In this document: piece after piece, positions 1-64,000 of the stretch | How the letters are laid out: each line of letters begins with the position of its first letter | How positions within the stretch are numbered: position 1 is the first letter of the stretch | DNA from: Zobellia nedashkovskayae | GTDB taxonomy: Bacteria > Bacteroidota > Bacteroidia > Flavobacteriales > Flavobacteriaceae | Direction: 5' to 3' | DNA length: 64,000 nucleotides | Assembly: GCF_015330125.1 (NCBI RefSeq) | Contig: NZ_JADDXR010000002.1 | Span: 2,046,001-2,110,000 of the forward strand | Made by a program: the position numbers and the translations under genes | Notes under the pieces: model-generated | What the model saw: only the letters and a program-made list of their open reading frames with translations | The model's database searches: none | What the model was told of the DNA's origin: nothing

Positions 1-513
1 ATTACAGAAGCACTTATTTTTGCAATTAGTGCATTCGAGCCAGTAGATGACGAGTACGATTGGTCTTTGGTATATCCAGAATTAGCCGGTGGTGCTTCTA
101 TGGGAGTTGCAAAAAGCAACGAAGCTCAAGAAATTAAAGAAGCAGAAGCTTCATTGTCTGGTAAATTAGACGACTTATTAAAAGAAGCCGGTGTTGATGC
201 TAGCTTAATGGAAAGTCTTGGATCTAGTATCCGTAATTTCGAAGGTGCAGCTAAGGGTATTGCCCCAACAGTTGACGCTATGGAGTCTACAAGAAAGTAC
301 TCTGATGAAATGGTACAAGCTGCAGCTCAAATGGAGTCTTTGAACAGCTTATATAAAGTGCAATTAGAAAGTGCTAGTAAACAAGCTTCAGTTAATGAAG
401 AAGTTGTACAAAATGCATCTGCTCTTAAGGATCAAATGGCATCTTTATCTACTAACCTTTCTTCTTTAAACGGAGTTTACGGTGGTATGTTAACCGCAAT
501 GACTAGAAACTAA
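1..513 (+). CDS. gldL: GldL, gliding motility / T9SS motor protein (C-terminal part)
   Basis: The reading frame is open from base 1, so the true start and the N-terminal membrane helices lie before the window. About 170 residues are visible. The first residues (ITEALIFAISAFEP) and the following Asp-rich stretch are typical of GldL just after its transmembrane hairpin; the rest is Ala/Ser/Glu-rich and predicted helical or coiled coil, as in the cytoplasmic tail of the family. GldL forms with GldM the proton-driven inner-membrane motor that powers type IX secretion and gliding. It is followed after 54 nt by gldM and then gldN, the conserved gldKLMN order, so gldK is expected upstream. The ttg codon inside this frame at 67 is not the start. 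Confidence 0.93.
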   Translation: MTEALIFAISAFEPVDDEYDWSLVYPELAGGASMGVAKSNEAQEIKEAEASLSGKLDDLLKEAGVDASLMESLGSSIRNFEGAAKGIAPTVDAMESTRKYSDEMVQAAAQMESLNSLYKVQLESASKQASVNEEVVQNASALKDQMASLSTNLSSLNGVYGGMLTAMTRN

Positions 514-567
514 TTAGAGATTAGTTAACCCCAAATCAATTAATTAATCAAACCTAATTAAAAAAAC

Positions 568-2127
568 ATGGCAGGAGGAAAAGCAACACCACGTCAGAAG
601 ATGGTCAATCTAATGTATTTGATCTTCATCGCGATGCTGGCGCTAAACATGAGCAAAGAAGTACTTGCAGCTTTCGGGATTATGAACGAAAAGATGGAGA
701 CTTCAAACGAAAAGACTACAGAAAGTAACCTAGCTTTCTTAGGTGGTCTAGAAACTAAAGCAGGAGAAGATTCCGAAAAATACGGAAAGCTTTATAAAGA
801 TGCTGAGAAAATCAAGCAGATGTCACAAGAGTATTATGACTATCTAGAAGGCCTTAAAAATGGCATGACAGAAGGTTTAGAAGATGCTACTGACTATGCA
901 AAAATGGATAATTCTGATTTCTTAGATCAGCAATTCTTTCAAGGAGACAATCTATCGGAAGGTGGAAAGGAATTCATGAGTAGAATTAGTGATTACCGCA
1001 CACAAGTGGCGGCTATTGTACCAAAAGATTTGAAAGAATCTGTAAAGTCTCGTTTCGCAACCGGTGATGAAAACGGTAAGGAATTAAAGAGAGATGGTAG
1101 CAAGCAAGATTGGATCAATTACCACTATGAAGGTTACCCTTTAATAGCTTCTTTAGCAAAACTTACGGCGCTTCAAGCAGACGTAAAAGCTACAGAAGAA
1201 GACGCTCTTAAAAGAATGTTGGAAGGTGAATTAACGAGCCAAGTATCGCTTAAGAATTTCGCAACATCATTGCAGGCTAGTAAATCTGCTTTTTACTCTG
1301 GTGAGAAGTATGATGGTAAGATTATCATTAGTAAAACAGATAATTCTTCTACTCCTGTAAAAGCTGAATTAACATTAGACGGAAGAAAACTTTCTGAAGG
1401 TTCTGATTATAAATTAGAAGCTGGTGGTGTTAAGATGTTGATCGGAGCAGGTTCTGCTGGTGATCATACTGTAGAAGGTACATTGTACTTTAAGCAAGAT
1501 GGAGAAGAGATTCCAGTAGAAGTAAAAAACAGTTTTGCAACTATAAGCAAGCCTAACGCTGCTTTAATTGCTGCTGATAAGATGAACGTTGTTTATCGTG
1601 GAGTATCTAACCCAATGTCTATATCAATACCAGGTATACCTAATAACAAAGTAAGTGCTCGTGCTCCAGGTTTAAAATCTGTAAGCGGTAGTAAGTACAT
1701 TATGAATCCTGGTACAGGTAGAACGGTTACTATTACAGCTTCTGGTACATTGCCAGATGGTCAGGGTGTGTCTTCTAAGTCTGAATTTAGAATTAAGGAT
1801 ATCCCAAGACCTTCAGGTTCTGTAAGTAAGCAGACAGGTAGCACTAAAATGCCAAGATCTAACATGGAAATTGCTACTATTGGCGCAATGTTAGAAGACT
1901 TTGATTTTGATTTGAACCTAAAAGTTAGTGGTTTCAAATTTAAAGTTCCTGGTCAGCCTACTGTAAGTGTTAACGGAAGTAGATTGAACGCTAATGCCAA
2001 ATCAGCCCTTAAGAGAGCTAAAAGAGGTGATGCTGTTCAGATATTTGATATCCAAGCTTACATTACAAATAACAAGAGTTATAAATTGAAGAAAGTATCT
2101 CCGGTTGTAGTGGAGATTACAAACTAA
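568..2127 (+). CDS. gldM: GldM, gliding motility / T9SS motor shaft protein
   Basis: 519 residues, the usual length of GldM. It opens with a short basic cytoplasmic segment (AGGKATPRQKMVNLMYL) and one transmembrane helix at about residues 10-32, followed by a long periplasmic region that in the family folds as a helical domain plus Ig-like beta domains. GldM dimers pair with GldL in the inner membrane and span the periplasm to reach the GldK/GldN ring, transmitting motor energy to the type IX secretion translocon. It lies between gldL (54 nt upstream) and gldN (59 nt downstream) on the same strand, so it is certainly co-transcribed. Confidence 0.96.
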   Translation: MAGGKATPRQKMVNLMYLIFIAMLALNMSKEVLAAFGIMNEKMETSNEKTTESNLAFLGGLETKAGEDSEKYGKLYKDAEKIKQMSQEYYDYLEGLKNGMTEGLEDATDYAKMDNSDFLDQQFFQGDNLSEGGKEFMSRISDYRTQVAAIVPKDLKESVKSRFATGDENGKELKRDGSKQDWINYHYEGYPLIASLAKLTALQADVKATEEDALKRMLEGELTSQVSLKNFATSLQASKSAFYSGEKYDGKIIISKTDNSSTPVKAELTLDGRKLSEGSDYKLEAGGVKMLIGAGSAGDHTVEGTLYFKQDGEEIPVEVKNSFATISKPNAALIAADKMNVVYRGVSNPMSISIPGIPNNKVSARAPGLKSVSGSKYIMNPGTGRTVTITASGTLPDGQGVSSKSEFRIKDIPRPSGSVSKQTGSTKMPRSNMEIATIGAMLEDFDFDLNLKVSGFKFKVPGQPTVSVNGSRLNANAKSALKRAKRGDAVQIFDIQAYITNNKSYKLKKVSPVVVEITN

Positions 2128-2186
2128 TAACAACTAGTAAAACCGGGCAATCTTTTGATTGCTCGGTAATTTAAAATATTACAAAG

Positions 2187-3089
2187 ATGAATTGGAAAAA
2201 TGCTTTAGTAATTGGTGCAGTAACATTGTTGCCAGTTTCCATGATGGCTCAGGCGAACATTTTGAACGCCAAAAAGCCAGAGGAAATAGGCATTAAGACC
2301 GAAGCTCAAAAAGCTTTGGACAATGATGCTCCCCTCAAGTATGGTTATGTAGATGATCGTGACATTCTTTGGTCTAAGACCGTTTGGGAAGTTATTGATT
2401 TAGATGAAAGGGTAAACTTTCCCTTATATTATCCTACTGACACCATTGATATAGGTAAAGATAGAAGGTCATTGTACGATGTTCTTTTGAAGAACATTCA
2501 GAACGGTAAGCTAAAAGATGTTTATGCAGATTCTTATTTTACGGATAAGCGTAAGTTTAGCGACCTTTCTAGTACGTTGCAAAAGGTAGATACTACAGAT
2601 TATGGTTACGAACAGATCAATGCAGGTGAAGCACTTTCTCCTGAGTATGTGATGAAGAGAGACCTTTCTGCTGCAGATATCGAAGAATACCGTATAAAAG
2701 GTATGTGGTATTTTGATAAACGCCAAGGAGAATTAAAATATCGTTTGTTAGGTATTGCTCCAGTTGCACCAGACGTTAACTTTATCGATGATGAATCTAT
2801 GAATCCAGGTGATGCAAATGTTGAGCTGTTTTGGGTATGGTACCCAGATGCACGCCAGATTTTGCACGAGGCTAAGGTTTTCAACCAGAGAAACTCCGCA
2901 CAGCCTATCTCTTTTGATATGTTGTTAAACGCAAGAAGATTTAATGGTGTAATCTATAGAGAAGACAACGTTCATGGCGATCGTAAGGTAAATGATTATG
3001 TTACCGATAATGCCTTGTTTCAGTTGTTAGAAGCCGGTAGAATTCAAGAGGTCATAAGAGACCGTGAACAAGACATGTGGGCCTACTAG
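2187..3089 (+). CDS. gldN: GldN, gliding motility / T9SS periplasmic ring protein
   Basis: 300 residues with a cleavable signal peptide (MNWKNALVIGAVTLLPVSMM, then AQA). The body matches the GldN/PorN family, with a conserved core around residues 45-70 (DDRDILWSKTVWEVIDLDER) and the segment ELFWVWYPDARQILH. GldN associates with the lipoprotein GldK in a ring below the outer membrane and is contacted by GldM. It is the last gene of the operon; a strong intrinsic terminator begins 34 nt after the stop. Confidence 0.95.
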   Translation: MNWKNALVIGAVTLLPVSMMAQANILNAKKPEEIGIKTEAQKALDNDAPLKYGYVDDRDILWSKTVWEVIDLDERVNFPLYYPTDTIDIGKDRRSLYDVLLKNIQNGKLKDVYADSYFTDKRKFSDLSSTLQKVDTTDYGYEQINAGEALSPEYVMKRDLSAADIEEYRIKGMWYFDKRQGELKYRLLGIAPVAPDVNFIDDESMNPGDANVELFWVWYPDARQILHEAKVFNQRNSAQPISFDMLLNARRFNGVIYREDNVHGDRKVNDYVTDNALFQLLEAGRIQEVIRDREQDMWAY

Positions 3090-3122
3090 TCCCTAGAATA
3101 TTCCAATTCAAATAGTATTGAG

Positions 3123-3154
3123 CGCCCTGACAATTTTTGTCGGGGCGTTTTTTT
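3123..3154 (+). terminator. Intrinsic terminator of the gld operon
   Basis: A 10-bp stem (CGCCCTGACA with TGTCGGGGCG, one G-T pair) around a 5-nt loop is followed by seven T residues. It lies between gldN and the next gene and shows that the ATG at 3181, not an upstream TTG at 3118 inside the hairpin, starts the following gene. Confidence 0.88.
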
Positions 3155-3180
3155 GTTTGCCAATTTTCTACCTTTGCTAT

Positions 3181-4233
3181 ATGGTAGATTATTTAATCGT
3201 AGGACTTGGTCTTGCAGGTATTTCATTTTGTGAACAATTAGAAAAAAACAACAAAACCTTTAAGGTTGTAAGTGATGCTTCTCAAACTTCTTCAATCGTC
3301 GCAGGGGGGTTGTATAATCCTGTTATCCTTAAACGTTTTACATTGGCCTGGCAGGCAGAAGAACAACTTAAGCTAGCTAAGTCCTTTTATGCGGATTTAG
3401 AGCGTAAATTAGATGTGAAGTTAGATTATGCACTTCCGGTCTATCGTCGGTTTCATTCTGTGGAGGAGCAAAATCAATGGTTTGTTGCTTCTGATAAAAA
3501 AGGTTTGGACGTATTCTTAAATACCACGATTAAGCCAAATATGAATGGCAGTATAGATGCTCCGTTCGGATATGGAGAAGTTATGCATACCGGAAGGATT
3601 GATACTAAAAAGCTGGTTTTGTCTTATAAAAAGTACCTTCAAGAAAAAGACGTGCTGTCTGAGGAGACTTTTGATTTTGATGATTTACATCTTACTGAAA
3701 ATGGAGTTGATTATGGTTCCTTTTCTGCTAAGCAAATTGTTTTTGCCGAGGGGTTTGGATTGAAGACCAATCCTTTTTTCAATTATTTGCCAATGCAAGG
3801 CTCCAAAGGAGAGTATCTTTTTATTGAAGCTCCTGAACTAAAAGAAGAAAGAGCCATAAAATCTTCCGTTTTTGTTATTCCTCAGGGAGATGATATATAT
3901 CGCGTGGGTGCCAATTATGAACACCATGATAAAACTAATTTGCCTACAGAAAGTGCAAAAGAAGGTCTTTTGGCAAAATTGAGAACTGTACTTAAGTGTG
4001 AGTTTACGGTTGTAGGTCAGGTGGCAGGTGTGAGGCCAACTGTAACGGATAGGAAGCCTTTGGTAGGCAGACATCCTAAGTTTAAACAATTGTATGTGCT
4101 TAATGGTTTTGGTTCCCGTGGGGTATTAATAGGTCCTTCAGTGTCAGAGCAATTATATGCCTACGCTGAAAACAACGAATCATTAGATCCAGAATTAAAC
4201 ATAGCCCGGTTTACTCAGAAATTTTTTCGCTAA
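3181..4233 (+). CDS. FAD-dependent oxidoreductase, D-amino-acid-oxidase (DAO) fold
   Basis: 350 residues from the ATG at 3181, chosen because the longer frame would begin inside the gldN terminator. The N-terminus is a dinucleotide-binding motif (VDYLIVGLGLAGISF; Gly8, Gly10, Gly13) that binds FAD, and the C-terminal part (VAGVRPTVTDRKPLVGRHP, then NGFGSRGVLIGP) is the second FAD-contacting segment of the DAO superfamily, related to glycine oxidase and the MnmC oxidase domain. The substrate cannot be told from sequence; an amino acid or a modified-nucleoside side chain is possible. Its 3' end overlaps the convergent DUF983 gene by 23 nt. Confidence 0.8.
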   Translation: MVDYLIVGLGLAGISFCEQLEKNNKTFKVVSDASQTSSIVAGGLYNPVILKRFTLAWQAEEQLKLAKSFYADLERKLDVKLDYALPVYRRFHSVEEQNQWFVASDKKGLDVFLNTTIKPNMNGSIDAPFGYGEVMHTGRIDTKKLVLSYKKYLQEKDVLSEETFDFDDLHLTENGVDYGSFSAKQIVFAEGFGLKTNPFFNYLPMQGSKGEYLFIEAPELKEERAIKSSVFVIPQGDDIYRVGANYEHHDKTNLPTESAKEGLLAKLRTVLKCEFTVVGQVAGVRPTVTDRKPLVGRHPKFKQLYVLNGFGSRGVLIGPSVSEQLYAYAENNESLDPELNIARFTQKFFR

Positions 4234-4627
4234 GCTTTTCCTTATATTTAACTGCGGCTTTTGGGTCATAATGAATAAAAAAGTTAATCCAGATGTTTCT
4301 TGAAAGACGCACAATTAAGGGCATGAAAACAATCATGGTAACCACAATAGCTATAAATGAGTGAACCAATGTGGCACCAATAAATAAGAAGCTAATAACA
4401 AATGCGGCCACGGCAAAAGCAATTCCCACACCATAACTAACATACATAGCGCCATAAAAAAACGAGGGTTCTATTTTATATTTAGTTCCGCAGGTAGAAC
4501 AGCGCTCGTGCATATTGAATATTTTACCCAAATGATACGGGTTTTTGTCTTCATACATGCTCTCTTCATGACATTTGGGACAACTTCCTGTTAAAATGCT
4601 GTATAGTTTGTTTCCTTTTTTTAACAT
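4211..4627 (-). CDS. DUF983 family membrane protein with zinc-ribbon-like cysteines
   Basis: 138 residues from the ATG at 4627; a TTG two codons earlier is less likely. The N-terminus carries two CxxC pairs, CPKCHEES near residue 15 and CSTCG near residue 42, the pattern of DUF983. Two hydrophobic helices follow (about residues 57-80 and 85-107) and then a basic tail. The family is common in Bacteroidota and Alphaproteobacteria; its function is unknown, though it is often annotated near cytochrome-oxidase genes, which is not the case here. It converges on and slightly overlaps the FAD oxidoreductase gene, so the two are transcribed against each other. Confidence 0.8.
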   Translation of the reverse strand: MLKKGNKLYSILTGSCPKCHEESMYEDKNPYHLGKIFNMHERCSTCGTKYKIEPSFFYGAMYVSYGVGIAFAVAAFVISFLFIGATLVHSFIAIVVTMIVFMPLIVRLSRNIWINFFIHYDPKAAVKYKEKLSEKISE

Positions 4628-4763
4628 TTGCAAAACTTTAGGTAAAAGTACAATTTTGACTTTTCTTTGGACGTAACGATCATTACAAAATATTGTTATT
4701 TTTCACAAACAGTAAACCACCTTTTAGGCATGATGCCTATTTGAATCTAGAATTTTTTAAAGT

Positions 4764-6671
4764 ATGTTGAACATTCATAACCTTTCCGTTTCTTTTGGCG
4801 GAGAATATCTTTTTGAGGAAATATCCTTTCGTTTGAATGGTGGTGATCGGGTTGGTCTAATCGGAAAAAACGGAGCGGGTAAGTCAACGCTTTTAAAAAT
4901 GCTTTCCAAAGACATGCCTATAGATTCGGGCACAATTGCAATGGAGAAAAACATTAAAATTGGTTTTCTTCGTCAGGATATAGATTTTGTTTTAGGCCGT
5001 ACCGTACTGGAAGAGGCTTATCAGGCTTTTGTAGAAATAAAGGCTTTAGAGCTTAGATTAGATGATATAAACCATCAATTAGCAGAGCGAACGGATTATG
5101 AGAGTGATATTTATCATCAACTCATGGTAGATTTGAGCGATATAACCCATCATTATGAAATACTGGGTGGTTACAATTATCAAGGAGAAACAGAAAAAAT
5201 ATTATTAGGTCTTGGTTTTAACCGCGAAGACTTTGATAAGAAAACGGATACATTTTCGGGCGGTTGGCGAATGCGGATTGAATTAGCAAAACTGTTACTG
5301 CAAAGTAATGATGTATTGTTACTGGATGAGCCAACCAACCACTTAGATATTGAATCTATTATTTGGTTGGAACAGTTTTTAAGAGGATATACGGGTGCAG
5401 TTGTAATTGTTTCTCACGATAAAATGTTTTTGGATAATGTTACCAATCGTACCATAGAGATTTCTTTGGGCCGTATCTACGATTACGGTAAGCCTTATTC
5501 ACAGTTTCTTCTTCTTAGGGGGGAAATAAAAGAGCAACAAATGAATGCTCTAAAGAATCAAGAAAAGGAAATTCAACAAGCAGAACGTTTGATTGAGAAG
5601 TTCCGCGCCAAAAGTTCCAAAGCCTCTATGGCGCAATCCCTTATCAAGAAATTAGATAAGATGGATAGGATTGAGGTGGATCAGGATGATAACGCGGTAA
5701 TGAATTTACATTTTCCAGTGTCTATAACTCCTGGTAAAGTAATAGCAGAAATAGATGAGCTTTCTAAAAGCTATGGTGAAAAAGATGTTTTGAAAGGTGT
5801 TAATCTACTTTTGGAACGAGACAGTAAGACGGCTTTTGTGGGGCAGAATGGCCAGGGGAAATCTACATTGGCTAAAATCATGGTAGGTGATCTTGACTAT
5901 GGCGGTAAAATGAAGCTGGGGCACAACGTGCAGATTGGTTATTTTGCCCAAAACCAGGCTGAATATCTTGATGGTAGTAAAACTATCTTAGATACAATGA
6001 TTGATGCTGCCAATGAGAAGAACAGGAGTAAGGTAAGAGATATTCTAGGTTCCTTTTTGTTTAAAGGAGATGAGGTAGAGAAATATGTAAAGGTACTTTC
6101 CGGTGGTGAGCGAAACCGTTTAGCTCTTGCCAAAATGCTCTTACAGCCTTTTAACGTATTGGTTATGGATGAGCCAACCAACCACTTGGACATTCAATCT
6201 AAAAATGTATTAAAGCAGGCATTACAGAATTTTGATGGAACGCTGGTTCTTGTTTCTCACGACAGGGATTTTCTTCAAGGGCTGACCAATAAGGTGTATG
6301 AGTTTAAAGACAAGGTCATTAAAGAATATTTAGGTGATATAGATTATTACTTAGATCAACGTAAAGTTGAAGATTTTAGGGCAATCGAAAAAAAGCAGGA
6401 ACAACAAAAGAAAACCGCCGTTCCAAAATCTAGCGCAACAGATTTTAAAGAGCAGAAGAAGTTAAAGTCACTAAAAAATAGACTTAGCTCTGTAGAGGCC
6501 GATATTTCTAGACTGGAAAAGGAAATTGCTGATATAGATCATAAACTCTTAATGGATTACGACAAAACTATAGAGGTTCCTAACTTCTTTGATGGTTATC
6601 AAAAGAAGAAAAAGCAGTTGGAGCAAATGATGGTTAAGTGGGAAGAAATTACCCTAGAACTAGAAAACTAA
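4764..6671 (+). CDS. ABC-F family ATP-binding protein (EttA/Uup/YheS-like)
   Basis: 635 residues with two ABC domains and no membrane helices. Walker A motifs are at residues 34-42 (GKNGAGKST) and 360-368 (GQNGQGKST); signature motifs are FSGGWRM (164-170) and LSGGERN (445-451); Walker B segments end in DEPTNHLD at about 188 and 469. The linker between the domains (about 255-305) is helical and rich in charged residues, as in the ABC-F P-site tRNA interaction motif, and residues beyond 550 form a coiled coil like the Uup C-terminal domain. ABC-F proteins act on the ribosome, resolving stalled complexes or protecting it from antibiotics, rather than in transport. It stands alone between genes on different strands or with their own promoters. 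Confidence 0.93.
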   Translation: MLNIHNLSVSFGGEYLFEEISFRLNGGDRVGLIGKNGAGKSTLLKMLSKDMPIDSGTIAMEKNIKIGFLRQDIDFVLGRTVLEEAYQAFVEIKALELRLDDINHQLAERTDYESDIYHQLMVDLSDITHHYEILGGYNYQGETEKILLGLGFNREDFDKKTDTFSGGWRMRIELAKLLLQSNDVLLLDEPTNHLDIESIIWLEQFLRGYTGAVVIVSHDKMFLDNVTNRTIEISLGRIYDYGKPYSQFLLLRGEIKEQQMNALKNQEKEIQQAERLIEKFRAKSSKASMAQSLIKKLDKMDRIEVDQDDNAVMNLHFPVSITPGKVIAEIDELSKSYGEKDVLKGVNLLLERDSKTAFVGQNGQGKSTLAKIMVGDLDYGGKMKLGHNVQIGYFAQNQAEYLDGSKTILDTMIDAANEKNRSKVRDILGSFLFKGDEVEKYVKVLSGGERNRLALAKMLLQPFNVLVMDEPTNHLDIQSKNVLKQALQNFDGTLVLVSHDRDFLQGLTNKVYEFKDKVIKEYLGDIDYYLDQRKVEDFRAIEKKQEQQKKTAVPKSSATDFKEQKKLKSLKNRLSSVEADISRLEKEIADIDHKLLMDYDKTIEVPNFFDGYQKKKKQLEQMMVKWEEITLELEN

Positions 6672-6761
6672 TGGTTTTTTTGTGTAAGCTATAGTAGTGA
6701 ATTTTTACTCACAACAGATTATTAGGTTTTCACAACAATATAGTGCAGTTAAACGATATTT

Positions 6762-6794
6762 TTTGTTTTTCATCTGGATTTAGGCTTATTTTTG
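6762..6794 (+). promoter_or_regulatory. Bacteroidota-type promoter of the LRR gene
   Basis: TTTG at 6762-6765 is followed after 21 nt by TATTTTTG at 6787-6794, matching the -33/-7 consensus TTTG ... TAnnTTTG of Bacteroidota sigma-ABfr. The ATG of the LRR gene is about 60 nt downstream. Confidence 0.6.
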
Positions 6795-6855
6795 TAGGGT
6801 AATTCTCAAAGAATTGCATAAACCCAAACTGTCAACCAAAAAAATAAACAATTGT

Positions 6856-7725
6856 ATGAAAAGTCTATTTAGTTTTTTAGTGCTTTTTTGCATCACGGTG
6901 CATACGGTCTTGGCCGAAGTTCCAAACAAAGAGATGGAGTCACTAGTGGCGCTTTATAATTCTACAAATGGTGACTCATGGGTAAGATCCTGGGATATAA
7001 CAGACGATGTTAGTACATGGGAGGGTGTTACGATTAGAAATAACCGTGTGGTAGAAATCAATCTTTTCAATAATAATCTTCAAGGAGTTATTCCAAGTAG
7101 TATTGGTGGGCTGGAAAAGCTAGAATCCTTGAATTTAGCTTTTAATGGCATAACAGGAGAGCTACCTAAAGAAATAGCAGAACTTTCTAAACTTCGTATT
7201 TTAAAGATTGAAATGAATCGTATTAAAGGGGAGCTTCCGCAAGAGCTTGGGAACATGAAAAGCTTAATGGAACTTACTGCTTTTAATAATTTCATTACAG
7301 GAAGTATTCCGGAAAGTATAGGAGATATTAAAAATCTCAAAGTTTTGAACTTATCCAGTAACAGCTTAAAAGGAAACATACCAAAATCTGTTGGTGGTTT
7401 AGCGCAGTTAGAAAGTTTAGGTCTTTTTGAAAACACGTTGGAAGGAAGTATTCCTTCTGAAATAGGTGGACTAACAAAATTAAAGGAACTTGTACTAGCC
7501 AATAATCAATTAGGTGGTGAGGTGCCAGAAGAGTTTGGTCAATTGGCCAGTCTGGAGGTTTTACAGATTCAGAATAACAAATTTGATTCTTTCAAAAGCC
7601 TTCATACATTAAACGAAAAGCAATTCTTGGTTTTTGACTACGATAAAGAAGAAGATAAGATAGATTTCAAAAATGTTGAGTACGGCAGAACTAGAATGGC
7701 CGACACAAAATTTGAAGACGAATAA
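6856..7725 (+). CDS. Secreted leucine-rich-repeat protein
   Basis: 289 residues from the ATG at 6856, where a signal peptide begins (MKSLFSFLVLFCITVHTVLA). After a short cap with the plant-type LRR N-terminal pattern (LVALYNSTNGDSW), there are about seven repeats of ~24 residues of the form LxxLxxLxLxxNxLxGxIPxxIG, for example LESLNLAFNGITGELPKEI. These stack into a curved solenoid used for protein or glycan binding. There is no T9SS C-terminal signal and no membrane anchor; the C-terminus is short and acidic. The ligand is unknown. The gene is monocistronic, with its own promoter and terminator. Confidence 0.85.
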   Translation: MKSLFSFLVLFCITVHTVLAEVPNKEMESLVALYNSTNGDSWVRSWDITDDVSTWEGVTIRNNRVVEINLFNNNLQGVIPSSIGGLEKLESLNLAFNGITGELPKEIAELSKLRILKIEMNRIKGELPQELGNMKSLMELTAFNNFITGSIPESIGDIKNLKVLNLSSNSLKGNIPKSVGGLAQLESLGLFENTLEGSIPSEIGGLTKLKELVLANNQLGGEVPEEFGQLASLEVLQIQNNKFDSFKSLHTLNEKQFLVFDYDKEEDKIDFKNVEYGRTRMADTKFEDE

Positions 7726-7767
7726 TAGAATATAGATTTCCATAATTTATTAGTTAATTTGGTTGAA

Positions 7768-7794
7768 GGGATGCAGATATGCATCCCTTTTTTT
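7768..7794 (+). terminator. Intrinsic terminator after the LRR gene
   Basis: A perfect 8-bp stem (GGGATGCA / TGCATCCC) with the tetraloop GATA is followed by seven T residues. Confidence 0.92.
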
Positions 7795-7856
7795 ATGATA
7801 ATTTCAAAAAAAGTAGTTTTAAGATACATTTAACTAAAGCCGCTTAAACTATTAAA

Positions 7857-7864
7857 TAGATTTG
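7857..7864 (+). promoter_or_regulatory. -7 element of the RND efflux operon promoter
   Basis: TAGATTTG matches TAnnTTTG and lies 35 nt before the ATG of the adaptor gene, behind the LRR terminator. No good TTTG is present at the -33 distance, so this is a partial match. Confidence 0.4.
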
Positions 7865-7899
7865 CAGTCCAACCAACTGGCCAAATGCCCTCCTAACTT

Positions 7900-9036
7900 A
7901 TGAATACACGTAAGATCCTCTTATCCGTTCTTGGTATTTTGTTGATTATTGCCGCGGGATTTGCTGCAATGGCAATTGTAAAAAGCAAGAAAACCTTAAG
8001 ACCAAAACCAGAAAAAGTTATTAAAACTGTTTTTGTAGATACAGTTAAAAACGGAAACGTTCCTATTATCATTCCAGCAAACGGTAATCTAAGCGCAAAG
8101 CAAAGAGTAGAATTATACTCAGAAGTTCAAGGTGTTTTCAGAAAGGGTAACAAACTCTTTAAAGCTGGACAGGCATATAAGTCAGGCGAAACTATTATTC
8201 GCATAGATGCATCGGAATATGCGGCCAGTGTTCAATCCGCTAAAAGTAACCTCTACAATTTAATTACGTCCATAATGCCTGATTTAAGGCTAGATTATCC
8301 TGAGATATATCCAAAGTGGCAAAAATATCTTAGTGACTTCGATATGGAGAAAAGTACTCCGGCCTTGCCTGAAATGACTAATGAAAAGGAAAAGTATTTT
8401 ATTTCCGGTCGTGGTATACTATCCAATTTTTATGATGTAAAGAATTTAGAACAACGGTTGTCAAAATATAGAATTTCAGCTCCGTTTAGTGGTATTCTTA
8501 CAGAGGCTCTGGTTACAGAGGGTACATTAGTAAGATCAGGTCAAAAGCTTGGTGAGTTTATTAATACAGATGTTTACGAAATGGAAGTGGCCATTGGTAA
8601 AGCATATAGTGATCTGTTAAAGGTTGGTGAAAACGTAGAGTTAATAAATCTAAACGGAACTAAAACTTATACAGGAAAAGTGGCGCGTGTAAACGGGAGT
8701 GTTGATTTGGCTTCCCAGACAATCAGGGCCTATATAGATGTATCAGACGAAAATCTTAGGGAAGGAATGTATTTGGAGGCTAATTTAGATGCTAAGCAAG
8801 AAGAAGATGCCATTGAAATAGACAGAGGCCTTTTACTTGAGGATAATAAAATTTTTGTTGTACGTGACACCATTTTGGATATAATAGACGTAAAACCGGT
8901 TTATTTTTCTGATAGAAAGGTGGTACTGAAAAATGTACCCGACGGACTTACTATTGTTTCTAAGCCAGTGGTAGGTGCCTATGCTGGAATGCTGGTCAAG
9001 GTTTTTGATGAGAGCAACATAAAAACCGCCGAATAA
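7900..9036 (+). CDS. RND efflux periplasmic adaptor (membrane-fusion protein)
   Basis: 378 residues. An N-terminal membrane anchor (about residues 7-28) is followed by the barrel-sandwich lipoyl half near VELYSEVQGVF, a helical hairpin of about 80 residues, the second lipoyl half (YRISAPFSGILTEALVTEGT), a beta-barrel domain and a membrane-proximal domain. This is the HlyD/AcrA order. The adaptor links the inner-membrane pump to the outer-membrane channel. Its stop codon overlaps the pump start by one base (TAATG), so the two are translationally coupled. The exported substrate cannot be inferred; drugs, bile-like compounds or metabolites are all possible. Confidence 0.9.
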   Translation: MNTRKILLSVLGILLIIAAGFAAMAIVKSKKTLRPKPEKVIKTVFVDTVKNGNVPIIIPANGNLSAKQRVELYSEVQGVFRKGNKLFKAGQAYKSGETIIRIDASEYAASVQSAKSNLYNLITSIMPDLRLDYPEIYPKWQKYLSDFDMEKSTPALPEMTNEKEKYFISGRGILSNFYDVKNLEQRLSKYRISAPFSGILTEALVTEGTLVRSGQKLGEFINTDVYEMEVAIGKAYSDLLKVGENVELINLNGTKTYTGKVARVNGSVDLASQTIRAYIDVSDENLREGMYLEANLDAKQEEDAIEIDRGLLLEDNKIFVVRDTILDIIDVKPVYFSDRKVVLKNVPDGLTIVSKPVVGAYAGMLVKVFDESNIKTAE

Positions 9037-12000
9037 TGAGGAATATAATCTCTTATTTTATAAAGTATCATGTAGCGGTAGACGTCTTTGTTTTGGCTTT
9101 TATGGCTTTCGGTATATTTGGAGCATTATCTTTAAAATCCAGCTATTTTCCGCTTACGGACTCTAAGAATATAACAATTGCTATTACTTACCCAGGCGCT
9201 TCCCCGCAAGAGGTAGAAGAAGGTATTGTACTTCAGATTGAAGATAACCTAAAAGGTCTTGAAGGCGTTGATAGGGTTACGTCTACTGCTAGGGAAAATA
9301 GTGGTGTTATAAATGTTGAAATCGAAAAAGGGCGTGATATCGACTTTATGCTTTTGGAAGTCAAGAATGCGGTAGATAGAGTGCCTACATTTCCAACGGG
9401 AATGGAGCCGTTGATCGTTTCGAAATTAGAAGTTGTCCGAGAAACTATAACTTTTGCGGTAAGTGGTGAGAATATACCCCTTGCTACTTTAAAACAAATA
9501 GGCAGACAAGTAGAAAACGAGCTTCGTGCAATAGAAGGTATTTCACAAATAGAAATGAGTGGTTATCCCTTGGAAGAAATAGAGATAGCTGTTAATGAAA
9601 ATAATTTACTGGCATACGATATATCTTTCAGCGAAGTTTCTCAGGCGGTAGCCAATGCTAACATATTGGTTACTGGAGGTAATATTAAGACCGATGCCGA
9701 AGAGTATTTAATACGTGCTAACAATAGGTCTTATTATGGCGATGAGTTGTCTAATATGGTTATTAGGGCTGATCCTTCCGGTAGTACCATACGATTAAAA
9801 GATGTAGCGGTCATCCGCGATCGTTTTGAAGAATCACCTAATGCTTCTTACTATGATGGTAACCTTTCGGTAAGTGCTTCTATTACGAGTACAAATACTG
9901 AAGATCTTCTTGGTTCCGCAGAAAAAGTAAAAGACTATATTGAAGATTTTAATCACAGACATAATAATATACAGCTGCATGTGGTAAGTGACCGTAGTAT
10001 CACACTTAACCAACGTACGCAATTGCTTACCGAAAATGCCATTGTGGGTATGATTTTGGTACTTATATTTTTATCACTGTTTTTAAATACACGTCTTGCC
10101 TTTTGGGTAGCCTTTGGTCTGCCTATTTCCTTTTTGGGGATGTTTATTTTTGCAGGATTTTTTGATGTAACCATTAATGTATTATCGCTTTTTGGTATGA
10201 TAATCGTTATTGGTATTCTGGTGGATGATGGTATTGTAATTGCAGAGAATATTTATCAGCATTACGAAAAAGGAAAAACGCCGATACAGGCTGCTATTGA
10301 TGGTACTATGGAGGTGATACCTCCCATTGTTTCGGCGATTATTACCACTTTGTTGGCATTTTCGATTTTCCTCTTTTTAGATGGAAGAATAGGTGATATT
10401 TTTAGTGAGGTGTCCGTTATTGTAATTCTCACTTTAGTGGTGTCATTGGTAGAGGCACTAATTATTTTACCAGCGCATTTGGCACATTCAAAAGCTCTGA
10501 AGACTATAGATAAGAAACCTAAAACAACTATCGGTAAAGCTTTTGCTAAATTAAGGGTCATAAACGAAATGGGAGACCGTTTTATGGTTTGGATGCGAGA
10601 CAAAGCGTACAGTCCTGCTTTACGTTTTGGATTACGTTATAAAGTGCTAATGTTCGCTTTTTTTATAGTTGCCTTTTTTCTCACTTTGGGATCAATAGGT
10701 GGGGGGATTATTAGGACTTCATTTTTTCCTCGGGTTGCCAGTGACCGAGTTTCTGTTGATTTGTTAATGCCTAATGGAACTAATGAAAAAGTAACAGATT
10801 CTATAATCTCGTTAATTGAAGAGAAATCTATCATTGTAAACCAAGAGCTTACTGATAAGTACTTGAAAGGGACTGGCAAAAAGCTTTTTGAAAATACCAT
10901 CAAAAGAATTGGTCCAGGTAGTGCAGCGGCTTCGTTAGACATAAATCTTTTACCGGGTGAAGAGCGACCTGATGTTATCAGTTCCGATATGGTTACCAAT
11001 AGACTTCAAGAGTTGATGGGCCCGGTAATTGGTGTAGAAAGCCTTATTTACGGTACTGGAGGGAATTTTGGTGGTAGTCCGGTTTCAGTTTCTCTTTTAG
11101 GAAATAATATTACAGAACTTAAAGCTGCAAAAAAGGAACTTAAGGGAATATTAGAGAATAATGCGTTACTTAAAGATGTAGCGGATAATGATCCAGCAGG
11201 TATTAAGGAAATAAGACTTGAGCTCAAAGAAAATGCCTATTTATTGGGGTTAGACCTTCGCACGGTAATGAATCAAGTAAGAGCAGGATTTTTTGGTTCT
11301 CAAGCGCAACGTTTTCAGAGAGGTCAGGATGAAATTAAAGTATGGGTAAGGTATGATAGAGAAAACCGTTCGTCCATTACGGATTTGGATGAAATGCGTA
11401 TTGTAACCCCAAACGGAAACAAAGTTCCTTTTAAGGAAATAGCAAGTTATATAATCGAAAGAGGAGACGTTGCTATAAACCACCTGGAGGGCCAACGTGA
11501 GATTCAAGTTTCGTCTGATATTAAGGATGAGAAAACTACAAGTGCCACGGATATCATGAGTGAAATCCGTACAGTGATAATGCCTGAAATTCAATCTAAA
11601 TATCCTACGGTTACCGCATCTTATGAGGGTCAGAACAGAGAGGCTGCCAAAATGAGTAGTTCTATAAAGGTGGTAGGATTAACCGTGTTATTGTTGATTT
11701 ATATAACCATCGCATTCACATTCCGAAGTTTCAGTCAACCATTGTTACTTATTTTGTTGGTGCCGTTTAGTTTAACGGCGGTTGCTTGGGGTCACTGGAT
11801 TCACGGTTTCCCAGTTAACATTCTATCTATGTTGGGTATCATTGCCTTAATAGGTATTATGGTTAATGATGGTCTGGTTCTCATTAGTAAGTTCAATGGA
11901 AACCTGCGTGACGGAATGAAATTTGACGATGCTATTTTTGAGGCTGGCCGTTCTCGTTTTAGAGCTATATTTTTGACGTCCATAACCACTATTGCAGGTT

Positions 12001-12341
12001 TAGCTCCGCTATTGTTGGAAAGAAGTAGACAGGCGCAATTCTTAAAGCCTATGGCTATATCTATTGCCTACGGAATTGCTTTTGCAACAGTTCTAACCTT
12101 GTTATTGTTGCCTATATTCTTGGCATTCAGTAATAGGATAAAAGTGACCACTAAATGGTTAAAAACAGGTAATGATATTACCAAGGAAGAAGTAGAACGC
12201 GCCATAAAAGAGCAAAAGGAAGAGGGTGAAATGCTAGAGAAACCTAAGCTTGTATTGAACGGTGCTGCTCATGACGTAGTCAAAGATTCAGAAATAGCGG
12301 GCAATACATCATCCAACACCAATCTAAAGAAACCAGAATAG
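9036..12341 (+). CDS. RND efflux pump, inner-membrane permease (AcrB/HAE-1-like)
   Basis: 1101 residues, the size of a complete RND pump with a ~40-residue extra charged C-terminal tail. It has the classical arrangement: TM1 at about 12-30, a porter loop to about 335, TM2-6, a second loop, and TM8-12. The proton-relay motif in TM4 is intact (GILVDDGIVIAEN; Asp397-Asp398). In TM10 the position of the AcrB lysine is occupied by Asn-Asp (GIMVNDGLVL), a variant seen in a subgroup of these pumps. It exports substrates by proton antiport through the adaptor and the channel encoded immediately on either side. Confidence 0.93.
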   Translation: MRNIISYFIKYHVAVDVFVLAFMAFGIFGALSLKSSYFPLTDSKNITIAITYPGASPQEVEEGIVLQIEDNLKGLEGVDRVTSTARENSGVINVEIEKGRDIDFMLLEVKNAVDRVPTFPTGMEPLIVSKLEVVRETITFAVSGENIPLATLKQIGRQVENELRAIEGISQIEMSGYPLEEIEIAVNENNLLAYDISFSEVSQAVANANILVTGGNIKTDAEEYLIRANNRSYYGDELSNMVIRADPSGSTIRLKDVAVIRDRFEESPNASYYDGNLSVSASITSTNTEDLLGSAEKVKDYIEDFNHRHNNIQLHVVSDRSITLNQRTQLLTENAIVGMILVLIFLSLFLNTRLAFWVAFGLPISFLGMFIFAGFFDVTINVLSLFGMIIVIGILVDDGIVIAENIYQHYEKGKTPIQAAIDGTMEVIPPIVSAIITTLLAFSIFLFLDGRIGDIFSEVSVIVILTLVVSLVEALIILPAHLAHSKALKTIDKKPKTTIGKAFAKLRVINEMGDRFMVWMRDKAYSPALRFGLRYKVLMFAFFIVAFFLTLGSIGGGIIRTSFFPRVASDRVSVDLLMPNGTNEKVTDSIISLIEEKSIIVNQELTDKYLKGTGKKLFENTIKRIGPGSAAASLDINLLPGEERPDVISSDMVTNRLQELMGPVIGVESLIYGTGGNFGGSPVSVSLLGNNITELKAAKKELKGILENNALLKDVADNDPAGIKEIRLELKENAYLLGLDLRTVMNQVRAGFFGSQAQRFQRGQDEIKVWVRYDRENRSSITDLDEMRIVTPNGNKVPFKEIASYIIERGDVAINHLEGQREIQVSSDIKDEKTTSATDIMSEIRTVIMPEIQSKYPTVTASYEGQNREAAKMSSSIKVVGLTVLLLIYITIAFTFRSFSQPLLLILLVPFSLTAVAWGHWIHGFPVNILSMLGIIALIGIMVNDGLVLISKFNGNLRDGMKFDDAIFEAGRSRFRAIFLTSITTIAGLAPLLLERSRQAQFLKPMAISIAYGIAFATVLTLLLLPIFLAFSNRIKVTTKWLKTGNDITKEEVERAIKEQKEEGEMLEKPKLVLNGAAHDVVKDSEIAGNTSSNTNLKKPE

Positions 12342-12343
12342 GA

Positions 12344-13708
12344 ATGATTAAACAATTTATAGCCGCCTTTATTTTTCTTTTTATCACGGTAGGGATTTCG
12401 GCGCAAGAAAAACGTCTTTCAAAAGAAGAGGCAGTTCGTTTGACTTTAGAAAATAACTTTGGAATAAAAGTAGCTGGTAATCAAGTGAAAATTGCCGATA
12501 ACAATCAAGGGGTGCTCAATTCAGGTTATTTACCTAGTTTGACAGGAACGGCCGGTGCCAATTATAGTGAGTTGAACAGTACTACTGCTTACCCGGACCA
12601 ATTTAATACGGACGGGACACCTAGGGAAGACCTAGAAATTGATCATGCGGAGTCGCAGTCGTTCAACGGAGGGTTAAGTCTGGATTATACGTTGTTTGAT
12701 GGTTTAGGTAGGTTGTATAATTACAAAAGGCTAAAAGAGCAGTATCAACTTACAGAGCTTCAGGCCAGGGAAACTATAGAGAATACCTTGTTGCAGTTAT
12801 TCAGCATATATTTTGAAGTAGCTAGACTTACCGAGAATGAAAATGTATTTAAAGAGGCGCTTGCAATTTCTACAGACCGTATTACTAGAGCTGAATATTC
12901 TTTTGAATATGGTCAGAATACCAAGCTAGATATTTTAAACGCACAGGTAGATGTTACTAATGACAGCATTAACTTATTGAATACAAAACAACAACTGGCA
13001 AATACCAAGCGAGATTTAAATGTAATAGTTAACCAAAGCCTTAGTGAGAAGTTTCAGGTAGATACTATTGTTCGTTTTGTGCCTAGGTTGCAATTAGATG
13101 AACTCATAGGTCAGGCTAAAGAAAATAACGTAACCATACTGCAGACGGAGCGTAATTTGGCTATTAATGAATACGATATTAAGGTAAATAGTTCTGGCTA
13201 CTTACCAACAATTGGTCTTACGGGGTCGTATGGTTGGAATTTGAACCAAAGTGCACCTAATTCGTTCTTGCCAGGGCAGGTTATTCCTGGTAGTAATAGA
13301 TCTAGTCTAACTTTAGGTTTGGGAGCTAGTCTTACGTGGAACCTTTTTGACGGAGGAACCACCACCACTTTGGTACGTAATTCTAAAATTGCCTATGAGA
13401 ATCAAGAACTGATGCAAGAGCAAGTTGCAATAGAGGTGGATAGGGATATTCTTAATGCTTTGGCTAGCTATGAAAATCTATTGACTATTTATCAGATTCA
13501 AGAACAGAACGTACTCACCAATGAAAACAATTTTGAAAGATCAAAAGAGCAGTTTCAATTGGGTAGGATTACGTCTATTGAATTTCGTCAAGCTCAAATA
13601 AACCTTTTGAACGCCCAGACCAACAAGAATTTGGCCAAGTACGATGCCAAGTTGGCAGAACTTCAATTATTGCAGCTTACGGGACAACTATTGAATGTAG
13701 AGTTCTAA
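12344..13708 (+). CDS. TolC-family outer-membrane efflux channel
   Basis: 454 residues with a signal peptide (MIKQFIAAFIFLFITVGISA). Two homologous halves are visible, each with a beta segment (for example LDYTLFDG and LTWNLFDGG) followed by a long helical hairpin, the pattern of outer-membrane factors. Trimers make a tunnel across the outer membrane and periplasm. The gene starts two bases after the pump gene stop, so this is the last gene of a complete three-gene RND operon. No clear terminator follows; only a weak A/T hairpin is present around 13713-13732. Confidence 0.92.
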   Translation: MIKQFIAAFIFLFITVGISAQEKRLSKEEAVRLTLENNFGIKVAGNQVKIADNNQGVLNSGYLPSLTGTAGANYSELNSTTAYPDQFNTDGTPREDLEIDHAESQSFNGGLSLDYTLFDGLGRLYNYKRLKEQYQLTELQARETIENTLLQLFSIYFEVARLTENENVFKEALAISTDRITRAEYSFEYGQNTKLDILNAQVDVTNDSINLLNTKQQLANTKRDLNVIVNQSLSEKFQVDTIVRFVPRLQLDELIGQAKENNVTILQTERNLAINEYDIKVNSSGYLPTIGLTGSYGWNLNQSAPNSFLPGQVIPGSNRSSLTLGLGASLTWNLFDGGTTTTLVRNSKIAYENQELMQEQVAIEVDRDILNALASYENLLTIYQIQEQNVLTNENNFERSKEQFQLGRITSIEFRQAQINLLNAQTNKNLAKYDAKLAELQLLQLTGQLLNVEF

Positions 13709-13816
13709 GAAAAATCAATTTAAAAATTTGAATTGAACGATTGTTCTTAATGGGTGATTCTTTGTCATTCATATAATTTCTTCGTAGTATAGTTTCTGTA
13801 AAAATAGAACTATCAT

Positions 13817-14836
13817 ATGGCTAATATTGGCGTTGGAATCATCGGAACAGGTTCAATAGTACACACCTATATAAAATGTCTTTCTGAGATGGATGGAGTC
13901 CGGATTGTTGGGCTCTGTACAAAATCTACAGATAGGGTAGAGCAGGTTAAAGCTGAATTCGGTTTGCCAGTCTACAGTGATTACGGTTCTTTTCTAGCAC
14001 TTCCGGAAATAGATTTAGTTTGCATCTGTAATGAAAGCGGAAAACATAGCGAAGCAATAGAGGCTGCTGCTATGGCTAACAAGCATGTTTTAAGTGAAAA
14101 GCCTCTAGAAGTAACAACAGAGAAAATAGATGCGTTAATAGCCTTATGTGATAAACAAAGGGTCCTTTTAGGATGCGTGCTTCAAAATAGGTGTAGTACA
14201 GATTATAGAAAGGTAGAAAAAGCTGTGAAATCTGGAAAGCTAGGTAAGTTACTTATGGGCAACGCCAGTATCAATTGGTACAGGTCGGAGGCTTATTATT
14301 CAAAAAGTAATTGGCGGGGTACAATAAAATTAGACGGTGGTGCGGCTTTTATAAATCAAGGTATTCATACTGTAGACCTGTTAATGAATCTAATGGGTCC
14401 AGCAGTATCGGTCTTTGCTAATGTCCAAACTAGGGTTCATTTAATAGAAGGGGAGGATGTTGGAGCAGCACTTATAAATTATAAAAATGGGGCAATAGGC
14501 ACTATTACTGCTGGAACGGCCTTATATCCTGGATATCCAGAGCGCGTTGAGGTGTATGGAGAAAAGGGAAGCATCATTATGGAAGGAGGTAAAATAACTT
14601 CATGGAATATTAGAGATGAGGAGACACCTAAGTTAAGCACTGAATCGTTAGGAAGCGGAGCAGCTGACCCGACTGCAATAGGGCATCAAAACCATAAAAT
14701 TGTACTTCAGGATATGGTAGAGGCAATTCGATATAACAAGAAACCAATGGTAAATGGGGAAGAAGCAAGGAAGTCCGTTGCGCTAATAAACGCTATTTAT
14801 GAATCCTCTAGAAACAAAAAACAGGTTCAGCTTTAA
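13817..14836 (+). CDS. Gfo/Idh/MocA family NAD(P)-dependent sugar oxidoreductase
   Basis: 339 residues. The N-terminal Rossmann fold begins GVGIIGTGSIVHTYIKCL, the family Lys-Pro motif is present (SEKPLEVT near residue 95), and the substrate-binding domain has the histidine helix (NQGIHTVDLL). Members oxidise or reduce sugars, cyclitols or UDP-sugars; the closest functional types by eye are UDP-N-acetyl-hexosamine 3-dehydrogenase-like and myo-inositol dehydrogenase-like enzymes, but the exact substrate is not decidable. It is followed 9 nt later by the small CPXCG gene on the same strand. Confidence 0.85.
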   Translation: MANIGVGIIGTGSIVHTYIKCLSEMDGVRIVGLCTKSTDRVEQVKAEFGLPVYSDYGSFLALPEIDLVCICNESGKHSEAIEAAAMANKHVLSEKPLEVTTEKIDALIALCDKQRVLLGCVLQNRCSTDYRKVEKAVKSGKLGKLLMGNASINWYRSEAYYSKSNWRGTIKLDGGAAFINQGIHTVDLLMNLMGPAVSVFANVQTRVHLIEGEDVGAALINYKNGAIGTITAGTALYPGYPERVEVYGEKGSIIMEGGKITSWNIRDEETPKLSTESLGSGAADPTAIGHQNHKIVLQDMVEAIRYNKKPMVNGEEARKSVALINAIYESSRNKKQVQL

Positions 14837-14845
14837 GATTTAATT

Positions 14846-15028
14846 ATGTACGAACATTTTTTTCAATGTCCATATTGCTGGGAAGAAATATCTATGTTAA
14901 TAGATCCTTCAATCTCAAGCCAAACCTATGTTGAGGATTGCGAGGTATGTTGTAATCCTATAGAAGTGACCCCGCAATTTCAAGATAACGAACTGGTCGC
15001 TTTTGAAGCTCGTGATATAGAGCAGTAA
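14846..15028 (+). CDS. CPXCG-type cysteine-rich small protein
   Basis: 60 residues. It contains the paired cysteine motifs FQCPYCWEE (CxxC at about residues 8-11) and DCEVCCNP (about 31-36), the two knuckles of the CPXCG family (PF14255 type), a small zinc-ribbon protein found alone in many proteobacteria and Bacteroidota. The function is unknown. The start lies 9 nt after the oxidoreductase stop, suggesting co-transcription; the stop is only 2 nt from that of the convergent GIN-domain gene. Confidence 0.82.
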
Positions 15029-15030
15029 GC

Positions 15031-15711
15031 TTAATCCATCTCCTTAATTTTTCCTCCAAAGACTTTATCTTTTTCAATACTTCTAGGCTTTCCGTAAATG
15101 TAGATAGATCCACCGGCACGTACCTTGGCTACTACTTTGTCTGAGGCGTTCACGTCTGCTCTTCCTCCAGCGTTAACCACCACTGTAGTTTCTTTGGTGT
15201 CTAGTTGTTTGTTATAAATTTTACCTCCGGTGTTCACCATGACTTCTTGCTTTGTAGCAGAACCGGTAAGGGTTACTTCTCCACCAGACACAGATTTCGC
15301 GTAAAGGTCTTTAAAGTTTATTTTTAAGTCGATTTTCCCGCCTTCTTGGGTTTTGATTTCAACGCGATCACCTTCAACGGTTTCATCAGATTTTATTTTT
15401 GCATTCTCGTTTGAATCAATTAGAGTGAGGTCTTCAGTGTAATATAAGGTGGCTTTAGCCTCGTCTCCGTCTAAAAAATTACCGAACTCCATTTTAATTT
15501 TTAAGAGACCATCTTTGTTAGAGATACTTATCTCATCCTTGTCATCGCCGGTAATAACAATTTTGTTTTCGTTGCTTTTAATAAGGCTAACAACTATCCG
15601 GTCATATACTTTAAGCTCTGTAAATTTATCTAAGTCTTTTGTATTTTCCTTCTGTGCTAAAACGCCTGCAGATATGAATAGGGCAAGGGCTAGAAATTTA
15701 AATTTTTTCAT
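15031..15711 (-). CDS. Secreted head-GIN-domain protein (DUF2807)
   Basis: 226 residues with a signal peptide (MKKFKFLALALFISAGVLA). The mature part is a Lys/Asp/Val-rich repeating beta pattern (FTELKVYDRIVVSLIKS, then repeated short strands with Gly turns such as NTGGKIYN and NAGGRADVNA), the right-handed beta-helix-like GIN domain frequent in Bacteroidota envelope proteins. The molecular role of the family is unknown; it probably sits in the periplasm or on the outer membrane. Confidence 0.85.
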   Translation of the reverse strand: MKKFKFLALALFISAGVLAQKENTKDLDKFTELKVYDRIVVSLIKSNENKIVITGDDKDEISISNKDGLLKIKMEFGNFLDGDEAKATLYYTEDLTLIDSNENAKIKSDETVEGDRVEIKTQEGGKIDLKINFKDLYAKSVSGGEVTLTGSATKQEVMVNTGGKIYNKQLDTKETTVVVNAGGRADVNASDKVVAKVRAGGSIYIYGKPRSIEKDKVFGGKIKEMD

Positions 15712-15735
15712 CTTTCAATTTTTGTAGTGTTCCTT

Positions 15736-15743
15736 CAAATATA
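15736..15743 (-). promoter_or_regulatory. -7 element of the GIN-domain gene promoter
   Basis: On the minus strand this reads TATATTTG, a full match to TAnnTTTG, 25 nt before the ATG. No clear -33 element is present. Confidence 0.4.
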
Positions 15744-15926
15744 CGCTATTTTAGACGATTCCCCTAGAGTGTTAATATCTCTGAAGTAACGCTGTCGTTG
15801 CTATTGTGGCTTTTTTAAACAAAAGATGTAGGTGTTGTTGTGGGGTTGAAAATAAGGTAGTTTTAAGAAGGTTGAGTCTGCTTATTGTAAATAAAAAAAA
15901 CTATTTTTAGCAAAAGCATTATTTAA

Positions 15927-16988
15927 ATGAAAACCCAGTTAACCAAAATTACCTTAGCTGCCTGTATCTTTGGGGTGGTGTTCCAATCTTGTAAATCTTC
16001 ACAATCAGTTACTACTGTAGAGAAAACCGTTGCTGATACAACCAAAGAAATAGTAGCCAAAAAAACACCTTTGGAAGCATCTACTGACGTTTCGAACGGT
16101 TATACGGAAACGGTTCCTGAAACCGACAATAGTTTTGATATGGTTTTAATTCCTGAAGGAACTTTTAAAATGGGTAGCCCTGAAACGGAAGTCAATAGGA
16201 AAGCAGATGAAGGACCACAGAAAGATGTGGAGTTAGATGCCTTTTATATGGCTAAACATGAATTAACTTGGGATTTGTTTGAACTTTTCTTTAAACAGAA
16301 CAAAGAACTTTTCGTTAAGTTAGATAACGACCGAGTTATAAAAATAGACGCCATTACACGTCCTAGCCCACCGTATGAAGATCCTTCTTATGGAATGGGG
16401 AAAGATGGTTTTCCTGCGGTTAGCATGTCTGCATATTCCGCTTTGGTCTATTGTAAATGGCTGAGTACCGTAACAGGAAAATTTTACCGATTACCTACAG
16501 AAGCTGAGTGGGAGTATGCTGCAAAAGCGGGTACGGATAGTGCTTATAGTTTTGGAGATGATGTTTCTGAAATAGATGCGTATGCAGTATATTATAAAAA
16601 TTCAGAAAATAAATATGCTAAAGTAGGCTCTAAGAAACCAAATCCTTGGGGTTTGTATGATATGCACGGTAATGCTGCAGAGTGGACCTTAGACGAATAT
16701 AAGGAAGATGCATATGCTACAACGGAAAACAAGAATCCGTGGGTGACACCAGCGGTAATTCACCCAAGGTCTTTTAGAGGAGGCTCGTGGGATGATGATG
16801 CAGATAAATTACGTTCTTCCGCTAGAACGGGATCAAGTTTAAAGCAACAAAAACGTGATCCACAGATTCCAAAAAGCTTTTGGTGGTTTACAGATTCCAA
16901 TTATGTAGGTTTTAGATTAGTGAGCCCTAAAGTTCAACCCAGCTCAGAAGAACAGAAAAAGTTCTGGAAAACCGTTTTGGACGAATAG
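15927..16988 (+). CDS. SUMF1/FGE-sulfatase-domain lipoprotein
   Basis: 353 residues. A lipoprotein signal peptide ends in a lipobox (VVFQSC, Cys at about 22). After a short linker, the SUMF1/EgtB/PvdO-type domain runs from about residue 70 to the end: EGTFKMGSPETEVNRKADEG, YRLPTEAEWEYAAKAG, MHGNAAEWTLDEY, FRGGSWDDDADKLRSSAR, VGFRLV. These are the landmarks of the fold. The active-site cysteines of true formylglycine-generating enzymes are not evident, so this is more likely a structural or binding paralogue; GldJ and GldK of the gliding machinery use the same fold. It is encoded next to a YceI gene on the same strand. Confidence 0.85.
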   Translation: MKTQLTKITLAACIFGVVFQSCKSSQSVTTVEKTVADTTKEIVAKKTPLEASTDVSNGYTETVPETDNSFDMVLIPEGTFKMGSPETEVNRKADEGPQKDVELDAFYMAKHELTWDLFELFFKQNKELFVKLDNDRVIKIDAITRPSPPYEDPSYGMGKDGFPAVSMSAYSALVYCKWLSTVTGKFYRLPTEAEWEYAAKAGTDSAYSFGDDVSEIDAYAVYYKNSENKYAKVGSKKPNPWGLYDMHGNAAEWTLDEYKEDAYATTENKNPWVTPAVIHPRSFRGGSWDDDADKLRSSARTGSSLKQQKRDPQIPKSFWWFTDSNYVGFRLVSPKVQPSSEEQKKFWKTVLDE

Positions 16989-17056
16989 TAATTGGTCTTA
17001 TGGCAATTTTAAATCAAATTGATAACGCCAACAGTTAGTTGGGCTATTTAGATAAT

Positions 17057-17590
17057 ATGAAAAATATAGCGCTATTATTATTTCTAATTGCTTTCACCTA
17101 TATAGGGAAAGCACAGGATAACTATTCCCTATCGGATACCAGTAAACTGACTATAAGTGGTTCTTCCACGGTGCATGAATGGGTCGTAACTGCTAACACG
17201 GTAGCGGCAACACTAAATTATGATGGAACAGCGCCAAAGCAAATAGATTTAGAGGTAGCCGTTGCGGATATTAAAAGTGAGCGGGGCGAAACAATGGATC
17301 AAAAGATGTACGATGCGCTAAAGAAAGAGAAACATCCAAAGGTTACTTTTAAACTTACCGAGATAAAGGACAAGTCTATTTTTGTTGGTTCGTTAAATAT
17401 TGCAGGCGTAGAGAAAACAGTAGAAATCCCAATAACAATGGAAAATGCCTCTGAAAATCTTAAGATTTCTGGACAAAAGAAGCTAGTGTTACAAGATTAT
17501 GGGATGGAGCCGCCCAGTGCAATGTTCGGTCAGATTATTGTTGGAGATGAGGTTACCGTTAATTTTGATTTGGTCTTTTCAAAGAATTAG
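17057..17590 (+). CDS. YceI-family secreted lipid-binding protein
   Basis: 177 residues from the ATG at 17057; an in-frame TTG 18 nt earlier is not used because the signal peptide (MKNIALLLFLIAFTYIGKAQ) begins at the ATG. The mature domain has the YceI pattern: a first strand ending in STVHEWVVTA, a central KSERGETMDQKMYDALK segment, then HPKVTFKLTEI. YceI proteins are lipocalin-like barrels that bind isoprenoid or other lipids in the periplasm. The gene lies 68 nt behind the SUMF1-like lipoprotein and 59 nt before the M20 amidohydrolase. Confidence 0.87.
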   Translation: MKNIALLLFLIAFTYIGKAQDNYSLSDTSKLTISGSSTVHEWVVTANTVAATLNYDGTAPKQIDLEVAVADIKSERGETMDQKMYDALKKEKHPKVTFKLTEIKDKSIFVGSLNIAGVEKTVEIPITMENASENLKISGQKKLVLQDYGMEPPSAMFGQIIVGDEVTVNFDLVFSKN

Positions 17591-17649
17591 AATACTAGTT
17601 TTTTAAATCACAATTTTGGTAGCTAGTAGACTTTAAACCTTCTTTTTTT

Positions 17650-18837
17650 ATGGATGATTACCGAAAAATTAAAAGTCTTGCCACACAATATGCTCCTGAA
17701 TTTGTAGCCGTTCGAAGGCATCTGCACGAAAACCCAGAATTATCTTTTCAAGAATACAATACGTGTGCATACCTCAAAGAACAGTTAATGTCACTTGGGA
17801 TAACAGATATAGAATCTGTTGCAGAAACAGGGATTTTAGCTACAATTAACGGAAACAAGAAAGGTAAAACGGTTCTTTTACGCTCAGACATTGATGCATT
17901 ACCAATACAGGAGCAGAATGATATAGCGTATGCTTCCAAAAAAGAGGGAGTCATGCATGCCTGTGGGCATGATGCACACAGTGCTTCTCTATTGCTCTGC
18001 GCTAAAATTTTAGTAGAATTAAAAGGTAATTTTTCTGGTAGTGTAAAATTGCTATTTCAACCAGCGGAAGAACTTAGTCCGGGTGGAGCTATTAGCGTCA
18101 TGAAGGAAAAAGCGTATATCGCTTTAGGAACCATTCCCCATGTGGGGCAACATGTACGGCCAGATATTCCCGTTGGTAAGGTAGGTTTTCGTTCAGGAAA
18201 ATTTATGGCCAGTATGGATGAACTTTTTTTGACCGTCAAAGGTAAAGGAGGTCATGCCGCTATGCCCGAAAAAATAATAGACCCAGTTTTAATAACTTCC
18301 CATATTATTGTTGCCGCTCAACAATTGGTCAGTCGTATGGCAGATCCAAAAACGCCTTCCGTACTTTCTTTTGGTAAGGTAATCGCCAATGGCGCCATCA
18401 ATGTTATTCCTGATGAGGTTTCTATTGAAGGAACGTTCAGAACTCTGGATGAAGAATGGCGGAAAATAGCTTTAGAAAAGTTGCACAAATTGGTCACTAC
18501 CATGGCAGAGGCAATGGGAGGTAGCTGTGAACTTAAAATCAATCATGGGTACCCGCATTTAAAAAATGATACTGCTTTAACAGAGGACTTAAGAATTTAT
18601 GCAAAGGATTATTTGGGTTCGGAAAATGTGGAGGAATTGGACCAATGGATGGCTGCGGAAGACTTTGCATACTACACGCAAGCCAATCCGGCCTGTTTCT
18701 ATATGTTAGGTGTTGGTAATGTTGATAAAAATATTGAATCTGGGTTGCATACACCTACTTTCAATATAGATGAATCTGCCTTGGAAATAGGTGGTGGACT
18801 CATGGCATGGTTGGCCATTAAGACACTTTTAGGGTAA
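17650..18837 (+). CDS. M20-family amidohydrolase (N-acyl-amino-acid or peptide deacylase)
   Basis: 395 residues, no signal peptide, cytosolic. Landmarks of the M20D subfamily are present: RRHLHENPELSFQEYNT near residue 25, the metal motif MHACGHDAH (Cys105, His107), the Glu pair in FQPAEE near 139, and the lid domain GKGGHAAMPE near 200, which includes the dimer-contact histidine. These enzymes hydrolyse N-acyl amino acids, hippurate or indole-amino-acid conjugates. The substrate here is not identifiable. The next gene on the same strand has its own candidate promoter, so this is probably the end of a transcript. Confidence 0.9.
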   Translation: MDDYRKIKSLATQYAPEFVAVRRHLHENPELSFQEYNTCAYLKEQLMSLGITDIESVAETGILATINGNKKGKTVLLRSDIDALPIQEQNDIAYASKKEGVMHACGHDAHSASLLLCAKILVELKGNFSGSVKLLFQPAEELSPGGAISVMKEKAYIALGTIPHVGQHVRPDIPVGKVGFRSGKFMASMDELFLTVKGKGGHAAMPEKIIDPVLITSHIIVAAQQLVSRMADPKTPSVLSFGKVIANGAINVIPDEVSIEGTFRTLDEEWRKIALEKLHKLVTTMAEAMGGSCELKINHGYPHLKNDTALTEDLRIYAKDYLGSENVEELDQWMAAEDFAYYTQANPACFYMLGVGNVDKNIESGLHTPTFNIDESALEIGGGLMAWLAIKTLLG

Positions 18838-18847
18838 CGCTGCTTGG

Positions 18848-18855
18848 TAATTTTG
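18848..18855 (+). promoter_or_regulatory. -7 element before the cytochrome / molybdenum hydroxylase operon
   Basis: TAATTTTG fits TAnnTTTG and lies 40 nt before the first possible start; a TTTT run 17 nt upstream may serve as a weak -33 element. Confidence 0.4.
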
Positions 18856-18894
18856 ACTTCTTTAATTAATCAGTAACTTTATAGGTATAGGCAA

Positions 18895-19524
18895 ATGCCT
18901 ACTCCAGCTATGAAAATAAAAAACTACCTTCTAATTTTCTTTCTTTTGATGGCAGGGTTTGTATTGGCTTCAATCTATATTCCTATAGAAACAGCGTATA
19001 CTTCCGCACCTGTTAATGCACAAGAAAACGAAAAAAAATCAGATGTTGCCTTCCATAAAATGATGGACGTGCTTACGCATCCACGTTGTTTAAACTGCCA
19101 CCCGAGCGATAATATTCCAAAGCAGGGAGAAGAAAGCCATCCTCATTACTTTGATATTGCTAGAGGAGACGATAATGTGGGTTTTGAAGCTACTAAATGT
19201 GCTACCTGTCATCAATCTGAAAACAATCCGTATTCAGGCGCTCCAGGCGCGCCACATTGGTCTCTGGCTCCACATTCTATGCGCTGGCAAGGGCTTGATA
19301 GATTTGAAATCGCACAATCCATGATGGATGGTGAACGTAATGGTGGCCGTTCTCCCGAGGAAATTCTTAAACACTTAACGGAAGATGACTTGGTACTTTG
19401 GGCCTGGGGGCCTGGTGCTAATATTAAAGGTGAGCCTCGTGAACTTCCACCGGTATCCAAAGAAGAATTTATCAGTGCGGTAGAAGCGTGGTTTGAAAGT
19501 GGTCACACCATACCATCCAAATAA
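18895..19524 (+). CDS. Membrane-anchored di-haem cytochrome c, electron acceptor of the molybdenum hydroxylase
   Basis: 209 residues; a second ATG at 18910 would give a shorter, equally plausible N-terminus. A hydrophobic segment (about residues 9-28) exports or anchors it. Two haem-c sites are present: CLNCH (65-69) and CATCH (102-106). The rest has no match to a named enzyme domain. It is followed 16 nt later by the iron-sulfur subunit and then the molybdopterin subunit, so it probably passes electrons from that enzyme to the respiratory chain, as cytochrome partners do for related periplasmic aldehyde dehydrogenases and isoquinoline oxidoreductases. Confidence 0.78.
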
Positions 19525-19540
19525 TAGAAAAAAGTCAACT

Positions 19541-20035
19541 ATGAAAATTTCAATGATAGTCAATGGTCAATCTCATGCTATTGAACTTACTGACGAATAC
19601 ACCCCTTTGCTTTGGGTTATTCGTGATATACTTGGGCTAAAAGGGACTAAGTTTGGTTGTGGTAAAGCCGCCTGTGGAGCTTGCACGCTTCATATAGACG
19701 GAGAGGCAGTCCGTTCGTGTTCTTATCCGGTGAAATTCGCAGAAGGAAAAGAAGTCACAACTATTGAAGGTTTAGGAGATGCAGAGAATCCGCATCCTGT
19801 CCAGCAAGCTTGGCTAGAAGAAATAGTGCCTCAGTGTGGGTATTGCCAACCTGGATTTATGATGGCCACTGCAGCGCTATTGAATAAAATTCCGAACCCT
19901 ACAGACGAGGATATCGATAATAATATTATAAATGTTTGTAGATGCGGCACATATTATAGAATGCGGAAAGCCATCCATAAGGCTGCGGATAAACAAAATG
20001 CTATTAATGCAATGAACGAACCAACAAAAGCTTAG
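19541..20035 (+). CDS. [2Fe-2S] subunit of a xanthine-oxidase-family hydroxylase (IorA/CoxS-like)
   Basis: 164 residues from the ATG at 19541; the longer frame with a TTG at 19493 would run back into the cytochrome gene. The plant-type ferredoxin domain carries Cys40, Cys45, Cys48 and Cys60 ([10 protein letters not shown] ... C), and the second helical cluster domain carries Cys99, Cys102, Cys133 and Cys135 (CGYC, CRC). All eight ligands for two [2Fe-2S] clusters are present. The subunit moves electrons from the molybdenum centre of the partner encoded immediately downstream to the cytochrome encoded upstream. Confidence 0.93.
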
Positions 20036-20037
20036 TG

Positions 20038-22209
20038 ATGGCAGATAATGAATCCTCAGAAAAGAAGCGTAAGAAGTTATCAAGACGAAAATTTTTAGTC
20101 CGTGGTGGTTTTGGAACCTTAGGAGTACTTGCCGTAGGTACGTATTTATTCAGAAACCCTATTAGAAGAACCATCTTGAAGAAGGTGAATTCAATGGATA
20201 TAGAATACTTGGGCAGTACAGATAATCCTATGTTGTGGTTTGAACTTGGAAAGGATAATGTAGTTATTCTGCATTCTCCAAAAGTAGAAATGGGTCAGGG
20301 TACCTTTACGGGTATAGCCCAAATGGCTGCAGATGAATTAGATGTTCCGTTTGAGAATGTAAAAGTAGTTCATGCTACTACGGATACGGGCAATATTGAT
20401 CAATTTAGCACAGGGGGTAGTACTTCCATTTCTGGATTGTGGCAACCGCTTCGTGAATTAGCGGCAACCTTTCGTGAAATGATGAAGATTGAAGCTGCAA
20501 ATAAATTAGGAGTTTCCATTTCTCAGCTTTCGGTAAAAGATGGTGTTGTTTCTGCAAATGGCGAAAGCCTCACTTATGTCGAAATCTCAGAAGGAGTAAC
20601 CGACTGGACGATTCCTAAAAAACCAATTCTTAAGGACATTAGTAGTTATCGCTTTGTAGGAAAGCCATTGCCAAGAGTAGATTTAGCGGATAAAGTATAC
20701 GGCGCGCCCATGTTTGGGCTGGATGCTGAAATGCCTAATATGTTGTACGGGGCAGTAGTGAGGCCTTCAAAAATAGGGGCGAAGTTTATAAGTGCTACAA
20801 CGGATAAGGCCGAAAAAATGCCCGGAGTGGTGAAGGTTGTTAGTGAGGATGATTTTGTAGGTGTAGTTGCTGAATCTTATATGGAAGCGGAAAATGCCAA
20901 ACAGGCTATTGAGGTGGTATGGGAAACCCCAGACAATTTACAGCAAGATGAGATTGTAGCAATGATGACAGTGGGAAATGGTACCTCTAGCATAATTCAA
21001 AAACAAGGTGCTGCATTAGAAGGTGATGATAAGGTACAGATGGAATTTAGGAGTCCTATTGGTGCACACGCACAAATAGAACCTAACGGTGTTGTCGCTT
21101 ACGTTGAAGCATCTAAGGCTACTATTATGATATCTACTCAGGTAGTTGGTATAACCCGTAAGGAAGTTTCCTCCCGCTTAGGGTGGGATGTAGAAGAGGT
21201 GAATGTAATACCAACATATCTAGGCGGTGGTTTTGGAAGACGACTGCATACGCCACATGCCGTACAAGCGGCAGTAATGTCCAAAGCAGTTGGGAAACCG
21301 GTAAAATATATTTTTAGTAGGGAAGAAGAGTTTCAACATGATATGTTTCGCCCGCCAACCCATCATATTCTTAAAGGGAGTTTAAATGAAAAAGGACTGT
21401 TAAGCGGTCTTGAACACCATTTTGTGAGTGGTGATGTGGGTAATAATTCAGCATTGCTGCCAAATGTGGTTCCTACTATTTTAGGGGCAGATGTAGGTGC
21501 TATTAGAGGCGCATTTATTCAATATACGGGAGTACCTAATCATCGTTCGGTGTATTGGCATGTAGATTTGCCTTTTGCAACGAGTTGGTGGCGTAGTTTA
21601 GGCTTATTGGCTAATACCTTTGCAATTGAAAGCTTTGTTGATGAGATGGCTTTAAAAGCAGGTAAGGATGCTATTGAATTCCGTTTGGCACATGTTAATG
21701 ATGATGAGGCTGGGAAACGGTTAAAGGAGGTTATGCGTACGGCAGGTGAAAAAGCTGGGTATTCAGAGGAAGTTAAAAATGGGAGAGCAATGGGTTTTGC
21801 AGCTTCCGTAGATGCGGGAACACCATGTGCGCATGTAGTTGAGGTTTCTGTGGAGGATAATAATATACGCGTGCATAAAGTAACTGTGGTATTAGATCCT
21901 GGTTTGGCGGTAAACCCAGACCAAATAAGAGCGCAATGCGAAGGCTGTGTGATTATGGGAATGAGCGCGGTTCTTTTCGAACAAATGAAAGTAGTAGATG
22001 GTTCGTTAACACCAACTATTTATGGTCCTTATGAAATGGCTTTAATGAAACACGCTCCAAGAGAAATTGATGTGGTATTGTTGCAAGGTAAAGATACACC
22101 AGGTGCCGTTGGTGAACCACCATTGGGCCCAATAGGAGCTGCGATAGCCAATGCGGTACGCAGATTGACTGGGAAACGGCTGCAATCTATGCCATTAAAA
22201 TTGACCTAG
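20038..22209 (+). CDS. Molybdopterin-binding large subunit, isoquinoline-1-oxidoreductase type (IorB-like), Tat-exported
   Basis: 723 residues from the ATG at 20038, two bases after the small-subunit stop. A twin-arginine signal is clear (KKLSRRKFLVRGGFGTLGV; Arg16-Arg17), so the folded complex is exported to the periplasm. The fold is the two-part IorB form without an FAD domain. Landmarks are EMGQGTFTGIAQMAADEL, YLGGGFGRRLH and the C-terminal GAVGEPPLGP, whose Glu is the catalytic base of the family. Substrate is not decidable: aldehydes and N-heterocycles are typical. The last 78 nt have a diverged copy at 25707-25784, on the far side of three glycan genes, and no terminator follows the gene itself. 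Confidence 0.92.
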   Translation: MADNESSEKKRKKLSRRKFLVRGGFGTLGVLAVGTYLFRNPIRRTILKKVNSMDIEYLGSTDNPMLWFELGKDNVVILHSPKVEMGQGTFTGIAQMAADELDVPFENVKVVHATTDTGNIDQFSTGGSTSISGLWQPLRELAATFREMMKIEAANKLGVSISQLSVKDGVVSANGESLTYVEISEGVTDWTIPKKPILKDISSYRFVGKPLPRVDLADKVYGAPMFGLDAEMPNMLYGAVVRPSKIGAKFISATTDKAEKMPGVVKVVSEDDFVGVVAESYMEAENAKQAIEVVWETPDNLQQDEIVAMMTVGNGTSSIIQKQGAALEGDDKVQMEFRSPIGAHAQIEPNGVVAYVEASKATIMISTQVVGITRKEVSSRLGWDVEEVNVIPTYLGGGFGRRLHTPHAVQAAVMSKAVGKPVKYIFSREEEFQHDMFRPPTHHILKGSLNEKGLLSGLEHHFVSGDVGNNSALLPNVVPTILGADVGAIRGAFIQYTGVPNHRSVYWHVDLPFATSWWRSLGLLANTFAIESFVDEMALKAGKDAIEFRLAHVNDDEAGKRLKEVMRTAGEKAGYSEEVKNGRAMGFAASVDAGTPCAHVVEVSVEDNNIRVHKVTVVLDPGLAVNPDQIRAQCEGCVIMGMSAVLFEQMKVVDGSLTPTIYGPYEMALMKHAPREIDVVLLQGKDTPGAVGEPPLGPIGAAIANAVRRLTGKRLQSMPLKLT

Positions 22210-22313
22210 TTTAAATTTCTATCGTTTAAAGTTTTTAGAAGAGATTTTGTTAATTTTTAGAATGTTTAAACCCTATATTTCAAACTACAAAATTACAGGG
22301 AATTGTACGTATC

Positions 22314-23633
22314 ATGAAGCAGCTTGCCGAGAAACTCCGAAATAAAATCTTTTGGTCATTAGATGCTCTTAAAAGAGGTAAACTTATTGCGCATTATAGG
22401 GATATTGCCCAAATATTGGAAAATTATGATACGCCGGAGTCCCAGAAAAGAAGGGCGAATCTTCTAAAACAGCTTTTAAATCATGCTTCTGATACTACGG
22501 AGTTTTACAAAGAGTATAAAAACCTTGAGAATCTTGAGGATTTTCCTGTAATAGATAAGTGTATTATCCGGGACAATTTTGATGCTTTTCAGTCTATAGA
22601 ATACATAGATAAATCTAAACAGAAAGTTTCTACTAGTGGGTCTTCTGGCACTCCGTTCATGGTATATCAAAATAGCAATAAAGTAATCAGAAACCGAGCG
22701 GATACTATTTATCTTCAAGGCATAGTAGGCTTCAAGATTGGATATCGCCTGTACTATATCCGTCAATGGTTAGAAAAATATCGGTTGAATAACTTGACGC
22801 GAAGAATGCGCAATATAGAGATGGTCAACGTAGCGGATTTCTCTGATAATTATTTAGAAAAACTTATAACAACCCTAAGAAAAGATACCTCAACTAAGGT
22901 GCTTTTAAGTTATTCATCAGCCTTGCGGGAAATCTGCAATTATCTTGAGCGTGTAAGTGCAAAACCTATTGAAACTAATATTTCATCTATAATTGCCATG
23001 GCAGAAGGTTTAAGCGATGATACAAGAGACAAACTCATAAAGTATTTCAATACAAACGTGTACTTACGTTACTCGAACCAAGAAAATGGTATTTTATCAC
23101 TACAACTCTCTAAAATAAATAACAGTTTACAGATAAACTGGGCTAGCTATTTTATTGAAATTCTTCATCCTGAAAAAGATATTCCAGTGGAGTATGGGGA
23201 ATTGGGTAGGGTAGTGGTTACTGATTTATTCAACTATTGCACCCCTTTTATTCGATATGATACAGGTGATTTTGCCATAATGACCCAAGATGGTGGCTTC
23301 TTCAAAGGATCTCCTGTTTTTTTAAGGGTTGAGGGTAGGAAAATGGATATTATTTATAATACTCAAGGTCTTGTAATATCCGGTTACAACATTCATCACT
23401 TGGAATCGTATCCTGATATAAAACAATTTCAATTTGTTCAAGAAGACCGGGCAAAATATCGTATAAAGCTGGTGACAGAAAATCGTCTGAAAAGTGAAGA
23501 GATAATTATTAATCACTTCAAGACCTTTTTAGGAACTGATGCAAGCATAGAAATAGTTTATGTTGAAGAAATAAAACAGCTTGCATCTGGTAAAAGAAGA
23601 TTAATTATAAATAATTATCAAAAAGGTAACTGA
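22314..23633 (+). CDS. CapK-like phenylacetate-CoA-ligase-family adenylating protein
   Basis: 439 residues. The ATP-binding loop of the adenylate-forming superfamily is present (VSTSGSSGTPFMVYQN near residue 110), as are a second motif FIRYDTGDFA near 305 and the hinge-like C-terminal subdomain beginning VEGRKMDII. This is the PaaK/CapK group, whose members next to capsule genes are thought to activate acids for transfer to sugars rather than degrade phenylacetate. It is the first of three plus-strand genes (with a sugar transferase and an ATP-grasp ligase) that appear to form an inserted glycan cassette. Exact substrate unknown. Confidence 0.82.
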   Translation: MKQLAEKLRNKIFWSLDALKRGKLIAHYRDIAQILENYDTPESQKRRANLLKQLLNHASDTTEFYKEYKNLENLEDFPVIDKCIIRDNFDAFQSIEYIDKSKQKVSTSGSSGTPFMVYQNSNKVIRNRADTIYLQGIVGFKIGYRLYYIRQWLEKYRLNNLTRRMRNIEMVNVADFSDNYLEKLITTLRKDTSTKVLLSYSSALREICNYLERVSAKPIETNISSIIAMAEGLSDDTRDKLIKYFNTNVYLRYSNQENGILSLQLSKINNSLQINWASYFIEILHPEKDIPVEYGELGRVVVTDLFNYCTPFIRYDTGDFAIMTQDGGFFKGSPVFLRVEGRKMDIIYNTQGLVISGYNIHHLESYPDIKQFQFVQEDRAKYRIKLVTENRLKSEEIIINHFKTFLGTDASIEIVYVEEIKQLASGKRRLIINNYQKGN

Positions 23634-23720
23634 TGTAAAGAGTAATTTTTAATTGAAATGCGTTAATTTATTAAGAGTTAAGACGATAATTTTAAATGAT
23701 AATACCCATCCAATATAATA

Positions 23721-24350
23721 ATGTATAAAACCTTTATTAAACCCTTCTTCGACTTTTGCGTTGCTCTTACTGCGTTAGTTTTGCTTTCGCTAATCTTTAT
23801 TGTAATATATTGTATTTTAAAGTTTGGTAAGAATCAAGAGCCTTTGTTTTATCAACCCAGACCCGGAAAGAAGGAGGAGGTTTTCTATATAATTAAGTTT
23901 AAAACAATGTCAGATGAAAAAAACTTAAAGGGAGAACTTTTACCTGATGATAAAAGACTTACCCGTATAGGTGCATTAATGCGAAAAACATCGTTAGATG
24001 AAATTCCTCAACTCATAAATGTTCTAAAAGGAGATATGAGTTTGGTTGGGCCAAGACCCTTGCGAGTAAGGTATTTGCCTTATTATTCATCTAGAGAAAA
24101 TTTGAGGCATGATGTAAAACCTGGTATTACCGGTCTTGCCCAAGTTTCTGGTAGAAACGGCATATCTTGGGACCTTAGATTGGAACTTGATGCAGCGTAC
24201 ACAGAGAAAATGAGCTTTTTATTTGACTGTAAAATTCTTTTAAAGACTTTGGTCAAAGTTTTTGATAGTTCGGTTGTTGAATTTTCCGATGGGCCTGATA
24301 GTTTAGATGAGTATAGAAGTGATAAAGTAAAACATAGTTCTATAGAATAA
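23721..24350 (+). CDS. Membrane sugar-phosphate transferase (PglC/short WcaJ type)
   Basis: 209 residues. One N-terminal membrane segment (about residues 8-32) is followed by the catalytic domain of the bacterial sugar transferase family: KFKTM, RIGALMRKTSLDEIPQLINV with the catalytic Asp-Glu pair, MSLVGPRPL, and PGITGLAQVSGRNGISW. These monotopic enzymes load the first sugar phosphate on undecaprenyl phosphate. Length fits the minimal PglC-type core. The genome also encodes a longer family member at 52262-53617 for the main exopolysaccharide, so this copy probably starts a different glycan. Confidence 0.92.
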   Translation: MYKTFIKPFFDFCVALTALVLLSLIFIVIYCILKFGKNQEPLFYQPRPGKKEEVFYIIKFKTMSDEKNLKGELLPDDKRLTRIGALMRKTSLDEIPQLINVLKGDMSLVGPRPLRVRYLPYYSSRENLRHDVKPGITGLAQVSGRNGISWDLRLELDAAYTEKMSFLFDCKILLKTLVKVFDSSVVEFSDGPDSLDEYRSDKVKHSSIE

Positions 24351-24472
24351 TAGGGTGTAGACTATTTTTTTTGGCTTATTTTTTTTACAATAAATTTAGC
24401 TAAATATTTAATTTAGAAGGATTTAGTAATTGACGCTTTAGTAATAAAAATTTTTATTTTTTCACTCTTGTT

Positions 24473-24546
24473 TAATTTTGACGTAGTGTAGTATAATCTA
24501 GATTAATCAAACTCTTTTGGGGAATTCCATATACGGAAACATCCCC
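24473..24546 (+). promoter_or_regulatory. Promoter and structured leader of the ATP-grasp gene
   Basis: TAATTTTG at 24473-24480 matches the -7 consensus. It is followed by a perfect 12-nt palindrome TAATCTAGATTA (24494-24505) and by an imperfect hairpin (24519-24546) in which GGGGA pairs with TCCCC and TTCC with GGAA. The ATG lies 37 nt after the hairpin. The palindrome could be an operator and the hairpin an mRNA leader structure; no regulator is identifiable. The preceding gene may end in a weak terminator (AATAG / CTATT stem and T run, 24349-24372). Confidence 0.4.
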
Positions 24547-24582
24547 TTTATTCCCAAACTTCGTATTAAATAAAACTAGATT

Positions 24583-25626
24583 ATGAATATTTTATTTACC
24601 TGCGCTGGCAGAAGAAATTATTTGATAGATTATTTCAAAAAAGAAATTGGCGGCAATGGTAAAATTATCGTTGTAGATTCTGATTATACAGCCCCTGCGC
24701 TTGCTGCTGGCGATGTAGCAATTAAGATGCCATCTCTATATCACCCTGATTATTTGAGCGTTCTCAATAATGTCATAAGAGATTATAATGTTGATTTAGT
24801 TATTCCTCTAAACGATCTTGAGCTGCTTTTAATGTCCGAAAATAAAGAGCTCTTGGAAGCGCATAGGGCCAAGGTTGTTGTTTCCGAAGCAAACATTATA
24901 TCCTTCTGTGCGGACAAATGGCAAACTTATAATTTTTTCAAAGACTTGAGCATAAAGACACCTCTTTCGTTTCTAAAGATAGAGGATGTAGTGGAAGCCT
25001 TATCTAAGAAAATTTTGAGTTATCCAATTATATTAAAGCCTAGGTGGGGCTCTGGTTCTATAGGTATAGAGGAAGTCCGTAGTGAAGAAGAATTGTACTA
25101 TGCTTATAAGTTGCTTTTAATCAAAATTAAGAGGTCGGTTATAGCCAATATGCACGATGATGATTTTGTTGATACGATAATTTTTCAAGAAAAAATAGTT
25201 GGTCAAGAGTATGGTGTGGATATACTCAATGATTTCAATGGAAATTACTATAGCGCATTCGTAAGAAAAAAGTTGGCTATGCGTGCAGGAGAAACCGATA
25301 AGGCCATAACTGTCATAGATAATAAATTTTTAGAAATAGCCCAAAAATTGGGAGAGTCTACAAAGCATATTGGAATTATGGACTGTGATTTTTTTGTTGT
25401 GGATAATGAAATTTATTTCTTGGAAATGAACCCTAGGTTTGGTGGAGGATATCCCTTTTCGCACGAGGCCGGTGTAAACATACCTGCTATATACCTTGCA
25501 TGGTTGCGAGGTGATTTGGATATATCAAAATACATAGACTATAGACCAGGTTGTATATTTTCTAAATATGATAGGATTATTAAAGTCGTGGAACAAGAAA
25601 AACTCAATTCCTACCCTCCAGCGTAA
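24583..25626 (+). CDS. ATP-grasp carboxylate-amine ligase of a glycan cassette
   Basis: 347 residues. The N-terminus MNILFTCAGRRNYLIDYF is a Rossmann-like pre-ATP-grasp domain, followed by the ATP-grasp fold from about residue 110: YPIILKPRWGSGSIG supplies the ATP-binding lysine and glycine loop, and YFLEMNPRFGGGYP near 285 has the Glu and Asn that bind magnesium. Such carbamoyl-phosphate-synthase-like ligases in capsule loci are thought to couple amino acids or other amines to sugar acids. With the CapK-like and sugar transferase genes it forms a three-gene unit. The actual bond formed is not known. Confidence 0.85.
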   Translation: MNILFTCAGRRNYLIDYFKKEIGGNGKIIVVDSDYTAPALAAGDVAIKMPSLYHPDYLSVLNNVIRDYNVDLVIPLNDLELLLMSENKELLEAHRAKVVVSEANIISFCADKWQTYNFFKDLSIKTPLSFLKIEDVVEALSKKILSYPIILKPRWGSGSIGIEEVRSEEELYYAYKLLLIKIKRSVIANMHDDDFVDTIIFQEKIVGQEYGVDILNDFNGNYYSAFVRKKLAMRAGETDKAITVIDNKFLEIAQKLGESTKHIGIMDCDFFVVDNEIYFLEMNPRFGGGYPFSHEAGVNIPAIYLAWLRGDLDISKYIDYRPGCIFSKYDRIIKVVEQEKLNSYPPA

Positions 25627-25706
25627 AATAAAAAAATATTATTTATGCATCGTATAATGTAAGCTCTGCACATTTTACTCTTCCCCTATTTAATTTTTGA
25701 GATATT

Positions 25707-25784
25707 ATTGGAGCGGCAATTGCCAATGGCGTAAGAAGGTTGACCGGTAAACGCTTGCAATCTATGCCATTAAAATTGACCTGA
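25707..25784 (+). pseudogene. Remnant: second 3' end of the molybdenum hydroxylase large-subunit gene
   Basis: The 78 nt encode 25 codons plus a stop that match the last 25 residues of the gene ending at 22209 except for one Ala-to-Gly change. At DNA level 15 of 78 positions differ, nearly all silent, while a 27-nt run at the end is identical and the TTTAAA after the stop is shared. No coding continuation is found upstream. It is therefore an orphan gene tail with a separate evolutionary history, directly ahead of an intrinsic terminator. Confidence 0.88.
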
Positions 25785-25795
25785 TTTAAAGACAT

Positions 25796-25828
25796 AAAAA
25801 AAGGCTTCCAAGAAATTGGAAGCCTTTT
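25796..25828 (+). terminator. Strong intrinsic terminator after the orphan gene tail
   Basis: A perfect 13-bp stem (AAAAGGCTTCCAA / TTGGAAGCCTTTT) closes on a GAAA tetraloop, with A and T runs on both sides, so it can act in either direction. Its place just behind the orphan gene end suggests that it once terminated the cytochrome / molybdenum hydroxylase operon. Confidence 0.9.
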
Positions 25829-25834
25829 AGCTTT

Positions 25835-25852
25835 AGTGATGGCACTAGGATT
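25835..25852. repeat. 18-bp direct repeat of the tRNA-Arg 3' end (distal copy)
   Basis: The sequence AGTGATGGCACTAGGATT occurs here and again at 26008-26025, where it is the 3' acceptor and T-arm part of tRNA-Arg plus two flanking bases. Copies of a tRNA 3' end are what site-specific integration leaves behind. Only 155 nt separate the copies. Confidence 0.75.
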
Positions 25853-26007
25853 ACCTCTGGTTTTCCTAGGCGGCTCAATGTTGCAAATTATAAACCACGA
25901 GCTATCGCTCTGGTTCTTCGGTTTATTCCAAGATTACAAGACCGTTGGTCTTGCATCTTTCCATAAAACAAAGAACCACGCCAAAAGGGGCGTGGTTACT
26001 TATTTAA
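25853..26007. other. Hairpin-rich segment between the tRNA repeats
   Basis: No gene fits. Four inverted repeats fill the segment: 25845-25869 (CTAGGATTACC with GGTTTTCCTAG, two mismatches), 25893-25915 (AACCACGAGC with GCTCTGGTT, imperfect), 25937-25953 (CAAGACC GTT GGTCTTG, perfect) and 25974-25997 (AACCACGCC with GGCGTGGTT, perfect 9 bp). The last, read on the minus strand, is followed by a T-rich run and probably terminates the tRNA transcript. The others are unexplained. Confidence 0.6.
25962..25997 (-). terminator. Probable terminator of the tRNA-Arg transcript
   Basis: On the minus strand a perfect 9-bp stem AACCACGCC / GGCGTGGTT with a 6-nt loop is followed by CTTTGTTTT. It lies just behind the tRNA 3' end. 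Confidence 0.6.
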
Positions 26008-26009
26008 AG

Positions 26010-26083
<74 letters not shown>

Positions 26084-26247
26084 ATTTTTAAAGCGGTGCA
26101 AAGATAGTTTATTTTCTTAGAAAAATAACCCACAAAAGTTCAAAAAATATACTTTTTATTTAAAAAAAGAAACTCAGCAAACTTAGAACGCTAGGTTTGA
26201 AAGTGTTTGCAGTGCGAAAAAAGAAAGTTTTTTTCCGGTAACTAAAA

Positions 26248-26643
26248 TTATTTAGAATTTTCCAGTTTTGCTTTTAATAGTTTTTGCCTTATGATTTCAA
26301 ATTCCTTGTTGAGTTCGTACTCATCAATAGGTTTTCTGAGAATGTGAAGAGGTTCCGTGTTTTTTGCATTTTCTAAGGTGGTGTAATCTGAATTTCCAGT
26401 TATGTATACGAAAGGGGTTTTATATTTTTCTTTTAATATCATAGCCGTCTCAATACCATTTAGTGCTCCAGAAAGACCAATGTCCAGAAGAACCACATCT
26501 GGCATATATTGTTCTATCATGTTTAGGGCATCTTCGCCATTATCAGCAGTTTTAACTTTAGTTTTACCTGCATTGGTAATGATGTGCTCTAAGAACATTT
26601 GAATAATCAGGTTGTCTTCTACTATTAGGACTTTTAGTTTCAT
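26248..26643 (-). CDS. Single-domain response regulator
   Basis: 131 residues from the ATG at 26643; a TTG 21 nt upstream lies inside the kinase gene. This is a receiver domain only: acidic pair Glu9-Asp10, phospho-acceptor Asp54 (DVVLLDIGL), Thr82 (YITGNSD) and Lys104 (LRKP). There is no output domain, so it must act by protein contact or as a phosphate shuttle. It starts 4 nt after the stop of the sensor kinase gene and is certainly co-expressed with it. Confidence 0.93.
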   Translation of the reverse strand: MKLKVLIVEDNLIIQMFLEHIITNAGKTKVKTADNGEDALNMIEQYMPDVVLLDIGLSGALNGIETAMILKEKYKTPFVYITGNSDYTTLENAKNTEPLHILRKPIDEYELNKEFEIIRQKLLKAKLENSK

Positions 26644-26647
26644 AGTA

Positions 26648-28210
26648 TTATGATATCTGTTCAATTTCTTGAAACGTTAATATATAGTGTGTACCGCTTT
26701 CGGTATTATCTTTTTCTATGTTTCCTTTTAGTTGCAATGTTAGCATGTGAATCAATTTTAGACCTAATGATTTGGTATTTCTAAAATCTATTTCATCAGA
26801 GAAACCGCTACCATTATCTCCTATGTACATTAAGAAATTTGGGTATTGTAATTTTTCAAACTTGACGGTAATTAGTCCTTCATCTATATTTTTGAATCCG
26901 TATTTTAAAGAATTTGTGATAATTTCATTCACCATGAGCCCAAGGGGCACGGAGGTATCCAGATTTAAATGAATTTCATCTGCCTCCACTTTTAAATCAA
27001 TTTTTTTATTCGTCCCTTTCATGGAAGAAATTAGGGTAGAAGCCAAGCGCCGTGCGTAGTCTCCATAGTTTATTTTACTTAAGTCTTTGGATTTATACAA
27101 CATCTCGTGAATGATGGCCATAGAGTTTATACGGTATTGGCTATATCTAAAAAGGCCTTTTATTTTATCGTCTTTTATAAAACTAGATTGTAAACTTAAG
27201 AGGCTTGTTATGACCTGTAAATTGTTTTTTACCCTATGATGTATTTCCTTTAAAAGAGTATTGCGTTCATTTAGTCTATCTCGTATAGTTTTGTTTAATG
27301 AATTTATATATTGATTTTTTTTATAGAGCGAATAAATAATACTCAGGAATAGCATAACCCCAATTGTAAGAATAACTGCAGTGCTATAGGTAGATGTTTT
27401 GTATTCTGTTAATTGATTCTGAATGGAAACAATATTAGGTTCTGTAAAGAGGGTCCAGTTTTGGTTACCTTCTAGACTTATCTTTCTTTGGTAGTAATGA
27501 GCATTGCCAAAACGGTCTTTTTTAGTAAGGTCAGTTTTAGATGGTGCGTATAGTTTTTCGTCTCCGCCACTGTAGAAAACCTCATTTTTGGAGTTTAGAA
27601 AAGTGGTTTTTTGTCCTTTGAAACTATCAAGCCAATTCTTGGCGTTTAGGTTAAGACCTACAACGCCTTGTAACACATTGTCAATATATATTGGAGTAAA
27701 AAAGCGTACGGTGGGTCTATGTGGTACCTCAACTTTGTCATGTTCAATGTTGAGATCCATATTGGAAACAAAAACATCGCCTTTGTTCAAGTGTAATGTT
27801 TTTATAAAATAATTTCTGTCTCCTTTATATTGATAAGTTTTAGCTACGGTACTGTCCTTGTTTTCCACTCGTATAACCTCCATGCCTCTTAAATCTATAT
27901 ACCTGGCTTGAAAATAATTAGGGTCGGCATTAAGGAAATAGGCTAGTTTTTTGTGAGTAATGGCTAGTGGGATGCCTGTTTTAAGGTCTAGTTCTATTAA
28001 ATCTCTAAGAAAGACTACATTTTTCTTGCTAATAGTATATAGCTCCAATAGGCGTGTTTCCGCATCTTTAAGTTTGTTCTTTTCGGTTATCTCCTCAACG
28101 AGGGTAATATTTTTATGGTAAAGTTTTATGCGTTGAACAGAGAGATTCCAAATAATCACACACGTAATCATGAAGAGTATAGTGGATGTGATTATTAGTT
28201 TTTTCCCCAT
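26648..28210 (-). CDS. Membrane sensor histidine kinase (HisKA_2 / HWE-like) with periplasmic Cache-type sensor
   Basis: 520 residues. Membrane helices at about 5-25 and 275-296 enclose a periplasmic domain of about 245 residues with the double-Cache look (a PTVRFFTPIYIDNVLQGVVGL segment near 167-185, typical of small-ligand sensors). The cytoplasmic part has the HisKA_2 dimerisation motif KEIHHRVKNNLQVI (phospho-acceptor His324 or His325) and an ATPase domain with NSLKYGFKN, GDNGSGFSDE and SLGLKLIHML. The gene is directly followed by a stand-alone receiver. The signal sensed is unknown. Confidence 0.92.
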   Translation of the reverse strand: MGKKLIITSTILFMITCVIIWNLSVQRIKLYHKNITLVEEITEKNKLKDAETRLLELYTISKKNVVFLRDLIELDLKTGIPLAITHKKLAYFLNADPNYFQARYIDLRGMEVIRVENKDSTVAKTYQYKGDRNYFIKTLHLNKGDVFVSNMDLNIEHDKVEVPHRPTVRFFTPIYIDNVLQGVVGLNLNAKNWLDSFKGQKTTFLNSKNEVFYSGGDEKLYAPSKTDLTKKDRFGNAHYYQRKISLEGNQNWTLFTEPNIVSIQNQLTEYKTSTYSTAVILTIGVMLFLSIIYSLYKKNQYINSLNKTIRDRLNERNTLLKEIHHRVKNNLQVITSLLSLQSSFIKDDKIKGLFRYSQYRINSMAIIHEMLYKSKDLSKINYGDYARRLASTLISSMKGTNKKIDLKVEADEIHLNLDTSVPLGLMVNEIITNSLKYGFKNIDEGLITVKFEKLQYPNFLMYIGDNGSGFSDEIDFRNTKSLGLKLIHMLTLQLKGNIEKDNTESGTHYILTFQEIEQIS

Positions 28211-28456
28211 TATGTATGCTGTTCTAAATAAAACCCCGATTTAAATATTTCGTAAGTCTAAAATTCTCCTTAAAGTGAAAGGATAGCTTTAAATTTAATC
28301 TAAAATCCTAGAAAGGATAGTTTAAGATATGTTAAATTTGTAGTATTATTATTACAAAAACAAATAATTCTGTAAGTTTTATTACAATAAAATATCATTG
28401 TTTGTATTCAATACACGGAAAGGGAAATAATAAAGTACTTACTTTAACGCTTGGGA

Positions 28457-30568
28457 TTACTCATCGTTAATTAAGATTTCTAGAACGAGAATGGCAGCCT
28501 CGGTAATCTTTGTACCTGGGCCAAATACAGCAATTGCGCCACTTTTAAACAAAAAAGGATAGTCTTGCTTTGGGATAACACCTCCTACTACGACCATAAT
28601 ATCATCACGACCATATTTCTTTAACTCTGAGATAACTTCGGGCACTAGCGTTTTATGGCCCCCAGCCAAAGAGGAAACTCCAAGAACGTGCACATCGTTC
28701 TCTACAGCTTGTTTAGCTACTTCTGCGGGAGTTTGGAAAAGTGGTCCTATATCAACATCAAAACCTAGATCGGCATAGCCTGTAGCAATAACTTTGGCGC
28801 CTCGGTCATGCCCGTCTTGTCCCATTTTAGCAATTAGAATACGGGGTCGTCTCCCATCTAATTCTGCAAATTGGTCTGAAAGCCTACATGCCTTCTTAAA
28901 ACTTTCGTCTTCTTTTATTTCTTTTGAATACACCCCTGAAATGGATTGAATGTTTGCTTTGTACCTGCCAAAGACAATCTCTAAGGCACTACTGATTTCT
29001 CCCAGAGTAGCCCTATGTCTTGCAGCTTCTACTGCTAAAGCTAATAAATTTTCATCTGAAGGAGATGGTTTAGCTGTGGTGTCCTTTGATGCTACCATTT
29101 TTTGATGGGCTGCATCGGTAAGTTTACTAAGAGCTTCTGCTACCTTCTTGGAATCACGATTTTGTTTTATTGTCGCTAGACGCTCCAACTGCTTTTTACG
29201 TACGGCATTATTATCTACTTCTAGGATTTGAAGGCCATCATCTTCTTCTGTCTGATATTTATTCACACCTACAACGGTATCTTGGCAGCTATCTATTCTA
29301 GCCTGTTTTTTTGCTGCCGTTTCTTCAATTCGTAATTTGGGTATACCAGCTTCTATAGCTTTGGTCATACCTCCCATTTCCTCAACTTCCTCTATAAGTT
29401 TCCATGCTTTATGAGTAAGGTTTTCTGTTAGCTTTTCCACATAAAAACTACCGGCCCAAGGGTCTACTGTTTTGGTGACTTTTGTTTCTTCTTTGAGGAA
29501 TAATTGCGTGTTTCTGGCTATCCGTGCAGAAAAGTCTGTGGGTAACGCTATGGCTTCATCTAATGCGTTTGTGTGTAAACTTTGAGTTCCACCCAGTACG
29601 GCAGAAAGTGCTTCTATGGTTGTACGTGCCACATTATTGAACGGGTCTTGTGCAGTAAGGCTCCAGCCACTAGTCTGACAATGCGTACGGAGGGACATTG
29701 ATTTCTTATTCTTTGGATTAAATTGCTTGACCAACTTGGCCCATAAAAGGCGACCAGCACGTAGTTTGGCAATTTCTGTAAAGTGATTCATGCCAATACC
29801 CCAAAAGAAAGAAAGACGTGGCGCAAAGCTATCAATATCAAGTCCGGCTTTTAAACCAGTTCTAATATATTCAAGTCCGTCTGCCAAGGTATACGCCAGT
29901 TCTAGTTCTGCCGAAGCACCCGCTTCGTGCATGTGATAACCAGATATGCTAATACTGTTGAATTTTGGCATGTGTTTACTGGTATATCTAAAAATATCGG
30001 AAATGATATCCATGGAAGGCGCAGGAGGGTAGATATAGGTGTTACGCACCATAAACTCTTTTAGAATATCATTCTGAATGGTTCCAGTCAATTCTTTAAG
30101 CGATACGTCCTGTTCTTCTGCAGCAACAATATAAAACGCCATAATAGGGAGTACCGCTCCGTTCATGGTCATAGAAACGGACATTTTATCCAGAGGAATT
30201 TCATCAAAAAGAATTTTCATGTCCTCTACAGAATCTATAGCCACACCGGCCTTGCCTACATCGCCTGGTACTCGTTCATGGTCACTATCATAACCACGGT
30301 GTGTTGGTAGGTCAAAAGCAATAGAGAGACCTTTTTGGCCTCCTTTTAAGTTTCTTCGGTAAAAAGCATTACTCTCTTCAGCAGTAGAAAACCCCGCATA
30401 TTGGCGTATGGTCCATGGGCGCTGCACATACATAGTGCTGTAAGGCCCACGTAAAAACGGAGGTATCCCAGCAGCAAAATTCAGGTGTTCTAAATCCGTT
30501 TTGCCTTGTTCGGCAATTGATTTATCTGCCGTTTTCTTAAAGGAAATATGTTGAATGTCGTTTCTCAT
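28457..30568 (-). CDS. mutB: Methylmalonyl-CoA mutase large (catalytic) subunit
   Basis: 703 residues from the ATG at 30568, 29 nt behind the small-subunit stop; the TTG at 30613 would overlap that gene. The substrate-binding barrel is recognisable ([30 protein letters not shown]), and the C-terminal cobalamin domain has the base-off motif DGHDRG (Asp585, His587, Gly590) plus GVSSLAGGH. The enzyme interconverts succinyl-CoA and (R)-methylmalonyl-CoA with adenosylcobalamin, linking propionate, branched-chain amino acids and the TCA cycle. It works as a heterodimer with the upstream gene product. Confidence 0.97.
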
Positions 30569-30597
30569 GTAAATCTCTTTCTTGCCACTGCATGGGT

Positions 30598-31986
30598 TTA
30601 TTTCCCTTGCCAACCTTCACTTTTCAATCGTTCTTTTTCCAACGTCTCTGTTAGTCGTCTTTCTAGAATGGGCTCAATCAATGTTTTCTCTTTTCGCTGG
30701 TTCAGAAAAGGGAAGACTTCAAGCTGGTCTTTCATCATATCCTTTTCACTAGTATAGGCATTGGAGCCTACAAGAATTTCTTGAGAAGAGTTCAACTTCT
30801 CCTGTTCTTTTTCGGCACTCTCCTTTAATTTTTTATGAACGGTATGGTATTTTAATTGTTTTAGAAAACCACCGTTGGCTTCAATATCCTTAAAGAGGAG
30901 CAACCCTTTTTCCGCAAGTTGGTCCGTAATATTTTCAATATAATAAGCGCCTTCTGCAGGATTTTGCAGTTCGTCAAAATAGCTCTCCTCCTTAAGAAGC
31001 ACCAGTTGGTTTCTGGCAATACGTTCCGCAAACTCGTTATTTTTATGATAGATAAAATCATAGTTAAGGTTGCAAACGCTATTCGCTCCGCCCAATATGG
31101 CCGCCATACATTCCGTAGTAGTACGGATCATGTTCATGTTGTAATCGTAAAGCGTCTTATTTCGTTTAGAAGGTGTTGCTTCAATATGACAATCCGAAAC
31201 AATTCCGTATTCTGCCGCTAGCAGTTTCCAAAGTCTACGCAGTGCCCTGATTTTTGAAATTTCAAAGAAATAATTACTGCCTACCGCAACTTTAAAAGTA
31301 ATGGTGTCGATATTAGAACCAAAGTGATTTAGATATTCATTGGCGTGGGCTAGGGCATAGGCCAATTGCTGAACCATAGTGCCACCGGCATTCTGATAAA
31401 GTGCAGCATTTATGCTAATGATATTCTTTGGTCTTTGAGTAGTTGGTATTTGTAAAAGGGTATACAGATTTTGAAGATCCTGCCCCATGTTTATAAACCA
31501 ATTTCCTTTGGATGCCAGTTGACCAATGGGGTCTATGTGAAAGGAAATATGTTCTTTTTCAATTTGAGTGGAGTTCGCAAATCTCTCAACGTCACCAGTC
31601 AAAATACTTTCAAACTGACAATGAATAGAAGTAGAAGTATAATCAATATTTGCTAAAAGCGACTTAAAATCAACATTTACTGAAGGCAATGTAAAAAGAA
31701 TACTTTCCGCGCCTCCTTTGATGGCGTTCAGAGCACTTTTGTTGGCCAAAGAGATATCACTGACTACAATATGCTGCGTTATTCTCCAAGGCGCTAGAAC
31801 TTCTTTATGTGCAGCGGCGTGGGGTTGAATATCATCTACATGGTAAAAGGGTTTTACCTTGATGCCTTCTGGTGATTCCCAAACCAATTTTTGATTGTAA
31901 TCCGCACCTTTAAGTTCGTATTGAATGTTTTGTTTCCACTCTTTTGCGGAAACCTCTTTAAAATCGTCAAACAGTTTTTGTTTCAT
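30598..31986 (-). CDS. mutA: Methylmalonyl-CoA mutase small subunit
   Basis: 462 residues. It is homologous to the barrel domain of the large subunit but without the catalytic residues, as shown by segments such as [20 protein letters not shown] and [16 protein letters not shown], which align with matching parts of MutB. The classical actinobacterial MutA is near 620-640 residues and keeps a degenerate cobalamin domain; this protein ends before it. Short forms are usual in Flavobacteriaceae, so this is lineage-typical and not a truncation. The gene precedes mutB in one transcript. Confidence 0.92.
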
Positions 31987-32038
31987 GCCAAAGGAATAAT
32001 CCTAATGTTCATGAAAAGTACGATTTTAGAATACAATT

Positions 32039-32046
32039 CAAAAGTA
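32039..32046 (-). promoter_or_regulatory. -7 element of the mutAB promoter
   Basis: On the minus strand this reads TACTTTTG, matching TAnnTTTG, 52 nt before the mutA ATG. A TTG about 15 nt upstream is a poor -33 candidate. Confidence 0.4.
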
Positions 32047-32133
32047 TTTTATCCTATTGGACAACCATTTTAGAGGAAAGATGTTTTAGAATAAAATTAG
32101 ATAGATAAATTAAATACGGTAGAGAGAACGCTT

Positions 32134-33372
32134 CTAATTTACCTGTTCCCATATGAAACCATTGCTTTGTAGCCAAATGACATTCTCTTCAGTGGGTATT
32201 GTTGAAGTTGGATTACTATCGGTATTAGAATATCCATTGGCAATGGAAACTGAAATTGAAGATTTTTTCTTAATTATGTACATCCTTCCTGCACAGGTGG
32301 GTGCATCGGGAAGAAATATAGTTGAATTTGTTGTGATTATTACAGTGTGGTTTTTATCAGTTAAAACAATTCCATCGCCGCCGATAAATCTTATATCTGT
32401 GGCGATTGAACCATTAACCGTTAAAGTAGAACTAGGCTCATTGGTGCCAATTCCTAATTGCTGATTTTCTTCCGAGTAATATAGATTACTTACATCATCT
32501 TTAGGCTCACCAAATTCGTCTGCGAAAAATAAACTTCCTGGATCACCTACGAATAAAACATTACCATCTTGGTCAACAATGTGGTCAAAGAAGATTAAGG
32601 TTTCTTCATCATTTTCGTTTGTGTAAGTATAGGTGCCATTATCATTCCTTATTAAGTTGGTCACGGTTTCTTCACCTGTACCACTAGTTTCGAAAGAAAT
32701 AATAGTTTCTTCGCCTCCTTCATTAGTATAGGTAAAGGTGCCATTTTCGTTGTCAACCAGTGTTGATAGGGTCTCGTCGCCGGTATCTCCGCTCCCTCCA
32801 AAGGAAATAATAGTTTCTTCACCAGCCTCATTAGTGTAGGTAAAGGTGCCATTTTCATTGTCAATCAGTGTTGATAAGGTCTCGTCGTTAGTACCTCCCT
32901 CATTTTCTGGTAAAGAAAAAACTGTTTCATCACCAGCCTCATTGGTATAGGTAAAAGTACCGTCTTCATTGTCCACCAGTGTAGATAGGGTCTCATTACC
33001 AGCTAACGAAATTAAGGTCTCATTTCCAGCTTCATTAGTGTAAGTAAAGGTGCCATCTTGGTTGTCAATAAGTGTTGATAAAGTTTCGTCGCCACCATTA
33101 GAATTACATAAATTATTCCATTGCGTTCCGCTATAATAAAAGACACAATTCTCATCTGTGTTATATACCAAAGCTCCATTTAGGGGTGTTAGAGTTTGCA
33201 TATCCGAATCAGAAACGCGAGTAATAACTAAAACCTTATCTGTACTTTCCAGTTCTAATAAGGAGGTTGGGTCCATGACTTCTGAATTCTCCCCAATTTT
33301 TACTTGTCCGTAGCTGTAATAACAGCACAAGATAATAGAAATTAGAAAAGTTTTTTTAACTGTAAAATGCAT
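32134..33372 (-). CDS. Secreted surface protein with five tandem ETLSTL repeats
   Basis: 412 residues with a signal peptide (MHFTVKKTFLISIILCCYYSYG). The region to about 94 resembles the head of Bacteroidota fibre-like proteins (a LLELESTDKVLVITR motif and ALVYNTDENCVFYYSGTQW). Residues 95-263 are five tandem copies of a ~35-residue unit of the form ETLSTLxDNxxGTFTYTNEAGxET, separated by short Gly/Ser linkers; the fifth copy is the most diverged. The tail (LGIGTNEPSSTLTVNGSI onward) looks like a phage-tail-fibre or adhesin trimeric tip. No T9SS signal is seen. A role in adhesion is an inference. Function is otherwise unknown. Confidence 0.75.
   Translation of the reverse strand: MHFTVKKTFLISIILCCYYSYGQVKIGENSEVMDPTSLLELESTDKVLVITRVSDSDMQTLTPLNGALVYNTDENCVFYYSGTQWNNLCNSNGGDETLSTLIDNQDGTFTYTNEAGNETLISLAGNETLSTLVDNEDGTFTYTNEAGDETVFSLPENEGGTNDETLSTLIDNENGTFTYTNEAGEETIISFGGSGDTGDETLSTLVDNENGTFTYTNEGGEETIISFETSGTGEETVTNLIRNDNGTYTYTNENDEETLIFFDHIVDQDGNVLFVGDPGSLFFADEFGEPKDDVSNLYYSEENQQLGIGTNEPSSTLTVNGSIATDIRFIGGDGIVLTDKNHTVIITTNSTIFLPDAPTCAGRMYIIKKKSSISVSIANGYSNTDSNPTSTIPTEENVIWLQSNGFIWEQVN
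32584..33090 (-). repeat. Five tandem ~100-nt coding repeats
   Basis: The repeats encode the ETLSTL...GTFTYTNEAG units of the surrounding gene. Units 1-4 are very similar at DNA level, unit 5 is diverged, and spacer lengths differ. Confidence 0.8.
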
Positions 33373-33803
33373 TTAGGGGGCTTTTTAAAAGAAATAGTTT
33401 ATCAGTAACCTTGAAAATTAAGCTGATAAAATTAAATTATTGCAACAAATCGATGAGTATCACTATTATATCGCTCAATGTATTTAAAGTCAGTGAAATA
33501 ATTGATTTTGACTTTGTTTTTTAGAAAAAAGGATTTCACATTTCTCCAATCTATTTCTAATAAAGGGTGTATAGTTCTTCTTTTCCAATTAATTCTAAAA
33601 CTAATAATGAAAAACGCTTACCAAAATCTCTTTTTTTATTATTGATGGAAATAAAACACTAATTTTAAAATTCATTATATTGGAGTATATTTTAAGTGGT
33701 ACAACACAAAACAGATATTTTGTATGGGTTACTTTGCTTTATACCCCAGAAGATGAAAAATTCTCAAAATCATTATTAAATACGAATTTAAACACCCTTT
33801 AAG
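33373..33803. other. 431-nt divergent intergenic region
   Basis: It separates two genes that point away from each other and should hold both promoters. The best minus-strand candidate is TAATTTTC near 33410, one base off TAnnTTTG, with TTTG upstream. On the plus strand only near matches occur. No gene, hairpin or repeat is apparent. Confidence 0.4.
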
Positions 33804-34649
33804 ATGTTAAAGTGTAAAAGATTTTATTGTAGCTTTTTTTTTGGTATGTTCTTTTTTATCACATCATTTGTAATGATTAGTTGTAGTAAAGAAGATAGTC
33901 CAGCACCGGTTCCAACTGGGGAAAGTAAGCAATATTCGATTTTAAACACGAATTTATCAGATTTTTCGGGAACTGTTGATTTTATAGAAAATACCAATGG
34001 CTCTACGACAATCTCTTTACAGGTGCTAAATACAATTAAGAATATTGATAATGTCGTTAGGTTGCGAAGTAATACAGCTAACCTTGGAGGTGGGATTGCA
34101 GTAAGTTTAAATAGTTTAAATGGGGATAAAGGTATTAGTAATACTACCGTAGAAAAGTTACAGAGTGGTGAAGTTGTCAATTATGCCCAATTGGCTGAGT
34201 TTAATGGTTATTTAGCAATTGAAGGAATTAATGAAAATGCAGGCGTTCTACTTGCATATGTAGATCTTGGTCCTAATGAATTAACTGGCAAAAAAAGCAT
34301 ATATGACCTTTTGTCTCCAGATGGTGTTTTTAGTGGTCTAGTTACTGTGCAAGAACGCAAAAAAGGGACTGCATCTCTAACAGTTGGAATTCGTGAAATA
34401 GATGAGGATGTTGAGTTGCCATGTAGTCTACATATACCTCAATATAGTAATGGGGAAGAATTTATTCAACAATTATTTTCGGTCAAAAGTGATTTAAACG
34501 GATTCAGCTTTAACGAATTGAATGAAATTGATGGTAATGAAATTACTTATGATGAGTTATTGGAACTGAATGCTTTTATTGAAGTAAGCAATCAGGATGA
34601 CTCAAGCTCTTTTATTGCCAAGGCTGGTATAGGAGCTAAAACTAACTAA
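33804..34649 (+). CDS. Lipoprotein with CHRD-like repeats
   Basis: 281 residues with a long lipoprotein signal peptide ending in FVMISCSKED (lipobox Cys at about 27). Two related halves of about 100 residues follow; one has the motif NGYLAIEGINENAGVLLAYVDLG, recalling CHRD domains (the chordin-type beta domain found in bacterial secreted proteins), though the match is by eye. It should be anchored in the outer membrane. It is the first of two plus-strand genes before the exopolysaccharide operon on the other strand. Role unknown. Confidence 0.6.
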   Translation: MLKCKRFYCSFFFGMFFFITSFVMISCSKEDSPAPVPTGESKQYSILNTNLSDFSGTVDFIENTNGSTTISLQVLNTIKNIDNVVRLRSNTANLGGGIAVSLNSLNGDKGISNTTVEKLQSGEVVNYAQLAEFNGYLAIEGINENAGVLLAYVDLGPNELTGKKSIYDLLSPDGVFSGLVTVQERKKGTASLTVGIREIDEDVELPCSLHIPQYSNGEEFIQQLFSVKSDLNGFSFNELNEIDGNEITYDELLELNAFIEVSNQDDSSSFIAKAGIGAKTN

Positions 34650-34742
34650 TTTTGAAAATTACATGATTCGTGGGGTTACTAAAATATTCAACACTAACTT
34701 CTTCTTAGATAAACCTCTTCGAAATATAAAATATATATTAAA

Positions 34743-35303
34743 ATGAAATCGGTATTAAAAGTTATTTTGTTAATTACAATATTAGTCGGAGGATTATTTA
34801 TAGGATATAAATTATACCAGCGTTCTAAAATTAAGTATGCCGATTTTAAACCAAATACGCAAATGATCAAAAAGGTTGAACAAAATTTTAAGGTTTCTGT
34901 TAAGCCAGAATTTGATTATAGTTACGCGTTTATGGAATCAGGAGTTATTCAGCACCTTGATCGCGGTTATTCGTATGACTCCATACCTACTGAATTGCAA
35001 GGAGGGATTTTATTCCAAGGTATACATAAACCTGCAAAAGGCACTTCCGTAACGATAGAACTATATCAGCCTTATACCATATATTTCTTTTTTCATTCAT
35101 ATGTAGATGGAGGGTACGCTGAAATATTTAAAAATTTAGAAGGATGGAAAAAGTGTGAGGTGGCGCCAATGTATGATTTGGAAGGTGGTGACCACGGCAA
35201 AAATATGACCATGTATAAATTTAAAGGGAATCCAGGTATATATAGTATACCTGAAACTACTGCGGACCGAGCTTGTTTTAATATTGTTTTTCAAGAAATA
35301 TAG
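34743..35303 (+). CDS. Unknown protein with one N-terminal membrane anchor
   Basis: 186 residues. A membrane helix lies at about residues 5-24, followed by a basic stop-transfer segment (YQRSKIKYA), so the bulk is probably periplasmic. The remainder is a mixed alpha/beta domain with aromatic-rich strands (VTIELYQPYTIYFFFHSYVDGG) and two cysteines (near residues 140 and 180) that could form a disulfide. It is not recognised as a known family. It follows the CHRD-like lipoprotein at 93 nt on the same strand and converges with the end of the exopolysaccharide operon. Confidence 0.55.
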   Translation: MKSVLKVILLITILVGGLFIGYKLYQRSKIKYADFKPNTQMIKKVEQNFKVSVKPEFDYSYAFMESGVIQHLDRGYSYDSIPTELQGGILFQGIHKPAKGTSVTIELYQPYTIYFFFHSYVDGGYAEIFKNLEGWKKCEVAPMYDLEGGDHGKNMTMYKFKGNPGIYSIPETTADRACFNIVFQEI

Positions 35304-35323
35304 TCTATTATACGATTCTAAGT

Positions 35324-36340
35324 TTATTTAATAGTTTTAAACTTTTTTTGTATTAATTCTTTAGAAAGTGCTTTTCCAACTATGTCATGTGCTGTGTTGT
35401 TCCAATGCCCCTCTTTGCCGCTAATTTTCCAAAAGTTTGGGTCTATGTAATTTTGTCTAATAGAATCAAGTATAGGTTCTAAATCAATTATTGTTGAATT
35501 TTTAATACACTCCTGTACAACTGCTTTCTTTTTAGGTTCTAAATCAAGTAAAAAAACAATTTTTTGTTTCTTATCTATTTCTTTAATAATATCTCTGTCC
35601 AATTCGGTCAATGAAGAAGGTTGGGATTTTTGAACTTCATTTTTTTGAAAAATGTCATATAATTTTCCGAAGACGATGGGCGCGGCATTTTGTAATTGGT
35701 TTTTAACACGATACATTAAAAAGGTCAATGAGGAATGAGCCAATCCTACGCTTTCTAACGTTCGATAAATTTTATATTTTGATGAATTTTTAAAACTTGT
35801 GTTAAGAACAAATTTATCCTGTTTTTTTTCATAAAAGGGCACCATTCTGTTAAGGCCTTCAAAACTTCTTTCATTTAATAAAACTAGGTTGTAGTCAAGT
35901 TTGTAGTCGTTTTCAACTTCATTTACTAGGTATAATAGTTCTGATGTTGGTAAGGCCTCTTTTCCAAAATTGAAAACGGCAACAGATGGCTCAAGAGAGT
36001 TGTTGAGATTTTCCTCTAATTTGGTCACGAAATTGTTTCTTTCGAAAACTTGCCTAGCTGCAACAAAACTATTTCCGATTACGCCAATGTTGATGTCTTG
36101 TCTAGTATTTTTATTACATTCTTTACCATACCACCCTAAGCTGTTTGTTTTGGCAAGTCCAAAACCTTCAGTTGTAAAAAGAGAATTAGTAGTTTTATTT
36201 GCAACGTATCGTTCTCCTTTTTCTTTATCCACGGAAATGCTTGGCACTGTAATAGCAGCAGATGAAAGAAAAATTTCCATAAAAAATGAGAAAGTTATAA
36301 AGGCCAGGAAGAAAAAGATAATAGATTTAATTTTTTTCAT
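35324..36340 (-). CDS. SGNH/GDSL-like membrane-anchored protein, partner of the adjacent MBOAT
   Basis: 338 residues with one N-terminal membrane segment (about 5-27). A GDSL-like first block, NIGVIGNSFVAARQV near residue 85, and a late block, SGKEGHWNNTAHDIVGKAL with the Trp-Asn-His context near 310, are the ends of an SGNH hydrolase/transferase catalytic set. It begins 10 nt after the MBOAT gene. Pairs of this kind (as AlgI with AlgX/AlgJ) move acetyl groups across the membrane and place them on polysaccharides. It is the last gene of the operon. Confidence 0.72.
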   Translation of the reverse strand: MKKIKSIIFFFLAFITFSFFMEIFLSSAAITVPSISVDKEKGERYVANKTTNSLFTTEGFGLAKTNSLGWYGKECNKNTRQDINIGVIGNSFVAARQVFERNNFVTKLEENLNNSLEPSVAVFNFGKEALPTSELLYLVNEVENDYKLDYNLVLLNERSFEGLNRMVPFYEKKQDKFVLNTSFKNSSKYKIYRTLESVGLAHSSLTFLMYRVKNQLQNAAPIVFGKLYDIFQKNEVQKSQPSSLTELDRDIIKEIDKKQKIVFLLDLEPKKKAVVQECIKNSTIIDLEPILDSIRQNYIDPNFWKISGKEGHWNNTAHDIVGKALSKELIQKKFKTIK

Positions 36341-36350
36341 AGTGGTGTTA

Positions 36351-37769
36351 TTAAAAAGAAAAATAGATGAACGGAGATGATTCAGCTTGAAACATATAGG
36401 CCAAAGTGAGTGCGAACATAGCGGTTAATAGCCCGTATTTAACCCCCTTATTTTGAAATATAGGAAGATTGTAATATGCTTTGTAGCTAGTTAAATCAAT
36501 AAGTAGTACGACCACCAGATATGATACAGTTACTCTTAAAAAGAATAATGAATATTCACTAGCCCTCCAATCGATTACTCTTTCTATAAATAATATGGTG
36601 TTATCCCATGAAGTAGATCTAAAGAAGAGCCATGTAAACAAAACCAGAATATAGGTTACAAGTATGTTTAAAATTGTTTTAAGGTTAAATAGCGCACTAT
36701 CAGTGCTATCTATCTTGCGGTCTTTTAGAAACATTTTATGAATGGCCAAATAGATACCGTGCAAACCGCCCCATATTACAAAATTCCAACTTGCTCCATG
36801 CCATAGACCGCCCAGAAGCATGGTTAGCATAAGATTAATATAGGTTCTTTGGTCTCCTTTTCTATTGCCTCCTAAAGAAATATACAAATAATCCTTTAAC
36901 CAAGATGAGAGAGAAATATGCCATCTTCTCCAGAATTCAGTAATGTTTCTTGATAGATATGGCTGACTGAAATTTACCATTAATTCTACACCTAACAGTT
37001 TAGCCGTACCTCTGGCTATTAGACTGTAACCTGAGAAATCAGCATAAATTTGAACTGAAAAAAGAACAAGACCAGATAATAATTCTATTGAGTTATACAA
37101 ATGGATATTGCCAAATATTTGATCCACATATTTACCTGATGTATCACCAATTATTACTTTGCGGAATAGACCGGTTATAATTAAAACTATTCCTTCTTGA
37201 ATTTGAACTTTTGTAGGCGCTAATTTTTTGGATAATTGCGGTAGTAATACACTTGCTCTTTCAATAGGTCCGGCAACTAATTGAGGGAAAAAAGAGACGA
37301 AGAGCGCGAAATCAATAAAATTTTCTGAGGGCTTTAATTTTTTTCTATAAATATCTATAGAATATGATAGGGTTTGGAATGTATAGAAAGATATACCTAC
37401 CGGTAAAATAATATTTAAATGTAAATAATCAACACTGAGACCAATGACAGATGATAATTCAATAAAGCTTGCGGTAAAAAAATTAAAATACTTGAAAAAA
37501 CCAAGAATACCTAAGTTGGCAATAAGGCTTACCATCAATAGACGTTTTCGCTGTGACTCTTCTTCGGCCGCATAGAGGGCTTTGCCAACAATAAAGTCAA
37601 TTATGGAGGAAAGTAATAGTAGGCCTAAAAAGCGCCAATCCCAGTACCCATAGAAGAAATAACTAGCAGCTAATAGAAAAATGTTTTTAGCCTTTTTAGA
37701 GGGTAAAACATAAGTTAAAGGCACTACAACCCCTAGAAATATGAAAAATATGAAAGAATTAAAAAGCAT
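36351..37769 (-). CDS. MBOAT-family membrane O-acyltransferase (first copy)
   Basis: 472 residues from the ATG at 37769; the longer frame starts with a TTG two codons before. It has about ten membrane helices and the AlgI/DltB-type signature: LPVGISFYTFQTLSYSIDIY, PQLVAGPIERASVLLPQ, FWRRWHISLSSWLKDYLYI and GLWHGASWNFVIWG with the catalytic histidine. These proteins pass acyl, usually acetyl, groups through the inner membrane to an outside transferase. The SGNH-like gene that follows at 10 nt is the probable partner. Confidence 0.93.
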   Translation of the reverse strand: MLFNSFIFFIFLGVVVPLTYVLPSKKAKNIFLLAASYFFYGYWDWRFLGLLLLSSIIDFIVGKALYAAEEESQRKRLLMVSLIANLGILGFFKYFNFFTASFIELSSVIGLSVDYLHLNIILPVGISFYTFQTLSYSIDIYRKKLKPSENFIDFALFVSFFPQLVAGPIERASVLLPQLSKKLAPTKVQIQEGIVLIITGLFRKVIIGDTSGKYVDQIFGNIHLYNSIELLSGLVLFSVQIYADFSGYSLIARGTAKLLGVELMVNFSQPYLSRNITEFWRRWHISLSSWLKDYLYISLGGNRKGDQRTYINLMLTMLLGGLWHGASWNFVIWGGLHGIYLAIHKMFLKDRKIDSTDSALFNLKTILNILVTYILVLFTWLFFRSTSWDNTILFIERVIDWRASEYSLFFLRVTVSYLVVVLLIDLTSYKAYYNLPIFQNKGVKYGLLTAMFALTLAYMFQAESSPFIYFSF

Positions 37770-37859
37770 AATCAAAAATTAATTAAAGTTATAGTCGAAG
37801 CAATAACACGGTAAAAGTTATTGATCTATTTATGCCATGATGTAAATTGCGGCTGTTAA

Positions 37860-39095
37860 TTAGTTCTCATAATATTTTTCAGTAAACACTTTTATTCTAC
37901 GTTCCCATTTACTGTTCATAGCGTGAGCATGGGCATTACGAGCCTTTTCTCTGCGAAGCTCTGGGTTAGACTGAAATTCTATTATTGCGTTTGCAATATT
38001 CTTAGCTGTGCCATCTCCTGATGTAGGATTTATTTTTAAGGAACAACTTTCAGGTACTAGATTACGGGCCCCACTTATATTTAATACAATTAAGGGCAGG
38101 CTGTAGGCCATTGCCTCCATAATTTGAGTGCCTGAAGTATCTCTCAATGAACAGAAAAGCATTATATCTGCTTTTTTATATTGATTTGCTACCTCTTCAA
38201 AGGGTATTTGACCTAGAACATCAATTTTTGAAGTGTCTAAAGCATATTCTTTTATCCAGCTTTTGATTAGATCTTCGCTCTTGCCACCACCTACAATTGT
38301 TAATTTATAGGGTATATCGTTAGGTACAAATGACAACGCATGTAATGATAGATTAAGGCCTTTCCTCGGCATAACTCTTCCCACCCAAATAATATTTAGC
38401 ACTTCATGATCGGGTTTTTCTATATATGGTAATGTGTTGTATTTTTTTGGTATAGCATAGATTTCTGTTAATCGGCTCTTATTTGAATTTGCCAATTTAG
38501 AATTATCTAGAAGATCCTTTGTTTCTTGGTTGGTATTGATAATATAGCTTGCTTTTTTCAGAGTTCTTCTAAGACTACCACTGTAACCAACTAAAATTTT
38601 GGAAACCATTCCTCTAATGACTTCTGTACGCCATGATTTTCCGAAATATGATTTAAAAATAGGTAGTGCCATTTGACCACCACCTACAGGGCCAAATATT
38701 ATTTTACAGTTGTCGAGCTTATAAAGACAGGTGCCTTGTTGAAAACTACCGTAGGTGGCGTGATGAGCTATGTCAAAACTATGTTCGGCATGCAATTTCA
38801 CAGCTCGGTTTGCTGCTTTTCTTTTCCAAAGATAATAATGTAAATAAATTGTTTTACCATTAGGGTCAAACAGTTTTTCGTCCAAGCCCCACGGTAATTC
38901 AACAAATTCAAAATGAAGGTTGGGTAGATTCAATTTTTTATGTTCATTCTCAATTTTCTGTTTGTCATCAAAGTTGGTCATACAGTGTACTGTATAGCCC
39001 ATTTCGGCAAGACCTATCGCCCAATTCCATCCTCGGCCTTCTTCAGAGCCTTTAGAAGGGGAGCAGGCATAGGCACTTAGTAAAACTTTTTTCAT
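37860..39095 (-). CDS. GT4-family glycosyltransferase
   Basis: 411 residues with the GT-B fold. The opening KKVLLSAYACSPSKGSEEG followed by GWNWA is characteristic of one GT4 group. The donor-binding half has NIIWVGRVMPRKGLNL near residue 230 and the late ADIMLFCSLRDTSGTQIMEAM segment with the family Glu. It should add one sugar to the lipid-linked repeat unit in the cytosol. Sugar and linkage are not inferable. It sits between the flippase and an MBOAT gene in the operon. Confidence 0.92.
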   Translation of the reverse strand: MKKVLLSAYACSPSKGSEEGRGWNWAIGLAEMGYTVHCMTNFDDKQKIENEHKKLNLPNLHFEFVELPWGLDEKLFDPNGKTIYLHYYLWKRKAANRAVKLHAEHSFDIAHHATYGSFQQGTCLYKLDNCKIIFGPVGGGQMALPIFKSYFGKSWRTEVIRGMVSKILVGYSGSLRRTLKKASYIINTNQETKDLLDNSKLANSNKSRLTEIYAIPKKYNTLPYIEKPDHEVLNIIWVGRVMPRKGLNLSLHALSFVPNDIPYKLTIVGGGKSEDLIKSWIKEYALDTSKIDVLGQIPFEEVANQYKKADIMLFCSLRDTSGTQIMEAMAYSLPLIVLNISGARNLVPESCSLKINPTSGDGTAKNIANAIIEFQSNPELRREKARNAHAHAMNSKWERRIKVFTEKYYEN

Positions 39096-39202
39096 AGTTG
39101 AATTTTTAATGATATCCTAAATACAATAGATCTAAGATTATGGTCGTTTGCTAAGCCTTAGTAAGATATAATTCAAGGTCATTTTATTAGAAAGTCTTGT
39201 TG

Positions 39203-40645
39203 TTAAAATTTTAAGTTATGCTTTGTTTTAAAAAATATAACCATTACTAGTAAACCGATAACAATCCAAAATAATGGGAAAAGAATAACATCATTAATTT
39301 TAGTTTGCAAAAACATATATAAGCATACCGTAATTAGCGTTATAAGTAGATAACCAATAATGTGCGGAAGACCTACAATTTTATTTTTAAGTAATACAAC
39401 ATCTTGGGAGATGTGAAAAATAATAAATGAAATGAATATCGCATAGTTGACTATAGATAGCGATTTTATAAAATATAACCCGATAAGACAAATTGCAGAG
39501 TTAATTAGCACACTATTGATGTTAAACCACATATCTAGTTTTTCTAGCTTCATGGCAATTAGCATATTAGCCTGTAATAGAGATGTTGGAAACACCAAAA
39601 TAGTAAAAAACATTTCTTTGGTATATTGAGCAGATTCCGCATATTTTTCACCAAATATCCAAGGCACCAATTCGTCTGCGAAGGAATAGGTAAAAGTGAA
39701 TGCACCAAGCCCATATAACATGAGAATTCTAAATATTTTTTTATAAACAGCTTGTAATTCGGTCTTGTCTGGTTTTTGATGAAGCTCTACCAGCTTTGGA
39801 AGCATAGTACTGCTTAGTACTACAGGCACAAGTTGAGCTAATGAAAATATCTTAAAAGAGTTTTCATAATGAGCTACATCTTCTAAAGGAAGTATTTTGG
39901 AAATAATCAACGTATCGATTTTCCAGTAAATAACATAAGCACTGCCTATAACGGCAAAAGGCCAATATTTAGAGAGAATGCCCTTTATATAGCTAAATGG
40001 TATTTCTTCACGCCAAAAACCTGTTAAAGTAAAACCTTCCGCAGCACCAATGCGCAAAAATAGATTTAACGTGATAAAACGCGTAATTACAAGTAATACG
40101 GCCAAATAGATAATCGAAAAAGGGTATACAAAAAGCAAACAGGCGATAACAAATTTTGAGAATGCCTCAATAGAGAGTACAAGTACGGTTTTCTTTTGAG
40201 AGAATTGGGCAATGTTTACATTTTTTATCGAATAGATAATATTGTCAAAAATAATATTAGCAGCGAAAAGTAACGAAAGTATGCGAACGGTTGAATCTGT
40301 GTATAAAAAAAATGCTAGTATGAGGTTTACTGAAAAAAAGAATATACCAAAATAAGCTTGCATTTTCAGGAATTTGGCCGCTAATTTGTTCTTGTCACTA
40401 TGATTGATTACCTCTCTGATGAACCAATGACCAAGACCCATAGAGGAAAAGGCCACAATCATTTGGTAGAGGCTATTGGCAATAATATACTTGGCAAAAT
40501 CATCAACGGAATAATGCCTGGCGATTAAAACGTAAAATAGACTTAAAAATACGTTTTGAAATAAACTACCTGCTAACCCCCAAAAACTATTTTTTAGAAC
40601 TTTAGATTCAAGTTTGCTTTTAAGCTTGGTTATACTATTTAACAT
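39203..40645 (-). CDS. Wzx-like oligosaccharide flippase (MATE/PST superfamily)
   Basis: 480 residues from the ATG at 40645, preferred over a TTG 24 nt earlier. About 12-14 hydrophobic helices run through the protein. The N-terminus (SFWGLAGSLFQNVFLSLFYV, ARHYSVDDFAKYIIAN) is the typical first-helix region of polysaccharide-biosynthesis flippases. It should turn undecaprenyl-linked repeat units to the periplasmic face for polymerisation by the Wzy-like protein encoded upstream. It is the only flippase gene in the operon. Confidence 0.9.
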   Translation of the reverse strand: MLNSITKLKSKLESKVLKNSFWGLAGSLFQNVFLSLFYVLIARHYSVDDFAKYIIANSLYQMIVAFSSMGLGHWFIREVINHSDKNKLAAKFLKMQAYFGIFFFSVNLILAFFLYTDSTVRILSLLFAANIIFDNIIYSIKNVNIAQFSQKKTVLVLSIEAFSKFVIACLLFVYPFSIIYLAVLLVITRFITLNLFLRIGAAEGFTLTGFWREEIPFSYIKGILSKYWPFAVIGSAYVIYWKIDTLIISKILPLEDVAHYENSFKIFSLAQLVPVVLSSTMLPKLVELHQKPDKTELQAVYKKIFRILMLYGLGAFTFTYSFADELVPWIFGEKYAESAQYTKEMFFTILVFPTSLLQANMLIAMKLEKLDMWFNINSVLINSAICLIGLYFIKSLSIVNYAIFISFIIFHISQDVVLLKNKIVGLPHIIGYLLITLITVCLYMFLQTKINDVILFPLFWIVIGLLVMVIFFKTKHNLKF

Positions 40646-40673
40646 GGGGTAGATAAATTTAAATGTCAAGTCG

Positions 40674-41783
40674 TTAATTAGATACTGTGGCTTTAATGAA
40701 ATCTTGGTGCATTTGTTCGGTAATTTTTCTTTTTGTAAAATTCTGACCTAGAACAAGATTGTTTTTGCGCATTTTGTTTCTCAATTCGTCACTTTCGTAA
40801 ATCATAGTTAAAGCCTTCTTAACACTCTGAGAATCTTTTCCGTTAACCCAAAGGCAATTATCTGGTTCTTTCAAATGGTCAATGGCTGCCCTTGTCTGAG
40901 TAGTAATTACAGGAAGACCACAGCCGATTGATTTAAACAATGCCATAGGGAAACCTTCATCAAAATAGGTTGGAAAAACCAAGGCATCCGAATTGGCATA
41001 AAAATGATCACACTCTTCTTCGGGTAAAAAACCGGTGAGGTGCACGTATTTTTCAATTTGTAAGCTTTTAATTTCTGCTTTAAACTCATCATATTCTTCA
41101 CCGTTACCAGCAAAAATAAAAACACAGTCTTCTTTATATTTAAAATGAGGGATGGCCCGTATAATACTAAAAATGCCCTTTTCTGCAATCATACGCCCGG
41201 CAAAGAAAAATTTGAAACGGTTATCATTTAACCCGTGCGCCGATAAAAATGCTTCTGATTTAATGGAACGATTTGGGTCGATAATATTACCAGTAACATA
41301 GGCCTTCTCCGCAAATTTTGGAGCTAATTTTGCAATATTGTTTTTTTCTTCATGGGAAAGAAAAAACCAAAGAGTAACTTGTTTCGATAGATAGGGAATA
41401 ACCAATGAATCAAAAAAGAAAGATTTTTTAGTCAGAATAGACAAATCAGACCCATGAGTCTTAATAGCAATATTTAACTTATGCCAATAGAGTAATCTAA
41501 TCAATAATATAGTGATAAAGTCGCGTGTGGTCCCTACTGGTTCAAAACGCGAATTTAAATAAATCATATTCGGCTTAAAGTTATATAATCGTTTCACAAG
41601 TGCAAAAGCATTTGCTAAGACTCCCAGTAGCTTATCAATTTTACCGGCAAAGGGTTTGTTCCGTGTATAAACGATAGTATCACAGTCGTAGCCTAAATCG
41701 GTGAGTCCTTGCACCTCGTCCATTGCCAGGTTTATGTGATTTTTTGGAGGAATACCAATTAGAATCTTAGTTTTCATTTTCAT
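40674..41783 (-). CDS. GT4-family glycosyltransferase
   Basis: 369 residues from the ATG at 41783 (another ATG at 41777); the frame could be read longer from a TTG at 41831, but that is unlikely. GT-B fold with the donor site FFFAGRMIAEKGIFSII near residue 200, HLTGFLPEEECDHFY near 255 and VFPTYFDEGFPMALFKSIGC near 280, which has the E-x7-E-like motif. It contributes one glycosidic bond to the repeat unit. The 108-nt gap before it from the acyltransferase gene is one of the largest in the operon, but no separate promoter was found. Confidence 0.92.
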   Translation of the reverse strand: MKMKTKILIGIPPKNHINLAMDEVQGLTDLGYDCDTIVYTRNKPFAGKIDKLLGVLANAFALVKRLYNFKPNMIYLNSRFEPVGTTRDFITILLIRLLYWHKLNIAIKTHGSDLSILTKKSFFFDSLVIPYLSKQVTLWFFLSHEEKNNIAKLAPKFAEKAYVTGNIIDPNRSIKSEAFLSAHGLNDNRFKFFFAGRMIAEKGIFSIIRAIPHFKYKEDCVFIFAGNGEEYDEFKAEIKSLQIEKYVHLTGFLPEEECDHFYANSDALVFPTYFDEGFPMALFKSIGCGLPVITTQTRAAIDHLKEPDNCLWVNGKDSQSVKKALTMIYESDELRNKMRKNNLVLGQNFTKRKITEQMHQDFIKATVSN

Positions 41784-41891
41784 TTTTTGTTTTAAAAGAT
41801 TTTGAACGAAACTGTTTAATATTGCCCTCAATCTTAAGTGTTCTTATTAAAAGAACTTAATCATATTTTTTAAACTCAATGTTTAAATTTC

Positions 41892-42851
41892 TCAATACAA
41901 TTGAAAGATCAATTTCCAATTGAACTGTTTTTCCATAAAGGTTTGAGAAAATATTCTGGCAAGACATCTTAAAATATACGCTGCAATTATTATAATTATA
42001 AACATAATTAATAGGTTCAACGGAAAAATACTATTCATTTTATCCGTGAATAGAGAAAATTGTACCAAATAAATCTCTAAACATAGTCCCGAAATAGTTT
42101 TCATGATTGGACCTAAGATTTGGCTATTATAAGCGTGTTTTACAATTTCATTATTGGCTAGTTTGTAAAAATAGAATACAATGATTCCGAGCGGAATTAA
42201 AGATAGTAATTGAATGTCTGGATACCATTGTAGTTTCTGAGATAGCATTAGAATACCATAAAAAACTATAGTACTTAAGATAAGTTTAATAAGGTCATAA
42301 TTAAATTGAAATTTAAATTGTTTTTTTGAAATACCTATCATTGCACCAAATAAAGCATATAAAAAGTAATGTCCCCATTTAAAATAGTTATATCCATAGA
42401 TGTTATAGTTCAATGGTCTTTGTATTAAAAAGAACCAAGCAATTACAATTATTATGACAATCATTGTTGCTAAGTAAAGATGGTTAATCATATATCGATT
42501 AATAAGATAGAGTAATACGTAGTAAATCATTACACAAGTAATAAACCAACTGCCTCCATACAATATAACATCTACGATATTATCATCCTTATCGAAGAAT
42601 AGTGTGCTCAAAATTGCCCAAGCAAAAACCGTAGGATAAATTCTATTTACTCTTTTTTTATACCAATTATCAAAACGTCCCATAGGTTTAAGAAATAGTA
42701 CAAATCCAATGGTAAAAAAGAATAAGGCATCACCTATTGCTCCACCAGTGGCAAATATTTTATTAGGATACAACAATTCCATATGTGAATTGGTAATCAA
42801 AAGAGCGGCAAAAAATTTCAATATATCGATGCTAATATTTCTTTCTTTCAT
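41892..42851 (-). CDS. Acyltransferase-3 family membrane protein
   Basis: 319 residues, about ten membrane helices. The first helix carries the family start (ISIDILKFFAALLITNSHM) with the expected Asp and the His in NSHM, and an Arg-containing loop follows (GRFDNWYKKRVNRIYP). Members acetylate or succinylate sugars of surface polysaccharides using cytosolic acyl-CoA. The operon thus encodes a third kind of acylation in addition to two MBOAT pairs. The sugar modified is unknown. Confidence 0.88.
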   Translation of the reverse strand: MKERNISIDILKFFAALLITNSHMELLYPNKIFATGGAIGDALFFFTIGFVLFLKPMGRFDNWYKKRVNRIYPTVFAWAILSTLFFDKDDNIVDVILYGGSWFITCVMIYYVLLYLINRYMINHLYLATMIVIIIVIAWFFLIQRPLNYNIYGYNYFKWGHYFLYALFGAMIGISKKQFKFQFNYDLIKLILSTIVFYGILMLSQKLQWYPDIQLLSLIPLGIIVFYFYKLANNEIVKHAYNSQILGPIMKTISGLCLEIYLVQFSLFTDKMNSIFPLNLLIMFIIIIIAAYILRCLARIFSQTFMEKQFNWKLIFQLY

Positions 42852-42893
42852 GATAGACTATCTTAGTTTTATAAGCTTGGTCAAGTTGTAGGA

Positions 42894-43868
42894 TTAAACT
42901 CTATCACCTATGGTTGAGTTTGTCAATTTAGAATACATTCCTAACAAAAACCTATAATATTTGGGGGCAAATCTTATCAATATATAAGCAACACGATGCT
43001 TCAGAACGACTTTTTTATTTGATAGAATGAATGAATGATAATTCCTAAGTTTTTGTTTGATTTGGTAGAGTTCTTTTTTGTACTTAGTTTCATTGGATAT
43101 TAAAATAAGGTTTGCTATAGATATGTTGGCAATGATATTGTTGTATTTGGCAGTTTCAATAATTTCAGTAGACTCATCTGTAACTTTATTTAAAATTTTA
43201 TCGGCTACATAAGTCATTTGTAGATATCGCGAGTCGAATCGAGACATAGAAACTGAATTATCATTTACGGCGTAGTTATATTTTTTTATATCTTCAAAAA
43301 CAAATGAAGAAGCTTTTTGAAATACTCTAAAACAGAAATAAACATCTTCATTTATGGAACCTTCAAAAGCTTCCAGTTGGGCTAATTCAATTTTAAAGAG
43401 TTTATTATATGCACCCCAATTTAAGCTGTAATTAAGTAGGCCAATTATTGCTTCATCCCTAGTAAGCGCTCTTGGTTGCGTGGTTGTTGTTTCAATTTCT
43501 TGGTTGCCTTTTCTTACAGAGCAAATACTTATATCCGCTGTAAAATTAATTGCGTTATTATATAATAACTCAAGCATGTCTGGCTCCAGCGAATCGTCAC
43601 TATCCACAAAATTAACAAAATCTCCATTTGCACTTTTCATACCTGCATTTCTAGCAGCTGAGACACCTTGGTTTTTTTGATGAATAACATATATTCTCTT
43701 ATCTCTTTGTTGCAATTCGTCACATATCCTTGGGCTTGAGTCGGAAGAACCGTCATTTACTAAAATCACCTCAATATCCGAAAACGTTTGACTCACAATT
43801 GAATTCACGCATTTTTCGAGATATAATTCGGTATTGTATACGGGTACGATAACACTAATTTTTGTCAT
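42894..43868 (-). CDS. GT2-family glycosyltransferase
   Basis: 324 residues from the ATG at 43868, where the GT-A fold starts at once (MTKISVIVPVYNTELYLEKC). An upstream extension of the open frame overlaps the acetyltransferase gene and is rejected. Landmarks are VILVNDGSSDSSPRICDEL, GVSAARNAGM and the metal motif VDSDD at about residues 89-93. It should transfer a sugar from a nucleotide donor to the growing lipid-linked unit. It is the only GT2 of the operon. Confidence 0.93.
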   Translation of the reverse strand: MTKISVIVPVYNTELYLEKCVNSIVSQTFSDIEVILVNDGSSDSSPRICDELQQRDKRIYVIHQKNQGVSAARNAGMKSANGDFVNFVDSDDSLEPDMLELLYNNAINFTADISICSVRKGNQEIETTTTQPRALTRDEAIIGLLNYSLNWGAYNKLFKIELAQLEAFEGSINEDVYFCFRVFQKASSFVFEDIKKYNYAVNDNSVSMSRFDSRYLQMTYVADKILNKVTDESTEIIETAKYNNIIANISIANLILISNETKYKKELYQIKQKLRNYHSFILSNKKVVLKHRVAYILIRFAPKYYRFLLGMYSKLTNSTIGDRV

Positions 43869-43917
43869 AACCACTGATTCGATTGAAGTTAAGGTTCCTA
43901 ATTTTACGGCTTTTTTG

Positions 43918-44403
43918 TTATTTATGAATCTCTCTAGCTGGATTTCCAACAACAGTACAGTTATTAGGCACATCCCGTACAACAACGCTTCCACTACCTA
44001 TCTTTACGTTATCTCCAATATGTAACCCACCTATAATACAAACATTACTACCAATGTCAACATTGTTTCCTATTACTGGGGATGCACTAAAACTACCGTC
44101 AGGTAATTCTTTTCTGCCAATAGTCGTACTTTGCCTTAATGAGCAATTTGTGCCCAATATCGTTCCGCCATGCACAACCAGAGCTTGACCATGATGTAGC
44201 ATTAATCCTTTTCCTGCTTTGGTTCTCCATTGAAGCTCTATACCTAAAGTCCATTCAACAAAGAATGTATAAAAAAGACGATACGGTAGACCAATAATTT
44301 TTAAGAACTTATTACGCGTACCAATATTAGCCAGCCTAAACAGTACCATAATTAGTCGTCCTTTGGTGGTATTTGCATTCCAGTCTTGAAATATAAAATT
44401 CAT
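43918..44403 (-). CDS. Serine-acetyltransferase-like hexapeptide acyltransferase
   Basis: 161 residues. After a helical N-terminus the left-handed beta-helix begins at about residue 60, with hexapeptide turns in the order GTILGTNCSLRQS, VIGNNVDIGSNVCIIGG and VKIGSGSVVVRDVP. The catalytic His is in LMLHHGQALVVHGG. The shape is that of short CysE/WcaB relatives found in exopolysaccharide loci, which acetylate sugars (for example in colanic acid) rather than serine. The gene is 21 nt from the SGNH gene before it. Confidence 0.88.
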   Translation of the reverse strand: MNFIFQDWNANTTKGRLIMVLFRLANIGTRNKFLKIIGLPYRLFYTFFVEWTLGIELQWRTKAGKGLMLHHGQALVVHGGTILGTNCSLRQSTTIGRKELPDGSFSASPVIGNNVDIGSNVCIIGGLHIGDNVKIGSGSVVVRDVPNNCTVVGNPAREIHK

Positions 44404-44424
44404 TATATCAATAAATTTTTATTG

Positions 44425-45339
44425 CTATTCTATTTTTAGGTGTGCTTTTATCAAATCAACTACTTTTTCAGAAAAGATTACAGCACCATTATCATTAAGA
44501 TGTTCGATATCGGCAAAAAGGTATGGAGCTTTCAAAAAATCCTTGTCCTTTGTGAAGTCAAAGAAAGGCACTTTTTTTTCTTCACATAGTTTTTTACATA
44601 GCGCTATCGAAAAATCATCTTCATATTTATAATATATAGGTGAAACTAATACTACTACAGGAATTTCATGCTGTTTGCACAAATTAAGAAATTCATTAAA
44701 AACAGTAACTTTATTTTTGTCTATCTCATAAGGTAAAACAGAATGGTGGTTTTCTATTGGTTCTTTCCACTCTCCAAATAAAGGAACATATCCTTTATTT
44801 GCTTTGGTTTGTAAACCCTTAATATTGATATTTCCAAATACAATGTTTCCTATGGTTGAATTATAAGGATAAATGCTTGATAGATTCTTAACAGGTTCAT
44901 AGGAACTTCTCAAATTCACAATACTCCTTATTTCAGGATGGTGTTTATAATATGGTAATAATGATGATAAGCGGTCATAATCGCTTTGGTTATATGTAAA
45001 TTCTCCAGTAAAATCATATAGAATTAGCTTAGGTTTATATCTTTTCAGCACGGACCTTAATACAGCGGTTTGATAGAATATGAAGTTACCATCCCTTCCC
45101 GTATTATAAAATGTGTTTTTTAATTTCCTTTCAAAAACATCAGGTTTATAATGATGGTTGGCACGAGAAGACCCAAAGACAAGAATATCTTCTTTTGTAT
45201 GCTCTATACTATGAGTGGTTCTGTGTTGAAAACCAGCGGATTGCTTGAAGTAAAAGTATTCTAGCCCCCGCCCTATACCAAAGTCCAATGCCAAGACTAT
45301 GATAAGACCAATTATACAATTAAGAATAAATTTTTTCAT
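44425..45339 (-). CDS. SGNH-like membrane-anchored protein, partner of the second MBOAT
   Basis: 304 residues from the ATG at 45339, 4 nt after the MBOAT stop. One membrane helix (about 3-21), then a GDSL-like first block DILVFGSSRANHHY (catalytic Ser), a middle VVLVSPIYY block and a terminal DIEHLNDNGAVIF block with the catalytic Asp-x-x-His. This is the complete SGNH arrangement, placed outside the membrane. By position it probably transfers the acyl group delivered by the MBOAT to the polysaccharide. Confidence 0.8.
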   Translation of the reverse strand: MKKFILNCIIGLIIVLALDFGIGRGLEYFYFKQSAGFQHRTTHSIEHTKEDILVFGSSRANHHYKPDVFERKLKNTFYNTGRDGNFIFYQTAVLRSVLKRYKPKLILYDFTGEFTYNQSDYDRLSSLLPYYKHHPEIRSIVNLRSSYEPVKNLSSIYPYNSTIGNIVFGNINIKGLQTKANKGYVPLFGEWKEPIENHHSVLPYEIDKNKVTVFNEFLNLCKQHEIPVVVLVSPIYYKYEDDFSIALCKKLCEEKKVPFFDFTKDKDFLKAPYLFADIEHLNDNGAVIFSEKVVDLIKAHLKIE

Positions 45340-45343
45340 ACGA

Positions 45344-46765
45344 TTAAAACTGAAAATAAATAAACTGTCCTCCATCAAAAACACCGAGAAGAAGGATTAA
45401 GGCAATGACAAAAGAATAGGATAGATATCTTATCAGTCGCACTTTGCTGGTAAAGAACAAAGTTCCATTAGGATAGAATTCATCATAAGCATCTTTTAGC
45501 ATTAGCAAAATAATAGCGAACAAGCTATAAACAAACGAGCTTTTATCCCCAATAAAAAAATCCCCTTGAACTGTTGCAATACGTTTTATTACAGTAATAG
45601 CATCAGACAGGCTATTAGCTCTGAAAAAAATCCAAGAAAAAGAAATAAGAACGAAGGTGAGTAGTAAATTCCCAGCATAAAATAGATTAAAACCGCTCCT
45701 TTCTTTTTTTCGGTTAGGGGAAACACCTAATATTTTAAATATAACTTGATAAAGGCCGTTTAAACCACCCCAAATAACATAGGTCCAATTAGCGCCATGC
45801 CATAAACCACTAACTAAAAAAGTGATAAGTATATTACGATAATTTTTTGCTGTTCCCACGCGATTTCCCCCTAGTGGTATGTAGACATAATCTTTAAACC
45901 AAGTAGATAACGATATGTGCCATCTAGACCAAAATTCTGCACAGGATTGAGCAAAATAGGGGCGTCTAAAGTTGGTCATCAGGTCAAATCCCATTATTTT
46001 GGCACACCCAATGGCAATATTGCTATATCCTGCAAAATCACAATAAATTTGGAACGCAAAAAAGGTGGTTGCTACTAACAGTGTAATGGAACTATGATAT
46101 TCGGGAGCGCCATAAACGGAATTGACATAAATTGCTAAACGGTCTGCAACAACTATTTTCATAAAGTAGCCCCAAATCATAAGTTTTATACCTTGGGCTG
46201 CTTGATGATAATTGAATGTCTTTGTCTCTTTAAATTGAGGCAATAAGTTTACTGCCCTTTCAATAGGCCCCGCTACTAGTTGCGGGAAAAATGAAACAAA
46301 AAGCGCGTAAATTCCAAAGTGTTTTTCACTTTTAATTTCCCCACGATAGACGTCTATGGTGTAGCCGACCGCTTGAAAAGTATAAAATGAAATACCAACA
46401 GGTAATAAAAGATCAAAGTTGGGTAGGGTCATACGGATTCCCCAATCATTAAGCAGTCCAAAAATAGATTCATTAAAGAAATTGTAATATTTGAATAGAA
46501 ATAGAATGCCTAGATTAATAATTAGGCTTGCCGTTAAATATGTTTTTTTTCTATTTTGAATAGGTGTGCTATCAATTTTTAGAGCACACAAGTAAGTAAC
46601 TAAGGTAGAAGTGAAAATTAGAATGGCATAAATGGGTTGCCAATTCATATAGAAGTAATAACTCGCTACTAATAAAAACAGCCAACGATATTTTGGAGTG
46701 ATTATGTAGTACAGTATGGCTACTATTGGAAAGAATAATAAAAATTCAAAAGAATTGAATAGCAT
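45344..46765 (-). CDS. MBOAT-family membrane O-acyltransferase (second copy)
   Basis: 473 residues from the ATG at 46765. It shows the same AlgI-type landmarks as the copy at 36351: LPVGISFYTFQAVGYTIDVY, PQLVAGPIERAVNLLPQ, EFWSRWHISLSTWFKDYVYI and GLWHGANWTYVIWGG with the catalytic His. The two copies are clearly homologous but diverged over their whole length, so they are not a recent duplication. It forms a unit with the SGNH-like gene 4 nt downstream. Confidence 0.93.
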   Translation of the reverse strand: MLFNSFEFLLFFPIVAILYYIITPKYRWLFLLVASYYFYMNWQPIYAILIFTSTLVTYLCALKIDSTPIQNRKKTYLTASLIINLGILFLFKYYNFFNESIFGLLNDWGIRMTLPNFDLLLPVGISFYTFQAVGYTIDVYRGEIKSEKHFGIYALFVSFFPQLVAGPIERAVNLLPQFKETKTFNYHQAAQGIKLMIWGYFMKIVVADRLAIYVNSVYGAPEYHSSITLLVATTFFAFQIYCDFAGYSNIAIGCAKIMGFDLMTNFRRPYFAQSCAEFWSRWHISLSTWFKDYVYIPLGGNRVGTAKNYRNILITFLVSGLWHGANWTYVIWGGLNGLYQVIFKILGVSPNRKKERSGFNLFYAGNLLLTFVLISFSWIFFRANSLSDAITVIKRIATVQGDFFIGDKSSFVYSLFAIILLMLKDAYDEFYPNGTLFFTSKVRLIRYLSYSFVIALILLLGVFDGGQFIYFQF

Positions 46766-46795
46766 ATCTACTGGAATTTTTTTATTGTAATACAA

Positions 46796-48115
46796 CTAAT
46801 TGATGTAATTTTTTGTCCATACGTAAGTACTTTTACTACTATAGATGCATAAGCATATGTAAGTTGCTACAGCTAACAACATTCTATAGTCTATTAGTGA
46901 ATAAACGGTGTTAAATGCAATGCCCCAGGATAAAATAGCTGCAACGGGATAAATCATTTCTTTTGCCTGATATCCATTATAAATTTTTTTAAAACAACTT
47001 AACAGGGGTAAACAAATAAGTATTACGAAAATAAAAAAGCCAATATACCCATGTTCGACAAGTATTTTTAAATAACCATTTTCTGGTTGATTTAGATAGT
47101 ATAAATCACCACCTGCTTCGGTTATTAAATATAAATCTTGATGGTACATTTTGATGTACTTCTGAAAATTTGCGAGGCCGATACCTAATATTGGATATTG
47201 TGCAATAATATCACCGGTTTCATCCCAAATGGATTTTCTAAATAAAAAATCACTGGAAATGGTATCAGTCCTACTGAAGATACCCCCTCCATCGGGAGAA
47301 AGAAGTGTTAATGTAGTAAATAGCATTACGGCCAATAGTATAATTGTAGATTTAATTCTGGCACTCATAGAAAAGAATACTATTACCATACCTACCAGCC
47401 AGCCTCCAAGAGCTGAACGACTTCCAGCTAGAAGTATGGCTAAAACACTAAATGCAAAGGCTATATAGTATAATTGTTTCTTTCTAGTTGAACTATTAGG
47501 TTGAAAAATTAGAAAACTAAAACTACCTAAAGCCAAAAATTGTCCACTGGTTTGCGAATCAAGAAAGAGGCCAGGGTATCTTGTGATTCCTGTACTTTCA
47601 TTAAAAACATTTGAGCTTGAGCCGCTCATATAAGAAAATTGCACACCTACGACAACTTGAATAAATACGACTAAAACCATTGCTATTATGCTAAGTTGAA
47701 ATGCCTGTACGAACTTATAAAGATTATCTTTCTTTTTCTCTAAATAAAGCATTACAAAACGAGCATAAATAAAAATAGTAAAGGGTTGGTAGGTAAATTG
47801 AAGGTTGTTTAGTGGGAACTGAGAGTTGATTTTACCAAGTATAATAAAAAGCCAGAAAAGTATAACTAAAATTAAATAAATTCTACCTTTTCCGTTGGAA
47901 GTAAAACTTATAAATTCTTTAAAAAATAAAATTAGAGCGACAATAGAAACAACGTCGAAAAACCTTAACAGACCATACTCCATAGGTAGAATTTTGGTGT
48001 CAATTAGACAAAGTCCGTAGGCTACAAATAAAACATACGTTTCTATGGTCGGTTTAATGACTATAAAATATCCGAAGATTATAATACCAATAAATGCTAT
48101 GATGTATTGAAGCAT
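46796..48115 (-). CDS. O-antigen ligase / Wzy-like polymerase
   Basis: 439 residues, about 11-12 hydrophobic helices with a large periplasmic loop late in the sequence. The pattern AGSRSALGGWLVGM and the later GIGLANFQKYI ... ENGYLKILVEHGYIG (with the conserved His) fit the Wzy_C/O-antigen-ligase family. In an operon with Wzx, Wza and Wzc it most likely joins repeat units to a polymer in the periplasm. It lies directly behind the Wzc gene (16 nt). Confidence 0.85.
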   Translation of the reverse strand: MLQYIIAFIGIIIFGYFIVIKPTIETYVLFVAYGLCLIDTKILPMEYGLLRFFDVVSIVALILFFKEFISFTSNGKGRIYLILVILFWLFIILGKINSQFPLNNLQFTYQPFTIFIYARFVMLYLEKKKDNLYKFVQAFQLSIIAMVLVVFIQVVVGVQFSYMSGSSSNVFNESTGITRYPGLFLDSQTSGQFLALGSFSFLIFQPNSSTRKKQLYYIAFAFSVLAILLAGSRSALGGWLVGMVIVFFSMSARIKSTIILLAVMLFTTLTLLSPDGGGIFSRTDTISSDFLFRKSIWDETGDIIAQYPILGIGLANFQKYIKMYHQDLYLITEAGGDLYYLNQPENGYLKILVEHGYIGFFIFVILICLPLLSCFKKIYNGYQAKEMIYPVAAILSWGIAFNTVYSLIDYRMLLAVATYICLCIYSSKSTYVWTKNYIN

Positions 48116-48131
48116 AATAAGCGTCTTATTG

Positions 48132-50537
48132 CTATTTCTTTTTAAGGAATGGAATTGATTGGATGAAATTTTTAAAAGCTGCTTGAATCGATGTTAATTT
48201 GGATAGGTTTATAATCTTTTGATTGCCATTTATTGATTCCTCCAAAAAGTCATACCCGTATCCATACCCGTACCCGTAATTTTCTTTTATAATACCACGA
48301 GCTCTTACGCCATTAAATACAACGGAACAGTTCTTAAAACGTTTTTTATTCACATTTTCATCTAGATGATTTGCCACAAATTTTGGGGTGTGGTCATGCC
48401 GTACCGTCATTATTATTTTATCTGAAAAACCAGCTAATAGGGTAGCGTCAGATACCATCCCACTTGGTGGAGAATCTATAATAATGGCGTCAAATTCCTG
48501 TTTTAAATCTGTAAAGAATTGCACTAGTTTTTTGTTGGTCAAAAGTTCTGAGGAGTTAAGGCTTTTTTTGCCAGAAGGAAAAATATATAAATCTCCTTCT
48601 TCTTTGTGTTTTATGCTTTCAGGACTCAGTTCTGAGGTGAGCATATTACTAATACCCGGTTTGTTTTCTAAATTAAAAATACCGGAAACCCCTTCTTTAC
48701 GAAGATCCATATCTACTAGAGCTGTTTTTTTTCCTGTTAGTGCAATGCTCAATGCCAAATTGGCGCTTACATAACTCTTGCCTTCTCCGGGTATACTAGA
48801 GGTAACCATAATGGTTTGAACGGGGTCTTTGTAATCATAAACTCCTAAATACGATAAAACCTGGCGAAATTGGTCCGCTATAAAAACATCTTTGTGCCTG
48901 GTAATCAACAACTCATCTTGAGGTTTATCTACAAAGGCCAATTCCCCTAAAACGGGTAAGTTGGTTCTAGATTCCAATTCCGAACGGAATAATACCTTTG
49001 AATTGAATAGCTCTTTACCGCCTACCCATGCTACACCTGCTCCTAAGGTAAGGAACAGACCAATAGCGTAGGCGAATAATTTCTTAGGTTTTACAGGGTT
49101 TGGCGTGGCTTCGGCTTCCTGTATTACTCTAACATTACCAGCAGTGGGGGCATAGGAAAGGGCAGTTTCTTCTCTTTTTTGCACTAAATAGTCATAGAGG
49201 TCGGAGACACTTTTTTTCCTTCTGTTTATTTCTACATATTTACGTTCTTGTTCCGGCAGCGAGTCCAATGCATTATTATATTTGCCACTACTGTCCGTTA
49301 AATTACCCCTACTGGCTCTTAAGCTGGATTTTTGATTTCGAACGTTTTCAAGAATGCCAGGTCTAATTTTTTCAATTCTATTGCGTATAGCTACCAGAAT
49401 TGGGTTGTTCTCCGCGGTTGTTTTCCGTAGTTGTTCGTATTCAATTTCCGCATCGTACAAACGTTGTAATAATTGGGTGAGAATAGGGTCTGAAATACCC
49501 AGTGTGGAAGGGACAATACCTGTATTTTTATTTTTAGAGACTACATAACTCTCCACTTTGTCAAGAACCGAAAGCTGTAAGTTAATATCGGCTATTCTTC
49601 TGTCATAATCACCAACGTTCTGAAGGTATAGACTGCCTTGTTCACTTAAATCTATAACGCCTTCTGAAGAGCGGTATTTTTGTAGTTCCTTTTCTACGTC
49701 TTGCAATTGTTCCCCAACTTGTTCCATGCGGGTCTCTACAAATTCCAATGTATTACTGGCCAAAGAATTTTGGTCGGCTATAGCAGCCTTTTTATAGGAC
49801 TTAATTAGTTGATTTACAATGTCATTTCCTCGATCGGGGTTAGCATCCAAATACGAAATTTTCACCACGGTTGAAGACTTGTTGGCAGCACCTACATAAA
49901 GATTACCTAGAATCTGTTGCGCAGCTGCGCTGGGATTTTTGAAAAGGTAGTAAAAATCACTTTGATCACTTACCGGAGCTTCTTCATTTTTGACGAATTT
50001 GATATTGCTGCCACCGGCCGGGTTATCGATCCAAGTGTCTAAAGCATAATTTTCATCGTCTATGATAATCTCATTTTTTTCAGAATCGTAAGTAAAATCT
50101 ACTGGTTCGGCATCTTTGTACGTGTTCTCATTCTCTGGGTTTTGAAGGAGTATTTTAACAGGTGCTTCTGAATAAACCATGCGGTCACTAAAAAAATTAG
50201 ATTCATAGATTTGCGCATATAATCCTAGTTCAGAAACTATGTCAGAAATAATACTTTTTGACATGAGTACCTCAATTTCGTTTTCAACGATTTTTTTAGA
50301 TTCAAAAACATTGATAGATTCCATTAATTGAGATTCATCTACTCCTTTTTTTTCATCATTGACAATCATTGCCGCATCACTTTGGTAAAGAGGAGTTGTA
50401 AAACTTAAATATAATTTAGCTCCAATGAGCCCTAAAAAGAAGAGCGCAACAAATAATGGCCAAAAAGGAATAAATTTGGCAGCTAATAAAGTAAAGAGGT
50501 TCTCTCTAGTTTCAATGGGTGTATTTTCTCTAGACAT
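48132..50537 (-). CDS. wzc: Wzc-like polysaccharide co-polymerase with BY-kinase domain
   Basis: 801 residues. Two membrane helices (about 24-46 and 490-510) enclose a long periplasmic coiled-coil region with a Wzz domain. The cytosolic part is a bacterial tyrosine kinase: Walker A SSIPGEGKSYVSAN near 588, Walker A' ALVDMDLRKEG near 615 and Walker B IIIDSPPSG near 695. The tyrosine cluster is five Tyr alternating with Gly (NYGYGYGYGYD), followed by about 33 further residues with a basic end, so it is not at the extreme C-terminus as in Escherichia coli Wzc. It controls chain length and export. Confidence 0.94.
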   Translation of the reverse strand: MSRENTPIETRENLFTLLAAKFIPFWPLFVALFFLGLIGAKLYLSFTTPLYQSDAAMIVNDEKKGVDESQLMESINVFESKKIVENEIEVLMSKSIISDIVSELGLYAQIYESNFFSDRMVYSEAPVKILLQNPENENTYKDAEPVDFTYDSEKNEIIIDDENYALDTWIDNPAGGSNIKFVKNEEAPVSDQSDFYYLFKNPSAAAQQILGNLYVGAANKSSTVVKISYLDANPDRGNDIVNQLIKSYKKAAIADQNSLASNTLEFVETRMEQVGEQLQDVEKELQKYRSSEGVIDLSEQGSLYLQNVGDYDRRIADINLQLSVLDKVESYVVSKNKNTGIVPSTLGISDPILTQLLQRLYDAEIEYEQLRKTTAENNPILVAIRNRIEKIRPGILENVRNQKSSLRASRGNLTDSSGKYNNALDSLPEQERKYVEINRRKKSVSDLYDYLVQKREETALSYAPTAGNVRVIQEAEATPNPVKPKKLFAYAIGLFLTLGAGVAWVGGKELFNSKVLFRSELESRTNLPVLGELAFVDKPQDELLITRHKDVFIADQFRQVLSYLGVYDYKDPVQTIMVTSSIPGEGKSYVSANLALSIALTGKKTALVDMDLRKEGVSGIFNLENKPGISNMLTSELSPESIKHKEEGDLYIFPSGKKSLNSSELLTNKKLVQFFTDLKQEFDAIIIDSPPSGMVSDATLLAGFSDKIIMTVRHDHTPKFVANHLDENVNKKRFKNCSVVFNGVRARGIIKENYGYGYGYGYDFLEESINGNQKIINLSKLTSIQAAFKNFIQSIPFLKKK

Positions 50538-50582
50538 CCTTAAAATTTCTTTTTCGTAAACGTTGGATTTAACCTTTAAGTT

Positions 50583-51341
50583 TTAACTCTCAACAGGTAC
50601 TGTTTTTTTTAAAAGCAAAGCTACCTTTTCTTTTGCAAGATAGTATACGAATATGGCTCCATAATAGATGTAACGTTTCCACATTCTGCCAGGTTCCCTT
50701 AAAAGACGTCCTAACCATTCTAAACCTAGGTCAATCCAAATTTTACTTGGACGTTTAACCGTTCCGGCATAAAAGTCAAAAACAGCTCCAATAGAACATA
50801 TCATACCTACGGTCATATCATTTTTATGAGTATAGGCCCATTTTTCTTGTTTAGGAGCGGTCATACCTACAAAAAGTACATCCGGTACAAAGTTGTTAAC
50901 GGATTCAATCATCTTTTGATTGTCCGCTTCTGAAAATTCTGCCTTAAAGGGAGGGGAGTAGGAGCCTACTTTAACATTAGGGTAATCCTTGGCCATCCTT
51001 TTCGTAATAATCGCTAGGGTGCTTTCCGAAGCGCCTAAATAAAAACAAGAACCGCTCTCTTTATTTAATTTTTCAAGTAAAAATTGATGAATATCTGCTC
51101 CAGCAATTTTCTTTACTTTTTGGTGATATAGCCATTTTGAAGCTAATACGATTCCTATACCATCAGGAAGTAGAATATCACTATTTTTTAGTGCATTCTT
51201 AAATTCTGCATCTTCTTCAGCAATACAATATGAATATTGATTTATGGTGCTAATCAAGAAATTTTTTTCGAAAGTGATGCTTTCCAAAGAATCGCTAAAA
51301 ATAGGATAACCCATACATTCTATGTTTTTGTACCTACTCAT
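50583..51341 (-). CDS. WecG/TagA/CpsF-family glycosyltransferase
   Basis: 252 residues. The family landmarks are present: LLPDGIGIVLASKWL near residue 55, the donor-binding VLFVGMTAPKQEKWAY near 155, GAVFDFYAGTVKRPSKIW and the C-terminal GLEWLGRLLREPGRMWKRY. Members add the second sugar to undecaprenyl-linked precursors (ManNAcA in enterobacterial common antigen, ManNAc in teichoic acid). It lies between the Wza and Wzc genes. Confidence 0.93.
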   Translation of the reverse strand: MSRYKNIECMGYPIFSDSLESITFEKNFLISTINQYSYCIAEEDAEFKNALKNSDILLPDGIGIVLASKWLYHQKVKKIAGADIHQFLLEKLNKESGSCFYLGASESTLAIITKRMAKDYPNVKVGSYSPPFKAEFSEADNQKMIESVNNFVPDVLFVGMTAPKQEKWAYTHKNDMTVGMICSIGAVFDFYAGTVKRPSKIWIDLGLEWLGRLLREPGRMWKRYIYYGAIFVYYLAKEKVALLLKKTVPVES

Positions 51342-51364
51342 GGGGGAATTTTAATGTTGGTGTA

Positions 51365-52186
51365 TTATTTGAAATTCACTATTGTAATTATAGCTAGGGA
51401 TATAGCGCTCAATGCCACAGGAATCCATGCTTTAACTATGCTAGATTCTAGCGCTTTCGATTCTTTTGGCTCTACATATATAATATCATTTGATTTTAAA
51501 TGATAGTATGGAGAAGAGAATATTTCATTAGAAGTTAAATCTATACGTCTTAGGGTTTTCTTACCGTCTTCTTCCCTTATTAATGTTACGTTCTGCTTAT
51601 TGCCATAAATGGTAATGTCACCAGCAAGGCCAAGCGCTTCCAGTAATGATATCTTTTCGTTTGGAATGGTCATGACAGAAGGATTTCTTACTTCACCTAA
51701 AACAGATACCTTAAAATTTAAATAACGTATATCTACTATAGGTTCTATAAGTAGTTTTCCAGTTTCCAAAGCATTTGTAATTTCTTCACGCAATGCTTTT
51801 TTAGTCTTGCCAGCGGCCATGATTTTTCCAAGAATAGGGAACCGAATAAAGCCATCTTCATCTATAAGATAACCAGAGGCTCTTGCAATTTCACCTGTGG
51901 CCGTCGATGATTCCATTGTAGCATTTCTCGTTGGATTAAAAAGGGCGGCAGCATCTGGATTTACACTGCTAACCGTTATTCCTAAAAGGTCATTGCTTTT
52001 AAGGACCGGTTCTAAATTTTCCATTCGTGAAGAAATAAATGTAGAATCTGGTGTCTCATAAAAATATGCCGATTTTCTCATGTTTACACAAGAACTTATA
52101 CTGAAAACCAATACCATACCTGCTATATAGCGGGAGAGCATGCTTTTTTTTAACTTCGCACCGTATGTAGCGTTATTAAATTTCAT
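51365..52186 (-). CDS. wza: Wza-like outer-membrane polysaccharide export lipoprotein
   Basis: 273 residues. A lipobox is present (VFSISSC, Cys at about 33; an inner ATG at 52141 would give a shorter signal peptide). The polysaccharide-export domain covers about 55-150 (LKSNDLLGITVSSVNPDA, RASGYLIDEDGFIRFPILG), followed by one SLBB domain (FKVSVLGEVRNPSVMTIP). A C-terminal hydrophobic helix (about 250-270) would form the outer-membrane spanning part. It is shorter than enterobacterial Wza, as usual in Bacteroidota. It provides the exit channel and contacts Wzc. Confidence 0.93.
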   Translation of the reverse strand: MKFNNATYGAKLKKSMLSRYIAGMVLVFSISSCVNMRKSAYFYETPDSTFISSRMENLEPVLKSNDLLGITVSSVNPDAAALFNPTRNATMESSTATGEIARASGYLIDEDGFIRFPILGKIMAAGKTKKALREEITNALETGKLLIEPIVDIRYLNFKVSVLGEVRNPSVMTIPNEKISLLEALGLAGDITIYGNKQNVTLIREEDGKKTLRRIDLTSNEIFSSPYYHLKSNDIIYVEPKESKALESSIVKAWIPVALSAISLAIITIVNFK

Positions 52187-52261
52187 TTTTATTTGTTTAG
52201 TTAGTGTTATTTCTATGTATTTTGTTGTAATAGTTGTGTTTAAGGACGGCTAAGATACTCA

Positions 52262-53617
52262 TTAATAGGCCTTACCCTCTCCTTTTACTGCGTTTAGTAC
52301 AGTTTTTAATACTATTTCTATGTCTAAGCCCATAGACCATTTTTCTACATAAAATATATCTAGCTTAGTTCTATTCAAAATATCTGCTTTCTCTTCTATC
52401 TCGCCTCTGTAGCCACTTACTTGTGCCAAACCTGTAATTCCGGGCTTTACAAAGTGTCGTACCAAATATTTATCTACGGATATTTCATAATCCATGGTGT
52501 GTAGTTCCATATGCGGTCTTGGGCCTACTACGCTCATATTACCGATAAAAACATTAAAGAACTGGGGTAGTTCATCTATACTGGTCCTCCTAATAAACTT
52601 GCCTACTTTAGTTATGCGCATATCACCTTTTGTGGCCATTTTGGTGTTTGCATCCTCAGAAGGGCGCATAGACCTAAATTTGTAGCACCAGAACGTTTTG
52701 CGTTTTAGGCCGTGTCTTTTTTGTTTAAAATATAAGTCTCCAGGAGATTCTAGTTTTATTAAAACATACATTAAAGGTACTAACCATGAAAGTAGGGTAA
52801 CGATAACTAAGGAAGAAAATAAGATGTCAAAAGTGCGTTTTGCAATGCGTGCAAACTCGGTATCTAAAGGTACTTTTCTAAGGTTTAATACGGGTATGTT
52901 ATCGTAAAGTTCTATAGACATCCCTTTTGTATAAATTTCTTTGTTATCCGGAATAATTTTAATTCTGATTAGGTTGTTATCAGCAAAATCTATTAAGTTA
53001 TGGAGTTCCTGTTGGTTAAACTCGGCCGCAGAACAATAGATTTCATCAACTGTATTTTCTAGAATGTAGAGAAAACAGTCAACAATTGGTCCTAGATAGG
53101 TCTCACTTTTAGATTCTTTATCATCAAAATAGCCCAGATACCTATATCCCAACTCGGGTTCATCAAAAACCTTTCTGATTTTTTTTAAGTTTTGATCTCT
53201 ACCAATGACCACTACGTTTACGGAATTCCCGCCCCACAGACGATATTTTCTTCTAAACCAAAAGAACATCACCCTGAACCAAATGAGGGATAAACAGATA
53301 ACCCCGTAAATTACAAGTTGAAACTCAAGAGACTCGTATATTTTTCCAGTTATACCAAATAGCGCAAAATAGGCAAGCCCGTAGATGAGATAGAGTTGAA
53401 CAACTTTTTGAATATTGGTAAAGAATGTTTCTTTACGGGCTCTTTTATAATATTTAAGTCCGTAGGTAATAAGCAACCAGGAAATATTATAGTGTAGGAT
53501 ATGATAAAAATTGCTGTAGGTCTCGGGAGTAAGGTAAAGCAATAAGCCATTAATGATACACAAGTGCATCGTTAACGTTATTGGTAAAATTAAATCTGAA
53601 TTTTTTAAACCTCTCAT
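52262..53617 (-). CDS. Undecaprenyl-phosphate sugar phosphotransferase (WcaJ-like), operon first gene
   Basis: 451 residues. Four N-terminal membrane helices, a Rossmann-like CoA-binding-type domain around 145-240 (VVVIGRDQNLKKIRKVF), a fifth hydrophobic segment near 270 and the catalytic sugar transferase domain to the end. This domain has CYKFRSMRPSED, RRTSIDELPQFFNV with the Asp-Glu pair, MSVVGPRPHM and PGITGLAQVSGYRG. It starts synthesis by placing a hexose-1-phosphate, often glucose, on undecaprenyl phosphate. It is the promoter-proximal gene of the exopolysaccharide operon, with a leader of about 200 nt. Confidence 0.94.
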   Translation of the reverse strand: MRGLKNSDLILPITLTMHLCIINGLLLYLTPETYSNFYHILHYNISWLLITYGLKYYKRARKETFFTNIQKVVQLYLIYGLAYFALFGITGKIYESLEFQLVIYGVICLSLIWFRVMFFWFRRKYRLWGGNSVNVVVIGRDQNLKKIRKVFDEPELGYRYLGYFDDKESKSETYLGPIVDCFLYILENTVDEIYCSAAEFNQQELHNLIDFADNNLIRIKIIPDNKEIYTKGMSIELYDNIPVLNLRKVPLDTEFARIAKRTFDILFSSLVIVTLLSWLVPLMYVLIKLESPGDLYFKQKRHGLKRKTFWCYKFRSMRPSEDANTKMATKGDMRITKVGKFIRRTSIDELPQFFNVFIGNMSVVGPRPHMELHTMDYEISVDKYLVRHFVKPGITGLAQVSGYRGEIEEKADILNRTKLDIFYVEKWSMGLDIEIVLKTVLNAVKGEGKAY

Positions 53618-54374
53618 TTCCTAAGTCAAGTAATTCTAATAGCCTGGTTATATTTTTTTTACTTATTGAATTCAATTCAATTAAGAATATTCATAAGGAT
53701 GCTATAGTTTCATATACTACTTTTTTAAGTAGTGCCTTTAACATTATTCTCTTTGGCTATATTCTATAGTTACATAGAGTTTAGTAGGGGTGTTTGTAAG
53801 CTTTGGGGAAGCCTTAAATAGTGGATTCAAAGGTATTGTTTAGTGCGGCATGTGCAAAATTAATGCCACGATTAGTTAAGTGAAAAACAGGGTTTGGACG
53901 TGTTTTAGATTTGTATTTTAACGAGCATACCTGTTTTTTATTATACTTGGCGAAGGTTAAGTATTTTCGGTTTTTTTTTTGTGATGAAAATGGAGCCTCT
54001 CGGTCAGATACGTTTAAAATCGGTGAAGGTAAATTCATGATATAAAGTAGGCTTGTATTATGTAGGTATTACATTTACGTTAAATGTAATTCACTTGGAT
54101 TTTTAGTCATGTTTTTAAAAAACAAATTCTAGTCTTGTTTTGATAAGTTTTCTTTCTATAAAGGTGTATGATTGAAAGATTTGGATTGTTTGTCATGTTG
54201 GAAAGGCAAGTTAGTATGCAGAAAGAGATATTGTTAAGGTATTAATTTGGTTTCCCTGGGCAAAATGAAGGATTAAAAACCCGATGAAAGGTATTTGGTT
54301 ATGTAGTTAATCGAAAACTCCCATGAATCGCCGTGCTAGCTATAATACGGGCTACTGCTTGCCGTTTCAAAATA
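53618..54374. other. 757-nt divergent region between the exopolysaccharide operon and the surface-protein genes
   Basis: It holds the operon promoter at 53828-53858 and the untranslated leader with a perfect hairpin (ACTACTT TTTT AAGTAGT, 53716-53733). A 74-codon minus-strand frame at 53814-54038 overlaps the promoter and has no recognisable family, so it is not called as a gene. On the plus-strand side no full promoter match was found near the start at 54375. Confidence 0.5.
53828..53858 (-). promoter_or_regulatory. Promoter of the exopolysaccharide operon
   Basis: On the minus strand TTTG (53858-53855) is followed after exactly 19 nt by TACCTTTG (53835-53828), a complete match to the Bacteroidota TTTG ... 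TAnnTTTG consensus. Transcription would start near 53821, leaving a leader of about 200 nt before the first ATG at 53617. Confidence 0.7.
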
Positions 54375-54881
54375 ATGAAACAAATGCTTACCTCCCTTAT
54401 CTTACTTGCCTTTTGGGTTGTAGCTCAGGCACAAAATGAAACTAAACCTGAAAATTCAAATGCATCCATGGCATCCATAAACGTTTCAGGAGGTGAGGCA
54501 AGGAGTAGTGCAGGTTCTGTTGTGTATTCTGTTGGAACTGTCTTTTACACGAGTATCGTAGCGCAGCATACTACCGTTTCTCAAAGCATACAACAGGCTA
54601 AAGAGTCAAAAATAGACTTAATGGATAAGGTTCAATTGGTAAATGTGCTTGCCTATCCAAATCCAACTACGGATTATGTGTTGATTGATATTATCGATTA
54701 CAAAAAAGAAAATGCCCAATATCAATTGTTTGATTTTAAAGGGAGCCTCATAAAAAATGTACGAATTACCAACTCAACTACGAAAGTCCCAATGGATGAT
54801 TTGGAGTCTTCCACCTATTTTTTAAAAGTAAGCGTAATGAACAAGTTTGAAAAAATTATTACCCTTCTAAAACAACGATAG
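54375..54881 (+). CDS. Small exported protein with T9SS type A sorting domain
   Basis: 168 residues from the ATG at 54375, where the signal peptide starts (MKQMLTSLILLAFWVVAQAQ). Residues 30-75 form a short domain seen in many Bacteroidota secreted proteins (INVSGGEARSSAGSVVYSVG, ending SQSIQQA). Residues 93-168 are a type IX C-terminal signal (LAYPNPTTDYVLIDI, YQLFDFKGSLI, STYFLKVSV). It is little more than the two end domains joined. The next gene has the same two domains with a huge insert between them, so the two are paralogues. Confidence 0.82.
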   Translation: MKQMLTSLILLAFWVVAQAQNETKPENSNASMASINVSGGEARSSAGSVVYSVGTVFYTSIVAQHTTVSQSIQQAKESKIDLMDKVQLVNVLAYPNPTTDYVLIDIIDYKKENAQYQLFDFKGSLIKNVRITNSTTKVPMDDLESSTYFLKVSVMNKFEKIITLLKQR

Positions 54882-55068
54882 TATTTCTAATTTTCGTTAA
54901 GCCTTTTTTCTTACAAAAACGCATCGAACAGAAGAAATATAGGTATTTTGTCGATATTATAATATATTACGTCGATTATTCGTTATTCAGCAAATCTTAT
55001 TTTTTTGAATATATGACTGATCTAAATCATGTAAATTCACGTATACAAGTAGCTGTTTTTCCCCAAAC

Positions 55069-57855
55069 ATGGCGCTACTTATGAGAAAAAAAATCCTTTT
55101 ACTAGCATTTATTTGCGGCTTTACTTGTGTGCAAAGCCAACAAAATAAATATAATGACTCCGCTAATATGGTGGTTTACAATGCATCTGGCGGAGACGCC
55201 CTGTCTAACCACGGCTCTTTAGCCTATTCTTTAGGCGGAGTTTTTTACAGCGTAATTGAATCTCCCCATACTTTAGTTTGCGAAGGTGTTCAGCAAGCAG
55301 AATTTGCTGAAACTGAAGAAGAAGTTATAGAGGAAGATGAGGTTGTGGAAGAGGAAGTCATAGAGGAAGAGCCCGTTGAGCAGGTAGATCCTGTTGTAGT
55401 AGAAACCTCCGATCCCGAACCAGAACCAATTTCCGAAACACCAGAAGAGGAAGTTATTGTTGAAGAAGAGGCAGAAGATGTTCCAGAGGAAACATCTGAT
55501 ACTCCAAGTCCGATTGTAGAAGAAGAAATTCCAGTTTCCGAACCCGAACCAATTCCTGAAACACCAGAAGAAGATAGTGTTGAAGAAGAGGAGGAAGCTG
55601 TTCCAAAGGAGACCTCTGATACTACTGAGCCGATTATAGAGGAAGAAACTCCAGTTTCCGAACCAGAGCCAACTCCCGAAGTACAAGAGGAAGTTATAGT
55701 AGAAGAGCAAGAAGTTGTTCCAGAGAAAACATCTGATGTTCCGGAACCGAATGTAGAGGAAGAAACTCCAGTTTCCGAGCCAGAACCAACTCCTGAAGCA
55801 CCTGAAGAAGTTAGCGTTGAAGAAGAGGTAGAAGATGTTCCAGAGGAAACATCTGATACTCCAAGTCCGATTATTGAAGAAGAAATTCCGGTTTCCGAAC
55901 CAGAACCAACTCCCGAAACACCGGAAGAAGTTAGTGTTGAAGAAGAGGAAGAAGCTGTTCCAAAGGAAACATCTGATATTTCAGAACCGATAGCAGAGGA
56001 AGAAACTCCAGTTTCCGAATCAGAACCAACTCCTGAAACACCAGAAGAAGAAATTAGCGTTGAAGAAGAGGAGGAAGCTGTTCCAGAGAAAACACCTGAT
56101 ATTTCTGAGCCGATTGTAGAAGAAGAAACGCCAGTTTCCGAACCAGAACCAACTCCTGAAACACCTGAAGAAGTTATCGTTGAAGGAGAGGAAGAGGCTA
56201 TTCTAGAGAAAACGGTTGATACTCCAGAACCGATTATTGAAGAAGAAATTCCAGTTTCCGAACCAGAACCAATTCCCGAAACACCAGAAAAGGAAGTTAG
56301 CGTAGAAGAGGAAGAAGAAGTAATACCAAAGGAAATACCTGATGTTCCAGAACCGATAGTAGAGGAAGAAATTCCGGTTTCTGAACCAGAGCCAACTCCG
56401 GAAGCACCGGAAGAAGAAGTTATAGTAGAAGAGGAAGAAACTCCAGTTTCCGAACCTGAGCCGACTACGGAAGCACCTGAAGAAGAAGTTATCGTTGAAG
56501 GAGAGGAAGAAGCTGTTCCAGAGGAAACATCTGATACTCCTGAGCCGATTATAGAGGAAGAAACTCCAGTTTCCGAACCAGACCCATCTCCTGAAGTACA
56601 AGAAGAAGTTATAATAGAGGAGGAGGAAGAAGCTGCGCCAGAGGAAACATCTGATACTCCAGAACCGACTGTAGAGGAAGAAACTCCAGTTTCCGAACCT
56701 GAGCCGACTACGGAAGCACCTGAAGAAGAAGTTATCGTTGTAGAAGAGGAAGAAGCTATTCCAGAGGAAACCGTTGATACTCCAAGTCCGATTATAGAGG
56801 AAGGAACTCCAGTTTCCGAACCTGAGCCAATTCCCGAAACATCTGAAGAAGAAATTAGCGTTGAGGAAGAGGAAGAGGCTATTCCAGAGGAAACGGTTGA
56901 TAATTCTGAACCGATTGTAGAGGAAGTAGCTCCAGTTTCTGAATCAGAACCATTAGTAGAAGAAGAAACTGTTGAGCCCGAGTCGTCACCAGCTCCTGAA
57001 ACACTTGGAGAAATATTAGCAGGAGAAGTAGAAATTTTGCCTGCTGAGTCATCCAATAGTGATGATCCAATTGAAGAGTGGGAAGCACCTATCTCTAATC
57101 AGGGTTCTATAGTATTCGAAGAAACATCTGAATCAGATTTGGAACCGGTTTCTGAAATATTAATAGGAGAAGTAGAAATTTTGCCTGCTGAGTCATCCAA
57201 TAGTGATGATCCAATTGAAGAATGGGAAACACCTGTCTCTAATCAGGGTTCTATAGTGTTTGAAGAAACACCTGAATCAGGTTTGGAGCCGGTTGCCGAA
57301 ATCATGGTTTCAGAGAAAGAGGTGATACCTGTTTTTGAGTCAGAGACTATTGTAAATGAAGAACCAACTGAATCCGAATTAGAGTTGGCCCCTGACTTAG
57401 CTACAGAAGAAACTATTATAGAAGAAGCATCAAATACTCCTGATCCTGTTATTGCAGTTCAGGAACTCCCGATTACAGAGCCACAACCAATAGTAGAGGA
57501 AACTCTAAATAATAATGATTACACTAGGGTTGTTGAGCAAGGAGAAGAAACAGAGCAAATTCAGCTTATTGAAGCGCAGGATATTGAAGATTATACTCTT
57601 CTGGAAGTAGATGAGGTTGAAATTGTAGCTTACCCAAATCCTGTGGTGGAAGAGTTTTCTATAGAGATTAAAAATTATGAAAACCAGCGAGCTTGGTATA
57701 AACTTTTTGATTTTCAAGGCAGGTTGGTTGTTGGTGATCAAATTATAAGTGAGAATACTAAAGTTAATATTCCTGAATTGAAAGCTGCTTCCTATTTACT
57801 CAAAGTTTTTATATCAAACCAAACAATCAAAACATTAAAAATTTTAAAAAAATAA
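55069..57855 (+). CDS. Giant Glu/Pro-rich repeat surface protein with T9SS sorting domain
   Basis: 928 residues (an ATG at 55081 could be the start of the signal peptide MRKKILLLAFICGFTCV). Residues 30-80 match the N-terminal domain of the neighbouring small protein (YNASGGDALSNHGSLAYSLG ... GVQQA). Residues ~83-640 are acidic: about twelve ~40-residue units of the form PVSEPEPTPETPEEV plus VEEEEEAVPEETSDTPEP, then two copies of a 48-residue unit (GEVEILPAESSNSDDPIEEW). The last ~80 residues are a T9SS type A sorting domain (VAYPNPVVEEFSIEI, LFDFQGRLV). It should be an extended, very negative, probably disordered surface stalk, possibly cation-binding; this is inference. A Glu-rich repeat array is prone to length change. 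Confidence 0.85.
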   Translation: MALLMRKKILLLAFICGFTCVQSQQNKYNDSANMVVYNASGGDALSNHGSLAYSLGGVFYSVIESPHTLVCEGVQQAEFAETEEEVIEEDEVVEEEVIEEEPVEQVDPVVVETSDPEPEPISETPEEEVIVEEEAEDVPEETSDTPSPIVEEEIPVSEPEPIPETPEEDSVEEEEEAVPKETSDTTEPIIEEETPVSEPEPTPEVQEEVIVEEQEVVPEKTSDVPEPNVEEETPVSEPEPTPEAPEEVSVEEEVEDVPEETSDTPSPIIEEEIPVSEPEPTPETPEEVSVEEEEEAVPKETSDISEPIAEEETPVSESEPTPETPEEEISVEEEEEAVPEKTPDISEPIVEEETPVSEPEPTPETPEEVIVEGEEEAILEKTVDTPEPIIEEEIPVSEPEPIPETPEKEVSVEEEEEVIPKEIPDVPEPIVEEEIPVSEPEPTPEAPEEEVIVEEEETPVSEPEPTTEAPEEEVIVEGEEEAVPEETSDTPEPIIEEETPVSEPDPSPEVQEEVIIEEEEEAAPEETSDTPEPTVEEETPVSEPEPTTEAPEEEVIVVEEEEAIPEETVDTPSPIIEEGTPVSEPEPIPETSEEEISVEEEEEAIPEETVDNSEPIVEEVAPVSESEPLVEEETVEPESSPAPETLGEILAGEVEILPAESSNSDDPIEEWEAPISNQGSIVFEETSESDLEPVSEILIGEVEILPAESSNSDDPIEEWETPVSNQGSIVFEETPESGLEPVAEIMVSEKEVIPVFESETIVNEEPTESELELAPDLATEETIIEEASNTPDPVIAVQELPITEPQPIVEETLNNNDYTRVVEQGEETEQIQLIEAQDIEDYTLLEVDEVEIVAYPNPVVEEFSIEIKNYENQRAWYKLFDFQGRLVVGDQIISENTKVNIPELKAASYLLKVFISNQTIKTLKILKK
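55540..56960 (+). repeat. About twelve ~120-nt tandem coding repeats (PVSEPEP units)
   Basis: Each unit begins with CCAGTTTCCGAAC or a near variant and encodes about 39-41 residues; one unit, near 56440, is shortened to about 23 residues. Units differ from each other at several codons, so the array is not freshly expanded. Confidence 0.85.
57022..57309 (+). repeat. Tandem duplication of a 144-bp coding unit
   Basis: 57022-57165 and 57166-57309 match closely over most of their length with only scattered substitutions, in frame, encoding GEVEILPAESSNSDDPIEEW twice. Divergence rises at the end of each unit. This duplication is younger than the neighbouring PVSEPEP array. Confidence 0.85.
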
Positions 57856-57859
57856 CATT

Positions 57860-58603
57860 ATGAAATTAAGAGTGCTCTATGCTTTTATGCTACTCGCTGT
57901 ATTGGAAATATCAGCGCAGGCTCCCGAGAAAATGAGTTACCAGGCTATCATTCGGTCTAGTGATAACAGTTTGGTGTTGGATGCACCGGTAAATTTAAAA
58001 ATTATTGTGCGCCAAGGCAGTGTAAACGGAACCAGTGCCTACGAAGAGACACATGCGGCTACTACTAATGGTAACGGTCTGGTAAGTTTAGAGATTGGTG
58101 ATGGAAACCGTATTTCTGGAAATTTTAGAGATATTCCTTGGAGCAACGGTCCTTTCTTTATTGAAACACAAGTAGATCCTGACGGAGGTAACAATTACTC
58201 AATTATAGGGGTGAGTCAATTGTTGAGTGTGCCCTACGCCCTTTATGCAAAATATGCTGAAAATGTTGTTGAAGCTACAGCAAGTGCATCAGTAGAAAAA
58301 GATGTTGCTGTAATTTCGGTAGAGTCTTCTCGTAATATCACCACTAGTGATGTAGGAAATACTCTAGAGTGTACTAAAACGGCTACTTTAACGCTTATTT
58401 CAGCCTTCTCTGATATGGAAATTGGTGAAACTGTTAATTTGGAAGCTCATAATGGTGCTTCTCTTACTATAAAAGCAACTAGTGGAGTATCTTTGAATTA
58501 TAATGATGGTGGTACGGCCAGTTTTGAAAGTGCAAGCGGAAATGTACGCTTTGGACTATTACGAAAATCTGGAACTAACGCCTATATAATTTCTGGTCAA
58601 TGA
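57860..58603 (+). CDS. Small exported protein of the Bacteroidota fibre-associated type
   Basis: 247 residues with a signal peptide (MKLRVLYAFMLLAVLEISA). The sequence QAPEKMSYQAIIRSSDNSLV, followed by a beta domain with FIETQVDPDGGNNYSI and the ending LLSVPYALYAKYAEN near residue 135, is a pattern common to secreted Bacteroidota proteins that stand next to repeat-rich surface proteins. The remaining ~110 residues are a beta-rich domain (SFSSTGNVRFGLLRKSG-like region). There is no T9SS signal. It starts 4 nt after the giant repeat gene and overlaps the next gene by 4 nt (ATGA), so all three are one operon. Confidence 0.7.
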   Translation: MKLRVLYAFMLLAVLEISAQAPEKMSYQAIIRSSDNSLVLDAPVNLKIIVRQGSVNGTSAYEETHAATTNGNGLVSLEIGDGNRISGNFRDIPWSNGPFFIETQVDPDGGNNYSIIGVSQLLSVPYALYAKYAENVVEATASASVEKDVAVISVESSRNITTSDVGNTLECTKTATLTLISAFSDMEIGETVNLEAHNGASLTIKATSGVSLNYNDGGTASFESASGNVRFGLLRKSGTNAYIISGQ

Positions 58604-60828
58604 AGTATTTGAATTTTTTACTATTGTTATTGGTGTCTTCTGTAAGTGCTCAGAATTATCAATATAGTTTGGACGTGCCCAAAGTACTAGAGCCTCAACT
58701 AATCGAGGCAGAAAGTAGTTCGGTTCGTATTATACCACAAGATTTTGATTGGAGTAATATACCAACGGACTACAGTGATTCCGTTTGGGAAATACGATAC
58801 AATTTTGATCTTGCGGGTCAAACCATTATTTTACCAGAAAATGTAACTGTACGTTTTAATGGGGGCGTTTTAGTAAATGGTACTGTACGGGGAGATCAAA
58901 GTATAATTGAATCAAATTCAGAAAACCAACTTTTTGATGCATTAACCTTAGAAGGTACTTTTAAGAGTGAATATTTAAAACCTCAGTGGTTTGGGGCTGC
59001 TATGAATGGCACAACTGATGATAGGGAAGACTTTGTTGAAACATTAGACCAAGCTGAAAATATTGGAGCGAAAGTTCTAGTTGATAAAAATATGTTCATT
59101 GATGTTGAAGAAACAGGTAAAAAGTCTATTTTTTTAGCAGATAACGCTTGGTTAGAAGGTGCTAATGATGCTAGTATTATTATTAATAATCTATTGTCAC
59201 CAGCATTCTACATGGCTTTGACTAAAAACATCACTATTAAGAATGTTACTTTTTTGTATGACCAACAGTATGATGCCACTTTTGGATGGGTTTCGCATGA
59301 TAATGGATTGAATATTCAACAATTAAAAGGGTATCTCAGTGAAACGAAGGATATTGTTTTTAATACTACCAACCCATTGTGGAGAGGACCAGTTTTATAT
59401 AGATCAACATTCTTAATAGATGCAGCCGAAAATATTCTGTTTGATAATGTTACATTTAAATCAAAAGGAGATACTGCAGATAAATTTATCCAGTGGGCAA
59501 TAAAGTTAAAAGAAGAATATAAACCTAGTCAAACTGTTAATAACGATGTTGGAGTTACAGTAATACCTAAAAATATCACCATGAAAAATGTAACCCTAGA
59601 TGGTGTTATTATGGGTATTCAGGGTGTAGTAAATGGCTTTAATTCTGACGGACTAAAGTCTAAGAGATATTCGGATGTACAAGACTTAAATGGCAACTAT
59701 GTTGGAGGGAAATCTTTTTGGATGCCACCGCCACATCTTATATATCTTAATGCGGATAATTCTACCGAATATGAGTCAAGCAATATTGAAATTTTAAATA
59801 CCATTGATTATGGCGAATATATAGGTAGTGAAAAAGTAAGAGCAAGTGTCAGTGGGTATTGTAATTCTCTAAAATTAGTGGGTAATGTCAATAAAGTCCT
59901 CGTTGACGGTTATAAATCTTACCGTCGTGATGGTCTTTGGGATTTACAGAACATCACAGATGGTTCATTTAAAAATATATATTCAGAAAGCCTTTCTAAT
60001 ATATTTAATCCAACTTTTAGGTTTTACGCAGCTAGATTTGTTGGGACATTGCAGAACTGTACGTTTGATAATATAACTATTAAAGATAATTCTGCTGTAA
60101 CCAGCATGTATCCTTTGGATTTTACATTGGGAGATAATGTAGATATGAACAATGTAAATATATACGTAAAGGAGCTTACAACCGCAGAAGACGGTCCTTT
60201 TGCAATTTTTGGTTCAAATAATACGGTAATGAATTCAAGTTTGAATATAGAAAATCATATGACTGCCGTAGAGAATATTGGTGTTATTGCAAATAATACA
60301 AAAACAAGAAACTTTGGGGCAAACAATCATTATGAAATAGTTGTGAATGGTTGGAGAGAAATAGAATCTAACGTACCCGGAAGATGTATGAAGTTAATCT
60401 TAACAAATGCTTCTAATCCAAATTCTAATTACGCAAAAATCGTGGACGAAAATAATAAGTTTACCGCGGAAAAAGTAAATAAAGTGAGAACTGATCATTG
60501 GGTGCAAACGGAGGATGTAATTATAGGTAGCGGTTCTAGCCAGGAATTAAAAATGAGAATACCTTATAATTTTGCAGTTAGTAAAATTGAGTTAATTACA
60601 AAAGAAGATTTATCACTTGATACTAACGTTACAATAATTGCGCGTTCAACCGATGGCGAAACCGTATTGTCTAAAGTGTCGAATAAAGTTGGGCAAGTAA
60701 ATGAAAGTTATAATATGGATGCTTTTAGCTTGACTCAATCCGTGCACTTAATTTCAGATGAAGATTTAAAAAATGCGGGTAAAGTAACTGTTAGTATGGA
60801 ACTAACAAGAGTTACGAATCCAAACTAA
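58600..60828 (+). CDS. Exported right-handed beta-helix protein (pectate-lyase-3 superfamily)
   Basis: 742 residues with a signal peptide (MKYLNFLLLLLVSSVSA). A characteristic N-terminal beta-helix entry segment is present (LKPQWFGAAMNGTTDDREDF near 125), then many short strands with Asn/Ile ladders (NITIKNVTFLYD, KNITMKNVTLDGVIMG). The C-terminal ~90 residues form a separate beta domain. No catalytic set could be assigned, so it may be a polysaccharide lyase, epimerase or a binding scaffold. Its place beside exopolysaccharide genes suggests it acts on a glycan outside the cell; this is inference. It overlaps the previous gene by 4 nt. Confidence 0.75.
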   Translation: MKYLNFLLLLLVSSVSAQNYQYSLDVPKVLEPQLIEAESSSVRIIPQDFDWSNIPTDYSDSVWEIRYNFDLAGQTIILPENVTVRFNGGVLVNGTVRGDQSIIESNSENQLFDALTLEGTFKSEYLKPQWFGAAMNGTTDDREDFVETLDQAENIGAKVLVDKNMFIDVEETGKKSIFLADNAWLEGANDASIIINNLLSPAFYMALTKNITIKNVTFLYDQQYDATFGWVSHDNGLNIQQLKGYLSETKDIVFNTTNPLWRGPVLYRSTFLIDAAENILFDNVTFKSKGDTADKFIQWAIKLKEEYKPSQTVNNDVGVTVIPKNITMKNVTLDGVIMGIQGVVNGFNSDGLKSKRYSDVQDLNGNYVGGKSFWMPPPHLIYLNADNSTEYESSNIEILNTIDYGEYIGSEKVRASVSGYCNSLKLVGNVNKVLVDGYKSYRRDGLWDLQNITDGSFKNIYSESLSNIFNPTFRFYAARFVGTLQNCTFDNITIKDNSAVTSMYPLDFTLGDNVDMNNVNIYVKELTTAEDGPFAIFGSNNTVMNSSLNIENHMTAVENIGVIANNTKTRNFGANNHYEIVVNGWREIESNVPGRCMKLILTNASNPNSNYAKIVDENNKFTAEKVNKVRTDHWVQTEDVIIGSGSSQELKMRIPYNFAVSKIELITKEDLSLDTNVTIIARSTDGETVLSKVSNKVGQVNESYNMDAFSLTQSVHLISDEDLKNAGKVTVSMELTRVTNPN

Positions 60829-61193
60829 AGAAATGGGTAACCATTTGTAGTTGTGACATCCAATGAAATGGAATCAATTTTTGAACAGAATTATTCTCTT
60901 AAAACATCTTTATTAAACAAGAATAGCTAAACATATTTAGGTATTTTGTAGTAAGCCTGTAAAAATCATGAAGTTCGCTAAATATTTATATGAATAGTTT
61001 GAAATTGCTTCTTAATTAATTGATATTTACACCGCTTTTATTTTTACGTATATATGCTAAAAGATGTTAAGTGATTTTATAGAAAAGTATTGTAAATCTA
61101 TATAGATACTAGCTTATTTGAAGATTATATTTGATCGGTTTTAGTATGGAAAAATAAGAAAACCGATAAAAATTAGTTGAAAACTATTTTTGA
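60829..61193. other. 365-nt intergenic region before the glycosyltransferase genes
   Basis: A 6-bp hairpin AAATGG GTAA CCATTT (60831-60846) follows the beta-helix gene but lacks a T run, so termination is doubtful. The only promoter-like site is at 61126-61133. Nothing else is seen. Confidence 0.4.
61126..61133 (+). promoter_or_regulatory. -7 element before the plus-strand glycosyltransferases
   Basis: TATATTTG matches TAnnTTTG, 60 nt before the ATG at 61194. No TTTG is found at the -33 distance. Confidence 0.4.
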
Positions 61194-62177
61194 ATGAAAA
61201 TCAATTATTTCTTTCGGCATCCTAAGGTGGGGCATTCTATCCATCGCGTTTTTCGTACTCTTATAGGGGAAGTCAATAAATCTGTTGATACAATTATATA
61301 CGAGGTGCCGTCTCCTGGTTCCATGCCAAGTAGTGTAATAAGAAATGTTTGGTATACCTATAAAAAAAGAGATAAAGATGTTATACACCATGTAACAGGT
61401 CATATACATGATGTTCTTTTAGCTTTAATTGGTGTAAAAACTGTTTTAACAGTTCATGACTTAGTGTTTTTAGATAATGTAAAAAATCCTTTTAAACGTC
61501 TATATAAATGGTTGTTTTGGCTTTATTTTCCTATTAAGATTGCAGATGTTGTGGTGTGTATTTCAAATCAAACCAAACAAAATATATCTGGTAAAATAAA
61601 AACAGATAAGCTCACGGTTATACACAATGCTATTGATCCAATTTTTATTCCTGAAGAAAAATTTTTTAATAAGGATATGCCTGTAATTCTTCATATCGGG
61701 ACAGGATGGAATAAAAATTTAGGACGTACAATCGAAGCTTTGTCCGGTATTTCTTGTCACCTTCGTATCATAGGAAAACTAAAAGAATCTCAAATTGCTT
61801 TATTGGGTAAGTATGACATAGATTATTCAAATCAAAGTAATCTTACCGACGAGGGTATAAAGGATGAATATAAAAATTGCGACATTGTAAATTTCCCTTC
61901 GATGTACGAGGGTTTTGGTATGCCTGTTATTGAAGGTCAAAAAACAGGTAGGGTTGTGATTACTTCTAATATAGAGCCTCTTGTTGAAGTGGCTGATGGG
62001 GCAGCAGTTATGGTTGACCCTACTGATGTTGACTCAATAAGAGAGGCATATGAAAATGTAATTTCTAATGAGGTCTACAGATTAGATTTAATAGCAAAGG
62101 GGTTTAAAAACGCAGAAAGATTTTCCGTTGAGAATATTGCGAAGCAATACATTGAATTATATAAAACCTTAGAATGA
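61194..62177 (+). CDS. GT4-family glycosyltransferase
   Basis: 327 residues, GT-B fold. The acceptor half ends in DVVVCISNQTKQNI, and the donor half has VILHIGTGWNKNLGRTIEAL near residue 165 and CDIVNFPSMYEGFGMPVIEGQ near 235, the EGFGxPxxE motif of GT4. It adds a sugar, type unknown, to a lipid-linked glycan. Its stop overlaps the next glycosyltransferase start by 4 nt (ATGA), so the pair is translationally coupled. Confidence 0.92.
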   Translation: MKINYFFRHPKVGHSIHRVFRTLIGEVNKSVDTIIYEVPSPGSMPSSVIRNVWYTYKKRDKDVIHHVTGHIHDVLLALIGVKTVLTVHDLVFLDNVKNPFKRLYKWLFWLYFPIKIADVVVCISNQTKQNISGKIKTDKLTVIHNAIDPIFIPEEKFFNKDMPVILHIGTGWNKNLGRTIEALSGISCHLRIIGKLKESQIALLGKYDIDYSNQSNLTDEGIKDEYKNCDIVNFPSMYEGFGMPVIEGQKTGRVVITSNIEPLVEVADGAAVMVDPTDVDSIREAYENVISNEVYRLDLIAKGFKNAERFSVENIAKQYIELYKTLE

Positions 62178-63340
62178 AAATACTCCGAATCATACCAAGT
62201 ATGGATCCTAAGCAAGGAGGGCCATGTCAAGGCATACGCAATGCCATTCCAGAGATGCAAAAGTTAGGGGTGGAAAATGAAGTCGTTTGTTTTGATAAGT
62301 CAGATGCGCCATATTTAGGGCAAGATTCATTCACTATCCATACACTGGGTGAAACTAAAACGCCCTGGCGTTATAACGACGCGCTTATTCCTTGGTTGCT
62401 TGCAAATTTCAAAAAATATGATGTAGTAATTGTTCATGGGTTGTGGCTATACCATAGTCACGCCGCTATAAAAGCAATTTTATCTTATAGGAAACATAAT
62501 TCTAACTCACCAAAAATATATATCATGCCCCATGGTATGCTAGATCCATATTTCCAGAGAGCAGAGGAACGAAAGTTTAAAGCTTTACGGAATAAATTGT
62601 ATTGGAAGTTTATTGAAAATAAAGTAGTAAATGAAGTAGATGGTATCTTATTTACTTGTGAAGAAGAGCTTTTGTTGGCAAGGACAACCTTTCCAAATTA
62701 CAAACCTAAAAATGAAATTAACGTAGGTTATGGTATTCAACCACCGCCTATATATAATGCAGGAATGAAAACTGCTTTTTCTGCGGGACTACCAAGCTGG
62801 AACGGAGAACCCTATCTTTTGTTTTTGAGTAGAATACATCCTAAGAAAGGAGTGGATCTTTTTATAAAAGCTTATTTAAGATTAGAAAAGGAACTAGAAC
62901 AGTTGCCACAACTAGTTATTGCTGGTCCTGAAAATCATGCCTATGGAAAAGAAATGCAAGCTTTAGCAGCTGCATCAGACAATATTCTTTTTGCGGGAAT
63001 GTTGTCCGGAGATGCAAAATGGGGCGCTTTTTATGAAAGTCAATGTTTTGTTCTTCCTAGCCATCAAGAGAATTTTGGTATAGCGGTAGTAGAAGCATTG
63101 GCCTGTGCCAAACCCGTATTAATCAGCAACAAGGTTAATATATGGCGAGAGATAGAAAAAGAGAATGGTGGAATAGTTAAAGAAGACACCGAGGAAGAAA
63201 CATGTAAGTTGCTTAAGCAGTGGTTGGTAAAAAATGATGTTGAAAAAACGGAAATGGCCGCAAAAGCATTTACGGTGTATCAAGAATATTTTACCATAGC
63301 TCAAGCGGCTCAACAATTTTTAAAGGGAATAAAATCTTAA
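62174..63340 (+). CDS. GT4-family glycosyltransferase
   Basis: 388 residues. The start KILRIIPSMDPKQGGPCQGI is characteristic of a GT4 group in exopolysaccharide loci. Further landmarks are VIVHGLWLYHSHAAIKA, IMPHGMLDPYFQ, FLSRIHPKKGVDLFIKAY and the donor-site FVLPSHQENFGIAVVEALAC near 300. It probably follows the upstream glycosyltransferase in the same repeat-unit pathway. It is followed 18 nt later by the pyruvyl transferase gene. Confidence 0.93.
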   Translation: MKILRIIPSMDPKQGGPCQGIRNAIPEMQKLGVENEVVCFDKSDAPYLGQDSFTIHTLGETKTPWRYNDALIPWLLANFKKYDVVIVHGLWLYHSHAAIKAILSYRKHNSNSPKIYIMPHGMLDPYFQRAEERKFKALRNKLYWKFIENKVVNEVDGILFTCEEELLLARTTFPNYKPKNEINVGYGIQPPPIYNAGMKTAFSAGLPSWNGEPYLLFLSRIHPKKGVDLFIKAYLRLEKELEQLPQLVIAGPENHAYGKEMQALAAASDNILFAGMLSGDAKWGAFYESQCFVLPSHQENFGIAVVEALACAKPVLISNKVNIWREIEKENGGIVKEDTEEETCKLLKQWLVKNDVEKTEMAAKAFTVYQEYFTIAQAAQQFLKGIKS

Positions 63341-63348
63341 AACGCATA

Positions 63349-63356
63349 CCCCCCCC
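63349..63356 (+). repeat. Eight-C homopolymer before the pyruvyl transferase start
   Basis: A run of eight C residues lies between the glycosyltransferase stop (63340) and the ATG at 63359, only two A residues before the start codon. Such runs are rare in this AT-rich sequence and are prone to slippage. Confidence 0.85.
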
Positions 63357-63358
63357 AA

Positions 63359-64000
63359 ATGAAGAAAATAGGAATAATTACCATTTTGAATGTCAATAAT
63401 TATGGAGCGGAATTACAAGCATTCGCCTTGCACCATAAATTGAAGAAAATGGGCTATGAGAACGAGATTATTAATTATCTCTATTATAAGAACCCAGAAT
63501 ATAAAAGCGAACGGCTATCAGACCCTTTAATAAAAACGTCGGGAAAGAACAAGCTAAAAGATTTAGTCTTAAAATGGTTGGATAAATATAGTTCATTCAA
63601 GTATCCGGAATTGGCAAAAGTACGTAAACAGCGTTTTGATGGATTTCATCAAAAATACACTGCGGTTTCCAAAGTGTATAAAAGCTATTCAGAACTATAT
63701 AATGCTGCTTTGGATTATGATACCTATATAGTTGGGAGCGATCAAGTATGGAACCCTAATAACGGAACCAATATAGCTCCTTATTTTTTGACATTTGCTC
63801 CTAAAGATGCCAACAAGGTGTCCTATGCCTCTAGTTTTGGTGTTGGTAGTGTAAATTCTGCATACTACCCAAAATACAAGGACTGGTTGAACAATTTAAC
63901 GCACACCAGCACAAGGGAGGCCGATGGTGTTCGTATAATAAAGGAAGTTACGGGCAAAGATGCTGTACACGTTGTTGATCCAACTTTGCTGCTTTCCAAG
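63359..64000 (+). CDS. Polysaccharide pyruvyl transferase family protein (N-terminal part)
   Basis: The frame starts at the ATG at 63359 and is still open at the window end after 214 codons, so the gene is cut by the border. The opening KKIGIITILNVNNYGAELQA and the later YIVGSDQVWNPN and KVSYASSFGV are typical of the polysaccharide pyruvyl transferase (CsaB-like) family. Members place pyruvate ketals on polysaccharide sugars, adding negative charge, though some homologues have other roles. It follows two glycosyltransferases on the same strand and probably modifies the same glycan. Confidence 0.85.
   Translation, partial: MKKIGIITILNVNNYGAELQAFALHHKLKKMGYENEIINYLYYKNPEYKSERLSDPLIKTSGKNKLKDLVLKWLDKYSSFKYPELAKVRKQRFDGFHQKYTAVSKVYKSYSELYNAALDYDTYIVGSDQVWNPNNGTNIAPYFLTFAPKDANKVSYASSFGVGSVNSAYYPKYKDWLNNLTHTSTREADGVRIIKEVTGKDAVHVVDPTLLLSK

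Follow-up and report, generated by a model that had tools for sequence, protein, structure and literature searches.

Three glycan genes lie between the intact end and a second, seemingly reciprocal hybrid end of a molybdenum hydroxylase gene in Zobellia nedashkovskayae

In the window analysed here, a single stretch of 64,000 nt of the Zobellia nedashkovskayae genome, a complete molybdenum hydroxylase gene is followed by three glycan genes and then by a second copy of its own end. How did these genes come to lie behind a neighbour that remained unbroken, and where does the additional gene end come from? The features that bear on these questions are the following (coordinates in the window; tail nt are counted from the first position of each tail).

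20038..22209, + strand: complete gene for the large subunit of a molybdenum hydroxylase of the xanthine dehydrogenase family (PF02738/PF20256); its last ~55 nt are probably of an incoming allele
22132..22209, + strand: intact tail; nt 1-23 equal Z. barbeyronii (G003) at every site telling the tails apart, nt 24-78 differ from it at 13/55 positions (other allele)
22147..22153, + strand: first copy of the 7-nt block GCCAATG (tail nt 16-22), common to both tails; putative crossover in or beside it
22314..23633, + strand: CapK/PaaK-like adenylate-forming protein, 439 aa (precomputed domain PF27533)
23721..24350, + strand: PglC-type sugar-1-phosphate transferase, 209 aa (PF02397, E 2.8e-58; 8e37, E 1.5e-60)
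24583..25626, + strand: ATP-grasp ligase (PRK12767-type carbamoyl-phosphate-synthase-like), 347 aa (NF009404, 382.4 bits, cut-off 316; 2pn1, E 1.9e-43)
25707..25784, + strand: orphan tail; nt 1-23 of the other allele (6/23 unlike G003), nt 24-78 of the resident allele (3/55 unlike)
25722..25728, + strand: GCCAATG block again, at orphan tail nt 16-22
25799..25828, no strand assigned: 13-pair terminator stem belonging behind the resident gene end (hairpin scan, comparison with G003)
25835..26007, - strand: 173-nt unit with tRNA 3'-end copies at its borders, copy number varying across Zobellia
26009..26083, - strand: tRNA-Arg (TCT), bordering the variable spacer on the right

The hydroxylase reading frame is whole (724 aa from a GTG start at 20035 in the ORF list; the domain-search query started one codon past the ATG at 20038) and its product is 85-90% identical to six Zobellia orthologues. 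The initial annotation located the second copy of its last 78 nt correctly and counted the differences correctly as well: 15 of 78 nt, with 25 residues encoded by each tail and one differing (A to G). Searched against the whole genome, the intact tail finds the orphan with E = 2.6e-17 and no third copy at E <= 0.001, so that a chance match is excluded. A 27-nt identical run does exist, but it spans tail nt 50-76 instead of reaching the gene end as proposed; the stop codons are unlike (TAG / TGA), and TTTAAA past the stop is again common to both. The divergence is indeed mostly silent and thus points to the functional gene of another lineage rather than to decay.

The three interposed genes are all open reading frames. 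The CapK/PaaK-like protein had no Pfam match in the library searched, and the structure matched by the transferase, 8e37, is an N,N'-diacetylbacillosaminyl-1-phosphate transferase. Z. laminariae encodes a CapK-like protein with 95% identity over 80% of the query. Judging from their families, surface-polysaccharide synthesis, the main locus for which lies ~10 kb further on, would gain from the trio a sugar-phosphate transferase for the initiating step, a ligase and an enzyme that activates acyl groups or amino acids. Among the 299 genomes searched with each protein, 20 had both a CapK-like (E <= 1e-30) and an ATP-grasp gene (E <= 1e-80), and in 13 of them, counted by eye and including our own genome, the two were no more than 5 kb apart. 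All three gene types were adjacent in two (G219 and G110) of the 11 regions inspected in other genomes, a twelfth being left out as our own genome's CapK-like paralogue. The gene types of the trio thus occur together in polysaccharide loci elsewhere, as expected of an exopolysaccharide gene set. The GC content of the trio (34-35%, against 42% in the hydroxylase gene) is not diagnostic of foreign origin, as the adjoining regulator genes have 33% and the window mean is 36%.

Relatives show the site without the cassette, as the initial annotation had predicted. In Z. barbeyronii, the closest relative among the genomes compared, a single tail is followed by an identical terminator and then tRNA-Arg; the site is also empty in Z. 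uliginosa C3R17 (G006), and none of the 8 other Zobellia genomes examined carries the cassette. In Z. nedashkovskayae, the terminator stands next to the distal tail as claimed, although the stem covers 25799-25828 rather than 25796-25828 and the scan assigns it to the minus strand; from the intact stop codon to the following gene, indeed no + strand terminator is listed. Orphan-tail nt 64-143, terminator included, show zero differences from Z. barbeyronii. The terminator is set apart from tRNA-Arg by the 173-nt unit, which is present in G000, G006 and others and missing from G003. The spacer between hydroxylase and tRNA-Arg is a variable site in Zobellia, being empty or holding a Fic gene, an exopolysaccharide locus or the glycan trio. 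Larger exopolysaccharide gene sets occupy it in G002 and Z. amurskyensis (G004). In Z. russellii (G007), the usual terminator is missing and a Fic-type gene and another terminator-like hairpin lie behind the tail; the usual terminator is kept in G006 and G001, the latter with a 32-nt tRNA 3' fragment directly ahead of its Fic insert.

The origin of the two tails is best read from their differences. Taken as a proxy for the resident tail, Z. barbeyronii matches one or the other at all 15 differing sites, the intact tail at sites 1-5 and the orphan at sites 6-15, an order that by our own arithmetic has a probability of 2/3003 if sites are ordered at random. On this evidence, we regard the tails as reciprocal recombinants with a single switch. 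The switch falls at tail nt 16-24, in or beside GCCAATG, which lies between a difference at nt 15 and the next two at nt 23 and 24. Compared with Z. barbeyronii, the intact gene shows 17/300 differences before the switch and 13/55 after it (p = 0.00012), while the orphan shows 7 in nt 1-26 and 2 in nt 27-143 (p = 9e-5). The maximum chi-square break between the intact gene and Z. barbeyronii lies at tail nt 20 and was reached in 22/2000 permutations; among the 15 pairs run, fewer than 50/2000 were found only for this pair and for Z. amurskyensis with Z. russellii (0). In the latter pair, divergence rises at the switch position too (34/300 differences up to it, 18/55 beyond it, p = 0.00023; comparisons with Z. 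amurskyensis are based on alignment columns), and no step in their gene is larger, the adjacent one being equal, but their best break by permutation is at nt 62, not 23.

Some features temper this reading. Since divergence from Z. barbeyronii varies over the full length of the gene, the terminal step does not stand out by itself: 373/2115 of the 55-nt segments diverge as much as the terminal one, and the step ranks 182/2060. Between G006 and G001, too, the tail is more divergent (13/55 against 32/300, p = 0.014) despite their retained terminator. Read literally, the 15 sites place the switch between the adjacent mismatches at nt 23 and 24, where Z. barbeyronii equals the intact tail and the orphan, respectively. 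Orphan nt 23, the sole replacement change, is G against C in all six relatives aligned; a crossover inside the block would require its later mutation, and with nt 23 left out 14/14 sites fit (4 then 10). The allele nearest to the incoming nt 24-78 is that of G006 (8/55 differ), a stretch too short to name a donor species.

We slightly favour the view that the trio entered as circular DNA, or part of it, by one reciprocal crossover within the hydroxylase tail. Such a circle would have come from another Zobellia-like lineage and carried that lineage's version of the gene's final ~78 nt. A single crossover in or beside GCCAATG would then have joined it to the chromosome. The chromosomal gene would have remained whole, its resident 5' part now continued by an incoming last ~55 nt, while the resident last ~55 nt and terminator would have been pushed 3.6 kb downstream, behind an incoming stub of ~23 nt. 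The reading frame is consistent with this, being complete and ending in 55 nt of non-resident type. Reciprocal hybrids with one switch argue for such an integration, or for its reversal by excision in Z. barbeyronii, rather than for plain linear exchange. Recombination with related DNA carrying its own gene end, as initially suggested, holds as far as the other lineage's allele is concerned, but a single crossover with a circle is favoured.

A transfer of linear DNA, taken up naturally and recombined by homology, would need a donor in which gene, trio and orphan tail stood in this order beforehand, with two crossovers, one in each tail. Polysaccharide loci usually change by exchange through flanking genes, and the locus is mosaic in structure: the middle of the hydroxylase gene (~80%) and the greater part of the histidine kinase gene (~58-89% per 100-nt window) are less similar to Z. 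barbeyronii than the stretches around them. This transfer nevertheless seems rather unlikely, as two independent crossovers would have to strike the same few tail bases despite 2 kb of homology on the left, whereas one crossover with a circle yields the pattern by necessity; moreover, the duplication would still have to be explained, now in the donor. Polarity, judged here from one sister genome, could also be reversed: a shared ancestor with Z. barbeyronii would have had the trio and two unlike tails, and Z. barbeyronii would have lost the trio by recombination between tails, leaving a hybrid. The same pattern at 15/15 sites would result, and the missing 173-nt unit indicates that deletions may happen there. 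We consider such a loss improbable, since both insertion and loss are needed, the insertion with an illegitimate right end, and Z. uliginosa is empty too. Besides, P0204, a protein 99% identical to the hydroxylase, has a Lys where the tail in this genome has the codon CGC, three base changes from the intact tail here and one from the resident type, so that on protein evidence its tail appears not to be of the intact type. A tandem duplication of the gene end in place, with decay of the second copy, has nothing besides the similarity itself in its favour and can practically be dismissed, given differences that are mostly silent and in two blocks, a terminator that stands with the distal copy, and the empty sites and reciprocal switch that contradict it.

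Returning to the circle, we lean towards site-specific recombination by a recombinase since lost or acting from elsewhere. The switch lies outside the 27-nt identical run and therefore not where ordinary homologous recombination is expected, and incoming homology extends just 15 nt left of the GCCAATG block before ending, much like an att arm. Given this position and the single genome carrying the cassette, the earlier proposal that homologous recombination through the tail is how the cassette generally moves finds no support. No tyrosine integrase (PF00589, E <= 1e-5) was found within 130 kb of the hydroxylase gene in 9 Zobellia genomes as far as contigs reach, that of Z. amurskyensis having the gene at a contig end. 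The Z. nedashkovskayae strain itself has three PF00589 proteins. Carriage by phage or plasmid found no support, the tail region having no match in phages or plasmids, its degenerate pattern none in viral contigs, and the CapK-like protein none in viral contigs or, at E <= 1e-40, in plasmids, although absence from such collections is weak evidence. Behind the hydroxylase genes of 27 other Bacteroidota loci (L088-L114, of which L108 has no usable tail, L111 a tail mostly of X and L090 just 821 nt behind the gene) no convincing second tail was found among the remaining loci, the best match being chance-like (E = 0.002, 34% identity).

It is conceivable, if doubtful, that the hydroxylase 3' end is a standing integration site of Zobellia for small recombinase-free cassettes, each with a spare tail and moved in trans, the trio here and the Z. 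russellii Fic-type gene with its swapped tail being two independent uses of the GCCAATG core. Repeated use of this core, if borne out, would point to a recombinase acting in trans on cargo devoid of mobility genes, which genome annotation overlooks. The locus provides a base-level record of a small surface-glycan gene set entering a genome with its neighbour gene unbroken, and identifies a variable site at which exopolysaccharide and Fic genes vary between Zobellia species.

The main text of the Z. amurskyensis and Z. laminariae genome paper (PMC6950322) is silent on islands, tRNA, recombination, capsules, horizontal transfer and exopolysaccharide. Our literature searches found no paper on the hydroxylase-tRNA locus and nothing relevant on E. 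coli tyrT repeats. O-antigen loci are exchanged through flanking housekeeping genes such as gnd. As there, variable polysaccharide genes here adjoin a conserved gene whose end is swapped with them; unlike such locus replacement, which leaves no second tail, the tail is duplicated and reciprocally hybrid. Genomic islands associated with tRNA genes are known as a class, and the right border here is likewise a tRNA gene with extra copies of its own 3' end, but the cassette used the hydroxylase tail.

The closest parallel is with prophage e14, which integrates within the 3' end of E. coli icd (Hill et al. 1989, as cited in PMC6379469 and PMC11148124). In PMC11148124, the duplicated gene end is given as 165 bp, with differences at 12 nt and two conservative residue changes, against 78 nt, 15 nt and 1 residue in Zobellia, and e14 is described as carrying its own integrase gene, intE. 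In both cases a metabolic gene receives an in-frame end from incoming DNA, its old end is left on the far side, and the differences are silent but for few conservative residue changes. Unlike e14, the Zobellia insert is 3.6 kb long and encodes no site-specific recombinase among its three glycan genes. The event would therefore be of the gene-end-restoring type already known from e14 and icd, here apparently without the usual enzyme, and shares with it a restored gene end, a displaced end together with an empty site, and reciprocal hybrids resembling attL and attR around one core.

In the window (contig 2 of the Zobellia nedashkovskayae genome G000, 2046001-2110000), the hydroxylase gene is followed by genes for a CapK/PaaK-like adenylate-forming protein, a PglC-type sugar-phosphate transferase and an ATP-grasp ligase. 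3' of the ATP-grasp gene, a second copy of the hydroxylase 78-nt tail is followed by a terminator stem and then by a 173-nt unit, with a tRNA-Arg gene coming next on the opposite strand.

20038-22209, molybdenum hydroxylase gene, xanthine dehydrogenase family

The duplicated gene end reported in the initial annotation is real. The intact and orphan tails differ at 15 of 78 nt (nt 3, 9, 12, 15, 23, 24, 28, 30, 33, 39, 42, 48, 49, 77 and 78) and 1 of 25 residues; their longest identical stretch spans 27 nt (nt 50-76), and a whole-genome search returned no third copy. The window was compared with its nearest genomes, G003 (Z. barbeyronii KMM 6746), G006 (Z. uliginosa C3R17), G004 (Z. amurskyensis), G007 (Z. 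russellii) and G008 (deposited as Z. uliginosa DSM 2061), as well as with G001, G002 and G005, the last presumably Z. galactanivorans. The three-gene cassette is absent from all 8 genomes, where the weaker search matches fall on sugar transferase genes other than that of the cassette and on terminators. The empty sites chiefly predicted by the initial annotation were found in G003 and G006. G003 carries a single tail followed by TTTAAAGACATAAAAAAAGGCTTCC..., the sequence found behind the orphan tail of the window, and then the tRNA gene; orphan-tail nt 64-143 (the final 15 nt of the gene and 65 nt beyond) show no difference from G003. In G006, a terminator and one repeat unit separate the single tail from the tRNA gene.

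At the first 5 mismatch sites G003 has the base of the intact tail, and at the remaining 10 that of the orphan tail; at nt 21, 25, 51 and 63, both window copies are alike and G003 differs. Relative to G003, the intact gene differs at 17/300 nt before the switch and at 13/55 after it (p = 0.00012), while the orphan tail shows the reverse pattern (7 of the first 26 nt, 2 of the following 117). Based on the agreement over 5 and then 10 sites, the two tails are to be read as products of a single exchange of partners, at one point, between a G003-like resident tail and a putative incoming tail about 19% different. Read literally, the sites would place the switch between nt 23 and 24. Orphan nt 23 is G instead of the C of all six relatives, the only replacement change of the orphan; if it mutated later in a functionless fragment, the crossover would fall within nt 16-23, at the common GCCAATG.

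A single crossover between chromosome and circle would yield exactly such reciprocal tails, yet the same pattern would result if one crossover between two unlike tails had deleted the cassette from the G003 lineage. We prefer a gain in the lineage of the window, since one event would suffice and since P0204, which shares 99% protein identity with this hydroxylase, has Lys where the hydroxylase tail here has CGC, a residue which, as protein evidence, appears close to the resident type of tail and distant from the incoming type.

Homologous recombination would be expected in the 27-nt run or in the 2 kb of hydroxylase gene on its left side. The switch does not lie there; it is in or next to a 7-nt block with mismatches on both sides, and the incoming homology runs just 15 nt leftward of that block. 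G004 and G007 diverge at the same point, showing 1 difference over nt -23 to 23 and 18 over nt 24 to 77, after being 81-92% alike across the fourteen preceding 100-nt windows. This step is the largest along their gene, tied with a neighbouring step, although a permutation test places their best break at nt 62. Behind its tail, G007 has another hairpin in place of the usual terminator, and also a Fic-type gene. The position of the switch outside the 27-nt run, the 15-nt limit of homology, the G004/G007 break and the G007 insert together favour a site-specific event at the tail. Against such an event, no recombinase is found among the genes of the insert, and there is no PF00589 match within 130 kb of the hydroxylase gene in any genome compared, as far as contigs reach, the nearest being a fragment at 139 kb in G008. 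Also against it, tail divergence is raised between G006 and G001 as well, although both keep their terminators, and the hydroxylase gene is mosaic in general. Windows of 100 nt are mostly 58-89% identical to G003 at 20040-21540 and about 26900-28500, and mostly above 84% in the stretches on either side; in one lineage or the other, recombination seems to have replaced the hydroxylase middle and the histidine kinase gene.

Spacer content between hydroxylase and tRNA-Arg was compared in six linked relatives; no match to the tRNA side was present in the regions of 18-19 kb retrieved with the hydroxylase homologues of G005 and G008. That of G005 matches over its last ~156 residues only, at 74% (L037:13190-13654), and a full-length Z. 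galactanivorans hydroxylase protein exists (P0224). The G003 and G006 spacers hold no gene, whereas that of G001 carries a Fic/DUF4172 gene (Pfam) and that of G007 a 372-aa homologue (by eye). An exopolysaccharide locus, its genes including NusG-like, WecG, EpsG and Wzz/Wzc-type ones, takes up most of the ~17-kb G002 spacer, and that of G004, across a contig break, has glycosyltransferase-like genes (by eye) and a Wzc-type gene.

L034:6513-19001 and L055:1-4391 (G002), L056:7465-14000 (G004), larger exopolysaccharide gene sets in the spacer
window 25835-26083, L055:4392-4985, L033:6242-8214, L038:7042-7297 and L057:9375-9834, 173-180-nt units adjoining tRNA-Arg(TCT)

The final ~18 nt of the tRNA are repeated at the start of every such unit. 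Counting the tRNA's own, exact 17-nt copies number 4 in G002, 3 in G001, 2 each in the window, G004 and G006, and 1 in G003; G007 has one inside its unit, its tRNA copy being divergent. The tRNA and unit fold far better than shuffles (z = -7), and the units recall the 178-bp repeats of E. coli tyrT. In G001 (L033:6517-7961), a 32-nt tRNA-Arg 3' fragment lies directly 5' of the Fic/DUF4172 insert, like an att scar at the tRNA; G002 has, by eye, an apparent leftover of the same insert.

Going by their families, the three cassette proteins probably act in surface glycan synthesis. Homologues of the CapK-like and ATP-grasp proteins were searched in 299 genomes each; of the 20 genomes having both, our own included, 13 have the two no more than 5 kb apart (counted by eye). 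All three genes occur in the same order in G219 (Pareuzebyella sediminis) and adjacent in G110 (Pricia sp. S334). The CapK-like gene is in circulation among Zobellia or closely related bacteria, given a Z. laminariae protein (P0012; 95% identity over 80% of the query, C-terminus altered) and seven more at 95-100% identity on short contigs (P0002-P0008). The 230-nt ATP-grasp leader contains, by eye, a GGGGAATTCC...GGAA...CCCC stem (24500-24580) with no Rfam match at gathering threshold. Elsewhere, the window contains its own main exopolysaccharide locus, with two MBOAT genes, glycosyltransferases, a flippase, Wzy, a Wzc-type gene, WecG and a full-length sugar transferase.

35324-53617, minus strand, main exopolysaccharide locus

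Within an ORF at 55069-57855, ~120-nt units with many Glu and Pro codons form a long array (55415-56943).

The tails form the same kind of integration scar, well resolved, as that left by prophage e14 at the 3' end of E. coli icd. Unlike e14, the element lacks a recombinase and carries an unusual cargo.
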